Assembly: GCA_030374765.1 (NCBI GenBank)
Contig: JARGXX010000004.1
Coordinates: forward strand, 496,001 to 560,000
DNA: 64,000 nucleotides
Direction: 5' to 3'
DNA from: Agarophyton chilense
Taxonomy: Eukaryota; Rhodophyta; Florideophyceae; Gracilariales; Gracilariaceae
Part shown: in pieces, positions 1 to 64,000 of the stretch
Position numbering within the stretch: the first letter of the stretch is position 1
Layout of the letters: each line of letters starts with the position of its first letter
Notes under the pieces: model-generated
The model's database searches: none
What the model was told of the DNA's origin: nothing
What the model saw: the letters and a program-made list of their open reading frames with translations, nothing else
Position numbers and translations under genes: made by a program

Positions 1-640
1 TTTGGAACCTCAATGGGTATGGAGAAGATCTCCGCCAGAGTTAATCAGCGCAGCAAACTGCTACATCTGGAATCTCCAGTGCACTCACGAGATTCGTCGT
101 TGGCACCCAAAGGGAGTGACTCGCATGAGGAGTCGGTCCATTTAATGGAATATACGGACTCTTCTGTACCTACAGTGGATCTCCCACACTCGGAGTCTCA
201 GGAAGAAAAAGCCCTAATGGCTATGGAGGGCCGTCGCCCTATGTACCGTCCCTACACGGTGCCTCCACAAGGAGGTTTTAAGAACGGGAATCCCGGATGG
301 GTGGATACTCGCACGGCATACCGTTCACAACCTATGTTGACCAACCGTCGTGACGGTTTGCTATGTTATTCATGTTATGGAAAACACTATTTGAGTGCAG
401 AATGCATTCTTACTGCAAAGGATTTGAGTCGTATCATGACGAATTATGAAGCACTCTCAGAAGAGGAAAAAAGCCTCGTACCGGCGGGCATGTATTGGAA
501 AGCCAAAAGTTGGTTTTCTCAGACACCAATGCGCCGGACGGACAAGCCGGTTGCTCAGAATGCTGAAGTGTTACAACCCGGAACCTCGGTAGGAAGAGGT
601 GCCTTTGAGGCGAAAAAGCCGGTGCAACCGGAAAACTAAG
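1..640 (+). CDS. Element A gag, C-terminal part
   Basis: This is the downstream half of a Ty3/gypsy gag polyprotein, the structural protein that forms virus-like particles. A cysteine-rich stretch at about 360-410 sits where the zinc knuckle lies in the gag of elements B and C. The following motif, a short run around NYEALS followed by a basic tail, is also shared with B and C, where it occurs in the same place after the knuckle. It belongs to a fossil element. Confidence 0.7.
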
Positions 641-879
641 TGAGGGAGCCCCTAGGGGGTCGGCACTAGTCGATCCCGTAGTGATGACCAGGGAGAGCTC
701 GCCTCCCTGCTCCCGCGCTTGGAAGCCCAAGATTCTCTTGAGACCTCCCAAATTTCCGCCGTACGGAATCAATCCGCCGGACGGAAAGCGAGTACAGTTC
801 GACTGTGAGTTACATCGTCTTTGGAGACGTTATACTTGTCCGTCAAAACGAAAAAGTTACCTCATGGTAGTGTCTAAAA

Positions 880-3800
880 GAAAATATAAGGTCTATGCAG
901 ACATCGGCTCTGACAGGAATCTGTTATATCGTCGATTAACAATCCTGGACACAGGTGCTGGTCCGAACTTTATTCGGTAATCGTAGCTCGCTCCTGCTGA
1001 CTTAGAAAGTATTCGATACGGTCCTTTACCGGACATCCGGGACGCCAACAAAAATGCTGTGAATACACTGGGAATAGTTCCACTCGTGGTGCGTTTGGGA
1101 CGCTTTTTAGTCCTAGTCCACTTCATCGTCTGTAAGACGTTAGCTGCACCAGTGGTACTGGGATGTGATTATTGCGACAGGTTTGTCGAAGCCAATCGCC
1201 CGCGAAGAAAACTAGTGGAACTAGATGATGGATCAATGGTACCAATTGTTCGCAAGCCAATGCGTCGTTGCCCCGAAGCACCTCTACTTCTACCATCTAT
1301 GGAATAAGGTAAATCCCGAGGACGTGTCTCGCCGAGGATTAGAGTAGCGAAGAGTGTCATGCTGAAGGCGCAAACCCAAAATTTGGTTCAAGCAAGAACA
1401 GAACGACACGGACTCGTGGTATTTCAACCGAATACTCGGATGTACGAATCCCGTGGATTGCTAGTCGCTAACGGCATTGTTCAGTTTGATCCTTGTAGCC
1501 CCTTTTGGATACTAGTGAGTAACTTCACCGATAACGATTATCCTATACCAAAGAATCAGGTTGTTGCAACAGCTTTGCCTCATCCCACAGTGGTGGTCCC
1601 TACTCATATTTCTACTGCAGAAGTATTGGGATTAACCCATGTCGGTGACACAGAGGAAGAACTGCAAACTCCGTCTGGGGATCAATTGAAAATGGAAAAG
1701 GATCCAGAGAGCCTGGTCGATGAGCTAGACTTAGCACATGTGTCGGAACACTACAGAACGAAGATCAGGTCTATGCTGAAGAAGTATACAGCCATTTGGA
1801 CTGGAAAACTAGGAGAGATCTCCGCTACGGAACACCACATTGATTGGGTCTCAGGGTCACAAACCATCTCCCAACCACCCTACAGAGCGGGACCGCGAAC
1901 TCGCCAAATAGAGGAGGAGAATGTCAGCAAAATGCTGGAAGAAGGCGTAATCGAAGCAGCTCAATCTGCTTGGGCCTTACCAGTGGTACTGGTCCCAAAA
2001 CCTGATGGTTCTTTACGATTCTGTATCGATTATCGAAAACTGAACGCAGTTACAGTTCGGGATACATACCCGTTGCCTCGAATGGACGAATGTATTGACA
2101 GCGTAGGAGAAGCGAACGTGTTCACCACGTTGGACGCCAACTATGGCTATTGGCAGGGGCCTGTAGCGGAAGAAGACCAAGACAAAACCGCATTTGCGTG
2201 TCACGCTGGTCTCTACCGTTTCAAAAGGATGCCCTTTGGCTTAACGAATGCACCGGCTACTTTCCAGCGTACTCTGGACATCTTGCTCTCAAGATACAAG
2301 TGGAAGACTTGTTTAGTCTATTTGGACGATGTGATCATCTTTTCCCAGGATGTGAAAAGCCATTTACGGCATGTAGAGGAGATCCTCAAAGCACTACAGA
2401 GCGCAGGTATCACCTTGAAGTTCAAGAAATGCGAATGGTTCGCTGGCACCGTCCGGTACTTAGTACACGTGATCAAACCGGGACAGCTTGCCATTCAAGA
2501 GGCACAAACAGCGGCTCTCCGCGAAGTACAACCTCCGTCGACACAGAAGCAATTGCGTTCTTTCCTCGGCTTGTGCAACGTCTACCGACGATTCGTGCAG
2601 CGAAACTTGCATATAGCGGCACGGCTCAACGCAAAGCTGCGTAAAGGACAACCAGTACAGCTGGAACAATTCAGACAAGCTGAAGTGGAAGCGTTCGACA
2701 CGCTGAAGACAAAGATTATTACAGCCCCAGTCTTGGCGCTGCCCATCCCCAACCTGCCATACTCAGTGGATACCGACTCTAGCGAGTACCAAGTAGGGTG
2801 TGCCCTTTTTCAAACACACCCTGATGGTGAAGTATTCAGTTTCAGAAAAAGAATGCCTTGCAGTCGTTTGGGCTCTAACCACATTGCGACCGTATCTCCA
2901 AGGAGAACGTTTTACCGTCAACACGGATCATTCGTCTCTACGATGGTTACTGTCCATTACAGACCCGTCTGGTCGTCTCACACGATGGCGCTAACGCCTT
3001 TCTGAATTCGATTTCGAAGTGAAGTATAAGAAGGGACTGGACAATGTCCAAGCTGACGCGCTATCGCGACTCAAAACACTGGGCGAAACCCAAGGCAAAA
3101 TCGATGAAGAGATACCTTGCTTCTACATGGAGACCCATTCACCATCTTTTGAAGAAGAGGAACAAGAGACCCTTGATGATTATTCGGATGCAGACCCGTT
3201 CCTTGCATTAGCAGACACTGATCCTTCAGTTCAACTCCAGCGAATCTCGTGCACTTAGTTCCTCAATGAGCAACACGCCGATACATTTTGTGCGTCGATA
3301 CACTCTCGTCTTAACGGGGGGGAGGAGCTCCCCTTTTCACTCGATTCACGAGAAATACTGTTAAGACATGTCGAAAAGCATGATCAAATCGTGATTCCAC
3401 ACGTCTTGAAGAGTCGAGTACTCCATCTGGCACACTACAGCAGGCTGTCTGGTCATCCAGGAGGAACGATGTTGTTCATGACTCTAAGAAGAGATTTTTA
3501 CTGGCCTACTTTGGCAATGGACTGCCATGCTACAGTGAGGTTGTGTAAAACATGTGCGAAGAATCGCGTGAAGCTTTACAGGAAGCGGAAACCGATGAAG
3601 TTATTCCAGGCGAAAGCGCCTTTACAATACGTCAGTATCGACATCCTAGGGGAATTGATTCGCTCAAGGCGAGGTTATCGCTACCTATTGGTAATCACCG
3701 ACCGCTTCTCGAAGCTAGTGCAGACTGTGCCGCTGAAGCGGATAACCGCAACCGTAATCGCACAGGCGTTTATCAAACACTGGGTATTTATATACGGACC

Positions 3801-5400
3801 ACCAGAAGATCTGTTATCAGATATTGGGAAGCAATTCGTTGCGAAGTTCTTTCAGAATGTTTGCCGCATTATGGGCATTCGAAACGTGTTTATCACGACC
3901 TATCCTCCGCAATGCAACGGTCATGTGGAGCGTTTCAACCGCACGCTGATAGCAGCATTACGACACTACATCGCGGACCACCCGAAAGAATGGGACATGT
4001 TTACTGATACTCTGTGCTACGCGTACAATACGCAAGTGCATACCTCTACAAAGACGGCACCGTTCGACCTCGTGCTCTCACGTAACCCTCTGGCTTTATC
4101 GGTTGCGCTCGACGACGAGACAGAATTGGACGCGCCGACCCCGGCTAAGTACCATCTGAAATGGAGGAATGACCTGAAGACCAGAGCGGGAGAAGCCGCT
4201 AAAGAGTTATCGAAAACGCAAGCTCGCTATATGCGAAACTATGACGCCAGAAGGCGAAGAAGAAATCCGGCAATCCGAGTAGGAGGTCACGTCTTCGTGC
4301 GAGTTGAAAGTCCGGACAAACAGGAAGAATCTCGTCATAAGTTGTTGCCGATGGCGGCTGGACCCTTCAAAGTGGTGGACCTTGATGAAGACACAGTGGT
4401 CATCAAGACAGGTGAGAACGTTGAACGTGTATCGCGCCATCGCGTTGAAGTCGCGCCTGACCCGCAAGTGGAAGTCCAGGTATCTGGTAGAACTAAGGAG
4501 GCAAGTGCGGCGGAACGTCAAGGCAAAAGCCCAAGTGACTCTGGGAAGAGTGAACCGCCACCAATGGCTCGAGCGGAGAAGAAAGCTCCTGATCTCCCAC
4601 CGCCCGCGGTTGCGTACGCCAATCACGGACAGCTTCCGAAATATCGGGATATGCCCCGCTGCACGCACACACCCGTAAGTACAGAAATGGAACCTGAAAG
4701 CAGGAAAGATGTTTTGGATTTTGGCCCCAAGAACTTGGAAACGAGTGCACGCGAAAACGCGCCGTTGCCGCTTCAGGCTGAACCGTCAGGTGAAGCGCCA
4801 CTCGCTGTTCCGCCGATATCGGCTCTCACCCCTCGTGGGCAGGAAGAAGAAGAGGTATTGCCTCCTGTCGTAGTGCAAGCACCATCATCCACCCAACAGC
4901 GGTCAGAATCGGATAAACCGAAGGAAGTTCATCCTCGAATGGAATTGAGAAGTAGCAAGAAATACGCTTCTATGGAACCTGGAAAACAGGATAGCTCTTT
5001 ATCTGAGAAAGGATCTCAAGGAATGAGTACACTGCCTCTACGGGCAGAACGACAGTTAGTCGACGAGCGAACGCTTAGCGACGCGGAGACTGCTAACACA
5101 GAGACGCTTGGGGCAGCCCTAAGGCATTTCAAACCTGTTAACAGGAGTCTCGCGCCAACAGCGAAAGCATTGGAAAACGCTCAGAAATATGTTATGGATC
5201 GCATATGTGAACATGGCTAGCATGAAGATACCAGAGAATTACTGTATCTAGTCCGTTGGTACGGTTTTCCTCCGGAAGCGGATACGTGGGAACCTATAGC
5301 TCATATCCCCCGTTCGCAACTCGTGCGATATCATCGACGCATGCGATTACCATTCCCCAGGGAGATCGACTCCTTGATAGTAGGGCCCATGGGCACATCC
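880..5400 (+). CDS. Element A pol region: PR, RT, RNase H, integrase, chromodomain-like tail
   Basis: Approximate domain spans are as follows. The retropepsin-like protease is at 885-1290, with LDTGAGPNF. Reverse transcriptase is at 1890-2480, with the catalytic YLDD at about 2328-2339. RNase H is at about 2750-3070. Integrase is at 3400-4100, with a His/Cys zinc-binding head and the DDE core around the motif IDILGE. A GPY/F-type module is at 4270-4450. A proline- and glutamate-rich linker follows, then a chromodomain-like end at about 5160-5380 ([14 protein letters not shown]-like). The region is related to the pol of C throughout. It is broken in several places and is treated as a fossil. 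Confidence 0.85.
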
Positions 5401-5419
5401 CATTTCTAAGTATGGGCTA

Positions 5420-5665
5420 CGAAGGTAGTAAAAACTCGAAAGGCGAGGAGAAAACAAGAAATCATGAACAGGAAACGTGAAGACACGCAAGCAAAGAACA
5501 TTTACTGATTATCACCTAGGACAAACTCGAGAAGCGAGAAGAAGGATTGAAGAACTCGGGAAGCGAGAAAAAGAATTTAAGAACTCGAGAAGCGAGAAGA
5601 GAGGAAGACTAGAAGATAAGAAGGGAACGTGAAGACACGAAGTCACCGGAGTTTTATTGATATCA
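5420..5665 (+). repeat. Purine-rich short repeats between element A pol and antisense ORF
   Basis: This convergent junction between the sense pol end and the antisense frame end is almost pure purine on the plus strand. It holds three to four imperfect copies of a unit like AACTCGAGAAGCGAGAAG (about 5523, 5549 and 5580, and a weaker one near 5430). A second motif, AACGTGAAGACACG, occurs twice, near 5475 and 5627. Element C has a comparable purine-rich (gag-pol sense) tract at the same junction. Confidence 0.7.
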
Positions 5666-5709
5666 AGATACCACCGCAAGGGTGTTGACTAGGAGTCTTT
5701 CTAGGATCA

Positions 5710-7209
5710 TCAAAGAGACGTGGGATCACGCAGGTTCGCAAGAAGCTGTGCGCGATCACCCTCAACTTGGTCCACGGGAAAGCCCACATCTAAGAGGAAC
5801 TGTCTCAGCGGATCCAAGCCTGGATCTTCGACCGGCACTGCACTCGGTTGTTGGGTAAACCCATGAGAGTACTCTTGAGCAACTCCCGCCGCTGCGGATT
5901 GATCGCCGGAAGTCGCTACGCCTGCCAGCTCTTGCTCGTCCTCGTAACCGAGTTCAGTCTCAGCTCCCGGCGCTTCCTCATACGGTTCCTCTCCGTTCTC
6001 GGATGGAGTACCATCGTATACGTATCCAGTAAGCTGGTTCGGTGGCATGTCACGGGGGTTCTCCCGAAGAAAGCGAGCCTGCTCGGAGGTGATCAATTGG
6101 CGCGTCCAGGGGTCGTACCAAACGAAATCTCCAGCACTTGCTGTTCGTCCAGGAGAATGGTCGTAGTGTCTTGCACGGGTTTTGCGAGCGGATTGATCAG
6201 CTGGCACTCCAGACCAGGCGACACTGTCGATTACATCCACAAGATGGAGGAAATCGACATGGTTCTCACGGGATCCCAGGACAATGGAAAGATCGGGTTC
6301 TCTCGCATACTTTCGCGCTGTGGGCGACATGTACCAAACTCTAAAGGTATCATAAGCATCCCACAGGAGGAAGACGGCCATCTTGGCGATAAAATCGGTA
6401 TAAACCACCGTCCAATATCCCGAGAACGGGTCGTTAACCAACGCAGACCCGATGTAGGAGATCGCCGGTGGGAGCTCTACAGGGCAACCAAGAGGACTCT
6501 CGATCGCCGCCCAATGCTCCGGAATACCGATGTAGCGCCCGAAGCGCGCGTTCCGCCGGATGCGGTCAATCTCGATCATTTGATACGACACCAAATAGCC
6601 CAAACGTAATCGAGAACGACGTTCCCAACGGCGATAATCCCAATGGGGAATGTCACGCTTTCGAAGGAAGCCGAACTCCGCACGGAGAAGAGGTTGCTGA
6701 AAGCAGAGAGCTGCATCACGCACACCGCGCACACCGCACCAACCGCTAACATCGACTTCAACGAGTGTCTCGATATACGAGTAACCTTCACCGTCGGAAC
6801 GGGCTTTCCAGGTATCTAGTTCACAGTTCTGCGGGAGGAGAACCGTACTGATGAATCGCTGAAGATGCTGGTAAACCAGCTTGGTGAACCGCGTACGGGC
6901 TTCGGACAAGGTTTCCGTTGAATATCGCGCAATTGCGTTGTCTGGCAAAGCAATATGGCTCGACCAGTCGTCGCTATGAATCGCGTGTTCCGGAATACCG
7001 TCAGGGAAGTACCCACAGTGTACATACTGTTGTATCAACGCGTCATCGTGGATAGCAACTGGATCAAGCCAGGGTGCTTGCGCGAAAAGTTCAACGTTGT
7101 CGAGAGGATCTCTTCCATAGAAATCCGCAGGGTGCGGGTAGCTCCGCTGCGCACGACGAGAAGGAGCTGGAATCACACCCGCAGAGGCGACGTAAGCCGC
7201 GTTCGGCAT
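5710..7209 (-). CDS. Antisense ORF of element A (conserved protein of unknown function)
   Basis: A frame of about 500 codons on the strand opposite to gag-pol, lying between the pol end and the 3' LTR. The start given is the ATG at 7209; a GTG three codons upstream at 7218 is also in frame. Blocks shared with the antisense ORFs of B and C include LRAEF, a basic RRSRLRLGYLVSYQ-like block, ELPP followed by YIGS, NDP.SGYW, an aromatic DAYD.FR.WY block and a WYDPW-like block. The C-terminal third is acidic and low in complexity, ending in a short hydrophobic motif (LDVGFPVDQV). I see no signal peptide or clear membrane segment, so an envelope role is not indicated. No family is recognised. Its long open frame beside a decayed pol is notable. 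Confidence 0.75.
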   Translation of the reverse strand: MPNAAYVASAGVIPAPSRRAQRSYPHPADFYGRDPLDNVELFAQAPWLDPVAIHDDALIQQYVHCGYFPDGIPEHAIHSDDWSSHIALPDNAIARYSTETLSEARTRFTKLVYQHLQRFISTVLLPQNCELDTWKARSDGEGYSYIETLVEVDVSGWCGVRGVRDAALCFQQPLLRAEFGFLRKRDIPHWDYRRWERRSRLRLGYLVSYQMIEIDRIRRNARFGRYIGIPEHWAAIESPLGCPVELPPAISYIGSALVNDPFSGYWTVVYTDFIAKMAVFLLWDAYDTFRVWYMSPTARKYAREPDLSIVLGSRENHVDFLHLVDVIDSVAWSGVPADQSARKTRARHYDHSPGRTASAGDFVWYDPWTRQLITSEQARFLRENPRDMPPNQLTGYVYDGTPSENGEEPYEEAPGAETELGYEDEQELAGVATSGDQSAAAGVAQEYSHGFTQQPSAVPVEDPGLDPLRQFLLDVGFPVDQVEGDRAQLLANLRDPTSL

Positions 7210-7544
7210 CGGAGCCACGGTTGGCTGAGGTAACGGTACCGACAGGAATCCGGTGTACGGGGTGGGGAACGAACGGTATGGACCGAGTTGAGCAGTAGCC
7301 TGCGACGCAGAACCAGCAGTGGTTGACGGAGCCTAAGAAGGCACATCCTCAGAGGAGGGCTGAAACGGGTTGGACCCGGCGTTCGGATCCATCGCGAAAG
7401 ATCGAGCTGAAGAGCGTTGAGGAACAGAATGCTGTTGAGAACTGTAAGAGTTGGTCGTGCGGCGAGGAATTCGTGATGACGATGAGTACCCGGAACACCG
7501 GTCCGACTGCGTATAAACGCTTCTTGCGTCCCCCATGGTTCGCG

Positions 7545-7560
7545 CTTAACGAGGGGGGTA
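7545..7560 (+). other. Polypurine tract of element A
   Basis: CTTAACGAGGGGGGTA lies immediately before the TG start of the 3' LTR, where plus-strand priming takes place in LTR elements. It closely resembles the tracts of B and C, which are CTTAAGG-G/A-GGGGGA-type on the minus strand. This agreement fixes the LTR start at 7561. Confidence 0.75.
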
Positions 7561-8485
7561 TGTAGTATTCTACTATGTCGGGGAATCCGATAGGATGATT
7601 TTTCGCGAAGTCGCGGTTGGAACTCATAAGTGAGTGATGTCATCAAACTTGTGATATGAAACGGCACACCGCGTAGAATGCCAGGAGGCAGGGTACTTTA
7701 GTTAATCACGTGGCATCACGAGTAGAGTGGCTTGCAACGGCGCATGTAGTGGCGATCCACGTGGCAGGTTCTACTACCCTTTGTAGCTAGACGTCCATTA
7801 GGGACCATACCCATACTGTGGTTTGGCTAAGTGGCTGACCACTGGGTATTATTTATATATTTATTTGGGCACTCACCCTGGCACACAGGATATAGTGCAC
7901 CAGAGGTGAGCGCCGACTCCAAGTAAAGGAGACAACATGGGCATCATGACTATTCTGTTCCTCGCTTAGGATTCCTTAACCGGAGATCCGGACGAGCCAT
8001 AATAGATAGTCAGCCCCCAACCACTTCACCAGCCGTCTCGTACCTACGTTCCATCAAAGTTTTACAGTTGCACTGTTCACCCTCGCTGGCGAGTAGTGGC
8101 CTTACACCCCACTTCCAGCTCGCTGGTGTTGTAGCTCTACCACCCCTTTTACTTCGCCGCAAGCGACTCATCGGCAGTCCGAACGCTGTCGCAGGTGTCT
8201 GCTCTCTCCGTTAGAGCCGATACTACGACTTGGTTAGACAGTAGGCGATGCGGAAGCAGAATCGCAGGCAAGCAGGGCCACTACCGAAAAGGTGTCCGAG
8301 AGCGTGCTAGGTACACTGCATCGCCCTCATGACAGTCCCTACCTGAGTGGTTGTCGCTCAATTCGTGCGCCGAAGTCGTCGCGCGCCCTCCCCCAACCGA
8401 TACTTGCGACGAGTTCTGAAGCTCAAGGGATCCAGCGCCGCGCCCAGACACTGCTCCGATGCCCGCATCGCTGTCGCTCGCTACA
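7561..8485 (+). repeat. 3' LTR of element A
   Basis: The start is set by the polypurine tract and the TGTAG terminus. The end is a candidate (CTACA, 8481-8485) giving 925 bp, similar to the 863 and 898 bp of the B and C LTRs. The partner LTR is outside the window, so the end is not proven. No sequence similarity to the B, C or D LTRs was noticed by eye. Confidence 0.55.
7848..7866 (+). promoter_or_regulatory. Candidate TATA region in LTR A
   Basis: The stretch TATTATTTATATATTTAT is the only strongly AT-rich block in the LTR and lies about 290 bp from its start, a usual position for the U3 promoter of an LTR. No transcription start is visible, so this is a weak call. Confidence 0.35.
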
Positions 8486-8542
8486 ACTCTATGGTGTGAT
8501 GAAGGGAGACACGGGGCGTGCCTCGTGGGTAGGAAGGGGGTC

Positions 8543-9176
8543 TGTCGTATAGTGGCGGAAGGGCTGACCTTTGAGGTGTCCGATACACTACGCTGACCTT
8601 GTAGGTGATGGGTGCGAGGAACCATCGGCCACGTAGCTCCGGGCGAGCTACCATCTAGGTGTTGTCAGCCACGTGTAGTGTTGACATGTACCTTCTGGTT
8701 GAGTAATTGTTAGTAATTAGAATTGTAATTATGTTTATTTTAGTACAGTAGTGGAGTGGCCACCTGGCACTGTAGCCAGTGCTGGCCAGGTCTCTGACAC
8801 TAGGTCAGAGACCGTGCCTTGCTGGCACCTCCCGGGTGATCTGGAGAGTGCAGTCCACTGCATATAGGGAACTGCACCTCTCCCATCCTAATCTGATAAA
8901 GACAGGCACCATTTGGGTCACGACTATACCTTTGGGTTCATTGTTTCCCAACTACTACACAGGCTTTCCCGCGCGTCGACGCCTACCACCGATCACCTAC
9001 ACGGTATAGGCTAGTTGCCCCGCCGTTTGCCCCTGCGGGTTTTCACGGTGCCCTGTTCCCATCGAGGTTAACTACGTCTACCTTCTAAGGTTGAGCGTCA
9101 CCACGCTCCCTACGGTTGAGCGTAACTACGCTCCTGAGACAAGACAGTAGCATACCCCAGAGGTGATTTTACGACA
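8543..9176 (-). repeat. Left LTR of element D (inverted copy)
   Basis: 634 bp, the reverse complement of the right copy. It begins TGTCGTATAG and ends TTTTACGACA. An embedded 76-codon open frame at 8779-9009 is identical in translation in the other arm (9784-10014), which reflects low divergence of the repeat and is not evidence for a gene. Confidence 0.75.
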
Positions 9177-9616
9177 GTATCCGACTTCTCCTTCATGGTT
9201 AATGCATCCTCGACCGCGAGGGAGACGAGCGCTTTCCCTCGCTCTTCGAGCTGAGGCCATAGCTCCTACGCTGCAACCCCAATTGGTAATTCCCTTTGAG
9301 GTTCCGTTTCCATAGGCGGCGGACCATGTACCTTTCCGGTTTTGTCCCAAGGGTGCCGGAGCAGCTCCTCGGGGGTTTCCAGAATCGGTTTAGCCGATGG
9401 GTCTCCTTTAAGACGGTTATGGCTTGTGGGGGCGCTCCCAGCACGCGTATTCGTTTTAGGTCGTTCCATTTGTGACTAATAGTGGTATCCTGTATTGCTT
9501 TGCGGGATTTCCTGAAAACAAACAGGTGTACGAGCGTCCAATCATTCTTGGAATCTCGTTTGAACCGTGGAGGTACGACGAAACCTAAAAATACTTTCTA
9601 AGTCGGGAGACGAAAA
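9177..9616 (-). other. Interior of element D, with possible gag start
   Basis: A 440-bp spacer between the inverted LTRs. The primer-binding-like sequence is at 9597-9611. On the minus strand a short open stretch begins near 9469 with MERPKTNTRAGS, which sits where a gag leader would be expected downstream of a 5' LTR. No domain can be identified. It is a remnant, not a working gene. Confidence 0.4.
9597..9611 (-). other. Primer-binding-site-like sequence of element D
   Basis: TCTAAGTCGGGAGAC on the plus strand, five bases from the TG of the right LTR. The same 15 bases occur beside the 5' LTRs of B and C, whose LTR sequences are different. Confidence 0.6.
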
Positions 9617-10109
9617 TGTCCTAAAATCACCTCTGGGGTATGCTACTGTCTTGTCTCAGAAGCGTAGTTACGTTCAACCGTAGGGAGCGTGTTTACGCTC
9701 AACCTTAGAAGGTAGACGTAGTTAACCTCGATGGGAACAGGGCACCGTGAAAACCCGCAGGGGCAAACGGCGGGGCAACTAGCCTATACCGTGTAGGTGA
9801 TCGGTGGTAGGCGTCGACGCGCGGGAAAGCCTGTGTAGTAGTTGGGAAACAATGAACCCAAAGGTATAGTCGTGACCCAAATGGTGCCTGTCTTTATCAG
9901 ATTAGGATGGGAGAGGTGCAGTTCCCTATATGCAGTGGACTGCACTCTCCAGATCACCCGGGAGGTGCCAGCAAGGCACGGTCTCTGACCTAGTGTCAGA
10001 GACCTGGCCAGCACTGGCTACAGTGCCAGGTGGCCACTCCACTACTCTACTAAAATACATATAATTACAATCACTATTACTAACAATTACTCAACCAGAA
10101 GGTACATGT
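9617..10109 (+). repeat. Right LTR of element D, first part
   Basis: 493 bp of the right copy, broken off by the insertion of B. It continues at 20227 after the CATGT duplication; 493 plus 141 bp gives 634 bp, exactly the length of the left copy. By eye it differs from the left copy at roughly a dozen positions, many of them in one AT-rich stretch. Confidence 0.75.
10105..10109. repeat. Target-site duplication of element B (left)
   Basis: CATGT directly before the left LTR of B, repeated at 20222-20226 directly after the right LTR. Five bases is the usual length for Ty3/gypsy integration. Confidence 0.85.
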
Positions 10110-10972
10110 TGTAGGACAATGCCCCCGAGGGGGAAAACCTACGAAGACGTCCGGATCTTCCTCTCACGAGGTAACCGGCGCGGTAGAGCCCTCCCAGGGA
10201 TCGGCGCGCAATGCCGGGTGTAAGCCGGAGCCGAACCGTCGCGACGGCGCAAGGAGGCTGAAAGAAGCCGAGAATATCCGCAGAAGCGGTGCTTGCGTAT
10301 CCTCTGAGGAGGCAAAACCCACGAGAGTGGCGAGCACGTCAGGTGTCAGTGCGAGCCGCAAGAGCGGGAATTGCCCAATGAAGGGGAGGAAAAGGGAACG
10401 AAAATGGGAACGGAGGCAAGAGGGCGAGGTTGACCACGAGTCGCAAGAGGGGACTCGGGAATAGCCGGCACTGCCGAGTGTAGCAAACCGTATACACGGG
10501 CGGAACCACGAAAGTGGGAATAGATACCAACACACGAAGGCTGCTTGAACGTCCAAGGGGGTTGGGAAGCCGTGCACCACGGGAAATCCCTCCGTAAGGA
10601 GTTGTATATCCGCGCAGGCGGTTCGACCCAGAGCCAAGATCTGGAAGACCAAGATCACCGTTGTTGGGGAGACTTTACTGGACCGGCGGCCGCGAGGCCG
10701 GCGGCCTAAGTACTGTAGTCACCGTAGAATAGAATAAATAAAGTCTATCCTAAATAGCTAAATGTCCGTCTAACAAAAGGGGCCAATCTGGCGGCCACGT
10801 GTTGCACGGGCGCTGCGGCCACGTGTATGGCACCCGGTCCCGCCGGTGCATCACAGGCGTTCCGGGTGTCGCCGTGAAAGCGGATTACTCCTACTCATAA
10901 CGAGGTTGCACGCCGGAGGCTCCGGAAAAAACTTAAGTCCCCAAAAACCTCCCTGGAGGACGTTGCTCTTCA
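10110..10972 (-). repeat. Left (3') LTR of element B
   Basis: 863 bp, from TGTAGGACAA to TTGCTCTTCA, with TG...CA ends. It is GC-rich except for an AT-rich island at about 10725-10772 with GAATAAATAAAG on the plus strand, which could be a promoter element for the antisense gene that begins 47 bp beyond the LTR. That role is a guess. Confidence 0.9.
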
Positions 10973-10987
10973 TATCCCCCCCTTAAG
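10973..10987 (-). other. Polypurine tract of element B
   Basis: On the minus strand CTTAAGGGGGGGATA abuts the 3' LTR. It matches the tract of C (CTTAAGGAGGGGGAGA) and, more loosely, that of A. Confidence 0.8.
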
Positions 10988-11018
10988 ACAGGGCGAACAC
11001 CTCGAAGAGGAAGTCGGC

Positions 11019-12794
11019 ATGGCAGCTCGTCATGATAAGAGCGCGTCCGACACCGGGTCTTCGGAAACCAACACACCTTCACCAAGGATCCCACGCACGC
11101 TCTCCGCATCCGATTCCAACAACAGCACACCAACACGCACCATGTCCAACCCCGACCGTCATAACACATCCGCGACTCCCGCCCTTGGTGGTTCCATCGG
11201 CTTCCGGTCCGCGCCCCACCCTGGGGATATTACCAACCTCGCGTACGAAGACCGCCGTATTGGCGCCCGCTTTCGCGGACAGGCGGACCCACCGCAGTGG
11301 CCGACCTACGACGCCCTTGTGGGTGCGAATCCGAGAACTCGGCATGGCTCCGCGAGGTTGCGGTATGCGCCTTGGTTTCACCCATTGGCTGTCCGCGACG
11401 AGGATTTGATTCAATCCTACACCGATAACTCGGAGATGCTCCCGGGCGACCTGCCCGGCGTGGTGACCCTGTCCTGGGATTGGCGTAATCGTATCGCCAT
11501 CCCGGTACACCACATACTCGGCCGACGCGGTGAATCCTCTGCGGAGGCTCAAGCGGCGCTTGTGCGGATTGCTTATCTCAGGCACCATCGGGCGCCTTTC
11601 GAGTTCCCGATACCGCCAGAGGTCGACTTCGACGTCCACCTTTACCGCACTCGCGGGGAAATGTCGTACTGTGACCGTCTTAACGGATTGGAAACCCTCG
11701 CTTGGAGGGGCACACCGATCGCTCGGCAAGAAGCCCTTTGCTGGGCACGACCGATTCTTCGGGCAGAGTTCCGCTATCAACCGCGGCAGTCGCGCTCGAA
11801 CTTCCTTCAGAACTTCATCCGCGATGAGCGGCGTTGGCGGGCCCGGACCGGGTATTTCGTACCGTACCAGAACGCGGAGATTGAGCGCATCGCGCCTGCT
11901 CACCGACGTGGTCGGTACGTCAGTCTCCCAGACTGGTGGTCCTCCTTGGAGGCGTGCTGGGGTTGCTTCGTTGAGCTGCCCCCAGTATTCACCTATGTAG
12001 GGTCGTCGTTCTTGAACGATCCCCAGTCGGGGTGGTGGTCCGTCGTGGTAAGCGAATGGGCCGTCCGCACTGCGGCTTTTATCCTCGCTGAGGCGTACGA
12101 CCAATACCGATTGTGGTACGTGCGACCGCGTGTGCGGGCTGCGATCCGTCGTTTGGACATGCGCATCCCCCTCGGAGGCGAGGCGAACGAAGAAGAGATG
12201 CTGGGCCTCCTCGAATTTGTGGAGGGGGTCCAGTGGGATGAGGTCCCGCTGGAGAACTCCCAACGCATTCAACCGCGTCGCGGGTCTGGCCCCGGACTCG
12301 GGAGGAATACCGCGCTAGCGGGGGATTTCGTCTACTTCGACCCCTGGGAGTACCACGAGATCAGCCGCGAGGAAGCGGAAGCCAACTGGCATGCGCCGCG
12401 TGAAGTCCCGGCCGACCACCCGCGAGGGTATGTCGACTCGAGCGACTATTACCGCGACTATGCGGATGGTGACCCGATGGTCGACAACGAACCGGAGAAT
12501 CCGGGTTACGCTCCGATGGAGGATGACGGGTCCGGCGAGGCCGGTGAGGAGTCCGTTGAATACGGTGGTGCGGCTCCATCCGGGGCTGCTGATGCCGTGC
12601 GAACGGATTCCTATCCGACTCCATCGGTGGCGGGCCCGCCGGCAACTGCCGCTGGCGCGGAGCGGGGCGAGGTCATCGCGAGCTTCCTTCGGGAGGTGGG
12701 GCTTCGCCCTTCCGAGATCTTGGGTGATGTGGCCGCCATGCGGGATGCCTTAGCCAACCGCCTGGGCGGGGGTCCACCTCGTGCGGAGGAATGA
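11019..12794 (+). CDS. Antisense ORF of element B (conserved protein of unknown function)
   Basis: A 591-codon frame opposite to gag-pol, starting 47 bp inside the 3' LTR and ending about 330 bp before the pol end. The start is an ATG at 11019. The N-terminal 70 residues are rich in Ser, Thr and Pro. The middle carries the shared blocks: RPILRAEFRY at about 11755, ELPPVFTYVGSSFLNDP at about 11972-12020, an EAYDQYRLWY block near 12090, and a FDPWEYHEIS block near 12335. The tail is acidic, then Ala/Gly-rich, with a final short helix-like motif. No signal peptide or membrane span is seen. It resembles the antisense ORFs of A and C at a modest level, clearly lower than the similarity of the pol genes. 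Function is unknown; a soluble structural or regulatory accessory protein is possible. Confidence 0.8.
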   Translation: MAARHDKSASDTGSSETNTPSPRIPRTLSASDSNNSTPTRTMSNPDRHNTSATPALGGSIGFRSAPHPGDITNLAYEDRRIGARFRGQADPPQWPTYDALVGANPRTRHGSARLRYAPWFHPLAVRDEDLIQSYTDNSEMLPGDLPGVVTLSWDWRNRIAIPVHHILGRRGESSAEAQAALVRIAYLRHHRAPFEFPIPPEVDFDVHLYRTRGEMSYCDRLNGLETLAWRGTPIARQEALCWARPILRAEFRYQPRQSRSNFLQNFIRDERRWRARTGYFVPYQNAEIERIAPAHRRGRYVSLPDWWSSLEACWGCFVELPPVFTYVGSSFLNDPQSGWWSVVVSEWAVRTAAFILAEAYDQYRLWYVRPRVRAAIRRLDMRIPLGGEANEEEMLGLLEFVEGVQWDEVPLENSQRIQPRRGSGPGLGRNTALAGDFVYFDPWEYHEISREEAEANWHAPREVPADHPRGYVDSSDYYRDYADGDPMVDNEPENPGYAPMEDDGSGEAGEESVEYGGAAPSGAADAVRTDSYPTPSVAGPPATAAGAERGEVIASFLREVGLRPSEILGDVAAMRDALANRLGGGPPRAEE

Positions 12795-13127
12795 CCGGAG
12801 CTTCCGGTAGAATGTAGGGCGGCGCCACTAGGGCGCCCTTGCCAGTAGTGAGAAATAAAAAGAAGAGGGTCGCCTTTCCGACGCCCTTTCCCAAGTCCAC
12901 TTCTTTCTTTCCGGGGTACCGGCCTTCAACCGGGGTTCCGGCGTTGCAGGGAACCAGCCTAGCTGGGAGTTCCGTGTTTAACGGTGGGCGCTTCGCGCGC
13001 AGACCAGGTAACTGGCACGACCACCAACGACGTTGGGATAGCGTGAGCGGTTGCTTCCTTCCCCGCGTTGGGGCGTGGACGGAGATGGCGCGTGGCGCCA
13101 TCAGCCATTTCATTCCGTGTTCACGGT
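12795..13127. other. Convergent junction of element B
   Basis: The gap between the antisense ORF stop and the chromodomain-like end of pol. It contains a GC-rich inverted repeat around GGCGCC...GGGCGCC at about 12820-12840, followed by AAATAAA at about 12851-12857 on the plus strand, about 57 bp past the antisense ORF stop. That is a plausible polyadenylation signal for the antisense transcript. Confidence 0.45.
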
Positions 13128-13129
13128 TT

Positions 13130-16100
13130 ATCCCTCTTGGGCGTTTACCAGCGTGGCTGGGAGTGCGGTCCCCGCAAGGCGGTGGTATCGCATTACCGCG
13201 GAGCGCGGGAGGTGCTCGATGGGCTCCGGGGTGTCCCACTCCTGCCCGTATCCGTACCAGCGGGTCCGGTACTGGAGCACCCCGTGCCCATCGTAGCTAT
13301 GTCCGACGATTCGGTCGAGGACGTACTCCTGCACGTAAACTTGCCGGCCTTGCCGGGTGGTGGTGACCCGAGCCTCAGCGCCGCGTGGTGCTGGGCTCGT
13401 CGTCGCCTGTTCCGGGTCACCCGGTTTGTCATTCCGCTCTGCAGTTGTTGCCGGGTTGCTGGGGCTGCCGTACCGCTTCGCAGAAGTTGCCGGCGCGGAC
13501 GGGTTGTGTTCCCGCTGGGCGATGGGGGCTTCCCTGAAGTCCGCTCTTACCGCGAGTTTGCGGGGGTCCTTCCGTCTTGGTGACGGTTCGCCGGAGGCCT
13601 CCGCTTGATTTGCGGCATGCGGCGTTCCCATTGGTGGGCAGTTTCCGCCGTGCAGTGCGCCGCGGGCGGTGAGTGGTTCACCGTCCCGGCGGTCCGCCTC
13701 CGCGGGGTGACTGTCAGCCAATGCCCGGGATGCCGGGTGCCCATTGGTCCGATCTCCCGCCCGGGTCACGTGACCTTGAGAACGGGTGGTCGAGCCGTCG
13801 CGGAAGGTTGGCTCCCATTGTTCGGCAAGGGAGGCGGCTTTCGACTTGTCGTTGCGCCCCTTTTCCCCCATGGGGTTCGTACCGTTCTCAACGGAGTGGC
13901 TCGCTAGACCTGCTTGCGCAGCGCCGGCGGGAGTACCGGTACCGACCAAAACGTTCGGCGTGCGACCGCGAATGTGCGGGGGAGCCCTTAGTTGCTTCCA
14001 TGCGATGCGGAGCGTCCGTAGGGTCTCGCTTCCCGGCTTCGGGTCTTCGAGCGCCTCGGTTCCCCTTGCGGGGTGGCGTGGCAGTCGGGTTGACCGCCGC
14101 GTCCCGCGGGAGCGGATTGGCGTCCGGCGACGATGCCGGTTGCCCGCTCGGGGGCCTTGCCCGGGGTGTCCAGTTAAACTTCCGTTGCGACGGAGATGCT
14201 TCCGCGATGGAGCGGGTCCCCTTCCCCTCCTTAGACGGAGCGACGGGTGCTGGTGGGATAACCGCATGGCGGGTATAAATACCGCTGCGCGGCGCCCGTA
14301 AGGGTAGCTGGCCGCGAGGGCCAGGTGTTTCCGGCATTGCCGGTGGTTCCGATAAAGTCGGTATATCGGAGAGACCCCGTAAGGGGTGCGGTACCACGGC
14401 GGGGCTTCTAAGCCATGGTGCCACGGGTACGGGTGTTTCATTCTCGCGCGCTGCGAGTAGCTCATCCATTTCCATGGGGTCTTCATCGGTTTCGGGCCAA
14501 TCCGACTCCGTCGGTGTTTCCCTTTCCAAGGTAAAGCACGGGATCTCGTCGACCTCCGGGTCGGCAAGTGCTTCACCTGTCGTAGGTAATCGAGAGAGGG
14601 CGTCTGCTTGGGTGTTCTGGACACCCTTTTTGTAGACGACCTCGAAGTCGAATTCCGCTAAGCGGAGGCGCCACCGCATTAAGCGGCCAGAAGGATCTGC
14701 GATGTTCAGCAGCCACCTCAACGAGGCATGGTCCGTGTACAAGGTTAAATGAACGCCCATGAGGTATGGGCGCAGAGTGGATAGCGCCCAGACCACTGCG
14801 AGGCACTCCTTCTCGGAGACCGAGTAGTTGCGCTCGTGGACGTTCAGCGTGCGGGACCAATAGCCAATTGGTTTGCGTTCCCCCTCGGGGGTGGTTTGGA
14901 ACAGTACGCAGCCCACCTGGTGGTCGCTGGCGTCGGTGTCGATGGAGTAGGGAAGCCCAGGTTTAGGCAAGGATAGGATGGGAGCTGTCGTAACTGCCTT
15001 AATCAAGGAGCGAAAAGATTCCGACTGATCGGTGGTAAATTGCGCAAGCTTCGGTAGCTGGCCCTTCCGCAGTAGCGCGTTTAGCGGAGCGGCGATATCC
15101 GAGAAACTCGGTATAAACCGTCGATAGACGTTGACCAGACCTAAAAAGGATCGGAGCTCCGTTTGAGTACGGGGCTCCTTCGCCTCGCAGAGGGACTTGA
15201 TACGAACTTGTTCGATCATTAAGCGTCCTGGACGGATGACGTGCCCGAGATACTTCACCGTGTCGGTGAAGAACTCGCACTTCCTCAACTTGAAAGTTAT
15301 TCCTGCGTCTCGCAGTACGGTCATCACGTCCCGCACGTGGGTCAGGTGATCGTCCAGGTTTCTGGAAAAGACAATGATGTCGTCCAAGTAGACAAGGCAC
15401 GTGCGCCACTTTAAACGCGACATTAGTATGTCTATTGCCCTTTGAAAGGTGGCCGGTGCATTGGTTAAACCAAATGGCATCCGCTTGAAGCGGTAGGAAC
15501 CCGAGTGGCAAACAAACGCGGTTTTGTCTCGGTCCTCTTCCCGGACTGGGACTTGCCAGTAGCCCCAGTTAGCATCCAGAGCCGTAAACACGGTAGCGTC
15601 CCGGAGCGAGTCTATACACTCGTCCATGCGCGGGATCGGGTAGGTGTCCCTCACGGTGACGGCATTGAGGCGGCGGTAGTCAACGCAAAACCGCCACGTG
15701 CCGTCAGCCTTGAGGGCCAGCACCACCGGTGAAGCCCAAGGAGATTGGGCGGGCTCGATGATTCCAGCACGGAGCATCTTGTCCACCTGAAATTCTTCCT
15801 CCTCCCGAGCTTTCGGTCCCGCCCTGTAAGGGGGTTGTGCAACCGGACGTGCATCCGGTAGCAAGTCTATCCGATGTTCGGTTGTATTGATCTCATCCAG
15901 CGAGCCGTTCCACATTGTGGTAAACTCGCGTAGCATTCCGCGTAAGCGCTCCCGGTGTGAGACCGGTACATGACTCAGGTCCAGGTCCTCGAGGGCCTTG
16001 ATCGGGTCTATCTTATCGTAGCTCGTAGGCTGTGCCCTGGTGTCAGGTGTGGGAACCGACGAGGTCGGAAATGCACCCGTCTTGACGGTTTTATCGAGCG

Positions 16101-17090
16101 CCAACTGCTGTGCCTCCCCGGAGGTTTCTGCACCGGATACCGGGAGACCATCCTCGGTAGAGGGAGTTATCCCGAGTACTTCGGCAGCCGTCACCTTTGT
16201 AGGGAGCATCGCGAGCGGGTGCGGCGTCACAGACCCAATGACTTGGTTCTTTGCCAGCGTCTGGGGAGCCTTCCCCAGATTGGCAACCAACACCCTGAAA
16301 GGGGAATTCGGCGTGACTTGCACGATTCCGTTCGCAACGGTTAACTGAAATTTCTCGTACAACGAGGGCAAGGGCTGAACAACCCGAAGACCGTGTTGAC
16401 GGGAATTGACTGAAACCATAACCTGGCTCTCCGGGGGTATGGTTACTGACGAGGCAACGCGTAGCTTCGTAGAATCCCGGTTCGCCGGTGTGGGTTTCTG
16501 CGCAGCAGGTAGAGGAACGTGTTTCCTCGATGCCCGCTTCAGCGGTTGACGAACAATGGGGACGGTCGATCCGTCCTCAAGTTCCACCTGCTTAAGGCGT
16601 GGGCGGATGGCGTCGACAAACCTGTCGCAGTAGTCACATCCCAGTACAACTGGCGCGGCCAGCGAGCGGCACACAATAAAAGTTAGTTTAACCACCATCC
16701 GCCCTAGCCTAACGACCAGGTCGCTCACACCAGCCGTTTTCAACGGGTTGTTATTGGCGTCCGACACGTCGGGTACCGTTTCAGAACGGATGAGTGACCG
16801 CAATGGCGGGGGTAAAACCGATTCCACAATAAAGTTCGGCCCAGCACCTGTATCCAGGACAGTGAGATGTCTCACCATAAACTGCGTGTGCAGACCAAGG
16901 TCAGCGTAGACCTTGTAGTTACGCTTGGCCATTACCAAGACTCTATCCGGGATCCGGTTATTTCTAATCCGTATCCACGGTCGACGCAACACACCGAGGT
17001 GTTTAGAGTCCGCGTCTGCGGTGTCCTTCCTTGTCAGGATTTTCACCGGGGAGCGAGGCATCGGCGCCTCGGGCGTCGTCAGCCTCAACT
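13130..17090 (-). CDS. Element B pol region
   Basis: Domains seen on the minus strand are retropepsin-like protease (LDTGAGPNF at about 16830-16860), reverse transcriptase (about 15230-15800, with YLDD near 15385), RNase H (about 14600-14960, with the TDAS and DALSRL landmarks), a very long Pro/Arg-rich stretch, and a chromodomain-like end (RTRWYGY, EPIEHLPRS) at about 13130-13340. It is related to A and C across RT and RNase H. The element is treated as a fossil that is not whole. Confidence 0.8.
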
Positions 17091-17119
17091 CTGAGGACGC
17101 CTCTCCCGAAGGGGAGGCT

Positions 17120-19215
17120 CCCTCTATTCTTTTCCCTGTACAGGGTCCTGGTCGGGCGAAGGCCCGACTTCCTCGGCAACGAGTGCGTGATTCCGTTGCA
17201 CGGTAGCTACCGCAGGAGCGGGGGGAGATCCACCAGCGTGGTTTGGCGCTGGTGCGGCGCGTGCCGGCTGAGCCGGTTTGTACCGAGAATTCGGAGTGTG
17301 AGCCAATGCGTTGGGGAAGTCCGTCTTCGCGCGGAGATATGACGTGAGTGGCACGGAGCCCTTCTCCTGCGGGGAGAGGGCTTCGTAATTATCCACCACT
17401 CGAGCCATATCGCGTAGCGATAAAAGGCATTGCGGGGAGGTGTGCCCGCGCTCGTAGCACAAGTGGCACACCAACGTCACTCCCGCGTTTCGCGGTACGG
17501 CATTCCGAGCATCGGTGTATCTTCCGGGTTCCCGGTTTCCAACCCATCCAGGGCGCTGACTTCGTGTCATTCCGTTTGAGTACGGCATACGGGGGGCCGG
17601 AGTGCGGCGGTCATTAAGATAGAAGACCTGCCCGTTCTCCGTGTCCCTTGCGGCTGAGTCAACCGAGCCATCCGTCGTAGACGGTAATTCCGTTGTCGGA
17701 ATAGATAAACCATCGTGATGGATGACATTCATATTGTCATAACCCTGGTTGGGGATGCCATCCGTCGCAAATGACGGTGAAGAAAAGTCTGACTCAAGCA
17801 GCAATGCTTTAGCGGCCTTCGACCGGGTTCCCGGGTTGCGTGCACGTAGTGCATCTCCCTCTGCGCGGGCAAACTGTACGAGTTCAAGGTAGGTCACCTT
17901 CGGCTCTTGTTCCCTGTAACGGGCGACAAGAGTCTTGATGGCTGGATCCAAGCCGTCAATGAACATCGTGCAGCGTTCCCCAGCGGGGTATACATTACCA
18001 CAACGGTGGAAAGCCTTATTCAGGCGTACCGAGTAATCGATCTCGAGCTCGCCGGAGCGTTGTCGAGTGTCTCGCAAAGCGAGTATCGCCGCTTGTATCG
18101 CGGAGTTGGTTGCGTAGGAACGCAGGAGGTACTGCACGGCCTCGGGCCAGCAGGTCACACCTCCTTCGGAGGCTCACGACGAGCCCCGAACCGACAAAAA
18201 CTGATCTTCAGCGACACCCCGTAGAAAGTAGGGTAGCGCCACGTAAGCTTGTCCTTCGTTCATTCCGAGTATATCGGCTTCCGCTACAAAGCGGTGTAGG
18301 AAATCCAAGACCAGAATTGGATCATCCCCAGTAAACGACTGGTTACGAAGTGAAAGCTGCATCCGCTTGATGCAGTCTTTCACTTTACCCGTTTCACGCG
18401 GTGTCCGACCTAAAGAGGAATCTTCTAGCCGGTAATACCGATAGGACAGAAGTGTCCTGTACAGAGGGTTGGTGGGCTTCAAGGGTTTGAGGCCCGGATG
18501 TCGCCGACCCTTGGGGCGCGACCGGATGGCCCCGTAGGTGGCAGAGGACCGCTTTGAGCGGGAAGAGCGCCCATAACGATCCTGTGGGTCATCGCTCACC
18601 GACGAATCGGAACTCTCCGAGTCACTCGGTTTACCGTCCAACTCAGATGATGAGTCGGACGGGTGTCCGTGCTTACGGTTAGAATCCCGGTTCTTCCGGC
18701 TCTTCCGGTTCCGCGACTGGGTCTCTCGATGAGAGACAACCGGTCTAGCCGCGTTTGCGGGCGAGGTTAACGTCCTCTCGACCGACTCAAGTCGGCTTCG
18801 GAGACGCTCGAAGCGATTCTCCATACCTTCTGCGAAGGAAGACGGAGCGCCAAAACACTCGAGTAGTGTATTGACGTCCGACCGCAATACGCGGATATCC
18901 TCGGCTAACTCACTTGGAGGGGGGTTAGCGAGGCTTCCTCGTAAAGAGGTGAACTCCCTCGAGAGGGTATTGTGAGCAACCCGCAGGGAGCGGAGCTGCT
19001 CTTCCAAGCGTACAATCCGCGCTTGGTCGACCAACCGCGGAGGCGGAGAAACCACCGTTGCGACGGTCGTTAACCCGGAATCGGGCTGCGGGTCTTCAGT
19101 GCCGGTGACCGGTATCTCCCGGGAATGGGGTGTTGGAGCCAGGGCCTGTGAAACATCAGTGCCCCTGGCATCACCGCTTTGGCGGGAACGGCTGCGTGTT
19201 GCAGGAGGCTCCATG
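17120..19215 (-). CDS. Element B gag region
   Basis: A gag polyprotein on the minus strand. The N-terminal part is Ser/Arg-rich with a charged coiled-coil-like segment (about 18950-18800). A conserved block of the kind KPTNPLYRTLLSYRYYRL (about 18420-18480) and a capsid-like helical region follow. A CCHC zinc knuckle, CHLCYERGHTSPQC, is at about 17430-17475. The same order and landmarks occur in C gag. The reading is interrupted about once. Confidence 0.75.
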
Positions 19216-19338
19216 CTAGGCGGTTTCCTCGGCATTGGCCACACCGTCTCGACGGAAGAATAGAAAGCAAACCGGTGAGACCGGAGAAAACCCGTTAAAC
19301 GGAAAACAACCTCAGAGAGGACACAAGCGGTCTTGACT

Positions 19339-19355
19339 TCTAAGTCGGGAGACCA
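19339..19355 (-). other. Primer-binding site of element B
   Basis: On the minus strand TGGTCTCCCGACTTAGA lies three bases from the 5' LTR end. It starts with TGG as expected for pairing with a tRNA 3' CCA end. The tRNA was not identified. Confidence 0.7.
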
Positions 19356-19358
19356 ATT

Positions 19359-20221
19359 TGTAGGACAATGCCTCCAAGGGGGAAAACCTACGAAGACGTC
19401 CGGATCTTCCTCTCACGAGGTAACCGGCGCGGTAGAGCCCTCCCAGGGATCGGCGCGCAATGCCGGGTGTAAGCCGGAGCCGAACCGTCGCGACGGCGCA
19501 GGGAGGCTGAAAGAAGCCGAGAATATCCGCAGAAGCGGTGCTTGCGTATCCTCTGAGGAGGCAAAACCCACGAGAGTGGCGAGCACGTCAGGTGTCAGTG
19601 CGAGCCGCAAGAGCGGGAATTGCCCAATGAAGGGGAGGAAAAGGGAACGAAAATGGGAACGGAGGCAAGAGGGCGAGGTTGACCACGAGTCGCAAGAGGG
19701 GACTCGGGAATAGCCGGCACTGCCGAGTGTAGCAAACCGTATACACGGGCGGAACCACGAAAGTGGGAATAGATACCAACACACGAAGGCTGCTTGAACG
19801 TCCAAGGGGGTTGGGAAGCCGTGCACCACGGGAAATCCCTCCGTAAGGAGTTGTATATCCGCGCAGGCGGTTCGACCCAGAGCCAAGATCTGGAAGACCA
19901 AGATCACCCTTGTTGGGGAGACTTTACTGGACCGGCGGCCGCGAGGCCGGCGGCCTAAGTACTGTAGTCACCGTAGAATAGAATAAATAAAGTCTATCCT
20001 AAATAGCTAAATGTCCGTCTAACAAAAGGGGCCAATCTGGCGGCCACGTGTTGCGCGGGCGCTGCGGCCACGTGTATGACACCCGGTCCCGCCGGTGCAT
20101 CACAGGCGTTCCGGGTGTCGCCGTGAAAGCGGATTACTCCTACTCATAACGAGGTTGCACGCCGGAGGCTCCGGAAAAAACTTAAGTCCCCAAAAACCTC
20201 CCTGGAGGACATTGCTCTTCA
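19359..20221 (-). repeat. Right (5') LTR of element B
   Basis: 863 bp, aligned without gaps by eye to 10110-10972, with about seven single-base differences. It is followed directly by CATGT (20222-20226), the target-site duplication. Confidence 0.9.
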
Positions 20222-20226
20222 CATGT

Positions 20227-20367
20227 CAACGCTACACGTGGCTAACAACACCTAGATGGTAGCTCGCCCGGAGCTACGTGGCCGATGATTTCTCGCACCC
20301 ATCACCTACAAGGTCAGTGTAGTATATTGATAACCTCAAAGGTCAACCCTTTTGCCACTTTACGACA
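20227..20367 (+). repeat. Right LTR of element D, second part
   Basis: The last 141 bp of the right D LTR, displaced by B. It ends TTTACGACA. By eye it differs from the left D LTR at about 11 positions, most of them G:C to A:T changes. That is a higher rate than in the 9617-10109 part of the same LTR. Confidence 0.7.
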
Positions 20368-21663
20368 GCGAGGGCTTTTGTGCACATCTCAAGCGTAACC
20401 ATGGGTGAAAGAGAGCATTGGAGAAGTTCAATTATGTTTTGACGCAGTAAAACACCTTAAATATGTCTTTAATTACGTCACGGAGGATTTATTTTGTTAG
20501 AAGACAGCATAAGGTGACAATGTTGGAGCCTTATTTGAATATGAACAATGATGGTGTAGAAACACAATCTGTCTTGTATTGCTAATCGTTTGTAGCTACC
20601 GAACCGAAAAGATGTTGGGAATTGGGTGAGAATGGCTTCAAATGTTTATCTAAGTAGAAACAAGCCTTTCTAGAGAAAAAGTAGATATGATACTGGTATC
20701 AGGGATCCATTTCAAAGTGAAAAAATGAAAAAGGTTGTTTGGTCCAATTGGCTCTGTGTTATAAATTACCTTTGCCAGGAAGAGTAGATTGGTATAAAGA
20801 AACTTTATCGATAGAATGATGTACGATGGATACTTGGTTTGATAAGGGTGGCGATTGCTGCTCTGAATAATTGCGCACACATGGGCGGGATTTGAAAATG
20901 TTTCAAGTAGACGCATTGCGTACATTACGGAGAATCGGCGGACGTTGCTTTGTTGATAGAGCTGGAGTTGCGGCCGAAAAGGAGATTGGAGGAGAAAGCA
21001 AACATAAAGCTCTGATTAGCTCACGCATATGCGGCCGTACAGTGCCATGGAGTTGGGTCCTTGTAATTTTATTGGGCCTATCCAATGTATTTTATACATA
21101 CGATACGCCGTGTATAGTCGCCATGAGCCCGTTGCTGCAGGCCTTGGCTTCGCTGGGGAAATTGGGAAATGAGCAATTTTACACCTTCCAATGGGAGATG
21201 TACAGGTAGACGCCTAATGTGCTATTTTGCTGATTCGCTCACACCACTGGTCAGGATGCTCAAACTGTGAATAAAGTAGTGAGCTGAGTGGTACGTCGGT
21301 GGACGTTTCAACGTTGTGTGACGTCGGGGACGACTTGCGTAGAGAAAAACAAAGCTCTGTTTTTCAACGGTACCCGCGCTATTACAGCAAACAGAAAGAC
21401 TTCACTTGCGCCGTTGCGCTCCTGACAAGCGCCGCCCGGAGCGGGCATCTGCTGTCGCTGCGCTCGGCGCCGCTTGCACGTGCTGCCGTTCAGGCGCAGT
21501 GCCACCGCTGTGCCACGTCCGTGGCCTTTGGTCGCTTTTCGCACTCACCCGTGCGTTGTGTGTGAGAGGGAGTGTGTGTGTGTGTTTTTGTGTGTACGAC
21601 TTGTAGCAGTTTGCTATGCCATTGCGCTTTCGTTGAGCACTGTTGCACAATTAACTTATCGAC
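20368..21663. other. Non-coding stretch upstream of the potassium channel gene
   Basis: 1.3 kb of mixed AT-rich DNA with no supportable gene. A short GT-rich run lies at about 21572-21595. The last few hundred bases presumably hold the promoter and leader of the channel gene, but no clear TATA or other element was recognised. Confidence 0.5.
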
Positions 21664-24600
21664 ATGACTTTCACACCACCCCCCTGGTCAGATGTTGCGC
21701 ATCTGCTGCAATGCGGCTGTTACTTCTACTTTTCTTTCTTTCTGTTGGCCGCCATCTTCTCCTACTCGTATGCCATTCCCCTCTATATGCAACCCACTCT
21801 TGACTTAATATTTAACCGCGTAGTGAGACGTCTCGATGCACCCTACCTCCGAGTCGAAGGTACTTTCCTCGGCAGAATCAGCAGAGGTTTCGCGCTTGGC
21901 GTACTACGAATGTTCGTGTCCACCATCATTTGCATTTTGTACGTCTACTCAACCTATGCTGGTTATATCAATCCCACACTCCTCATCTGCCAAAAGGTCG
22001 TCGCCGTTATTCTCTTCTTCAACATTTTTTCCAAGCTGGTGTACGCCACCCGTCCCGTGTCCTTCGTTCTTGGCTTTGAGGTAATCATGGATGTATTCAG
22101 TCTTTCTTCTCTACTTATGGCAAAACACACAGACTGGCTCAATTTTTCTTTTCTTCAGGCATATGTCATCCTTTCCCGCTACTTCCAGATAGAGCCTACG
22201 CTTGAGATTTACTTCATGGTCAAAAGCTCTCCGTTTCATCGGCAGCTAACGCGGTTGGCGCTCGAGTTTATCGTGTTTATATATGTCTTTGCCTCGGGAT
22301 TGCAACTCTTTGAGCAATTGGGCGAGCCTTGGGAAACTCTGATCGGCACCACGTTTGACTTAACGCTTGCAAACTCATTCTACTTCACCGTTGTCACAAT
22401 ATTCACCGTAGGCTACGGTGACTTTGTTCCTTTCACACTATTAGGTCGATTGTGGATTATATTTATCATCGTGTTTGGCGCATATCTAGTATCCCGTAAA
22501 ATTGGCCAGGTTGTTGATGTCGTGTCTGGCTTGCGCAGAGGATTGGGCTCCTTCGTCAAGGCTGAGGCAACTGATCACTGCGTCATATGCGGAAACGTTA
22601 AATGGGAGTATCTCAAGGCTTTTGTGCTTGAGTTTTATGGCGATGATAGGAATGCCAAGACGAAGCTAGTTATCATCTGCGATCAGCCAAACTGGTCCGA
22701 GACCGTGTGGATCAATTTTTTCACTTCTAACATTCATTATCGCGACAATGTCACCTACCTCGAAGGCTCATGCGTCACACGCGATGACTTAATTCGCGCG
22801 CAGGTTGAAACCTCGAAGGCTGTTTTCATACTCAACAACCAGCATAATCCAGACCCTTATGCAGAGGATTCCGAGACTCTCAAGCGCATTCTAACTATTC
22901 GATCCTACACACCGAACCTTCCAATTTACTCTATGTGTGCTTTGCGTGATTCCATGCTGCAAATCACCTTTGCTTTAGAGCATGTGGATGAGAACGAGGA
23001 AGCGGAGGAAAATGCAGACAGGGTATCTGGAATGAATCTTCGTTCCCGGATGGTGGATCCGTCGTCATCAGAAATGGCAGGGTTTCCTTCCCTTGCTGAA
23101 GAATCCCATCCTCGTATGGGCGATTTTGATGATGGAGATGATGACGATGATGGGCTCCTTGTAACCTCTTACGACGGTTCGTCAGACTTGACATCTGAGG
23201 CCATCTGTATGCAGGAAATAGAAATGTCACTCCTAGCGAAGAATGTGTTTTGCAATGGCTTGTCCACGCTACTGGCGAACTTGATCCTCCGTGTGACTCC
23301 GATGTTGAAGGATGAAGATCCCATATGGGCCTGGGAGTACAAGCTTGGAACCGAATGCCGTTTCGAGTATGTGAAGCTTCCAATGCAGCTCACAAACAGA
23401 AAATTCTCAGAAATCGCTGTCATCATGTACGACTACGGTGTCATTCCAGTGGCAACCAAACGGTTTATGGACAAAAAATGGAGAGCAGTTACACCTGAAA
23501 CTAATATTAATCTCAACTCAATTGCTTTGATCATTACCTTTCATTCTACAAAGTACCTTGATACCGTCATGGACGCCGTTGCCACTTGTGTTACAGAGAA
23601 TTTGTCGGACACAGCTTCGGCAAGCACGGATATTCCGTTTTCGGAAGGCGAAGACCACATCCCGATGAACAACAGATGTGAGCGCGCGGGGGACATTCTT
23701 ACAGGAGATCTCACTGTTGAATATCAATACATTGATGATTCAGAAAATGAAGATGATCAAGAAACCCAAGAATTCTCATCTGCTCAATCAGGGGAGGGGG
23801 GGGATCCTTCGTTTGTGAGAAGCGAAACACCTGGAGACGTTGGGGTTAGAGACTCAGGCTCATTTGAAGCATTTACACAGATCCCCCCCTCGGCGGGGCG
23901 CTTGCCTTCTGAGGCCCCTTCAAGCTCTAGAGGACCAACTCAAGCATCACTCCCATCAACGATCCCGGAAGAAAAACCTATATCAGATCCAATTCCGGTT
24001 CTGATCAACGCCATACCGCAAAGTAGAGGGCCTATGCCAAGTGGATCCATACCTGAACAAATTCAGAACCAAGACAGACTTCCGCTTGTCATCACGAGGA
24101 CTGGATCGGCACAGCATTTATCTTCAATTTCCGGCAGACTCTCAACAACTGAAGGCGAACCCGACAAATCCGGACGGTACGAATTCCCCCAGCATCGGAG
24201 AGAGAAACTATCTGAATCCAACGTTGCACACGATGAGTTACCGAGACAACACTTCGCGCTCGGGTTGTTTAGTTCATCATCAGCTTATGAAACTGCCGGC
24301 TCTTCTCAAGATCACAGAATGAAAAGATTGGCAGATCTCAATGCATCTGCGCGAAATAATCCGGATACTTACTTGACACCTTCGACAGCAGGTTCTTCGA
24401 TTGACGGTCGAGGTCTTGCTGTCGAAAGAGAAGGGGCGATAGATGCCCCAAAAAGGTCATCATCTCGTCATAGAGGGCATCATGTGTCCTTTAAAAACCA
24501 AGGGCACAGGAAAGATTCAGGACCGAGAAAGAGTCACCATATAAAATCTCGAAGTCGGTCGGGAATAGCTGAAAACGGAGAATCTCTCGTCATGTTTCGC

Positions 24601-26571
24601 ACCGATCAAGAGCTGCCGATGAGGCTGACCGGTCACGTCGTTGTGTGTACGATTGGGCGAATGGCTCTTCAAAACCTGGGTTACTTCCTGCAACAGGTGA
24701 ACGTTGAAAGAAGTTTTTCAAAGGGCAAAGCACCGGTGGTGGCTATTTGCTCCCGCCTCTCTGAAGAAGAAGAAGCGGATTTGGAATTATATGCTTCAAA
24801 TAGTGGTATCCGAGAATCTGACAGACGCCGGTCTCCAGTAGAGAGCGATCAACACAAATCAGATAAATTAGAACCTCATCAGCCGTCATTGGTTGTCATT
24901 CAAGGAAACTCTTTGAGTGTGAAGACTCTGCGGAGAGCTCAATTTGAGAAAGCAAAAGCAGTGGTCATTCTCGCATGTGAAAACGTGAACGACGTAGACC
25001 ATATGGATGCAAAAGCTATTTTCACAGTTATGACCCTGGATTACCTTCTGGGAGAAGACTCAGAAACCTTTGTTTGCACAATGTTAGACGCTGAAGAATC
25101 TATGCAACTTCTTCGGGCACCTGCTCACCCAAGACGTCGTGGTGCTGTCTTGGGGAGAGTACCGGAAGAAAACATGGAGCTCGCTGTTACGACATCCAAC
25201 TTGGATAAATTGCGTCGTAGGGGTCCATCGAAACCCCGGATTGGAAGATTCGGTGCTAATTTCAAGAGCATGCGGGATTCATCTTCCCGATTTCCAAGTC
25301 GGACCCTTAGTTATGGGGCGATAACGGCAGGCGGACCGGTGCTGAGGTCTGTCTCGTTTATAGGAGATAGAAGCCTTGCAGCAGAGACTGGGGGCTATCG
25401 GCCTTTCGTTCAGGGCTCATCACAGAATAGTTTCAGTGCACGAGAACCTTCAGCTAATTCATTTGGAGCTTTGCACAGAAGTCGAGGTGAAGATGACGGG
25501 GCTCTAATGCAAAATCCTTCATTGGCTGGGGATTCGGCTTTCAGAATTCTTTTGGGCCCATCTGCAAACAATGGGCTCGGTAGCACGCAAACGTTACGAG
25601 ACGAGAAGGGTAAGAGAAGAGCAATGAATGGTCTAAGGCATGGGTTTCGAGATGAATCATTCGAGAAACAAAGATATGCCTCTGGGGAAATGGTAATTTC
25701 CTCAACCTACGTGTCATTGTTAATCCGAGAATTTGCTATGCCCGGTCTTATAGCTGTAGTGAGGAAGATCTTTGGGGCGACAATCGGCAGGCATACAAAA
25801 CCCAGACGAAGTTGGATTAGAACCGTGAGCATTCCTGCCAAGTGGATAGATAACCGAGAACGAACATATCGAGAAGTGTTTGAAGTTCTAATCGGATACG
25901 GCGCGATAGCATTGGGTCTGTACCGTTCCGGAAATGCAAATGTCCGCGTGCAGTTTACGGGTGGCTCTAATTTGGAACCAAGTGCGTCATACAGTAGTAG
26001 AACTGAATCGTTTGGAAGCCTTCCTGAGCCAAATCTCGGGGCTTCGAGCGGATCGGATGAGGAGGAGTTGGATCTACCATGTCAAGGGTTTCCCGGACTT
26101 CGTGATGCCATGTCATTCCGAGAGCATGGCGAAGGTCGAAATGACGGCTCCGACCAAAGAGGGTTATTGAATGCGCGTGCGAGACAAAGCAGTGGTGGAT
26201 ACGGGGCAATACGGACGCAAGGCAGGTATGCAATGGACTCCGATTTTGGGAACTCCGATATCGGAAGTGGTGAAGTCAGAGACGTGGACGATGGAGTGCA
26301 CATTCCGCCAGAATTGTATCGTATGGCAGAAAGCGTAGTTTCTGGACAGGGTGCCTCCTCAGAATGGAGTGGAAGGGGCTATGGAACAGAGTCCCAACGA
26401 AATTACACATGTCCTTCTTCGAGACGAACTACGACGTACAAAGAACTTCCCGGCGGGGACAATGTATTGCCCTATGTTTATACCAATCCCGAGGCATTTA
26501 CCTTAGTGTCGGACCGCGATGCAGTGTATGTTTTGGTGTCACCCAATGTTCAGCTGCCCGAAGAATGGTAG
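21664..26571 (+). CDS. Slo/BK-like potassium channel with two RCK domains
   Basis: 1635 residues, a single exon from ATG 21664. The N-terminal third has several hydrophobic segments (about 15-42, 80-100, 107-126 and 195-215), then the pore and selectivity filter TVGYGD at about residues 248-253 and an inner helix at about 262-282. A first RCK (regulator of K+ conductance) domain starts near residue 305 (HCVICG) and includes the BK-like ADP-EDS segment (DPYAEDSETL). The motif CNGLSTLLANL near residue 530 matches the end of RCK1 in Slo channels. A Ser/Pro-rich linker of about 300 residues precedes RCK2 (GHVVVC near 990). RCK2 is itself split by a long Ser-rich insert and resumes near residue 1343, ending with GLYR and YVYTNPEAF landmarks typical of the BK C-terminus. 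Expected role: K+ efflux gated by voltage and/or cytosolic ligand. The S4 charge pattern is not obvious, so gating type is open. Confidence 0.88.
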   Translation: MTFTPPPWSDVAHLLQCGCYFYFSFFLLAAIFSYSYAIPLYMQPTLDLIFNRVVRRLDAPYLRVEGTFLGRISRGFALGVLRMFVSTIICILYVYSTYAGYINPTLLICQKVVAVILFFNIFSKLVYATRPVSFVLGFEVIMDVFSLSSLLMAKHTDWLNFSFLQAYVILSRYFQIEPTLEIYFMVKSSPFHRQLTRLALEFIVFIYVFASGLQLFEQLGEPWETLIGTTFDLTLANSFYFTVVTIFTVGYGDFVPFTLLGRLWIIFIIVFGAYLVSRKIGQVVDVVSGLRRGLGSFVKAEATDHCVICGNVKWEYLKAFVLEFYGDDRNAKTKLVIICDQPNWSETVWINFFTSNIHYRDNVTYLEGSCVTRDDLIRAQVETSKAVFILNNQHNPDPYAEDSETLKRILTIRSYTPNLPIYSMCALRDSMLQITFALEHVDENEEAEENADRVSGMNLRSRMVDPSSSEMAGFPSLAEESHPRMGDFDDGDDDDDGLLVTSYDGSSDLTSEAICMQEIEMSLLAKNVFCNGLSTLLANLILRVTPMLKDEDPIWAWEYKLGTECRFEYVKLPMQLTNRKFSEIAVIMYDYGVIPVATKRFMDKKWRAVTPETNINLNSIALIITFHSTKYLDTVMDAVATCVTENLSDTASASTDIPFSEGEDHIPMNNRCERAGDILTGDLTVEYQYIDDSENEDDQETQEFSSAQSGEGGDPSFVRSETPGDVGVRDSGSFEAFTQIPPSAGRLPSEAPSSSRGPTQASLPSTIPEEKPISDPIPVLINAIPQSRGPMPSGSIPEQIQNQDRLPLVITRTGSAQHLSSISGRLSTTEGEPDKSGRYEFPQHRREKLSESNVAHDELPRQHFALGLFSSSSAYETAGSSQDHRMKRLADLNASARNNPDTYLTPSTAGSSIDGRGLAVEREGAIDAPKRSSSRHRGHHVSFKNQGHRKDSGPRKSHHIKSRSRSGIAENGESLVMFRTDQELPMRLTGHVVVCTIGRMALQNLGYFLQQVNVERSFSKGKAPVVAICSRLSEEEEADLELYASNSGIRESDRRRSPVESDQHKSDKLEPHQPSLVVIQGNSLSVKTLRRAQFEKAKAVVILACENVNDVDHMDAKAIFTVMTLDYLLGEDSETFVCTMLDAEESMQLLRAPAHPRRRGAVLGRVPEENMELAVTTSNLDKLRRRGPSKPRIGRFGANFKSMRDSSSRFPSRTLSYGAITAGGPVLRSVSFIGDRSLAAETGGYRPFVQGSSQNSFSAREPSANSFGALHRSRGEDDGALMQNPSLAGDSAFRILLGPSANNGLGSTQTLRDEKGKRRAMNGLRHGFRDESFEKQRYASGEMVISSTYVSLLIREFAMPGLIAVVRKIFGATIGRHTKPRRSWIRTVSIPAKWIDNRERTYREVFEVLIGYGAIALGLYRSGNANVRVQFTGGSNLEPSASYSSRTESFGSLPEPNLGASSGSDEEELDLPCQGFPGLRDAMSFREHGEGRNDGSDQRGLLNARARQSSGGYGAIRTQGRYAMDSDFGNSDIGSGEVRDVDDGVHIPPELYRMAESVVSGQGASSEWSGRGYGTESQRNYTCPSSRRTTTYKELPGGDNVLPYVYTNPEAFTLVSDRDAVYVLVSPNVQLPEEW

Positions 26572-28805
26572 CATTTGTTTTCTTGGGGAAATGCAGTACA
26601 CATCGTGAAATATTGTGGAGCTAGAGAATCTAGCAAGTCTTGGAGGGTGTGTAACTGCTCTACATACGGTTAGATAACCCATCCCACATTTCTTTCTCTA
26701 CTTGTCTGTGCGTATTTAGCACGTGGCAAACCCATGTTAAAGGAGAAACGTGTGTATATGACCAAATAGATTTAGAGGGACTCGAATAAATATTGCGCTC
26801 CAACCCCACTCTAGGTGCTGATAATGGTGCCATCAGCAGAACGAGATAAGCATGTTACTTTGACGACATGCACCACCATCAGGCTTGCGTTTCGTGCGAT
26901 ATGCATCAGATCGAGCGTTTTCCAGCAATCTCGCAATAAATTACACAAACCCTTCCTTCTTAGCCAGCAGACCGCAATCATAAGTGCAAAGCGCTATCAA
27001 ATTGCCATCTCTCACCGCAAACCCATCAGATTGCAGTTTCTTTGCTTATTGCAATTGTCTGTAAACCAAACTTAATATTCACGACTCTGCAAGCTCAAGA
27101 TTACTACCATGAGCGTGTACTTTGATTCCTCGTAGCACGTGGGGTCTGCTAAGTACCGTCAATGACCCACAATGCATCTTGAAGATAATCTGGTGACTGG
27201 GTGCAACTTTACAACCGTCCACCGCTTGCATAGACTACATTGCCATACAGATTAGATATTGAACTTCAAAGATTTTCTCGAATGCCGGAGCATTTCACTG
27301 CCGATGACTGTCTCGTATTCATCGGGTTTCCCTTCAATTGCACCTCTTCATTCACATTCCCCAAAGCTCATAGGCAAGGGGTGCGCTACGATAAAGCGTT
27401 CTACGCATGCCACAGTGCGCCGTGTGAGATATTGTGACGGCACTCATTCATTCAATCCTCATTTCGTGGACGAGACGAAATGAGAGAACAGCAAATCGCT
27501 TCACACTTTTCTCCGATCCCAAGTGAGTGCATTACATAATCTGCGAGGAAACCTTGAGAAAAACTTTCACATGGTCATCTCCGTAGAACTCCACTGGGTG
27601 ACGAGTGAAGGCCGCAACAAAAAAACGAATGACCACCCTCTGGTGATCGGCTCATAGATGCTTTCATGCGAATGTTCCGGGACCTATGGCGACGTATCTC
27701 GCAGATCCGCTGTCGGCAAGCTCATTAATCGCGTAGCCGAGCTTAGCGATATATGGTTGGAAACACACAAAGGACCCGTTAGAATTTTCTTACCACTTGG
27801 TACTACATACAGTACCGAGTTGGTGGCGGAAGGGGTCGTGCAGTGGTTCGTGGAAGCCACTGCTAGATGCGACGTGAACGACACTCATAGGCTTAGGAGG
27901 TGGGCTGACTTCAACAAGTCACTGCAAGACTCGACGTGAAGAGACATTCAAGCACACAGATATACACGCCAGTCATCCCGCAGTGGCTCGGTGAACCAAG
28001 CACCGTGGCTGGTGCTGCACATTATGCAGCAAGAACAATCTGCTCACGGTTGCTTGGAATTCGACATGTGCAACACCGCATCTACAGCCTACGGAGCGAA
28101 ATAGACTACTGAGAGCGACATGAGCTTCAGGAAACCCGAGACACAGGATCTCATGAGATCGTCCATCCCACGCGACACCGAGCGTGCAGACCAGTCGGCG
28201 TTTCCCCAAGGCACAAGTCAAGGCCAGGGCATTGAGGGAAATTCTATCAAATTTTGTCTGGGTCCCAAGCTGGACCCCGCGTGAGCGAGGAGTTGACGCC
28301 AAGAGTTTGGTCATCGAGAGAGAGAAAAAAATGAAGTATTAGTCAGTGGGGGTGGAAGAAGTTGAACGGTCGTTGCAGCCTATCATGTAGTTCTGCAACG
28401 CACTTTATCGTGTACTTGTCCACAGAGTGCAGGGTAGTTCTCTTTTGAGCACTAGACAGAATGGCGGTAATTGAATTTAGCACACACATAAGGATGAGGT
28501 GCTAACACTTCCATTTCCTGACAAAATGCGCGCGCGCTCTCTATCTGTTCATTGGTACGCTAGTCTAGTTACTAAACAGCGTAGAAGGTTCAAAGAAGCA
28601 GTCTCCCATCAAGGAGGCCAACGCCCTCACGGGGTACTTTTTGACGGATTCGTGAGTCATTCGTTGTCGTCCTGGGAGCGCCCAAAGACCATGTACATCA
28701 TGTGCCATGAACAGCCACACTGTCCATACCAGCAAAACAGCTGTTCGCGGCGTAGCCGCTGCAGATGTCAAGACAAGCAAATACGTCGTCATAAGCTCTG
28801 TCTGT
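26572..28805. other. Gene-free stretch between the K+ channel and chlorophyll synthase
   Basis: 2.2 kb without a supportable gene. AATAAA occurs at 26785-26790, about 215 bp after the channel stop, and may be its polyadenylation signal. A 93-codon open frame at 27658-27939 is the only one of note and shows no recognisable domain. The rest shows no repeat or element that I can name. Confidence 0.5.
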
Positions 28806-29978
28806 TCACAGAAGCGGTCCGTGGTGTCCGACGGCGAGAGCAGTCACGAGAATGCCGATGACCAAAAATGGCTGAGCGGCGGCCTGATATTTGACATCAT
28901 TCTTAATGGGGTCCTTCAATAGATATTGGAACTGGAACGCTATTTGCGGAATAACCAATGCAAGAATGGCAGCAGCGTACTTGTGTTCGCCGATGGCATA
29001 AATAACTGCCGCCACTAATAACTGGAATATATCAATCATACCAGCACAAATCCATTTGGCCTTGTCAACACCGAACATTACCGGGAGGCTCTGCATGCCA
29101 GTGGCGCGATCTCCCTCGACACTCTTGAAGTCATTCACTATTGCAATACCAAGACCAGCAAACGAGTAGAACAGAGTGAGCACCATGACCTTCCAATCCA
29201 AGTGACCGAAGGCGGCATGGCCGCACCACCAAGGCAAGCTAATGTAACTGGCTCCCAACGCATAACAACCAAGCCATCCATTCTGCTTGAGCTTCAAAGG
29301 AGGCTCCGAATATATGTAGGCAATAAAGGATCCAAACAAAGTGAGTGCGGTATTCACCGGCCAGTCATGTGCTGTCCACACGTCGATTGCGGCACTGAGT
29401 GCAATGCCCGCGACAAGAAGAGCACTCAACTGTATCTTGACCTCCCGTTCTGAAATGGCGCCTGAGGGAATTGGACGTTGCGGCTCATTGATAGCATCGA
29501 TTTCACGATCGCACCAGTCGTTCAAAGTCTGAGTGTAACCCGTAAGCAATGGCCCTGCCAAAAACATACAGGCCAAAGCCTGAGCCACATGCTCCGGGGT
29601 CCAGGTGTAGTTTCCCGAGGCGGCCGCACCGCATGTAACTCCCCACAAGAGTGGGATCCAAGTGACGGGTTTCATCAATTGCAAGCGAATGCGCCACTTG
29701 GAGGTGGTGGTATCGGCGCCACGGATTCCCAGCAGTTGACGAACGGCACCCGGGGAAGATGACTCGGACGCATCGGAGGGAGACTCAGTGGGCGGGGGCT
29801 TGGAAGGATTCGGGGCCTCGGTGGCGCAAACAGGGGCGCGGACACGCGTGAAACGCGTGGCGCGGTAGCGCTGGTGAACAGAAGGCGGGGCGGCAAGCAG
29901 CGAAGAGGCACGCGACGAGGAAGCAAGCAGCAGCGGGCACGCAAAGGTAAGCGAAGCTGAGCTCGCAGACGCCGTCAT
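28806..29978 (-). CDS. chlG: Chlorophyll a synthase, plastid-targeted
   Basis: 390 residues from the ATG at 29978. It attaches the phytyl or geranylgeranyl chain to chlorophyllide, the last step of chlorophyll synthesis, in the thylakoid membrane. It belongs to the UbiA prenyltransferase family, with several membrane helices. The first Asp-rich motif, NDWCDREID, is at about residues 153-161, followed by NEPQRPIPSG. The second, NDFKSVEGDRATG, is at about 282-294. Both are diagnostic of ChlG. The first 55 residues are rich in Ser, Ala and Arg with few acids, as in a plastid transit peptide. The frame is open a further 97 codons upstream to 30269, but that extension is Cys/Arg-rich and overlaps the promoter region, so I prefer the internal start. 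No intron is seen. It is transcribed divergently from the J-protein gene, 359 bp apart. Confidence 0.93.
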   Translation of the reverse strand: MTASASSASLTFACPLLLASSSRASSLLAAPPSVHQRYRATRFTRVRAPVCATEAPNPSKPPPTESPSDASESSSPGAVRQLLGIRGADTTTSKWRIRLQLMKPVTWIPLLWGVTCGAAASGNYTWTPEHVAQALACMFLAGPLLTGYTQTLNDWCDREIDAINEPQRPIPSGAISEREVKIQLSALLVAGIALSAAIDVWTAHDWPVNTALTLFGSFIAYIYSEPPLKLKQNGWLGCYALGASYISLPWWCGHAAFGHLDWKVMVLTLFYSFAGLGIAIVNDFKSVEGDRATGMQSLPVMFGVDKAKWICAGMIDIFQLLVAAVIYAIGEHKYAAAILALVIPQIAFQFQYLLKDPIKNDVKYQAAAQPFLVIGILVTALAVGHHGPLL

Positions 29979-30337
29979 CACGGTTTCAGCCGCCGTTGTG
30001 GCAAGAAGGAAGTGCGCGCAACATGTGCGCCATGCGCGACAACGGGTGTTTTGCGCGATGGAAGAAGGTGACGAGCGCGCGAGATTTGCGACGGTGCGGC
30101 GGCGAGCGCCACCCACCACACAGTGTAGCACACACGCGCAACAGTGCGCCACGTGCCCACGCGCGGCTGTCGAAACCAACGGAAAGCGCCACGCGCCTTT
30201 ACAGCGCAGCCGCCGCGCCTGCGCGCAATGCAAAAGTAACGCGCCATCCATCCCCCCCCCCCTTGCCATAGATACGTCTTCTCCACGTCTTCTGCGCTGC
30301 TACCTCCGCCGCCGCGCGCCGCCAACTGCCGTCTACC
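29979..30337. promoter_or_regulatory. Divergent promoter region of chlG and the J-protein gene
   Basis: 359 bp between two opposite start codons, so it must hold both promoters. It is GC-rich with repeated GCGC runs and a C-tract at about 30250-30263. No TATA box is evident. Confidence 0.5.
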
Positions 30338-31543
30338 ATGTGCGCTTCTCGCGACAAACATGCCGACCCTTACGCTGTACTAGGCATCTCGCCATCCGCG
30401 ACGTCTCACCAGATCCGCCGCGCGTACAAGTCGCTTTGCCTTCGGTGGCATCCCGACAAGCACCCAGCCGGCTCGGCTCGACGCGCCGCTGAGAGACAGT
30501 TCAAGTCCATTTCGGTGGCGTATGCCACTATCTTGGAACGGCGCTCCAAGCCTTCTTCCTCCAGCGCAAAACACGCCTCTTCCGCCACTAGTTCGTCCTC
30601 GCGCTCTCGCAATCATTTTGGGCCGGCTGCGGCCGCAGGTGGCGATTTTGATGACGATGCCGCCTTCTTCTTCCACGACGTGTGTGACAGTGACGAGGAT
30701 GAGTTGCAACAACACTCGGGAAGCATGTCGTACCGTTCGACCACAAGACATGACGATTTTGTGCTTGACCTGCCGCTGTCGTTGAGCGAATACGCCAACG
30801 GCTGTGTCAAACAACACCGCCTGCACTCGGAGGAACCAGGTGGCACGGCAAAACTGTTGAGGGTGGTTGTGAAACCTGGATACCGACCGGCTGATCGAAT
30901 CCGTTTCAGACACGTTCGTGCCGACGGGGGGGATGTGGTGTTCACTCTCACGCAGTGCACTGCACCTCCGTGGGCCGATGCCAAGGTGCACGGTGACGAC
31001 GTGCACATGACGCAGAGATTACAACTTGTGGATGCGCTCACAGGCGGTCGCATATCTGTGTGCACACCGCGTGGTACTAGATTATTACGCGTTCTGCCGG
31101 TCATTGCCCCAGGCGCCACCAGAGTGGTGCCTGGCTGTGGCTTGCCATGTCGCGCACAGCCCGGTGAGTATGGAGACGTGGTTGTGAGGTTTGAGGTGGT
31201 GTTTCCTACCAAGGTGGATGACGCGTCGCGCGTCAAGTTGCGTGAGGTGTTTTCGCGCATGGAAAGCTCCAGGATGAGGCGCTGCTCTTCTGTGTTCAGC
31301 GCCAGGGCGTTTCGAAGACACGAGCAGCACGAGAAGAGGGCGTGTAGCTACTGCGAGAGGGAGGAAGACGCCGATGGTCTTGCACATGTTGGCGCACAAC
31401 ATGACGCCGGAGCACGCAGGAGAGGCGGCTGTGAAACAAAGCACAGCGCCTCGAAGGGCGAACATGGGGGAGCGCCGCAACCACAGAGGCTGCGCACCAT
31501 GTTCTTCAAGAGTTCTTCGAAGCTGGCGTCGGTGTTCCGCTGA
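30338..31543 (+). CDS. Type II (DnaJB-like) J-domain co-chaperone
   Basis: 401 residues, ATG at 30338. The J domain spans about residues 9-71, with helix II running into the HPD tripeptide at 38-40, which stimulates Hsp70 ATPase. A Ser/acidic linker follows (about 72-140). The DnaJ C-terminal substrate-binding region (about 145-310) includes DFVLDLPLSLSEYANG, a GDVVFTL strand and the final GEYGDVVVRFEV motif. There is no CxxCxGxG zinc module, so it is type II. The last 90 residues form a Cys/His/Arg-rich tail of no known family. No targeting peptide or C-terminal anchor is clear, so it is probably cytosolic. The normal Gly/Phe-rich linker is replaced by Ser-rich and Asp/Glu-rich sequence. Confidence 0.85.
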   Translation: MCASRDKHADPYAVLGISPSATSHQIRRAYKSLCLRWHPDKHPAGSARRAAERQFKSISVAYATILERRSKPSSSSAKHASSATSSSSRSRNHFGPAAAAGGDFDDDAAFFFHDVCDSDEDELQQHSGSMSYRSTTRHDDFVLDLPLSLSEYANGCVKQHRLHSEEPGGTAKLLRVVVKPGYRPADRIRFRHVRADGGDVVFTLTQCTAPPWADAKVHGDDVHMTQRLQLVDALTGGRISVCTPRGTRLLRVLPVIAPGATRVVPGCGLPCRAQPGEYGDVVVRFEVVFPTKVDDASRVKLREVFSRMESSRMRRCSSVFSARAFRRHEQHEKRACSYCEREEDADGLAHVGAQHDAGARRRGGCETKHSASKGEHGGAPQPQRLRTMFFKSSSKLASVFR

Positions 31544-32157
31544 CACACGGAGCACCACTTTTCTTTTTCTCGTTTACTGTAGAGTCTTTTCTTGCTTGCT
31601 AGCAGTTGTTTAGCATGTTTGAGGTGCGTGGGAGGACATGCGCGGGTGTGCATATGGATAGCTGAGGCGAACTACACGGTGAGCCCAACAGGAAGGTTAG
31701 GCGGAGAAGGTTAGGCGGAGAAGGTTAGGCGGAGAAGGTTTGGCGGAGAAGGTTTGGCGAAGAAGGTTTGGCGAAGAAGGTTTGGCGAAGAAGGGGTACG
31801 AATCGTAAGTTGCGATTCGACGCATCTTGTGAGTTGGTACACACCCTTCGTAGTTTGGCCAATAAAACGGACTTTTCGATTAGGGCTACGCACACCGTTC
31901 CGTCGAGACCGCGTGGAGCACGAGCAGACATGTCCAAACTCGGGAGCATCGCGCTCTCGCACTGCCACGTACACACGCTGGCAGCCCACAACGGCTGTCA
32001 GCGCCAACCTTTGAATTTTGAACGCCTTTCGTTTCCAGCCCACGTTTGTTACGCGCCAATCTTCGCCATATGCGCATCTTGTCGTAGCATCGTCTCCGTC
32101 AGCACCAGCGCTGCGCGTCACCGTCGCGCGGCGCCTCCCTGCACCGCCGCTCCCACG
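31544..32157. other. Intergenic region upstream of the TMEM16 gene
   Basis: 614 bp between the J-protein stop and the chosen TMEM16 start. It holds a 14-bp tandem array (31695-31792). The TMEM16 frame stays open back through the array, with an alternative in-frame ATG at 31930, so the start is not certain. Confidence 0.5.
31695..31792 (+). repeat. 14-bp tandem repeat, seven units
   Basis: Seven head-to-tail 14-mers of the form GGTTAGGCGGAGAA. The first three are identical, the fourth is GGTTTGGCGGAGAA, and the last three are GGTTTGGCGAAGAA. The stepwise change along the array shows that it grew by local duplication. It lies in the promoter or leader region of the TMEM16 gene. Confidence 0.95.
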
Positions 32158-34931
32158 ATGAGCAGGAATATCAGTGGCGGTTCGAGCCGCCAGCGCTCTC
32201 GGGCATCGTCTTCCACGCCAGATGTCGCGCGCAGACCGCCTTCTCGCTCAAATACCGTTTATTACGACGCTCTCGGCATTCCGTTTGACTCTTCATCGCG
32301 AGACATTTCCGACGTGAATATCGCCTCCCTGAGCGCCGCTGACTTGCCCGCCGAACCTGTCCCAACCACTGCCGGAGCCCGGCCGCATTGGGGATGGGAC
32401 TATGTGTTTGTGTTTCGGTTGCCGCGCGCGCTGAAGAGACAGCTGGCGGCGGATGCCGCCGATGCCGCCGATCCAGCCGATGGGCCTGCCATTAAACGCG
32501 CTGAGCTGGCGGCGGCGGCGGAAGGGCGCCCAAATGACGCTCTCCATCAGGAGGAAGACGAAGAGGAGGAAGACGGTAAGAGCGCCCAACGCTTGCGTGA
32601 ACGCGTGGAGATTCTTGCTAGATTGAATAGCGCCGGCTTTGTGTTTTCGCAGCTGCTCGTTCCGTCGGAACAGCTCATCTTTCTGCGATTGTCACTGCCG
32701 CTTGACGGCCTCAAACAAGCCGCCCAACATGTGGGAATGGAGCTGCAGCTTAAGCCAGAGTATGGCGGCGGCTACTTGGTATTTGCTCCGCATCGCGAGC
32801 ATGTGTACGTCAACCATGAAATGGAAAAGAGTAGCGGCTGTTACTTTGCCCCGGCTGATCGCTCATTGTTGATTATGAACGTGTTGCAGTCCAAGGAGCA
32901 TTGGGGTTGTGGCTTGAATATTGAGAGACTCCTGTTTGAAAAAAAAGTTGAACAGGCGTTTGCGCTGCATTCTATGGTGGAAAAACGCCGTCTTGTGAAG
33001 GAGGTGGTTTGGAGACAGTGGTGGAACCCAATTCGACGGCCTCCGTTTCAAGAGCTTAAGGACTATCTTGGAGGTAAGTTTGGAATGCATTTGTTTGCCC
33101 AGCCCAGAAGGATGTGAGCGACTGACCACCATGGTGACAATGGGAATAACTTGTCTTTTCTCTGGCGGTAGCGCGTGTGACGTTTTATTTTGTGTTTGTG
33201 AGCTTTTATGCGAGACGGTTACTTCCGCTTGCACTGTTGTCCATTCCTGTGTTTGTCATTTATCGCACGGTGAAAAACGCCGGAGTACTGGTGATTATAC
33301 GATGGGTGTTTTCAATTGGATTGGTTCTATGGACCACATACTTTTTGGAGAATTGGAAGCGGAGAACTGCGATGGTGAACACTAAATGGGGCCTGCACGA
33401 CTACCAGGAAGACACATTGGACGATACGCGAGTGCAGTTCGAGGGAGAGCAGCGGTACGGATTCTACAGCAAGGGCGGTTTCGTAGCGCTAGACGACCTG
33501 GCAATGCACGGAGACTATTGCCTGCCGAGCGGAAATAGCGAGCAAAGCTGCAGTGGCGACAGCAGCGGCAGTGGCGGCGGCGGCAGCGGCGGCAGCAAAC
33601 AGACGGACAGGCAGAATATGGTGGAGCGACAGGGGAGCAAAGTGCTGCTACCTCGCAATCCGTACCAAGACCCGCGTAAGCAGCGAAATGCAATGGCAGT
33701 TTCTGCGGGAGTGACGGCGGTGTTCGTGATCATTGTTGGGGCGTTGACGTTCCTGTTGTTGTGGTTCCGAAATGAGATTGTGGAGTGGAGCAGAGTGCAT
33801 ATTACGGATGGATTTGCGGAAGGTGTGCCTGGTGTGCTGAACGGAGTGCTGATCTCTGTATTTGACTCGATATGGCGGCCGGTGTCGATGTGGCTGACGC
33901 GGCGGGAGAATCATCGGACGAACCAGCAATTCGAGAACAGCCTGATCTACAAGCGGTTCGCGTTCATGTTTGTGTCAAACTACATTTCGTTATTCTACAT
34001 TGCGTTTGTGCGAAAGTACCTGGAGAAGACGTGCGCGGTGGGCAAGGTGGGGAGCGATTGCATGCGCGAGCTGGAGAACCAGATGCTGTCGCTGGTGCTG
34101 ACAAAGGCGACGATCGGGCAGGTGATGGAAATCGGAGTGCCGTGGGTGATGAGCACGGTGGGGCAGGTGCGGGCGCGGGCGCGGGCGCGAAAAGAGCGAC
34201 AGCGGGGCAGACGCGGCGGGGGTGTGGGCGGGACGGATTACAACCGCTATGTAGCGGAGAGCAAGCTGAGCAAGTACCACTCGACGATGGAAGACTACAG
34301 CGAACTGGTGATGCAATTCGGGTTCCTGGCGCTGTTCGGGGTGGCGTTCCCGCTGGCCAGCGTGGTGAACATGGTGAACAACACGTTGGAGGTGCGCACG
34401 GACGCATACAAGCTGCTGCAGCTGTCGCAACGCGTGGACGCAGACGACGCGGCGGACATCGGCGCATGGTACGCCATCCTTCAACTGCTCAACGTACTGT
34501 CGGTGTGGAGCAACGCGGCGTTGCTCATCTTCACGTCCGAGTCGCTGGAATTGTTGCTCCCGCCCGACGCCGAGAGCTCCCGCGCGTGGCTGCTGCGCTT
34601 GGCGGCCTTCCTGGCGCTGGAGCACGTGCTGCTGGGCGTCAAGGCGGCCGGCGCTGCGCTGGTGCGCGACGTGCCCAACGCGGCGCGCCGCACGCTAGCG
34701 CGTCAGGCTTTTGACATTGCGCGCCACTTCGACGTCGCCTGGACCGATACCTTCCGCGGCGCCCCGCTGCTGCATCTGCCTCCTGACCAGCTGCGCGTCG
34801 CGCAGCGCCATGCACACCTCTTCGACGTGGACCCTATGCACTCCCTCGACTTTGTTTCACCCGTGTCCTCCGTGGCTCCCGTGGCTCCCGTGGCTCCCGT
34901 GTCCTCCGTGGAACACGTCGCTCGAGCGTAA
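32158..34931 (+). CDS. TMEM16/anoctamin-family channel or lipid scramblase (two exons)
   Basis: Exons 32158-33073 and 33172-34931 give 891 residues. The N-terminal cytosolic domain begins after a Ser/Arg-rich leader, with the GWDYVFVFRLPRAL start typical of anoctamins. An Ala/Asp repeat (AADAADAADPAD) and an acidic run (EEDEEEEDG) interrupt it. The splice joins LKDYLG to ARVTFYFVFVSFYARRL, which is the conserved entry to TM1. TM2 is followed by the family signature TYFLENWKRR and then KWG. Further membrane segments follow, then the FGVAFPLASVVNMVNN block and a long C-terminal helix pair. A Gly/Ser-rich loop (about 33540-33600) is an insertion. Family members are Ca2+-activated Cl- channels or phospholipid scramblases. 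Which one applies here cannot be told from the sequence. ATG 32158 was preferred over 31930. Confidence 0.85.
33074..33171 (+). other. Spliceosomal intron in the TMEM16 gene
   Basis: 98 bp. The donor is GAG|GTAAGT at 33073/33074 and the acceptor is GGTAG|CG at 33171/33172, with a short T-rich tract before it. The intron is phase 1, and removing it links the two open frames in register through a conserved anoctamin block. It is the only intron I can support in the host genes of the window. Confidence 0.85.
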
Positions 34932-35356
34932 CTAGCCCCCCGCCGTTGCTGCACTCCCGTGTCCGCGGCTTACAGGTGCTTGCGAGCGCGCCGTGGCACG
35001 TGCGCGCGCCGTGAAGCGCAGCCCAATGCTGTGCACGAGCGTTTTTGCGCCCGCGCGAGCTGTCCCGTTACAAGAGCGCGCCATGGCCGTTACACGCTGT
35101 ACTGCGAGGCTCAGCGCTGTGCTTCTTAAGCGCACGCCGCCGTGCCGTGTCTCCCCCCTTCTACCCTCGTCTCCGACACACCTTTCCCCCCCCCCCACCC
35201 CTTCCTCCTCCCCTTCTCTCTCCCCCGTCGCTCTCGCTTCCCTTTCCTGTACTTGCCCCCTCCGTCTGCCGTGCTTCCCGCCCTGCTTCTTCCAGCCTTG
35301 CTTCGCTCCGCGTGCTGCTCTTCGATTACAATCCTCGGAACAGAACTGTGTGCCCG
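34932..35356. promoter_or_regulatory. Intergenic region upstream of the bZIP gene
   Basis: 425 bp. The first half is GC-rich with GCGC runs. From about 35140 it becomes strongly pyrimidine-rich (CCCCTTCT runs, a C-tract at 35188-35200), probably the transcribed leader or core promoter of the bZIP gene. Confidence 0.4.
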
Positions 35357-36118
35357 ATGGATATCTCGCTGCTCGATGTGTTGCCGCCCTCCCCGCTGTT
35401 CGATGATCGTGTCGATGATGTACTCGCCGCAAACGCTGCCTTCATCATGGACCCGTTCACCGCTTCCCCATCGCTCGCAGATGACTGTTGTCTGGCTCCG
35501 CCACGCACGCAACTTTTGTTGGACCCATTTGACTCACCGCCCATTCCACTTGCCAGCGCCGCTCCGTTTTTGCCCTCCCCGCTCTCGCCCTCCCCGCTCT
35601 CGCCCTCCCCTCTCTCGCCTGCTGCTTGCCTGCACCCCTTCATGAGCGCCGCCGACGCCGCCGTCATCTCCGACCCGATGCCCACCTCGCCCTCTTTACA
35701 ACAGGAGAACCTCCCCGCCAACAATTGTCCTGCCCCTCCCCGACCGTCCGCCTCCTCCACCCGCGCCCCTGCCCAACGCCGCCTCAACGCCGCTGTCGTC
35801 CCGAGCGCCGCTGCCAACAGCGCCGCCGCCAATGGCCCGTCGGCCGCCGTCGCTGTTGCCGCCGTCGCCGCCGCAGTCTCTGCCGAGCAGAGATCCAAGG
35901 ACAAACTTGCGCAGAGAAAGCTTCGCAACAAGGAGAGTGCGCGACGGTACCGCGAGAAACAAGTCGCCAGGCGACGACAGCTGGAAAATTATACTAGGAC
36001 GCTTTCGGAGCAAAATCGCGAGCTCGAGGTTCTGCATCATAAGCTGCTTACTCTCACGTGCCAGCGATCGATGCGCTCCGGCGCGCCTTTGTCCGATGTG
36101 GCGGCTCGTGTTTTGTGA
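35357..36118 (+). CDS. bZIP transcription factor
   Basis: 253 residues from ATG 35357. The frame is open 104 codons further up, but that part is a Pro/Ser-rich translation of the pyrimidine leader. The basic region near residues 188-205 carries the bZIP signature NKESARRYREK (N-x3-A-R-x2-R), followed by a heptad region (LENYTRTLSEQNRELEVLHHKLL) forming the dimerisation zipper. The first 180 residues are Pro-, Ser- and Ala-rich with acidic patches (DRVDDVL, DPMPTS), and LSPSP is repeated three times, resembling an activation domain. It acts in the nucleus. Targets cannot be inferred. The bZIP subfamily is uncertain. Confidence 0.85.
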   Translation: MDISLLDVLPPSPLFDDRVDDVLAANAAFIMDPFTASPSLADDCCLAPPRTQLLLDPFDSPPIPLASAAPFLPSPLSPSPLSPSPLSPAACLHPFMSAADAAVISDPMPTSPSLQQENLPANNCPAPPRPSASSTRAPAQRRLNAAVVPSAAANSAAANGPSAAVAVAAVAAAVSAEQRSKDKLAQRKLRNKESARRYREKQVARRRQLENYTRTLSEQNRELEVLHHKLLTLTCQRSMRSGAPLSDVAARVL

Positions 36119-36421
36119 AGTATGTGAGATTTGTTTTGTTTTGTTTTTGTTTTTTTTTGAAGGCTTGTTGTCTCAGCTCGCTTTTTGTATCACCATGCTT
36201 GCCTTCTTTTTCATGGTGCCTTTTAAGGTGATGACGCTTTTTCGCACTCACACACACCGCTTCGCTGATGACACGCTCGCTTTCGCACTTGTCTACGTAA
36301 CTTGTCTTGCGCGCGCACCCCGCAACAACGAAGAGCAAAGGCTGTTGTTAATGTTCCCAAACATACACATTTATATACTATCTCTTACTTTCCCACCTAT
36401 CCCCACAGAACAAAAGATAAC

Positions 36422-36454
<33 letters not shown>

Positions 36455-36527
36455 CAAAGAAAAATAACGTCACTTGTGATATTCCGTTTTAGCTTGTTTA
36501 AATATCTTTTTGATGTGTGTAGTATCA
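36119..36527. other. Convergent intergenic region with (AC)n microsatellite
   Basis: The space between the bZIP stop and the stop of the secreted protein on the other strand. It contains a TTTTG/T run near 36135-36160 and a pure AC repeat at about 36422-36453. No gene is seen. Confidence 0.6.
36422..36453. repeat. (AC)n microsatellite
   Basis: About 16 AC dinucleotides in a row within the convergent 3' intergenic region. Confidence 0.95.
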
Positions 36528-37262
36528 TTATTCGCACACACTCTGATCCGCTCCATGCCAAATTGTCGCCATATTAAATCGCTGCGACCCATTGTCACAC
36601 TCGGCACCTTCACAGAGATATAACGCAATACGATCAACCGCAAACTGCGTCGACCTGCCAGCAATCCTCACCGAATACCATGAACCATCCGCCCTCAACA
36701 CCCTAGAAATCACATCATGTCCATTATGATCCACCGTCTTTCCTCCCCAATTCCACCTCCACCCGCCAGAGTTCTGGAACACTTTGAACCAGTGCTCGGT
36801 ACCCAGCTGCACCTCCCCGGCATCATTGGTCCACGCCGGCGAGCCCAAGTTACTTGTTTCGCCGAATCTCCTCTTCACCGCGCCGCTTTCCGGCAGCGAC
36901 ATCCACAGGTCATTGTGTTCTGTGGGGTGCGGCGCCGCAGAACGCATGACAACCCGATAAGTTCCCGTCACGTTGACGGTGAAGAAGTAGGTCTTTATGC
37001 GTTCGTCGTGTATAGAGTATGGCTTGGGCTCCGTGCCTCCGAACGACGACCACGGTTTGTAGCTCAGATAGCCGCTGCCACCGTAGCCCTGTAAAGATGA
37101 TTGGAATTCCCAGCCTCCGCCTGGTCCGCGTTGTTCCACATCCATCACGATGATGTTGTCGGCGTTTGGAATGTACACATTGCATTCTTTCTGGCCGTTT
37201 ACGGGAACTGACGCCAGAAAGAAAAACAGCGTCGCGGCCAGTACCGCAGAGCGAGCTCCCAT
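36528..37262 (-). CDS. Secreted beta-rich protein, possible carbohydrate-binding module
   Basis: 244 residues from the ATG at 37262. A TTG two codons upstream is also in frame. A hydrophobic signal peptide (residues 1 to about 22, ending near VNGQ) is followed by one globular domain rich in Gly, Trp and Tyr. The pattern EQRGPGGGWEF, then GSGYLSYK, YFFTVNVTGTYRVVMRS, NDLWMSLPESG, KVFQNSGGWRWNWGG, and finally SVRIAGRSTQFAVDRIALY resembles beta-sandwich modules at the ends of bacterial and algal glycan-active enzymes. There the AGRS...IDRI strand closes the domain. Four cysteines remain in the mature protein, consistent with disulfides. A role in binding the extracellular sulfated polysaccharide is an inference. 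No catalytic domain is present. Confidence 0.65.
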   Translation of the reverse strand: MGARSAVLAATLFFFLASVPVNGQKECNVYIPNADNIIVMDVEQRGPGGGWEFQSSLQGYGGSGYLSYKPWSSFGGTEPKPYSIHDERIKTYFFTVNVTGTYRVVMRSAAPHPTEHNDLWMSLPESGAVKRRFGETSNLGSPAWTNDAGEVQLGTEHWFKVFQNSGGWRWNWGGKTVDHNGHDVISRVLRADGSWYSVRIAGRSTQFAVDRIALYLCEGAECDNGSQRFNMATIWHGADQSVCE

Positions 37263-39989
37263 TTTCAAAGATGTATGTATTGTTTTGCTTGAAGGAGATT
37301 TGAATCAGCTGAGAAACAGCTTGACGTCACAATAGTTGGGAGCGACACACAAAAACAAGCATACACGCCAACTCTTATACTTGAACATACATGCGAAATA
37401 CTCTCCGTGTCCGTACAGCAGTCTGCAGATGGCATTTTTCTCAGTTCAATATTCAAGCTAACAACTCTACCCACAAAGGCGCCCGGTCGAACCGGGACAT
37501 TCATCTTGCCATGTAAACCGGCAGCAGCAGCAAATGGCCGCAGCAATCTATAGTTTGTCGGCACAAAAAAACCCGGCCCAAAAGAAACAGTGAGCCACTG
37601 CGTCCAAGCTCACAGGTTGGCGGCACAAGCAAACCCCGGTTGTGTGTTTCGCAGCGCAGATGAGACGGGTGTGCAAGGTGTCCAACGCTACGTAGCGCAG
37701 GTACAAACATTGTGGCTGTGTCAGCATTCATCAGCCTCTTCCCACGTTCGTGGTGGTCCGAGAGAAAAAGTATGCATGCCACATGCAACTTGATGGAGTA
37801 GTTCATCCAAGATAGTGAGACGGGTATGTGGAGCACCCTCGACAGCGATACGTCTCGACTGCACACGTCACCGTGAAGGGGGGGGCTGGTATTGGAACTG
37901 AGGGCTTCGCTTTTCAAAGCGGAGCAAATGGATTACAGAGCGTGAGAGACCACAGTCGCACATGCGCTCGTCACGTGTTAAAATAGAAGCAAAGTGGATG
38001 GCGCATCGGCGATCAGCTTACACTAGCCTGGTCACGCACAGCTCTCGAAGGGGAGGATTTGTGAGTGGAGCCACCAACCATCTTCCTTCTTCTATGTACT
38101 TCCAACGAGTGATGACGTGCAGACGTCACACTCCTCCGGCTGCGTCATGTCTGCTCTGCAGTGAAATCTTCCATTTGCGTCGTATCTGCGCATGAAATAA
38201 GATTCGACATGCGAGTCCGACCGAGATTCATACGATTGCTGATTTGCTGATATCATCCGCGAGCCGGTAGAATGCAAAAATAATTTCATCGCCCTCCTTT
38301 ACAATATTACGGATACGTAGCAGCGCCCGGAAAATGACTAGCAGCCGATGCTTCCCAAAACGGTGACTTGTGCATCTTTGAGAAAAAGGGTGGAACTATG
38401 TCGCCCAAAAAGACTATATGCAACGACATGTGAGCACGGTAAAGTCGAGTGGTCGTATCCGATAACAATTATCATCTTGGAATACTGTAGGAACTATTTT
38501 GCGTATGAGACACGGATCTCGTTTCCCGATCTCCAAAAGCTTGAACTGATGTTCAAGCAAGAAAAGGAAGCGTTTCTTTCGAGTTCCTTTCGCAATCATT
38601 TCATTTTGTTTTTGAATCACCAAGGTAAGAATGGCACTATATCCTCCTGCCCATGACTTGCATCGAAACGACAAATAGAATTATTAATCTACCAAACATT
38701 ATTCAAAATAAAAGTCTCGCTATTCAAAACTCTTGTGATGTCTGGAACAAAGACAATTAACGATGTACTTGTTTTACGGCTGGCAGTTCGATCTCTCGAC
38801 ACTACTGAGAGGAGGTCTGCCAGAGACCTCTATTTAAGGGGTGAACCCTGGTGTCGGCACAGCGTCTGCGCTGATTCCAGTCCCTAGTGGGCGTCAGCAC
38901 TCTCCTGAAATGGTGGGATAGTGCAGGTTCGAATAATGCTGTTAGAAACATGTAGAATTCCACATCGGCCGCGCAACTTCTTGCGTTCGTACCCCTACAT
39001 ACCAGCTCTCAGGAGACGAAGTTTGCATTTATGCACTCTCTTTGATACGTTCCAAATATCGCCTCCACTCGCTGTAGGCTCATACTGCAACGTAAGTTGC
39101 AATGTCTGTCCCGATGCTCAAGCTCTTCCCTCATTCGCGCAGGGTGTCCATCGCAGCTCAATATCCTCGATTTTTATTTGACATCTAATAGACGTATATC
39201 TGCGAACTTGTGTATCGCTGTGATAAACGTCAGAAAGAGTCGCGACGTATCCATGACACATTACCTCTATTGAAACAGTTTTGCCTGTTCCTGGCTATTA
39301 AAGGAATTCGTAGCGAATTTGCAAAGGTTATCCTCGGAAGGCTTTGAAGGAGACGCTGAAGTAGTAGTATTGGACATGTTATTACCGCTACGATAGTTCA
39401 AAAACGAGCAGACTATGAATACAGGTTTGCCTCAAGTGACTGAGCGATAAACAAGAAGGACGGAGATAACATTCGAACCATTTCATGATGTGCGCTTGCA
39501 AACGAGGCTTTCGCAAACAAAAAAACTGATTAACATTGTCTCGGTTCAGCGAAATTGAAATGGCAGCCGATGTTCCTTCGTGCGCTCTTGCGCTCTTCTC
39601 TTGTTAAACGGCGTGCGTAAATGCATAAGATGGCACTGAATACCATCCTGAAATAGCCAAACTCCCACTTTAGTTTTGCTATATCACCATAATTAGTGAA
39701 ATATTTTTCGTTTGGATTGCATGCTGATATACACTCCCCGAAAATCGAATTGCAACAACCGTTCTTTTGAAGGCATGTTGCTCTTCACAAACGCTATGAA
39801 AAAAGAGAGGCCTTCGGCTGAACCGCTCTCCCCGTCCTAAGCATACATCGCGGCCATCAATCATCGAACACGCAACGTGCCTCCCTAAATGAATAACACG
39901 CAGCAGCACCAGCAATTTAAAACGCGCAAAATGAACAAGCATAACTTTATTATAAGATCATTTTAACCTTCCTAAGTATCTTGTAGCGT
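37263..39989. other. Gene-free stretch
   Basis: 2.7 kb without a supportable gene. The first 100 bp hold the promoter of the secreted protein gene. A GC-richer patch at about 38780-38940 can form hairpins (for example AGGTCT...AGACCT) and contains a TATTTAAG-like motif, but it fits no RNA family I can name. The rest is AT-rich. Confidence 0.45.
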
Positions 39990-40580
39990 CTCTGTGTGTG
40001 CCATTGACAGCTTAAAGACGTCTTTTAATGTGTTCTATAAATTAAGGAGGTAATCAGTCTCGAAGTTCTCCCAAATATCTACAATAGTAGCCTTGAGTTC
40101 ATCCACTGATTCAAACTGCTTAGACGTCGCGTCTATTGTACGAACCATCATCACTCACCAAACGTTCTCTCTTATATTTAGATCAGAAAAATTTGCTGGC
40201 CACGGTATCAAAGTGATCAGCTTCTTTGCTAGCCATTCAAGTGTATCTTTTGTGGTATGAATCGATGCATTGCCCTGTTGAAAAAGTTAAGAAGAAACTT
40301 CTCCTACCGTGTCAGCCACAAATGACAAAAACTCTCTGTTCCAACGTTTTCACGTCTTTCTGTCCGTAGCGACACTTTTTATTCTCGTTTAGTAGCTAAA
40401 TGACATAGATCTTCGTAATCTTCCTTAAAATTGAACGTAGACATACATGGCAGGCGAAAATCTCATTTACATGACTAATGACCCTAATTGAGAATGTCTA
40501 GAGCAGAAACACGGCCACCGTGCTTCCTTACGTGCTCTGTCCACTGCAACAGTTCGCCTAGTCTGTTTCATGTATCACAC
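39990..40580 (-). mobile_element. Decayed Tc1/mariner DNA transposon (transposase C-terminal part)
   Basis: On the minus strand, about 40290-40155 reads FQQGNASIHTTKDTLEWLA, then LIPWPANFSDLNIRENVW. This is the Tc1 block around the second catalytic Asp (here Gly, in the normal FQQDNASIH) and the final acidic residue in the ENVW position. A stop codon follows ENVW directly. Downstream, KQFESVDELKATIVDIWE (about 40110-40050) continues the usual Tc1 C-terminus, with further in-frame stops. Sequence from 40290 to about 40580 looks like the preceding part of the transposase but is badly decayed. No terminal inverted repeats were identified. It is inactive. Confidence 0.75.
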
Positions 40581-40847
40581 GACTACAAAAAGAATTTCAT
40601 AAGAGTCTTAGTATTATAAAACGAGCTATTCCATATCTTTTGGTCACATTTTGTGTCTTTGGAAGGATTGAGAGACGCAGCACGTAGTTTCTTGCTATTA
40701 AGGTGACCATTTTGCAGAATTTCTTTGTAGAACGTCTTACGTCTTTCCAAAACGTGTAAACTATTTCAAATATAATCCCTCTTGAGAATATCATCGGTAT
40801 CAATCGGTCTCAGACACCGGGTTTCTTGTGTTACGATTACGATGAGG

Positions 40848-42260
40848 GTACCTGATACGACATCCCTCGTCATCCCGCTCAGTGTGATGACGGGAAGGAG
40901 TACATCGGTATGCTCCCGTCTCGCCCGGGTGGAGAGACACTGCCTGGTGGCGACGAGTCCAAATTACGCGACGACCTGCCGCGAAGGTTGGGATTTGTGC
41001 CAAGTTGCCTCCAGCATCCAAACGCTTCGCCATTGCTTCCGAGTGCTCGAACTAATTGGGGTTCGATAACCTCGCCCGTTGCTCCGGTCGCCCTTGGCAC
41101 TGATAATGACAGTGTCTTCGAGATCGCCCTCGGTGTGGGTGAGCCGGTCGCCCCTGCCGCCGTGGCTCCCGTCGATGGCGGCGAGTACGAGGTCGCCGCT
41201 TTCGTGCCGTTTGTTCCTCGAGTCCTTCCATCTACGGGCTACTCCGTTGTGAGTAATCTCTCATCCGCGGCCGTTGGAATCGCCTCCAATGGAAATTACA
41301 GTCCCTAGATGACCGGTCTACTACAGCTCTTCGGCACCAGAGCAAGCAGATGGGGGTTGAAATTTCCTTAACCCTGACGGAATTCCTTAGGGTGTCCCGA
41401 TCCTTGGTGGGCAACATCGAGTTCCTACCTATGTTGAACGACCGGGTGGCCTAATTAGATGGGGCCTTGATCTCCGTTTTGGGGCAGGCGAGTTCCCGTC
41501 TCACGGGTTAGGTCCCTTCCGAGTTGTCGGCCCGCTTTGGGTTGGGCGACATACCTCCGGGGTGCATAATGTTGTGAGATCAGTGCGACCCGTGCCCAGT
41601 TCGGGTAGGAACACCATGATGGCTGTCATCCTGTCGATTGGTGCGGACGAGGCTACAGGTTTTCGCGTAAAGCGTGCCCGCCTATCGGGTCCACATACTC
41701 AAGATGGGCAGGCAGTTTTCATCGCCGGTTATTGCTATTACCGGCGTGGATTATCAGGCGGTGCCCCAATCGTGGGGGGAGGTTGGTGCCTTGGACCATG
41801 GGTCGGGTGACGCCCCTTCCGATGGGGCGATAAGACTTCTCATGTGCGATTGATGGTCGGATAGCAGGCAAGGAAGGCGGGCCCGAGGTCTGCGTCGCTT
41901 CTCAAAGGGTGACGGATACTATCGTGAACCTGGTGAGTGACCCTGGGAACCCCGATGAAAATGGGCCTACTTCTTTGGTCCCTCGTCGACGCCGCAATCG
42001 CGGTGCCCGCTAGAGTGTGGGTTGTCGTGACATCCTTGAGTTAGGTTCTAGTAAACTTTTGCGTAGCGAATGTTGTCAGCATCTTGTCACTCGTTTCCGT
42101 ACGTTGTGCCCTTTCTTTGACTCTGAGGTGCGGGACTCGTGCCAGGAGCGTGACACGAGCCCTTGGTGCGCCGTGAGCGTGAGCGCGCGCTTTTTCATCT
42201 GGTCAGTGCTCCATGGGGATCAATGCCGGATATGGCGCATTTGCGTTTGTTAGGGCTCCC
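40848..42260 (+). pseudogene. Decayed coding region of unknown family beside fossil E
   Basis: A GC-richer stretch with coding-like composition on the plus strand, including an open part at 40910-41308 rich in Pro, Ala and Val. It is broken many times and no domain is recognised. It lies just beyond the 3' end of the minus-strand Ty3/gypsy fossil E and points toward it, the position and direction of the antisense ORF in A, B and C. No sequence resemblance to those ORFs was seen by eye, so this assignment is positional only. Confidence 0.35.
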
Positions 42261-42437
42261 CGATTTGTTCGCATGTGGTTCTTTCTTCCCCCCCGTCCTC
42301 AGGTCTACTCTGTCCTCAAAAGGTGGTTTATAGAGGAGCACGACGATTAACGTCTTATTTCAAGCGGCTTTCAAGCTGTAGATTGCTATCAGACCATGAC
42401 CGTTCGCGTTTGCGAGTGTTGCGCGTGCTTGTACTCC

Positions 42438-45085
42438 CTAAAATTGGTTTGTAAAGTTATGTGGAATTTCTACTGCTGGTTTCCAAGAGTTCTGCAAAGG
42501 TAGGAAGCCATACCAGCGAGCCCGTGCGATTGGTGTGCCATCCGTGGCGACTGCTTTGTCCGTTACCTTGCTCACGACCAAGTCGCAGGATTTGTCGTAC
42601 ATTAACTCGGAGGGAATGGCCACATCTGTGAGCATATCGGTGGTTGGAGTTCCTGGTTGGTTGATGGTAGCGGTAAGGTATGGCCACACAATCCTTTCGC
42701 GGGAAAGCACAGCGGAATTCACGACAGGGGCTGGCGTGGGTCGTAGGTTTTTAGCGTGATGGTCGGACAACGATACCTGTGGGGTCGGTAGAGGTGTTCG
42801 CTCCCAAGGGGCCTTCGTGGCTCGGTCGATGGAGACTGTGTCGTGGAGGGTACCATTCAGGATGGTCACCGTCGTGTAGGTGGCTTTAAAGACTCTAAAA
42901 GGACCTATTGTTCTAGGAAGAAGTTTGCAACCACTGGTTTCTTCGTCTGCGATCCCCATTATCCTGATACAAGGTTTTTTGAAGAGCACGAAGTCGAAGT
43001 GGGCGAACGAAGCTGTAGCCTTTACTCGGGAATAGAAGTCGGCCTTGTAGCGACGTAGCGTTGCGTCCATGGTCGCTTTAGCCTTCGACAAAGAGGAGCC
43101 AAGATCGGTTGTGTTTCAAAAGCTTCATCGCGGTTGCATCCATATCGTAGGGTGCCCTCTGCCGCAGTCCTGTATGCAGATCATTAAAAACGATCCCGGG
43201 TGGATTCCTCGCTAGAACAAGGTCAAAAGGGGTCGTCCCTGTGGTTCGGTGGACATGGGAATCGTAAGCATAGGCCAGCATTTAGACCAGCTCATCCCAG
43301 TCGTGTCAGTGCTGATATACATAGTGTCGGGTCAGCGTGACGAGGGTGCTGTTGAATCGTTCCACCAACCCATTGGTTTGAGGATGGTAGGCGGTGGTTA
43401 TGAAATGGCGTACCCCAAGGTCCCGCATATGGTCTCAAAGAATCTCGCTACGAAATGGAATTCGTTATCGTTTAGAAGGTAGTGTGGAGCCCCGTTTGGG
43501 AATATCCGATTTGGCAGGACATCTAGCGCGACATTCGTGGCCTGTGCTGCCCGGAGAGATATTGCGCGACTAGTTTGGTGATTCGGTCGGAGATGACTAG
43601 TATACGTGTATTCCCGTGTATGGTCTTGGTAAGCAGGAAAAGTATGCCTATTGCGACGAACTCCAGTGACCTCGACCCCAGCAAGAGTTCCATAAAGTTA
43701 TGATGCTTTTGCAGCGTACCCCACGTGCTGCGCAAGAACTGCAACTCCGTACAATCTGATAGGTGCCGTCGCCTATGAATGCCCAATAGAATCCCTGTAT
43801 CAGGGTCGCGTACATTCTTCACCCCCCACGCTGTTTCGCTAACCGAAGGTAGTGGGAGAGGTCCAGAACTCTGTACCGAAGGGTAGCCGGGGCAAGGCGT
43901 TGAACTGACCCGTCTACCTGGGAGGTGGACGTCAAGAATCCGTGATGGTCATACCCGAAGCAGTAAGGGGTTTCACCAGCTTGGTAAGCAATGCTCCTGC
44001 ACCACGGATCGTCGACTTGTTCCTGTAGAAACTCCCAAAAGGTTATAGGCATCGCGTCTGGTTGCTCGGCTTCTACAAATGAGTGCTTGTTCCGCGCTGG
44101 GTTCCTCGTGCATTTTGGCGGGTACGTCGTCTTAGTCTACCAGCACAATTTCGTGGATTTCGCGGGCGTCGCAGACTGCGACGATGAGACAGTCGCAATT
44201 TTCAGAGGTTTTTAAAGCAAAGAAAGGTATATCGTCCTCCAAAGGCGCGTTGTCCAGACCATCGCTGACCATTTGAGAGAAAGCGTCCGCGGTTAGGTGT
44301 TTGATCCTTGTGGTTTGCACTACTTCGTCCTCGAATTCTGAGAGACTTAGCCTCAAGGGAACAAGTCTAACCCTACTGTCGGCCAGGTTTAAGATTAATC
44401 TTAGAGAATTTTGGTCCTTCCTGATGGTAAACCGCTTTTCTTCCAAATATGGCCGTAGTAGAAGCATTTTACGCACCACGGTGAGGCACTACTCCTCTGT
44501 GGCGGAATATTTCTGCTCCGACCTTTAAAAGGAACGGATCCAATACCCAATAAGTCGGTATTACTTGCCGTTTGCCTGATTCTGGAGTTCTGTACATTTA
44601 AGTTGGACGTCATAGGCGTCTACAACGAGGATGTCGGAACTTCTCTGATCGGTAATGTATAAATGGCAAGAACAAGCGGTCTCTGAAGTACCGAAAGGAC
44701 TGATACTTCTCGTCGTTGAGGATGCCGAAATGGGTTTGTTGCCTTTTCCTCCAGCTTCCCGTTAAGAGGCGCTTTGATTCGGGCGGAGTTAGGGACGGAT
44801 CTTCGGAAGACGTTGCTCAATCCCAAGAAGGATCAGAATCCCCGTTTGGGTGGTTAGTGGCTTGGCTTGCCTGGCTGCGTCCCATGTGCGTTGCGACACC
44901 TGAAACCGACAAAGTTGGACAACGTGTCCCATATAGTCCACATAGACCTGAGCTTTAGCAGAGACAATCGCCATCACTGGCAGATGGAAATATTTTACTT
45001 CTCTACAACGATATTCATTGAACGGTTTAGCACTCGTAATGAAAATGCGAAAAAAGACTTCTCTAAAAGAAGCATTAATGAACAT
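42438..45085 (-). mobile_element. Old Ty3/gypsy fossil E (pol part)
   Basis: Minus-strand remnants in pol order: the end of the RT region (landmark LSNVFRRSVPN-like near 44800), RNase H (about 44480-44130, with LRPYLEEKRFTI and DAFSQM), integrase pieces (about 43820-43080, with the YAYDSHVHRTTGTTPFDLVLARNP block), a GPY/F-like module and a chromodomain-like end (ARARWYGF near 42530). It is heavily broken (many breaks), with no LTRs identified, so it is much older than A, B or C. Confidence 0.75.
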
Positions 45086-45818
45086 AGCGAAGAGTTATTA
45101 TCACTATTGGATGAATGCCAATACTTTGTGAAATCATTTACGAAATATCAGACCCAACCGAGTTCAAATTGAACATAGATCTGAGTGGGACAGTAGGTCT
45201 ACAGAACACTGGCGTCACGAGAAACTGTGACAGAGTCCCGTCTTGCACTTTTGTAACACACAGAAACGCGCGGTGATTCACCTACCCGACGAAAGAAACC
45301 GTCGGCAACGACCAGACGTTTTTACAAAACTGGTTAAAGAAACCTTTGGTTCTATCTACTTTTGTTCTGGCAGCGCACGTTGGCGGAATAAATGGTCTTT
45401 ATTTAGTGCAATACTGTAGGTGCCCTACAATACATGAAGCCCTTAACGGCGCGATTTCTGTCAAGGGATATATTTTAGCAAGCTGATAGCACGGTTTCAA
45501 TGATGTCACACTGGTTTGAGTGTGATAACGAAGGACGGGTAGACAACCCGAATTTGTCAAGAGCGGTGAGATGAAGAGAGGAACTGGGGGTAAGACAAGA
45601 GCCCCATGTGTCTTTTTCAGATTTTCTCATCCGAAGGCAAAGGAGGAGTCAACGACGACGTTTTGAGTGGAAGGTCAGACGTATGGAGGTTAAGCTCGTT
45701 GTGTCATGATGGTTGAAGTTGAAATTCAGGAGCGCATGCGAAATATGTATACATTTCTCCGGCGATGAAGCTCTCCAAACCCCATCAGATAGCCAACGTC
45801 CATGAAAGTAGGCCTGCC
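45086..45818. other. Gene-free stretch
   Basis: 0.7 kb of AT-rich sequence between fossil E and the imelysin gene. Nothing is recognised except that the left part may be further decayed element DNA. Confidence 0.45.
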
Positions 45819-47453
45819 TTACTCAAACAGATTATCGCTAGCAGAAACAAGGGCGCGTGCAAGCTCATAGAAGTTGTCTGAGATGCGCTTTCTTTCATAT
45901 ACTGGGACATCCGAGTACATTATGAAGTTCAAGCCGCTGATCCAATCATTTCTGCGATCGACAACATACTCTAGAGTGTCTCGAGCAATGCGATAAGCCT
46001 TTCTCAAATGATTCCTGTTCGTCTCGGGCATTCGATCCAAAAACGGCTCCAGGAGCGTCCAGATGCCCTTCAAGTTCTCACGAAAGATGAGAACTGATAG
46101 GTCGGACCAAGTTTCTTCCTCGGAACTAATTTTCTTCGCAGGTACCTCATACGCAAGCGTGATCATGCCACCGAAAGTGCGTTTTGCAGAAAAAGTTCCA
46201 TTGCCGTTGATACCATCACGCAAGGTACCACACAGATTTTCGACATCACCTTTGAGCACATCTGAGTAGCGAATTGCGGTGTCAAAATCATGATCTCTAT
46301 ACAAAGCTCGTTCAACTGCGTGGAATCCTTTCCAATCACCATCAAATTCTCCACGGTCAAGGGCGTACGGGCGAGAATCAATGTTGGCGTCTAGCTCAGG
46401 AAAGTCGGCAGCCAATACTTCGATGCGCTCGTACTCAGGACGGGCTCCGGTGTATGCGAATTGAGCGGAGGTCATATTGCGTTGCTCCAGCACAGCACGA
46501 AGCTTCGCCAGGCTTTGTTGTTGCTCCTCACAGAACACAAGAAACGCACTCAACCCAGTGACTACAGCGTCTCTCATGAAACCCTTTTCCATATCAGAAA
46601 CTTTCTCATCATCTTCTGCGGTTTCCTCTTCAGGATAGGCCTTTAAATCTGCTCTGAGGTCCTCCAATGCTAATGCAAATTTGTAGCTGTAGTCGATTAT
46701 AAGCTTTCTTTCGGCAATCGGTACTGTGCTGTAATGTCTTGCGTCCCCCTTGCCAGTGAAGAAATCATTTTCTCCATCGATCATTTTGTATGCACGCTGA
46801 ACACCATCATAGCCTTCAGAAACAGCAGTACGAGTTTCAGATCGCACATCCGGAAGATGGAGGAAGGGAGACACTTGCGACCAAATACCTCTCCAATTGT
46901 TCCGAAAGATCATGAGAGAGAGATCAGACCAGGTCTCTTCCTCACTCGCAACCTTCTTCGCCGGCACCTCAAATGCCAGAGCGATGGATCCTGCCATAAT
47001 GGCTTGTGGCGTGTACACATCAGCGGCGTTCTCAAGAAACGCGCACAGTGTATTGATACTGTCATTGAGAGCACTAGCATGTTGATAAGTATATCTCAGA
47101 TCCTGATCCCTGTAAATAGCGCGCTCCAGAACATGAAAGCCGGCAAAATTATCGTCATCTTCACCGGTTCCGTAGACGTATGGGCGAGCGTCGATTGCGG
47201 CATCCAACTCCGGGAATATTGGAGCAAGGGTTTCGATCTGCTCGTAGGGTGGACGAGCAGCGATGTAGGCAGTCTTTGCGGCTGACAAGTCTTGATTTCG
47301 GATCGCAGTGAGAAGAGGCGGCATGAGGTTTTGTTGAAGACGGCATTGGTCGATGAAAGCATGACGGGAGGAATCTGCAGCCTCGGAGAGAGACACGTTA
47401 TGGGCAGACGCGACGGACGCCACAAACATAAGCAACACAATTTGTGTCGACAT
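45819..47453 (-). CDS. Secreted double-domain imelysin/EfeO-like protein (M75 family)
   Basis: 544 residues from ATG 47453 (a TTG four codons upstream is also in frame). A signal peptide (about residues 1-17) is followed by two tandem copies of the imelysin/EfeO helical domain, about 25-275 and 295-544. Each copy has the landmarks ARP.YE.IE, FPELDA.ID.RPY, the signature GFHVLERAIY (105-114) or GFHAVERALY (376-385), and VPAKK..SEEETWSDLS followed by IFR. In bacteria these proteins are periplasmic parts of the EfeUOB ferrous/ferric uptake system, or iron-regulated surface proteins. Here an extracellular or vacuolar role in iron handling is an inference. The HxxE signature is present in both copies in the form H-x-x-E. 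No permease or peroxidase partner is in the window. Confidence 0.85.
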   Translation of the reverse strand: MSTQIVLLMFVASVASAHNVSLSEAADSSRHAFIDQCRLQQNLMPPLLTAIRNQDLSAAKTAYIAARPPYEQIETLAPIFPELDAAIDARPYVYGTGEDDDNFAGFHVLERAIYRDQDLRYTYQHASALNDSINTLCAFLENAADVYTPQAIMAGSIALAFEVPAKKVASEEETWSDLSLMIFRNNWRGIWSQVSPFLHLPDVRSETRTAVSEGYDGVQRAYKMIDGENDFFTGKGDARHYSTVPIAERKLIIDYSYKFALALEDLRADLKAYPEEETAEDDEKVSDMEKGFMRDAVVTGLSAFLVFCEEQQQSLAKLRAVLEQRNMTSAQFAYTGARPEYERIEVLAADFPELDANIDSRPYALDRGEFDGDWKGFHAVERALYRDHDFDTAIRYSDVLKGDVENLCGTLRDGINGNGTFSAKRTFGGMITLAYEVPAKKISSEEETWSDLSVLIFRENLKGIWTLLEPFLDRMPETNRNHLRKAYRIARDTLEYVVDRRNDWISGLNFIMYSDVPVYERKRISDNFYELARALVSASDNLFE

Positions 47454-49010
47454 TGTGGATGGCAAAGACTATCACGACCAGATCAGGTATGGGGGGTGAG
47501 GAGATTTGCCGGACAGAGGATCTGATTTGTCTAAACAAGGAGAATCGACGCGACACTGTCGCACGTCACGTATTGCACAGGAAAAGAAGATTGGGCGTCG
47601 TGGCGAAAGGCACCTTGTCGATATACACAGACAGTTCACCATGGAGTTTAGACATGGTAAACGACCCCTCATGAGCGAAATTGGTCAGCGTCTTCCGCAC
47701 GAATACCTGCAGCTACTGACTAAGCAGATGCAGTATCATACTTTGCATCCAGCGTCGCCCCCGCCCCCTGCGTTGGAATGCCGCATATACAAAGGATTTC
47801 TTTGTTGGGAATGTAAAAAAAGCACCAAGGTGCGGCGTCGGAATGAACAAGAGCAACGGTTCAGTCGAAAGATTTGAATCTGCGAATGCTGCACGAATTC
47901 GTGCAGTGGCCGGTCAATGATAAGCAAAAAGAGGACTGTATGAGACACATCTCATCGATGGATATCGAGGTCGTCGCATCTTTATCACAAACGAGCGAGA
48001 AATTATTGTCGTTGTCACATGAGCACTTCCAACCGTTGACGAAGGTAGGTGTATTTGTGGTCATAAATAGTAAAATTCGCTTAGCTCTATCCGCAGAACC
48101 CGCACTTGGTCTCTTCATTAGATTATTTGAGAACACTGTAAGGACCATGGATTAGGAAAACTTCAGACAAAGATATGGTATGGACTAAAAGATTGCAAAC
48201 TTCAGATCCGTCAGTTCCTGTGCGTCCCTTTTCAGGCGTGTAGGTACGGCGAATTCCTCTAGAAATCGTTGAATATGTCCACGAAACTCTTCCGCGCGGT
48301 CTGATAGAAATGGTACGAAAAACATCCTTCGTAGGTGAAGTCAGCTTTGTAATGATTTGGAAGGACATAGGGAACAGAGTGCCATCCGACAAACCGCCAC
48401 GCGATTCAAAGAGTTCATGATCCTAACATTCCAGGCACATCTTGCCGACGAAAGCTTTACTACCGATGATTAACCTATGCTTTACTCCGCTCTCCTGAGA
48501 AGGCAAGAGATACCACATTTCTATGGCTATGGCTGAAAATACAGACCACAAATTACCGCACTCTTCGAGTTGGGACTGAGCTGTTCTATCCGTAACGCTC
48601 CAGTGAATGGGTCTTTGCGACATCGAGTCCGTCCATCTCAGAATAAGCGTTGATACCTTTTTGTTCGCATTTGTAGAACCCGTTCCTGTGCTTTCTATAT
48701 TTCGATAAAACCGCGGACGTCCTACTGTTGAGCGACGCAGTATCCTTTTTCTTCTAGAGGACCAACGGTCACAGGAATAAATAGATATCAGCGCGCTTAC
48801 TTGAACAAATCCAGGGGTCGCGAGATGCTGTATGCAACAACAAGAAAATTATCTATCGGATGCGAAGAAACGCTTTCTGTTGATTGATTCTTTTACAATT
48901 GCGTTTGGATGCTTGCAAACAATGATTTGCTTGTATCGATTAAGCGACCAGTCTGTTCAGGGTGGTATTTCACCCAGTGGCATTTCTTGACGAGTGGATC
49001 AACCAAGGAA
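47454..49010. other. Gene-free stretch
   Basis: 1.6 kb between two minus-strand genes. It holds the promoter of the imelysin gene at its left end. Short open frames (for example 47506-47877 plus) show no domain or composition that supports a gene. Confidence 0.45.
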
Positions 49011-50138
49011 TCAATGGGGGAAGTCAAAGGTGGATGAAAAATCGTACAGAGCGACCAAAAGACAATGATCTCTGGCAACAACGTCCACACCAGTTAGAAC
49101 ACAGCCCCACCTCGATATCACTTTTTGAAAACAAATATCCGCTTGAGCACCAAGCAAACTTCCAAACGCCCATGGATTGTTGAAGTACTCAAAAGAGGCA
49201 GGGTTAAAAAACTTCTGCAAAACCGACACTTGAACTGAGGGATCGAGCTCTTGTGCACTCTGCCGAACTGCGTTTAAGACAAACTTCGAATATTCAAGAT
49301 TGTTTACGACGTCCTGTCTCGTTCCGACCACACCGTGCCCTGGGTTGATAATGTCAAATTGCAGCTCAAGTAACTTCTGTTGCGCTGATATAAACGTCTC
49401 AAAGTTCATGGCGATCGTAAACTGCGGCAGTGGTGCTTCTTTTGGATTGATGATGTCAACTAAATTTACAATACCCACACCATCCGAAGAGGGGCCGATA
49501 TATCCCACGATGTCCTCTTTCGTATGTCCGCCCAGAATGAACAACTTAAGAGACAAAGTGCGCGTGAATATCAGTTTGACAGGCTTTCGTCGAGTGACAA
49601 GTAAGTCGGGCAGTGGTATGTCATCACGATTTCTTCTTAAGAAGCTATAGGTGTCACGAGTACCAACGATTCGGAGTGGTACCGAGCCATACGTATCAGA
49701 GAAGAATTGGTTCACGTCGGCAGCTCGGCCAATATGATCGACGTGAAAATGGGAGTATATCATAAAGATTTGTTTTGGAATGGAGTCCTTGATAACCATT
49801 GCAAGAGCCGAAAGTAGCCGGTAGCTTCCATCCGGCGCAACTGAACTGAAGATATCAGGAAAGTCAATGACGGCGAGCTTTCGATTGTCATACACGACAA
49901 GCGAGAAATAGATCCCATCAGAATAAGAAAAGACTCCTTTTCGGATCTCGGTGAGATTGAAACCTTGTACGTTGAGAGGAACAGGACGATTGGGGTTCGG
50001 GAACAAATCACACGTTTTGCCAGCTTTCAAGCTGGCGATGCACTCATCGGCGGGCTTACATTGCCCCGGCCCGGAATGAAGCAGAGAAGCGACAAAGGCA
50101 GGTATGAGAGCTGCCAAGACAAGAAGCTTCAGGCTCAT
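49011..50138 (-). CDS. Secreted metallo-beta-lactamase-fold hydrolase
   Basis: 375 residues, ATG at 50138. A signal peptide (about 1-18, SLKLLVLAALIPAFVASLL) precedes a Cys-containing linker and a metallo-beta-lactamase fold. A full set of metal ligands is visible: HFHVDH at 130-135, His 205 in LGGHTKED, Asp 228 in NLVDIINP and His 268 in NPGHG. It should therefore bind two zinc ions and be an active hydrolase. The substrate is unknown. Relatives include lactonases, sulfatases and many uncharacterised bacterial secreted proteins. The last 75 residues contain Cys residues and are specific to this protein. It is adjacent to, and on the same strand as, the imelysin gene, but 1.5 kb away, so the two are probably separate units. 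Confidence 0.85.
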   Translation of the reverse strand: MSLKLLVLAALIPAFVASLLHSGPGQCKPADECIASLKAGKTCDLFPNPNRPVPLNVQGFNLTEIRKGVFSYSDGIYFSLVVYDNRKLAVIDFPDIFSSVAPDGSYRLLSALAMVIKDSIPKQIFMIYSHFHVDHIGRAADVNQFFSDTYGSVPLRIVGTRDTYSFLRRNRDDIPLPDLLVTRRKPVKLIFTRTLSLKLFILGGHTKEDIVGYIGPSSDGVGIVNLVDIINPKEAPLPQFTIAMNFETFISAQQKLLELQFDIINPGHGVVGTRQDVVNNLEYSKFVLNAVRQSAQELDPSVQVSVLQKFFNPASFEYFNNPWAFGSLLGAQADICFQKVISRWGCVLTGVDVVARDHCLLVALYDFSSTFDFPH

Positions 50139-52114
50139 GCTTCTGTTGAACGAATGTCACAGGATACTGGAACAGGCTGGGTGGGCTTTGAATGATTGCA
50201 TGCAGGTGTTGAATCATTGGTGCGGTTTTTGGCGACGTGTGGTACGTCATACTAAAGTGACGCTTGTGTAGAATGTGTGGCGGCGGAGCTCCACGAGAAG
50301 CTGGAAACTTACCGTACTCGATTCGTGTTCATTTTTGTCCGTGGGTTGCACGCGCCAATTTGAAATCTGCTTTGGAGCGTCACGCATCTCCCGAGATGCG
50401 TGGGAGATGCGTGGGCAATAATTTTTGTTTTATAGATTACCCTTTTGCACGCTGGCGAATGTTGACCGTTTGTGTCCTCACGCAAGGCGAAGCGAGTTTC
50501 CACAACATATGCCACGTGTGAGACACGCGAGCTCTGTCGCACAATGTGCACTGTCTAAATAAACTGGGCTGCGCCGGCGTCGAAGACACTCGACCGCCGG
50601 CGGCAACTTGCCTTGGAAGGCAACATGAAATCCTACTGTTATCAATATGGTAGCATCGCCCGGGGTTTCGGCCCGGGCGCGCGCGCTTCGTCTCCATCAA
50701 CGGCTCGCGTAGTACAAAGTGCGTTGTGGCTATATTTGGTGCGGTTCGCTCAGTGAAAGGCTCGCTCCGTCTGTAGACCAGTTGTGGCTTGGAGAGGGAT
50801 CGTAGCCAAACAAGGTGTGTATAACGTTTTCTTGATTTACTTTGCGCGCGCTTCACTTTTCTTTGCGAGGTGATACAGGCTATGAAGATGCAACGGGCTC
50901 TGTGTTTTCTATGGAAACTATGGAATGAAGAAAAACTATGAAGTAGGAAAGAAGTTGAATTGAACACCGAACGTTTGACTTTCACGTTCATCAACGAAAG
51001 AGCTCTCATATTTTATAAATTTGGAATCTGCGTCTATCTCTTTGACTATAGGAATAATGCTCTCTACTCTTGCAGCGGTGCTGGCTTCCGCAGTTTCTTG
51101 ATCGCGCTTCTGGTCAATATCCTAAATTTACTGGACGCTTTGCGCTTTGGGCCTACGACTCTTTCCTCGCAAGAATCACGGTTTTGGCTTACGTCTTCCT
51201 TGGATCGCCCACCCGGCTTCTACTTTTTTTTCTGTTTCGCCATTGACACCAAGTCTCTACCGGTTTTGAGCCTCGGACGTAACGCTTTCTGCAGTTGCCC
51301 TCACGGAAATTGCGCTTAGAAAACTGCGTTGTCAGCCTTTTGCAAATTTCGGCTTGCGCCCTCGCGCCTCCTTGATTCTCAACCACAAGCTGCGTTGTCC
51401 GTTTTCTGGCTTGTTGCCTCTGCGCTCAATGATTGGCTGAAAACTCAAAAGGTGTAAGATACCTTTCAAGAGATCCATCAACTTAGATAATATCTCTTAC
51501 GGCAGGGGCGGAAAAGTCACTTCTTTTTGTGATGACTTCATGAATTTGTGAGCTCCGCGATCTCCACTAGTAGTGGCAAGGAAGATTTGCTGGACTAGAG
51601 GTCGGAAGCCGCTCGGATTCTCATCCACAGGGGCGAAGATTGAACTACTAAGAAGTGTCACACCTTTGGAGAAGAGAACACTTTCGAAGGATTCCTACGA
51701 AAAACAGGGTACCTGAGGCAGTCTGAAGATTAATCTACCACAGTGTCTATTCCTTCTTGCTTAGGCACTCAAAGCAAAAAGAAGAGAACGGAACAATATC
51801 TCATTTTAAGAGAATAAGTACCTACCGACATCGGTTGTGGGAAGTTGCCTCAAGAGGTCGAATTGTCGTGGTGCGGGGTTAGCTGCTTAGTTGCGGGGAC
51901 CCGTACTTCGTCGATCGCCTAGCTCCCGGGTCTGTGCTAGGGTCACCTTAAGTTAACACACTCTCTCCCCCCCGTAGAGGACGAGTGAAGAAGAAGAAGA
52001 AGAAGAAGAAGAAGAAGAAGAAGGAGAAGGAGAAATGCTTCACACGTTTACCAAAGAAGTTGAGGAATCCTTTCCCGCCTAAGTAGGTCGATCACCTATC
52101 CCCGCTCGTCAGAC
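50139..52114. other. Gene-free stretch, probably including copia 5' leader
   Basis: 2 kb without a supportable gene. A perfect palindrome and near repeat (CGCATCTCCCGAGATGCG, then GGAGATGCGTGG) lies at about 50385-50425. A GAA trinucleotide run is at about 51985-52035. The right part should hold the 5' LTR and leader of the copia element whose gag begins at 52115, but its ends could not be found. Confidence 0.45.
51985..52035 (+). repeat. (GAA)n microsatellite
   Basis: About 13 GAA units followed by GGAGAAGGAGAA, 80 bp before the copia gag start. Confidence 0.9.
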
Positions 52115-52906
52115 ATGTCGGGTACACAAGAAAGCCTGCTTGGGAAACTCCCAAAGTTAAAGGTACCCACCGACTACATCTTGTGGCGTCGTCGCCTTTT
52201 GGCTTTTCTCCGCCGTGACGACCCTTTCCTGACTGGTTTGGACCCTCGCCCCGAAGGGTTCAATCTCAACAACCGCACGATGAGGTCTTGGTTCGAGAAG
52301 TCCGTCAAGGCCAAGAGCACCATCACATTGTGCCTTGGTGATTCAGCCCTTGCTCTTGTCCGCATCGTTGTCGACGATGACGACCAAACAGCGAAAAATT
52401 TGTGGGATGAACTCCAGCGGGTGTACACAACAACAAATACCCAAGCTGTTCAAAACATCCGCCACCGCTTGGACTCCCTTGTCTACAAAGACAACGAAGA
52501 CTGGAACCAGCATGTGTCAAAGTTCTTGGGAATCGTTGGAGAGCTTGCAACCTTCGACGAAGAGCTTTCTGACAAAGAAAAAGTTTCCAAACTCATCCGG
52601 AGTCTTCCCAACTCCTTTGCTCCATTAGCTATGATGTCAAACCTCACTGACGCTGGCTTTGACGCAATTGTAAACGCTGTGGAAGCGGAAGTTGCTCGTC
52701 GGAAGAACCCTCATAATCCTCAACACACACAGTCGGCAACACTATCGACACAGCCAAAGGCTAATACCGCAAACAAAGGTACGCGAGGCAACCGACGGAA
52801 AAGATCATCAATCACCAAGAACCGAAACGTGGATTGCTATTACTGTGGAAAGAAAGGTCACTTTGCAAGGGAATTTTATAAACGCAAACGTGATCTTACA
52901 AATAAG
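52115..52906 (+). mobile_element. Ty1/copia retrotransposon F, gag part, interrupted by element C
   Basis: Begins at ATG 52115 with LPKLKVPTDYILWRRR, the usual copia gag opening. A helical gag core follows (LWDELQRVYTTTN, DWNQHVSKFLGIVGEL, LIRSLPNSFAPL), then a basic Asn/Thr/Lys-rich stretch and a zinc-knuckle region beginning CYYCGKKGHF at about 52837. Copia coding sequence stops exactly where the LTR of element C begins at 52907, so C inserted into this gag. The rest of the copia element should lie beyond the window end. The open gag suggests it was fairly young when hit. Confidence 0.8.
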
Positions 52907-53804
52907 TGTGGAGCAAAACCCGGCGACGGGAAGTGCTCTCAAGGTGTTCGAAGCCTTGCTCCCTGGGGGAGGCAGACTCAGAGACAGAGCCCTCCGTTCC
53001 ACCCGTAGTGTGGGGTGTAACTCCCACGGGGGATTCCGGCAGTACCGACGGAGGTGAGGGGTAGAAACCGTTGGATCGGGAATGGGAATGGGTATCCCAA
53101 AGAATGGGGGAAAATCCGGCGAAGAGGAAAAACGGGGCGAGGGTCGGGCACTAACAGGCACCGGACCCGAGAACCAGAAAAGGGGCGAAACAACAAAATA
53201 AACCCAATACAGGGGCGAAAACCTGTCCTCGAAAGGAAACACAAAAAGCACGCAACAAGTAAGCAGAACCCCCACGGGGTATCGTGCACGCTGGTCGTCT
53301 GAGCCGTCCCAAGGGGGTGGTTGCACGGAACCCAAACGTGGGCACTCTCCAAGTGGAGTCGTGTCCCTACGCAGGCGTTGCTAACTAGAGCCCGTTCCGG
53401 GTTGTAAGGCCGAAACGATGGCGACGAAGAACCTCTAAAGGTATCGAAGACCAACCTTGGTTGTCATTTACTCTGAGCTCGGACTGTCAGATCTCGCCTC
53501 CCTAAGTAGGGCCCACTAACTAAACTCTACAGTAGTGCACACCTGCTCAGGGCCATACACGTGGAGATCCCACTGCCAGGGCCCAAAAATCCAACGTTCT
53601 AACAAATATCCGAAATTCAGTGCCAAAATTAAGCCACGTGTATCACGGGGCCAATCCAACCATGGGCCATTCGAATCTTCACTTCAGAAAACAGTGCCAC
53701 CTCAGCACACCTTAGAGGGGATCATAATCATAACCCTTGGAGGGTTCAATCCTCATTCTATGAGTTGCATCTTCAAGTATCCCCTAACTGGGCGTTGCTC
53801 TACA
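52907..53804 (-). repeat. Left (3') LTR of element C
   Basis: 898 bp, TGTGGAGCAA to GCTCTACA. The start is fixed by the match to 63777 onward and the end by the adjacent polypurine tract. ATAAG (52902-52906) should be the target-site duplication; its partner is outside the window. Confidence 0.85.
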
Positions 53805-53820
53805 TCTCCCCCTCCTTAAG
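53805..53820 (-). other. Polypurine tract of element C
   Basis: CTTAAGGAGGGGGAGA on the minus strand, abutting the 3' LTR. It has the same core as in B. Confidence 0.8.
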
Positions 53821-53885
53821 ACGAGGAAGAACATTCCGAGCCGCGGGTGTCTAACTTTCCGATCACTATACATACTAATCTCCCA

Positions 53886-55601
53886 ATGGGGTCCTTCACC
53901 ACTTCTGAGGATCGCCACAAAACCGGCACATCGGTACAACTTTCTTCTACTCCTCCGACTTTCGGCGATACGCAACTTCTCGCAGCAGCGGTTTCGACTA
54001 GCCCTCTCAAGGGAATGAACCCATACGTCATCAACCCACTCTCGGGTCCATCGGCCTCCGCGCCGGCGGACAACGAAGCTCCCCAGCAGGGTGGATATTT
54101 CTCCGGTTTGGATGCGGCTCCGTCAGGTACCGAACCTTCCGCCTCGGCGGTCAACCGACATCCTCAGGAGGATTTGGACATCACCGCGGTGGCGTGGAAC
54201 TCCGCTCATGCGATGCCCTTGGTAGCAAACTCCAGAGGTTGGATCTCAAACGAATCCTTTCGAAGGTGGAGTCCCCTTACCGATCCGGTGATATATTCCC
54301 GCGCTCCGTCGTTCCATCCGACAGCGGTCCGCGACGATGAGCTCATCGACTCCTACGTGGAGGACGGCTTATTGCCGGGTGGCATACCTGTTGAGGTTGT
54401 ACGTTCTCCCGATTGGAGGGCGCGGGTAGCCATAGAGCCTCAGTATCCATACCGCAGTCGCGAGGAGTCCCTGGACAAGGCGCACGCAGCGATGGCGGCT
54501 CTGGCCTACCAGCGATTGGAGAGGTCACGCTTTGACCATCTGGTTCCCCCGGAGTACGGGTTCGATGTCGCCTATTACCGCACGTACGGTGAGGTCTCCT
54601 ACGGGGATAACTTGGCAGCCTTTCCCGAAGCCGAGTTCCGCGGACCGGGTTTTTCTCTCCGAGAAGATATGCTCCAATGGAGTCGTCCCATCCTTCGGGC
54701 TGAGTTCAGGTACCTTCAGCGGCAGTTTACCCAATATGGGTTCGATCGACGCGTGCGCTTCGAGCGCCGCTCGCGCTCCTGTCTCGGGTTCCTTGTCCCG
54801 TATCCTCACGTGGAACTGGAGCGTATCCGTAACACGGCGAAGGTTGGGCGATTCGTGCCCCTTCCAGCTTGGTGGAGTAAGGTCGAGGTCCCCCGAGGGT
54901 GCTTTGCTGAACTGCCCCCATGTATCTACTATATCGGGTCTCGTTTGATGCACGACCCGAACTCGGGATACTGGGCCCTCGTTGCAGCCGAGTGGGCAGC
55001 CCGCGTAGCGGCGCACCTCCTCTGGGATGCTCATGACCATTTCCGTATCTGGTATATTCCTCCGATGCTACGGACCATCATGCGTCAGATCGACCTTGTC
55101 CCAGCGTTGGGTTCGGCCAGCAACGTGCAGGACCTGTATCCAATCTTGGACGTGATCGACAACACCCAATGGGATCGAGTTCCAGTGGCAAATCAGCCCG
55201 CAGGGGAAGGATCCGCGCGAGACAAGTCTCCTGGCCGGTACGATCCGGGCTCCGGTAACTGGGTCTATTACAATCCCTTCGAAGGGGTTCGCATCAGCGC
55301 GGCGCAAGCACGGGCGCTGATTGACTCGCCTCGACCGATGCCGGTTGGACACCCGACGGGGTTCATTTATACCGACGATTACGAGTACGAGCCTCCAGTA
55401 GACCTGGACGATCCAGTGTTGGATAACGAAGTGCCAGCTCCTAGTGGAGTACTCCCTGTGGAGCCATCTGCACCCTTCCAACCAGTGGGAACGACCTCAG
55501 CTGCGGCGGCGAATGCATCCGGCGGCGGTTCATCTGCTCCCCCCGGGTGGGGGTGTGAACACCCTTGCGCAGGCGCCGGTTTCCACTCCGCAAGCGGATA
55601 G
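53886..55601 (+). CDS. Antisense ORF of element C (conserved protein of unknown function)
   Basis: 571 residues from ATG 53886; an in-frame GTG at 53847 would add 13. It begins 81 bp inside the 3' LTR and runs toward the pol end. The N-terminal 100 residues are Ser/Pro/Thr-rich. The core carries the blocks also seen in A and B: RDDELIDSY, RPILRAEFRY near 54690, ERRSRS.LGFLVPY near 54760-54795, ELPPCIYYIGS near 54908, NDP.SGYW-like (HDPNSGYWALV), WDAHDHFRIWY near 55025, and YYNPFEGVRIS.AQA near 55265. The tail is acidic, then Ala/Ser-rich. No signal peptide, membrane span or known domain is seen. Compared with B, identity looks modest overall but is concentrated in these blocks, which suggests selection on the protein. 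Confidence 0.8.
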   Translation: MGSFTTSEDRHKTGTSVQLSSTPPTFGDTQLLAAAVSTSPLKGMNPYVINPLSGPSASAPADNEAPQQGGYFSGLDAAPSGTEPSASAVNRHPQEDLDITAVAWNSAHAMPLVANSRGWISNESFRRWSPLTDPVIYSRAPSFHPTAVRDDELIDSYVEDGLLPGGIPVEVVRSPDWRARVAIEPQYPYRSREESLDKAHAAMAALAYQRLERSRFDHLVPPEYGFDVAYYRTYGEVSYGDNLAAFPEAEFRGPGFSLREDMLQWSRPILRAEFRYLQRQFTQYGFDRRVRFERRSRSCLGFLVPYPHVELERIRNTAKVGRFVPLPAWWSKVEVPRGCFAELPPCIYYIGSRLMHDPNSGYWALVAAEWAARVAAHLLWDAHDHFRIWYIPPMLRTIMRQIDLVPALGSASNVQDLYPILDVIDNTQWDRVPVANQPAGEGSARDKSPGRYDPGSGNWVYYNPFEGVRISAAQARALIDSPRPMPVGHPTGFIYTDDYEYEPPVDLDDPVLDNEVPAPSGVLPVEPSAPFQPVGTTSAAAANASGGGSSAPPGWGCEHPCAGAGFHSASG

Positions 55602-55744
55602 TGTGCGACAAGGCCTCGTGAACGCAGGCATTCCGATTCCCCCGGGTATGACGGATGTGAGCCAGATGTTGGCTTTCGCCTCGGCGTACCATCAGGGTCA
55701 GAATCCCAACGGTGGGGCGGGTCCCTCCTCGGGCTTTCCGTAGT

Positions 55745-56140
55745 TCTGCCTTCGGGCAATTGTGGAGTCCATAGCTTGGCGACAATAGTAAACTTCTGAT
55801 ATTTGCATAACTTCCTTTCTTCTTCCTTCCTAGGATCTTAACTTCTACTTCTCTTCTTCTTCCTTCTTAGGATCTTCTTCATCTTCTTCTTCATCTTCTT
55901 CCCTTCCTAGGGTCCAATCTTCTTCTTAATCTTCTTCTCCACTTCGTGGGTCTTCTTTTCCTTTTTCATTATAAACTGTCCCGATAACCGGTGTTGTGTT
56001 CCCCGGTTAACGGCGCTAGGCCGAGGGCCAGTAGACATTCCATCTCAATACGTGTTCTTCGGGATACTCTCCTCAATTCCTCTTCAGAGGTCCAACATCT
56101 TCCTCACTTCGAGGTCGCATCCACACCAGTTCCCGTGGTG
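55745..56140. repeat. Convergent junction of element C, purine-rich tract
   Basis: Between the end of the antisense region and the chromodomain-like end of pol. From about 55806 to 55970 the plus strand is almost all pyrimidine (CTTCTTCTT runs with repeats of CCTAGGATCTT-like units), so it is purine-rich in the gag-pol sense, as in element A. Confidence 0.65.
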
Positions 56141-56142
56141 GT

Positions 56143-56433
56143 TTACCTGACTTGGGCACGATCCAGATTTGGAGGCAAGGTTACCCGAGCGCGTCGGTGA
56201 TAGGATAAAACCTTAGACCTCGGAAGGTGCTCAATGGGTTCCACTGTATCCTCCTCAGGCGAGAATCCGTACCATCGGACTTGGTAGCGAACTTCTCCCT
56301 CGGGGGTGTAGATGTGACGCACGATGCGATCGATAACGAATTCCTGCGGGTACACTTTTCCCTGTTCGGACTTTTCTTCCATCTTGGAACGCTCAAGTTC
56401 CCTTGAGGGTGTTAACGTAGGGTCTAGACACAC
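56143..56433 (-). CDS. Element C chromodomain-like pol end
   Basis: The chromodomain-like motif (EFVIDRIVRH, VRYQVRWYGF, VEPIEHLPRS) that ends the pol of chromovirus-type Ty3/gypsy elements. It is thought to steer integration toward marked chromatin. A and B have the same motif at the same place. Confidence 0.75.
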   Translation of the reverse strand: MCLDPTLTPSRELERSKMEEKSEQGKVYPQEFVIDRIVRHIYTPEGEVRYQVRWYGFSPEEDTVEPIEHLPRSKVLSYHRRARVTLPPNLDRAQVR

Positions 56434-56720
56434 CCCGGTGGGTTCTTTTCCGTGTTGCGAGCGGGTCTCAGCACTTCGTCCAAACGGCGCCGAGTGGCCT
56501 GTGGGCTACGTTGTAACTTCCGTCTACGGAGTCAAAACGGCCCAGTCTTGGGTTTTTCTTAAAGCTGAGATCTTTCCGATAACAACGGTGTTCTTAGATT
56601 CCGTGACGGTTGAGAAACCGCGACGCGGTAGCGTCTCCAATCTCAGGGGGATAAGACTTCAACGTCAACCCGAGCTACGGGGACGAATGTTGCTCTGGTG
56701 CAACGCGCCGTGCGACGGAG

Positions 56721-56820
56721 GCGGTTTGCGCTACGGTTGGTCGTCAGAGCCTTTTGATGGGCTCGGTGAGGCGGGTTGCGCGACGGTTGGTCGTCAGAGC
56801 CTTTTGATTGGCTCGGTGCC
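56721..56820. repeat. 50-bp tandem duplication in element C
   Basis: Two 50-bp units, 56721-56770 and 56771-56820, share TCGTCAGAGCCTTTTGAT and flanking bases with only a few differences. They lie between the pol linker and the chromodomain-like end. Confidence 0.85.
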
Positions 56821-56979
56821 ATTCGACGTGTGCCACATAAATGCGCGGGCGCCGGTTGCCACTCCGCAAGCAGATGTTAGGTGGCGCTTTCGGCACGCGC
56901 TAGCACTCTTCTGAGCTGTCCCCGACGGGTCTCACTTATTTCTTTCCCATTTTTGAGGGTTCCAGTGTCTCCATAGGAG

Positions 56980-59900
56980 TTCCTATTCCCATTCCATGAC
57001 GGAGAGCCAAATTTGGTCAACCTCGTCGTCGAGATCTTCCCCGTGCGGGTCCGCTGACACAGCTCGTTTCTGAGAAAGCGGGGTTTGAGTGTGCGACACC
57101 TCAGTGTCTCTTCCGCGGCGGCGGGTGATCGTCGGCTCTATAGGCGTTCCGGGTGCGTAGTTCTCCACACGACTCTCTCTAGGCGGGTTTTCGTCATCTT
57201 TTCTGACGTCGTGCTCGGCTGGGTCGGCGGTGATGTCGTTACCCATACGCTGGGGTTGTGACTTCTCTGTCGCCGGCTCGGTCGGGCTCGCCGTCTCACT
57301 GTGAGAACTAGATTCCCTGTTAGGGCGACTGGCTGACGCCGAAACATCGTCCTGCGAAGGAAATAAGTCCTCCTCCCCCTTTTTAGGCGGAGAGCCAGGA
57401 GGCTTGATTACCTCCGGTGGGGGAGTAACTCTGTAAGAGTTCGTTGACTGGGCCCTTGAGGGAGCAGGCCCAGGTTCGGGAGTATCCGAAGTTTCCGGTA
57501 GGTCGGTTAAACCACGTTCCGGGTGCGGAAGTATAACGGGGCGGGTGTTCGAATCTCCGCCTGACGGGTTAACTTCCGTTGAATCATCCCCTGTGGAGGG
57601 CGTTGGTGCCGACACCACTTCCACATTTGGGTTGGGCGCTCGTGTGATGCGGTCCCTGGAGATCCGTTCGTGGCGGTTAGCGATATCCAATACCACCGTG
57701 TCCGGGTCTACAGAAACCACACGATAGGGTCCGTCCACAATTGGCGAAAGCTTGTGCCTACGTTCCTTTTCAGGATTGTAGTATTCCTTTCGAAGGAAGA
57801 CGAAGTCGTCGGGCTCCACCAGACTTAGAGGTTTGCGAACCCGATTGTCAAAGTCCTTCTTGTAGGCGCGTTGAGCTTTGTCCATTGCTTTCCGGGCTAT
57901 CGGCACCATCTTCGTAAGCCACTCCTTCCAGGCTTCTCGGTACAATCCCGGTGACGGGTACGTCGACAGCGTCGGTTGAGCCGCGATGGCGACCGGCGGC
58001 GGTGTCCTCGACAGTACCAGTTCGAATGGGGATAAAGATGTAACCCGATGTACCTGGGTGTTGTATGCATACGTGATAGCGTCTGTGTACAAGTCCCAGT
58101 TTTTGGGGTGATCCGCAACATACGATCTCAAAGCGTTGAGTATCGTGCGGTTAAACCTCTCCACCTTGCCATTCCCCTGAGGGTGATACGTAGTAACAAA
58201 TAAATTCCTTACATCAAGGATTCGACATACATCCTGAAAGAACTTTGATGCGAATTGCCCTCCGTTGTCGGATAACAACTGCACCGGCGGTCCATATACG
58301 AACACCCAATGGGTCACGAACGCTTGCGCGACTGTAGCGGCGGTGATCCGCTTCAGCGGCACGGTTCTCGTTAACTTAGAGAATCTGTCAGAAATGACAA
58401 GCAGATACCGATGACCTCGGGGCGTTCTGATAAACTCCCCTAGGATGTCTATGGCCACGAATTCGAGTGGAGCCCGTGCCGGGAACAGCGTCAACTTCTT
58501 AGAGTACTTCCGAAGTTTGACGTCATTCTTGGCGCAATTGGCGCAGGCCCGTCTGACGGCGTAACAATCGAATGCCATTGCCGGCCAGTAAAAGTCCCTT
58601 CTCAACGTTAGGTACAGTTTTCTTCCCCCGGTGTGGGCGCCAACCTTCAAATAGTGAGTGAGGTGTAATACCCTCTGTTGTAGTGTGTGCGGCACCACTA
58701 TCCTCGGGCGAGGTCCAACGGTCCTGATTAGGTAACCCTGATCGTCGTCCTCGAAAGTTAACTGAAATCCCCCGTTGAGGCGAGCCCGAATCCGTGTACA
58801 GAATGGGTCGAGCTGTTGCTCGCATATCATCTCCTCTGGAGAGATGGGTATAAGAGAGCCGGTCGGCGAATCCAGACTCTCGTTGACGAGTGTATCGTCA
58901 CAAACATCATCCGTCAGCGGTTGAGCTCCTCCCTCGAGGTCCGATACCCTAAAGCATGGGATTTCATCGTCCTCGTAGGGTTCCGTTTCCGCTGTTGTTC
59001 CCAAGCGGGATAGTGCATCAGCCTGAGTGTTCAGCTTCCCTTTCTTGTACAGGATCTGAAAGTCGAATTCCGACAGTCGGAGACGCCAGCGCATAAGGCG
59101 GCCCGAGGGTTCGGAGATCTCCAGGAGCCAACGCAAGCATGCGTGGTCCGTATGGACTTTGAAACGAGTACCCATCAGAAAGGGGCGAAGTGTAGCTAAG
59201 GCCCACACAACGGCTAAACATTCTTTCTCGGAGACCGAGTAGTTCCTTTCGTGGACATTCAGGGAACGTGACCAGTACCCAATAGGGTGACGTTCACCAT
59301 CCTCAGAGGATTGGAACAGTGCACACCCTACTTGGTTTGCACTAGCATCGGTGTCCACTTCGTAAGGGAGCCCAGGATTGGGTAGAGCCAAGATTGGCGG
59401 TGATGTTACGGCATTCACCAGTGCCGTGAAGGCAGACGCTTCCGCGTCGCCAAAAGGTTCCAGTTCAACTGGTTGTCCCTTCGTCAGGAGCCTGTTGAGG
59501 GGGGTGGCAATATCCGCAAAGTTCGGGACGAATCGGCGATACACGTTACACAGACCTAAGAAGGATCGCAACTCCGTTTGAGTTTTCGGGTGTTTTGCTT
59601 CCTTCAAGGATTTCACTCGTACTTCATCGATTGAAAGCTGTCCGGGACGGATGATATGACCCAGATACTTAACCGAATCGGTGAAAAACTCGCACTTCTT
59701 GAGTTTCAAGGTGATTCCCGCGTCGCCGAGTATCTTCATTACGTCCCTGACGTGTTCGAGGTGATCATCCAGGTTGTTGGAGAAGACAATAATGTCGTCT
59801 AAATACACTAGACACGTCCTCCACTTGAAGGGAGCCAACAGAATGTTTATCGCCCGTTGAAACGTTGCGGGGGCATTTGTCAACCCAAAAGGCATCCTCC

Positions 59901-61450
59901 GGAATCGGAAAAGTCCTTGATGACACACGAACGCCGTTTTGTCTCGATCTTCCTCCCTAATAGGGACTTGCCAGTAGCCCGAATTGGCGTCGAGGGTAGA
60001 GAAAACAGTAGCGCTCCCAAGGGAGTCGATGTATTCGTCCATCCGAGGGATCGGGTACACATCCTTATTGGTTACCTCGTTCAGGCGTCTGTAATCGATG
60101 CAGAAACGCCACGATCCATCCGGTTTCGGAACTAACACCACTGGTGAGGCCCAAGCGGACTGGGCAGGTTCAATTACGCCCGCTTTAAGCATCTTCTCCA
60201 CCTGAGATTTTCTCCTCTTCCCGAGCTTTCGGTCCAGCCCTGTAAGGGTGTTGGGCAATAGGCCGAGTGTTCGGTAACAAGTCGATGCGGTGTTCTGTAA
60301 TCCCAATAGTTCCAAGGGAACCATCCCACATGGGGGTAAATTCACGAAGCATGTGCCTCAGCTTCTCCCGATGAGATGCGGGTACATGGTTGAGATCCCA
60401 TTTTCCCAATTCCTGAACAGGATCCGTCTGGTCTGCTCCTGTGATAGGGGCCGTAACCTCCTGAGGTTTAAAGTGTTCAGCGTTTGGAGCTGCAGTCGTA
60501 TGCTCACCGTCTTCCGCGATTTCGGCAGTGTCCTCCCCCTCCTTAGGGTCCGCCACACCAAGGACCTCTGCGATAGAGATCTTTGTAGGTACGACCGCAT
60601 GCGGGTGTGGAAGAACAGAACCCAGGATCTGGTGTTTGACCAAATGCTGCGTTGTCTTTCCAAAGTTGGCTACCAAAACCCTGAAAGGTTTATCCGGTTC
60701 CACGGAGACAACCCCATTCGCAAGGGCGAGTTGACGCCGCGTATACAGAGACGGGTTCGGTAGTACCACATGCACACCAATTTGCTTGGTAACAACTGTG
60801 ACCCAAACCTGGGTTTCTGGCGGGATAGCAACTGACTTCGCAACCTTTACTCGTGTAGACACCGGGTCCTTCTTCACAGATTCCTGCGCGACGGGGAGAG
60901 GAACGCGTGTTCGCGCTGCTCCCTGAAAGGTTTTACGAACGATTGGGATCGTAGACCTGTCTTCGAGTTCCACAGTTCTATTCCGAGGACGGATGGCTTC
61001 CACGAAGCGGTCGCAAAAGTCACAATTCAGTATGACTGGTGCTGCAAGTGACTTGCATACAATAAACTCCAGTTGAACGAGATAGGAGCCTAACCTCACC
61101 ATGAGGGAAATTGTACCCAGTGTCCGTAGCGGGTTGTTGTTCGCATCGGCGATATCCAAACGTGGACCGGTACGAACTTGAACCCGGAGCAGCGGGGGTA
61201 ACAATTCAACATGAATTAAGTTAGGAGCGGCTCCTGTATCCAGGACAGGTATTTGACGAACCATAAACTGGTTGGACAGGCCGAAGTCGGCGAATACCTT
61301 ACAATTCCGCTTGGCCATTACCATAACTCGATCCGGAATACGGAGATTACGGGACCGTATCCACGGGCGACGGAGGACACTAAAGTATCCCGAGTTAACG
61401 TCGGTGTCAGCCGTTTTCCTTGAAAGGATAGTCACAGCTGGGGAGCGAAG
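56980..61450 (-). CDS. Element C pol region: PR, RT, RNase H, integrase, GPY/F, linker
   Basis: Protease is at about 61320-60940 (LDTGAAPN near 61240). Reverse transcriptase is at about 60200-59630 (YLDD near 59800, with the FCIDYRRLN and [12 protein letters not shown] blocks). RNase H is at about 59370-59020 (TDAS, then DALSRL). The integrase zinc head is near 58680, and the DDE core at about 58480-58060 carries IDILGEF, SDNGGQF and the HPQGNGKVERFNR block. A GPY/F module is at about 57770-57640, followed by a Pro/Ser/Glu-rich linker. This is the most complete pol in the window. It groups with A and B by eye. Confidence 0.88.
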
Positions 61451-61519
61451 CTGGAGCGCCTCGGGCGTCTTCAACTCCGGCTTAGAAGACGCCCCTCCCG
61501 CAGGGGAGACTCCCAAGTT

Positions 61520-63549
61520 TAGTTTTTCGAAGCGGACCCCACCGAATTCGGTGCAGCTGCCTCGAAGGGGACCGGTTGTTCCCCGTTCGCGGGTACAAGT
61601 TCTGTATCCCTGTCAGCAAGGTGAGCTCGGAGTATCCTTTGTTCCTCATAGGACCTACTCGGGACTCGAGCTTTCTCCTCAGGGGTCAGAGCCTCGTACT
61701 GAGCGATTATTCGTGAACCCTCCCGCAGGGGAAATGTGCAGTCTGGTGCTTTGTGACCACGGAGGTAACACAAATAGCAATTCAGCTCTGCCGGGTTCGG
61801 TTGTGGACGTGAATCCACGCGACGTGGTGCTGTATCCCTCCATCCGGGGCGAGAGAACCGAGCAGCGGTATTCGCAAAAGGTAGCGATGCGGCTGGCACC
61901 CTCCGTCCTTGGGTATAGAGCGCAGGGTCTTCATCCGTAGTCGGAGCGGATGTCGACGGCAAGTCAGACGTACCCATAGATTCGGGGTTACTTCCCATGA
62001 AGTGAATGTTATCATTGACCCCCACAGGGGCCGGGCCTCCTGCGAGTGACAAAGACGAGTTACCTCCATCGGCGAGGAGTGCACTTGTCGGCCGACTCTT
62101 TCGGTTCTGCCGGGCACGGAGAGTATCCCCCTCAGCCTGGGCGTATTGAACCAATTCCAAGTAGGTCAACTTGCGCTTCTCTTCCCGATGTCGGGCAACC
62201 AATGCCTTTATCGAGGGGTCCAAACCATCCACAAACATGGAGCATCTCTCTTAGACGGGGAATACATTCCCGCATCGGTGAAACGCTTTATTCAAGCGAG
62301 TTGAATACACCGTTTCGGTTTCCATCGGCTTCTGCCGCGTATCCCTTAATGCAAGGATTGCTTCCTGAATCGCATTTCCAGTAGCGTATGACCTCAAGAG
62401 GTACTGCACCGCTTCGGGCCAGCACGTGACTCCCCCTTCCGAGGCTCGGGATGATCCACGGACGGAGTTGAACTGGTCTTCAGCCATTCCCTTGAAGAAA
62501 TAGGGTAATGCAAGATACGCTTGCGCTTCACTCATACCGAGGATGTCAGCCTCCTGGACGAACCTCGCAAGGAAATCGAGCACCAGAATTGGGTCTGTTC
62601 CTGTGAACTCCCTCTTCTGTAGGGTGATGCTCAGCCTTTCGATGTAGTCCTTGACCTTACCCGTTCCGCGGGATGTTCGATCTCCCGAAGGGTTATCCAA
62701 CCGGTAATAGCGGTACGATAGCAGCTTCCGATAGAGAGGATTCGTCGGCTTCAGCTCCCTTAATCCAAGGTGTTTCCTACCCTTCTTCCGGGTACGGATT
62801 GCCCCTTGAGAGGTGTAAGTAGCCTTCGACCAAGTCGCCCGGGATGACCGGCGTTCATCTTCACTATCCGAAGATTCGGAGGACGAACTCGATGACGAGC
62901 GATTGGGATCGGAATCCGATAAATCCTCTTGGAGGTGAACGCTCTTTTTTGACTTGCGGCGGTCCCGTTTAGCGGAGCGGTGTTCTTCGTCTTCCGAAAC
63001 GTCGGGTTTATCCTTCGAGGCTTCTGTGTCTCCGTCCATACGGATAATGGCCTCGAGGGTCTCCAGCTGAGCTCGGAAGCGTTCCGCTTGCACGCCGTGT
63101 TCCTCCACGAGGCTCCGGTACTCCTGGATAAAGACCCCAGGGGTACCAAAGCTTTCCAAAAGGGAAATCACATCCCTCCTCAGGGTACGAAGGTCATCGG
63201 CGACTCCCCGCACCGGGGCGTCCTCCACCTTGAGGCGGAGGGTAGTAACCTCCTGAAGGAGCTCGACGTGAGCCGCGTAAGCGATATCGATTCGAGTCTC
63301 CAGGCGCTGTAATTCAGGGTCGGCCCGACTTCGGGGTGCTGCTGAGGGGGTCTCCACCACTGGAGCTGGGCCCACAGCCACGACCTCTCGAGGACCTGAA
63401 AACACTGAGGGTGCTCTCCGAGTGTCCGGATCGATACCGGAATCGTTCCGACCTTCGGGAATTGAGCTCCTCGGCCTAGGCGGGGCCGGGGGCACTGAAT
63501 CCGCTTGACGGTTCGATCCAGTCCTGGAACCACGGGTAGGCGGCGACAT
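61520..63549 (-). CDS. Element C gag region
   Basis: An N-terminal Pro/Ser/Arg-rich part, a coiled-coil-like segment, an acidic/Ser run (about 62880-62930) and the block LKPTNPLYRKLLSYRYYRL-like shared with B come first. A capsid-like region follows, then a CCHC zinc knuckle CYLCYLRGHKAPDC at about 61735-61780. The reading is interrupted about once, in a comparable manner to B. Confidence 0.8.
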
Positions 63550-63753
63550 GCTGCAGACACGACACCGACGATTTGAGGTAACGATGAAATTCGATCACGA
63601 GATTCCCGGAGAACGGATGACGTAACACAAAACAATAATAAAAACCAATTCCACCCTTTCCAAAGGGGACCACTACAACAAATCTTCACGACGGTGCTTC
63701 CTCTTCCAAGAGATATTCCAACACGTGGATGACCAACCCAAAAGTCCGAGAAC

Positions 63754-63774
63754 GGATTCTAAGTCGGGAGACCA
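63754..63774 (-). other. Primer-binding site of element C
   Basis: On the minus strand it begins TGGTCTCCCGACTTAGAATC, two bases from the 5' LTR end. It shares its first 17 bases with the B site. The matching tRNA was not identified. Confidence 0.7.
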
Positions 63775-63776
63775 CT

Positions 63777-64000
63777 TGTGGAGCAAAACCCGGCGACGGG
63801 AAGTGCTCTCAAGGTGTTCGAAGCCTTGCTCCCTGGGGGACGCAGACTCAGAGACAGAGCCCTCCGTTCCACCCGTAGTGTGGGGTGTAACTCCCACGGG
63901 GGATTCCGGCAGTACCGACGGAGGTGAGGGGTAGAAACCGTTGGATCGGGAATGGGTATGGGTATCCCAAAGAATGGGGGAAAATCCGGCGAAGAGGAAA
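63777..64000 (-). repeat. Right (5') LTR of element C, first 224 bp
   Basis: Matches 52907-53130 with about two differences by eye and is cut by the window end. This confirms the LTR pair and the young age. Confidence 0.9.

What the first reader, a model, noticed from the sequence alone, without database searches (positions are those of the whole stretch)
5710..7209. Ambisense Ty3/gypsy elements: a conserved antisense gene next to the 3' LTR (element A copy)
In A the strand opposite to gag-pol carries a frame of about 500 codons between the pol end and the 3' LTR. Its protein shares ordered blocks (LRAEF, ELPP...YIGS, DAYD.FR.WY, a WYDPW-like block) with frames in the same place in B and C. 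It has stayed open although the sense genes of A are decayed. Antisense frames are known in a few plant LTR elements and retroviruses (for example HBZ of HTLV-1), but I recognise no family for this protein.
Basis: partly seen in the sequence, partly recalled or inferred. Interest (0 to 1): 0.9.

Follow-up and report, generated by a model that had tools for sequence, protein, structure and literature searches.

The report
Antisense gene in red-algal retrotransposons
Several families of jumping genes in a red seaweed carry, on the strand opposite to their usual genes and close to one end, a real protein gene of an undescribed family that has been kept by selection; such backward genes are known in a few plant and fungal elements, but this protein looks new and its job is unproven.

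Summary
Element A is a chromodomain-bearing Ty3/gypsy element; an antisense gene lies between pol and its 3' LTR, with homologues in the same place in B and C (33-42% identity). The similarity belongs to the antisense reading: codon positions 1/2/3 are 55/57/28% identical (A-B), and opposite-strand frames show no more than a synonymous-shuffle null. Between two subfamilies dN/dS is 0.08-0.15 (dS saturated); among seven A copies it is 0.66-1.6, as for copies decaying neutrally after insertion. Families D and E (very divergent) carry the gene too, and Gracilariopsis chorda proteins pair with A and with B. No Pfam, NCBIfam, PHROGs, PDB-sequence or PDB-fold match was found, although the ~370-residue core models confidently (pLDDT 90, pTM 0.89). 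First in-frame ATGs lie 24-81 nt from the 3' LTR, which points to a promoter in the LTR. [quoted passage not shown] this protein family, and its place in red-algal chromoviruses, appear undescribed in the papers searched. Function, probably an accessory regulator, is inferred.

The parts
5713..7332 (-). Element A antisense gene, open part (540 codons); the finding's frame is its portion from an internal ATG at 7209
7333..7536 (-). 5' part of the A antisense reading: in-frame ATGs at 7536 and 7392; interrupted in this copy by an in-frame stop at 7333-7335
   Evidence: 611-codon frames with a stop-free match in 12 of 80 scored places
7550..7560 (+). polypurine tract of A next to the 3' LTR
   Evidence: read by eye
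7561..8226 (+). 3' LTR of A (97.7% identical to the 5' LTR at -2395..-1730, outside the window, locus L054); element flanked by an ACTTG target duplication (by eye)
1308..3002 (+). A pol frame with reverse transcriptase and RNase H
   Evidence: Pfam
3259..5217 (+). A pol frame with integrase zinc-binding and core domains
   Evidence: Pfam
5221..5403 (+). A integrase C-terminal chromodomain
   Evidence: PF00385 E=6.6e-8
5524..5605 (+). short tandem repeat (29 bp, 2.8 copies) between the convergent ends of pol and the antisense gene
10878..12791 (+). Element B antisense gene (638-codon frame, first ATG 11019)
10109..10975 (-). 3' LTR of B (99.1% identical to the 5' LTR); element flanked by a CATGT target duplication (by eye)
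19358..20224 (-). 5' LTR of B
13891..17388 (-). B pol frame (RT, RNase H; no integrase-core match in the B frames scanned); chromodomain in 13140-13400
53820..55598 (+). Element C antisense gene (593-codon frame, first ATG 53886); this copy departs from its relatives near the 3' end (5 of 6 fetched C copies read 640 codons, the sixth runs off its locus at 631)
52907..53804 (-). 3' LTR of C (98.3% identical to the 5' LTR 63777-64675, which runs past the window)
56986..60357 (-). C pol frame (RT, RNase H, integrase); chromodomain further downstream, within 55599-57200 (-)

Best explanation
This is a protein-coding accessory gene of a lineage of red-algal chromoviruses (Ty3/gypsy with an integrase chromodomain), read in the opposite direction to pol. 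Shown: position, orientation, protein-level selection in the replicating lineage, near-neutral decay of inserted copies, and presence in several families of this genome and in proteins of a second genus. Inferred: the message starts inside the 3' LTR, which would act as a promoter in both directions, crosses the polypurine tract and ends in the short spacer tail-to-tail with pol. The product (disordered N-terminus, about 370-residue mostly helical aromatic-rich core, mostly acidic tail) most likely acts as a soluble accessory regulator of the element's own cycle, for example by binding a host or element partner through the core, and not as a pol-type enzyme or a membrane protein.
For: Alignment of A, B, C. 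Codon-position identities 0.554/0.570/0.276 A-B, 0.545/0.595/0.302 A-C, 0.558/0.645/0.333 B-C. Two-way synonymous-shuffle test. dN/dS 0.082-0.149 in 27 of 27 comparisons of 3 of the 20 fetched A copies with the 9 fetched P0007-like copies. 50 of 50 loci L001-L050 have the pol end on the opposite strand downstream and the LTR upstream (these loci are the best-scoring A and B copies). Homologues in Gracilariopsis chorda: P0014 in a set of six with A, P0016 paired with B, both forks 100/99. Divergent family E in another gypsy family: profile E=7e-14; 23 of 34 E places have an integrase H2C2 hit at 2.1-2.2 kb on the pol side, all 23 on the opposite strand. First in-frame ATGs 24 nt (A), 43 nt (B), 81 nt (C) from the LTR edge. 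Core model pLDDT 90.3, pTM 0.89. Net charge of 16 of 21 cores (those of 300 residues or more) -8 to +7; 14 of 15 tails net negative, the window's A, B and C tails being cut short in that alignment. Precedent for proposed regulatory or nuclear roles of such genes: PMC7264820 and PMC11963269 (abstract and passages).
Against: No transcript, peptide or promoter data were available. Nothing in sequence or structure points to a particular biochemical function. The neutral core gives no support to nucleic-acid binding by a basic surface. dS is saturated in the between-family comparisons (1.9-3.2), so omega is rough. Within family A omega is 0.66-1.6. The 3' LTR promoter is inferred from geometry alone, and weakly: if A starts at its second ATG (7392) 168 nt of internal sequence lie in between, and 1 of 6 C copies (L061) lacks the C ATG. 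Three of four other gypsy families sampled had no match in the one short slice looked at, so the gene is not shown in all gypsy elements of this genome. Gag was not identified over a Pfam cut-off in any of the three.
Confidence: 0.5

Rival explanations
1. The antisense transcript, not its protein, is the functional product: it pairs with genomic RNA and limits copy number through double-stranded RNA; the frame is a by-product.
For: The message would overlap the 3' end of the sense RNA; proposed for other elements in PMC7264820 (passages).
Against: Strong protein-level conservation with free third positions over 400 codons is not needed for pairing RNA. Does not exclude an added RNA role.
Confidence: 0.1
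2. The similarity is the shadow of a sense-strand gene (for example env-like) on the other strand.
For: Opposite-strand frames of 271 (A) and 411 (B) codons exist.
Against: With the antisense proteins fixed and codons shuffled, opposite-frame similarity is within two sd of that observed (e.g. se-1 A-B 0.85 vs null 0.71 sd 0.08; A-C 0.78 vs 0.74; B-C 1.02 vs 1.00), and that best opposite frame carries 29-32 stops, both sequences summed, in the aligned blocks. The long opposite frames of A and B have no Pfam match.
Confidence: 0.02
3. It is an env-like or structural protein that acts in particle or cell-to-cell movement.
For: Place between pol and 3' LTR is that of env. The most hydrophobic 19-residue stretch exceeds 1.6 in 3 of 18 proteins, in the conserved core.
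Against: Opposite orientation to env; 15 of 18 proteins stay under 1.6 on the hydropathy scale; no fold match to viral proteins in BFVD for the first, poorer model (the better core model was not run against BFVD).
Confidence: 0.12
4. It is a suppressor of host silencing or defence carried by the element.
For: Multi-copy families persist in the genome; accessory genes of viruses often do this (recalled).
Against: No similarity to any described family in the libraries searched; nothing specific.
Confidence: 0.15
5. It is a host gene that was captured recently, or host sequence next to nested insertions.
For: Deposited as hypothetical or unnamed proteins of Gracilariopsis chorda and Agarophyton chilense.
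Against: 50 of 50 loci examined have pol end and LTR in the same arrangement, and the gene occurs in families whose RT frames are 52-74% identical. No search for a single-copy host relative as such was made.
Confidence: 0.06

Closest known systems
Antisense additional ORFs between pol and 3' LTR (aORF-3R): maize Grande gene23, rice RIRE2, Silene Retand, PvRetro13
   Same: Place, orientation, conservation over copies and species, no known enzyme domain; short repeats in the same region of A
   Different: Those elements are from flowering plants, and Retand is non-chromovirus; 97% of Retand clusters carry the TRP28 domain (PMC11963269, abstract), which none of 13 members scanned here matches
Botrytis Boty element with antisense gene brtn
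   Same: Chromodomain-bearing gag-pol with an additional gene (PMC4227169, passages), described as antisense in the title of the cited Zhao et al. 2011 (paper not seen)
   Different: Fungal; no relation of the proteins shown; no fungal protein was among the 21 proteins returned under a named organism or unnamed source by the three database searches as far as names are given, and BRTN was not compared directly
HBZ of HTLV-1 and other retroviral antisense genes
   Same: Antisense gene beside the 3' LTR, with a promoter in that LTR in HTLV (PMC7264820, passage); the geometry here points the same way
   Different: No bZIP or other family match; host group and element class differ; splicing and role unknown here

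Membership tests
LTR retrotransposons with antisense aORF between pol and 3' LTR | Open frame antisense to gag-pol between pol and 3' LTR | tested here: met
LTR retrotransposons with antisense aORF between pol and 3' LTR | Present in most copies and in distant relatives | tested here: met
   50 of 50 best-scoring A and B loci; C, D, E families and Gracilariopsis proteins; capped lists chosen by the gene itself, so no genome-wide fraction
LTR retrotransposons with antisense aORF between pol and 3' LTR | Antisense transcription | not testable with these tools
   no RNA data
Chromoviruses (Ty3/gypsy) | RT, RNase H, integrase and C-terminal chromodomain | tested here: met
   chromodomain over the Pfam cut-off in A and C, just under it in B (24.9 vs 25.1 bits); integrase core matched in A and C only
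Retand lineage | TRP28 domain (PF04195) in the antisense ORF | tested here: not met
   no PF04195 match up to E=10 in 13 members
Retand lineage | Non-chromovirus lineage in flowering plants | tested here: not met
   chromodomains; red-algal host (inferred)
Retroviral antisense genes of HBZ type | bZIP domain | tested here: not met
   no Pfam bZIP match in 13 members
Retroviral antisense genes of HBZ type | Promoter in the 3' LTR | not testable with these tools
   only geometry: first in-frame ATG 24-81 nt from the LTR
Env-like genes | Sense orientation and transmembrane helices | tested here: not met
   antisense; 15 of 18 proteins have no 19-residue stretch over 1.6, 3 of 18 have one
Any family with a solved structure | Sequence or fold match in PDB | tested here: not met
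   sequence; fold

The most novel reading that the evidence does not exclude
A previously undescribed protein fold, carried antisense by an old and diverse group of red-algal gypsy elements whose LTRs are promoters in both directions, that is needed for their replication; the same architecture arose independently, with unrelated proteins, in flowering plants, fungi and red algae, which would make a backward accessory gene beside the 3' LTR a recurrent solution of LTR elements.
Probability: 0.3. Interest if true: 0.78.

Novelty: new variant of a known kind. Interest (0 to 1): 0.6.

Why it matters
Antisense genes in LTR elements have been known for years without a determined role (PMC7264820, passages). 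Here is an independent, strongly conserved case with several families in one compact genome, a core that models well and has no PDB fold match, and natural divergence from about a third to over 95% identity, which makes structure, partner and promoter questions testable. It also shows that some hypothetical proteins in red-algal annotations are probably retroelement genes.

Tried and rejected
Within-family dN/dS alone: one search was invalid because loci were not turned to one strand; one search repeats it correctly and finds near-neutral patterns, so the test of selection was moved to between-family comparisons. Sense-strand shadow rejected. Known domains: none over a cut-off in Pfam or NCBIfam for the members scanned, none at E 0.01 in PHROGs. 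Weak sub-threshold hits (E3_binding in 4 of 13 members, best E 0.029, lying in the core of the one member for which a place was shown; Ish1 at the C-terminal end of P0005, 0.092 for the whole protein and 0.0016 for a cut-out 37-residue end) are hints at most of a helical mini-domain and are not used. The full-length model (pLDDT 65) was replaced by the core model. Viral and prokaryote contig collections: no relatives. The last protein search used an alignment that included families D and E but returned only red-algal or unnamed-source proteins. Literature: eight searches (I saw listings and starts of abstracts, in two of them only the top 20 of 1,032 and top 8 of 29) show no report of an antisense gene in red-algal LTR elements; papers under other licences were not searchable.

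Full report
What is there. The window lies in an unnamed 79.8 Mb genome of 135 contigs. A protein deposited for Agarophyton chilense (P0007) matches it at 100% over residues 1-363, so the host is that red alga or one very near it (inference). Three LTR elements were delimited: A, LTRs -2395..-1730 and 7561..8226, 97.7% identical; B, 10109-10975 and 19358-20224, 99.1%; C, 52907-53804 and 63777-64675, 98.3%. A has an ACTTG and B a CATGT duplication of the target; for C no exact duplication was seen (read by eye). Behind the 5' LTR all three show nearly the same primer-binding motif (A differs at one base) and before the 3' LTR a purine tract. Pol frames carry RT and RNase H matches in all three, integrase domains in A and C (none matched in the B frames scanned), and a chromodomain end in all three (E=6.6e-8, 1.9e-5, 2.6e-8 for A, B, C; B just under the Pfam cut-off). 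They are chromoviruses. Gag was not identified over a cut-off (best: PF03732 at E=0.045 in C).

The antisense gene. In A the frame 5713-7332 (-) ends about 300 bases from the end of pol, tail to tail, and heads towards the 3' LTR. Upstream the same reading goes on to ATGs at 7392 and 7536, but this copy has an in-frame stop at 7333-7335. In one search, 80 places of the genome were scored (a cap; 1817 candidates in the first look); 19 of 80 have no stop in the matched stretch, and 12 of those lie in a frame of 611 codons. B has 69 scored places and C 74. The first in-frame ATG lies 24 nt (A), 43 nt (B) and 81 nt (C) from the inner edge of the 3' LTR. If those are the starts, an antisense message must begin in the LTR or beyond it; if A starts at 7392 there are 168 nt in between. 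Of six C copies fetched, five keep the ATG.

Is it coding? A, B and C align over 403-442 codons at 36-42% identity in the antisense frame, with codon-position identities 0.554/0.570/0.276 (A-B), 0.545/0.595/0.302 (A-C) and 0.558/0.645/0.333 (B-C). Since one opposite frame shares the wobble position, I shuffled synonymous codons both ways. Holding the antisense proteins fixed reproduces the similarity of all three opposite frames within two standard deviations. Holding any opposite-frame reading fixed gives antisense scores far below those observed (e.g. A-C at most 0.76, sd 0.09, against 1.89). Between family A (3 of 20 fetched copies) and the P0007-like family (9 of 9 fetched) dN/dS is 0.082-0.149 in 27 of 27 pairs, with dS 1.9-3.2, near or beyond saturation. 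Within the P0007-like family it is 0.43-0.86 (36 pairs), and among seven A copies 0.66-1.6 in the 20 of 21 pairs that differ. Private changes in 18 A and 19 B copies are close to expectation without selection, with a slight synonymous excess in both: A 113/260/17 synonymous/nonsynonymous/stop against 101/271/18, B 133/267/13 against 116/282/15 (2 of 20 A and 11 of 30 B loci dropped for length differences). In B, changes shared by three or more copies lean to synonymous (pN/pS 0.45 against 0.69 for private ones); in A they do not (0.83 against 0.79). This is the usual mark of a transposon gene: constrained while it replicates, nearly free once inserted.

How far does it reach? Of L001-L050, 50 of 50 have the pol end downstream on the other strand and the LTR upstream; these are the best-scoring A and B copies, chosen by the gene itself. 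Family D turned up with the unnamed-source protein P0009 as query. Family E was met by sampling 1.3-1.4 kb slices downstream of four other integrases: one of four (L071) matched the profile on the opposite strand, E=7e-14, and three of four did not, which for such short slices is inconclusive. A search from E finds a C-family place at E=6.5e-11 and its best relative outside E at 5.7e-12. Of 34 E places, 23 have an integrase H2C2 hit at 2.1-2.2 kb on the pol side, all 23 on the opposite strand (the H2C2 list is capped at 150, of which I used the rows on the same contigs). Three protein searches returned 21 proteins: nine of Agarophyton chilense, two of Gracilariopsis chorda (P0014, P0016) and ten without an organism name. 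In the tree (17 rows) A falls in a set of six with G. chorda P0014 and B pairs with G. chorda P0016 (both 100/99), C pairs with the unnamed P0017 (100/99), and D joins B (100/99), so families A and B are older than the split of the two genera unless elements moved between them. Deep forks are weak. Pol and antisense similarities both rank B-C closest and A-B farthest (pol frames 74% B-C, 64% A-C, 52% A-B, over stretches of different length; antisense 42, 39, 34%).

How it works. [quoted passage not shown] D and E were not tested for chromodomains). Inferred: promoter in the 3' LTR; accessory regulatory role. The inference leans on position and on proposals for plant elements (PMC7264820, passages; PMC11963269, abstract and passages), and its mechanism remains open.

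Compared with what is known. The kind is known: Grande, RIRE2, Retand, PvRetro13 in plants and Boty in Botrytis. Boty has a chromodomain too (PMC4227169, passage), so a chromovirus with an antisense gene has a fungal precedent. What is new, as far as searches show, is the protein family and its presence in red-algal elements.

Noticed in passing
window 8542-9176, 9617-10109, 20221-20368: Inverted repeat arms (97.6% and 90.5% identical) into whose right arm element B has inserted; the split arm marks the insertion site.
   Followed up: partly
G000 contig C5 (8779-51086) and C78: E-type elements stand head to tail with a period of 9734 bases, as if neighbours shared an LTR; C44/C49 show another integrase array of period 6523.
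   Followed up: no
window 52064-53005 (+): A frame with a gag-like zinc-knuckle sequence (recognised by eye) that element C appears to interrupt at 52907.
   Followed up: no
L074 (C75:1514400-1515700, minus strand): A 224-codon frame opposite to the integrase of another gypsy family, without a significant match to the profile; could be a different antisense gene or an unrelated insertion.
   Followed up: no
P0014, P0016 (BWQ96_08668, BWQ96_03215): Relatives of these antisense proteins are deposited as hypothetical proteins of Gracilariopsis chorda; their genomic surroundings could not be seen.
   Followed up: partly
window 21655-26568 (+): A 1638-codon uninterrupted frame between the elements, not examined.
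   Followed up: no
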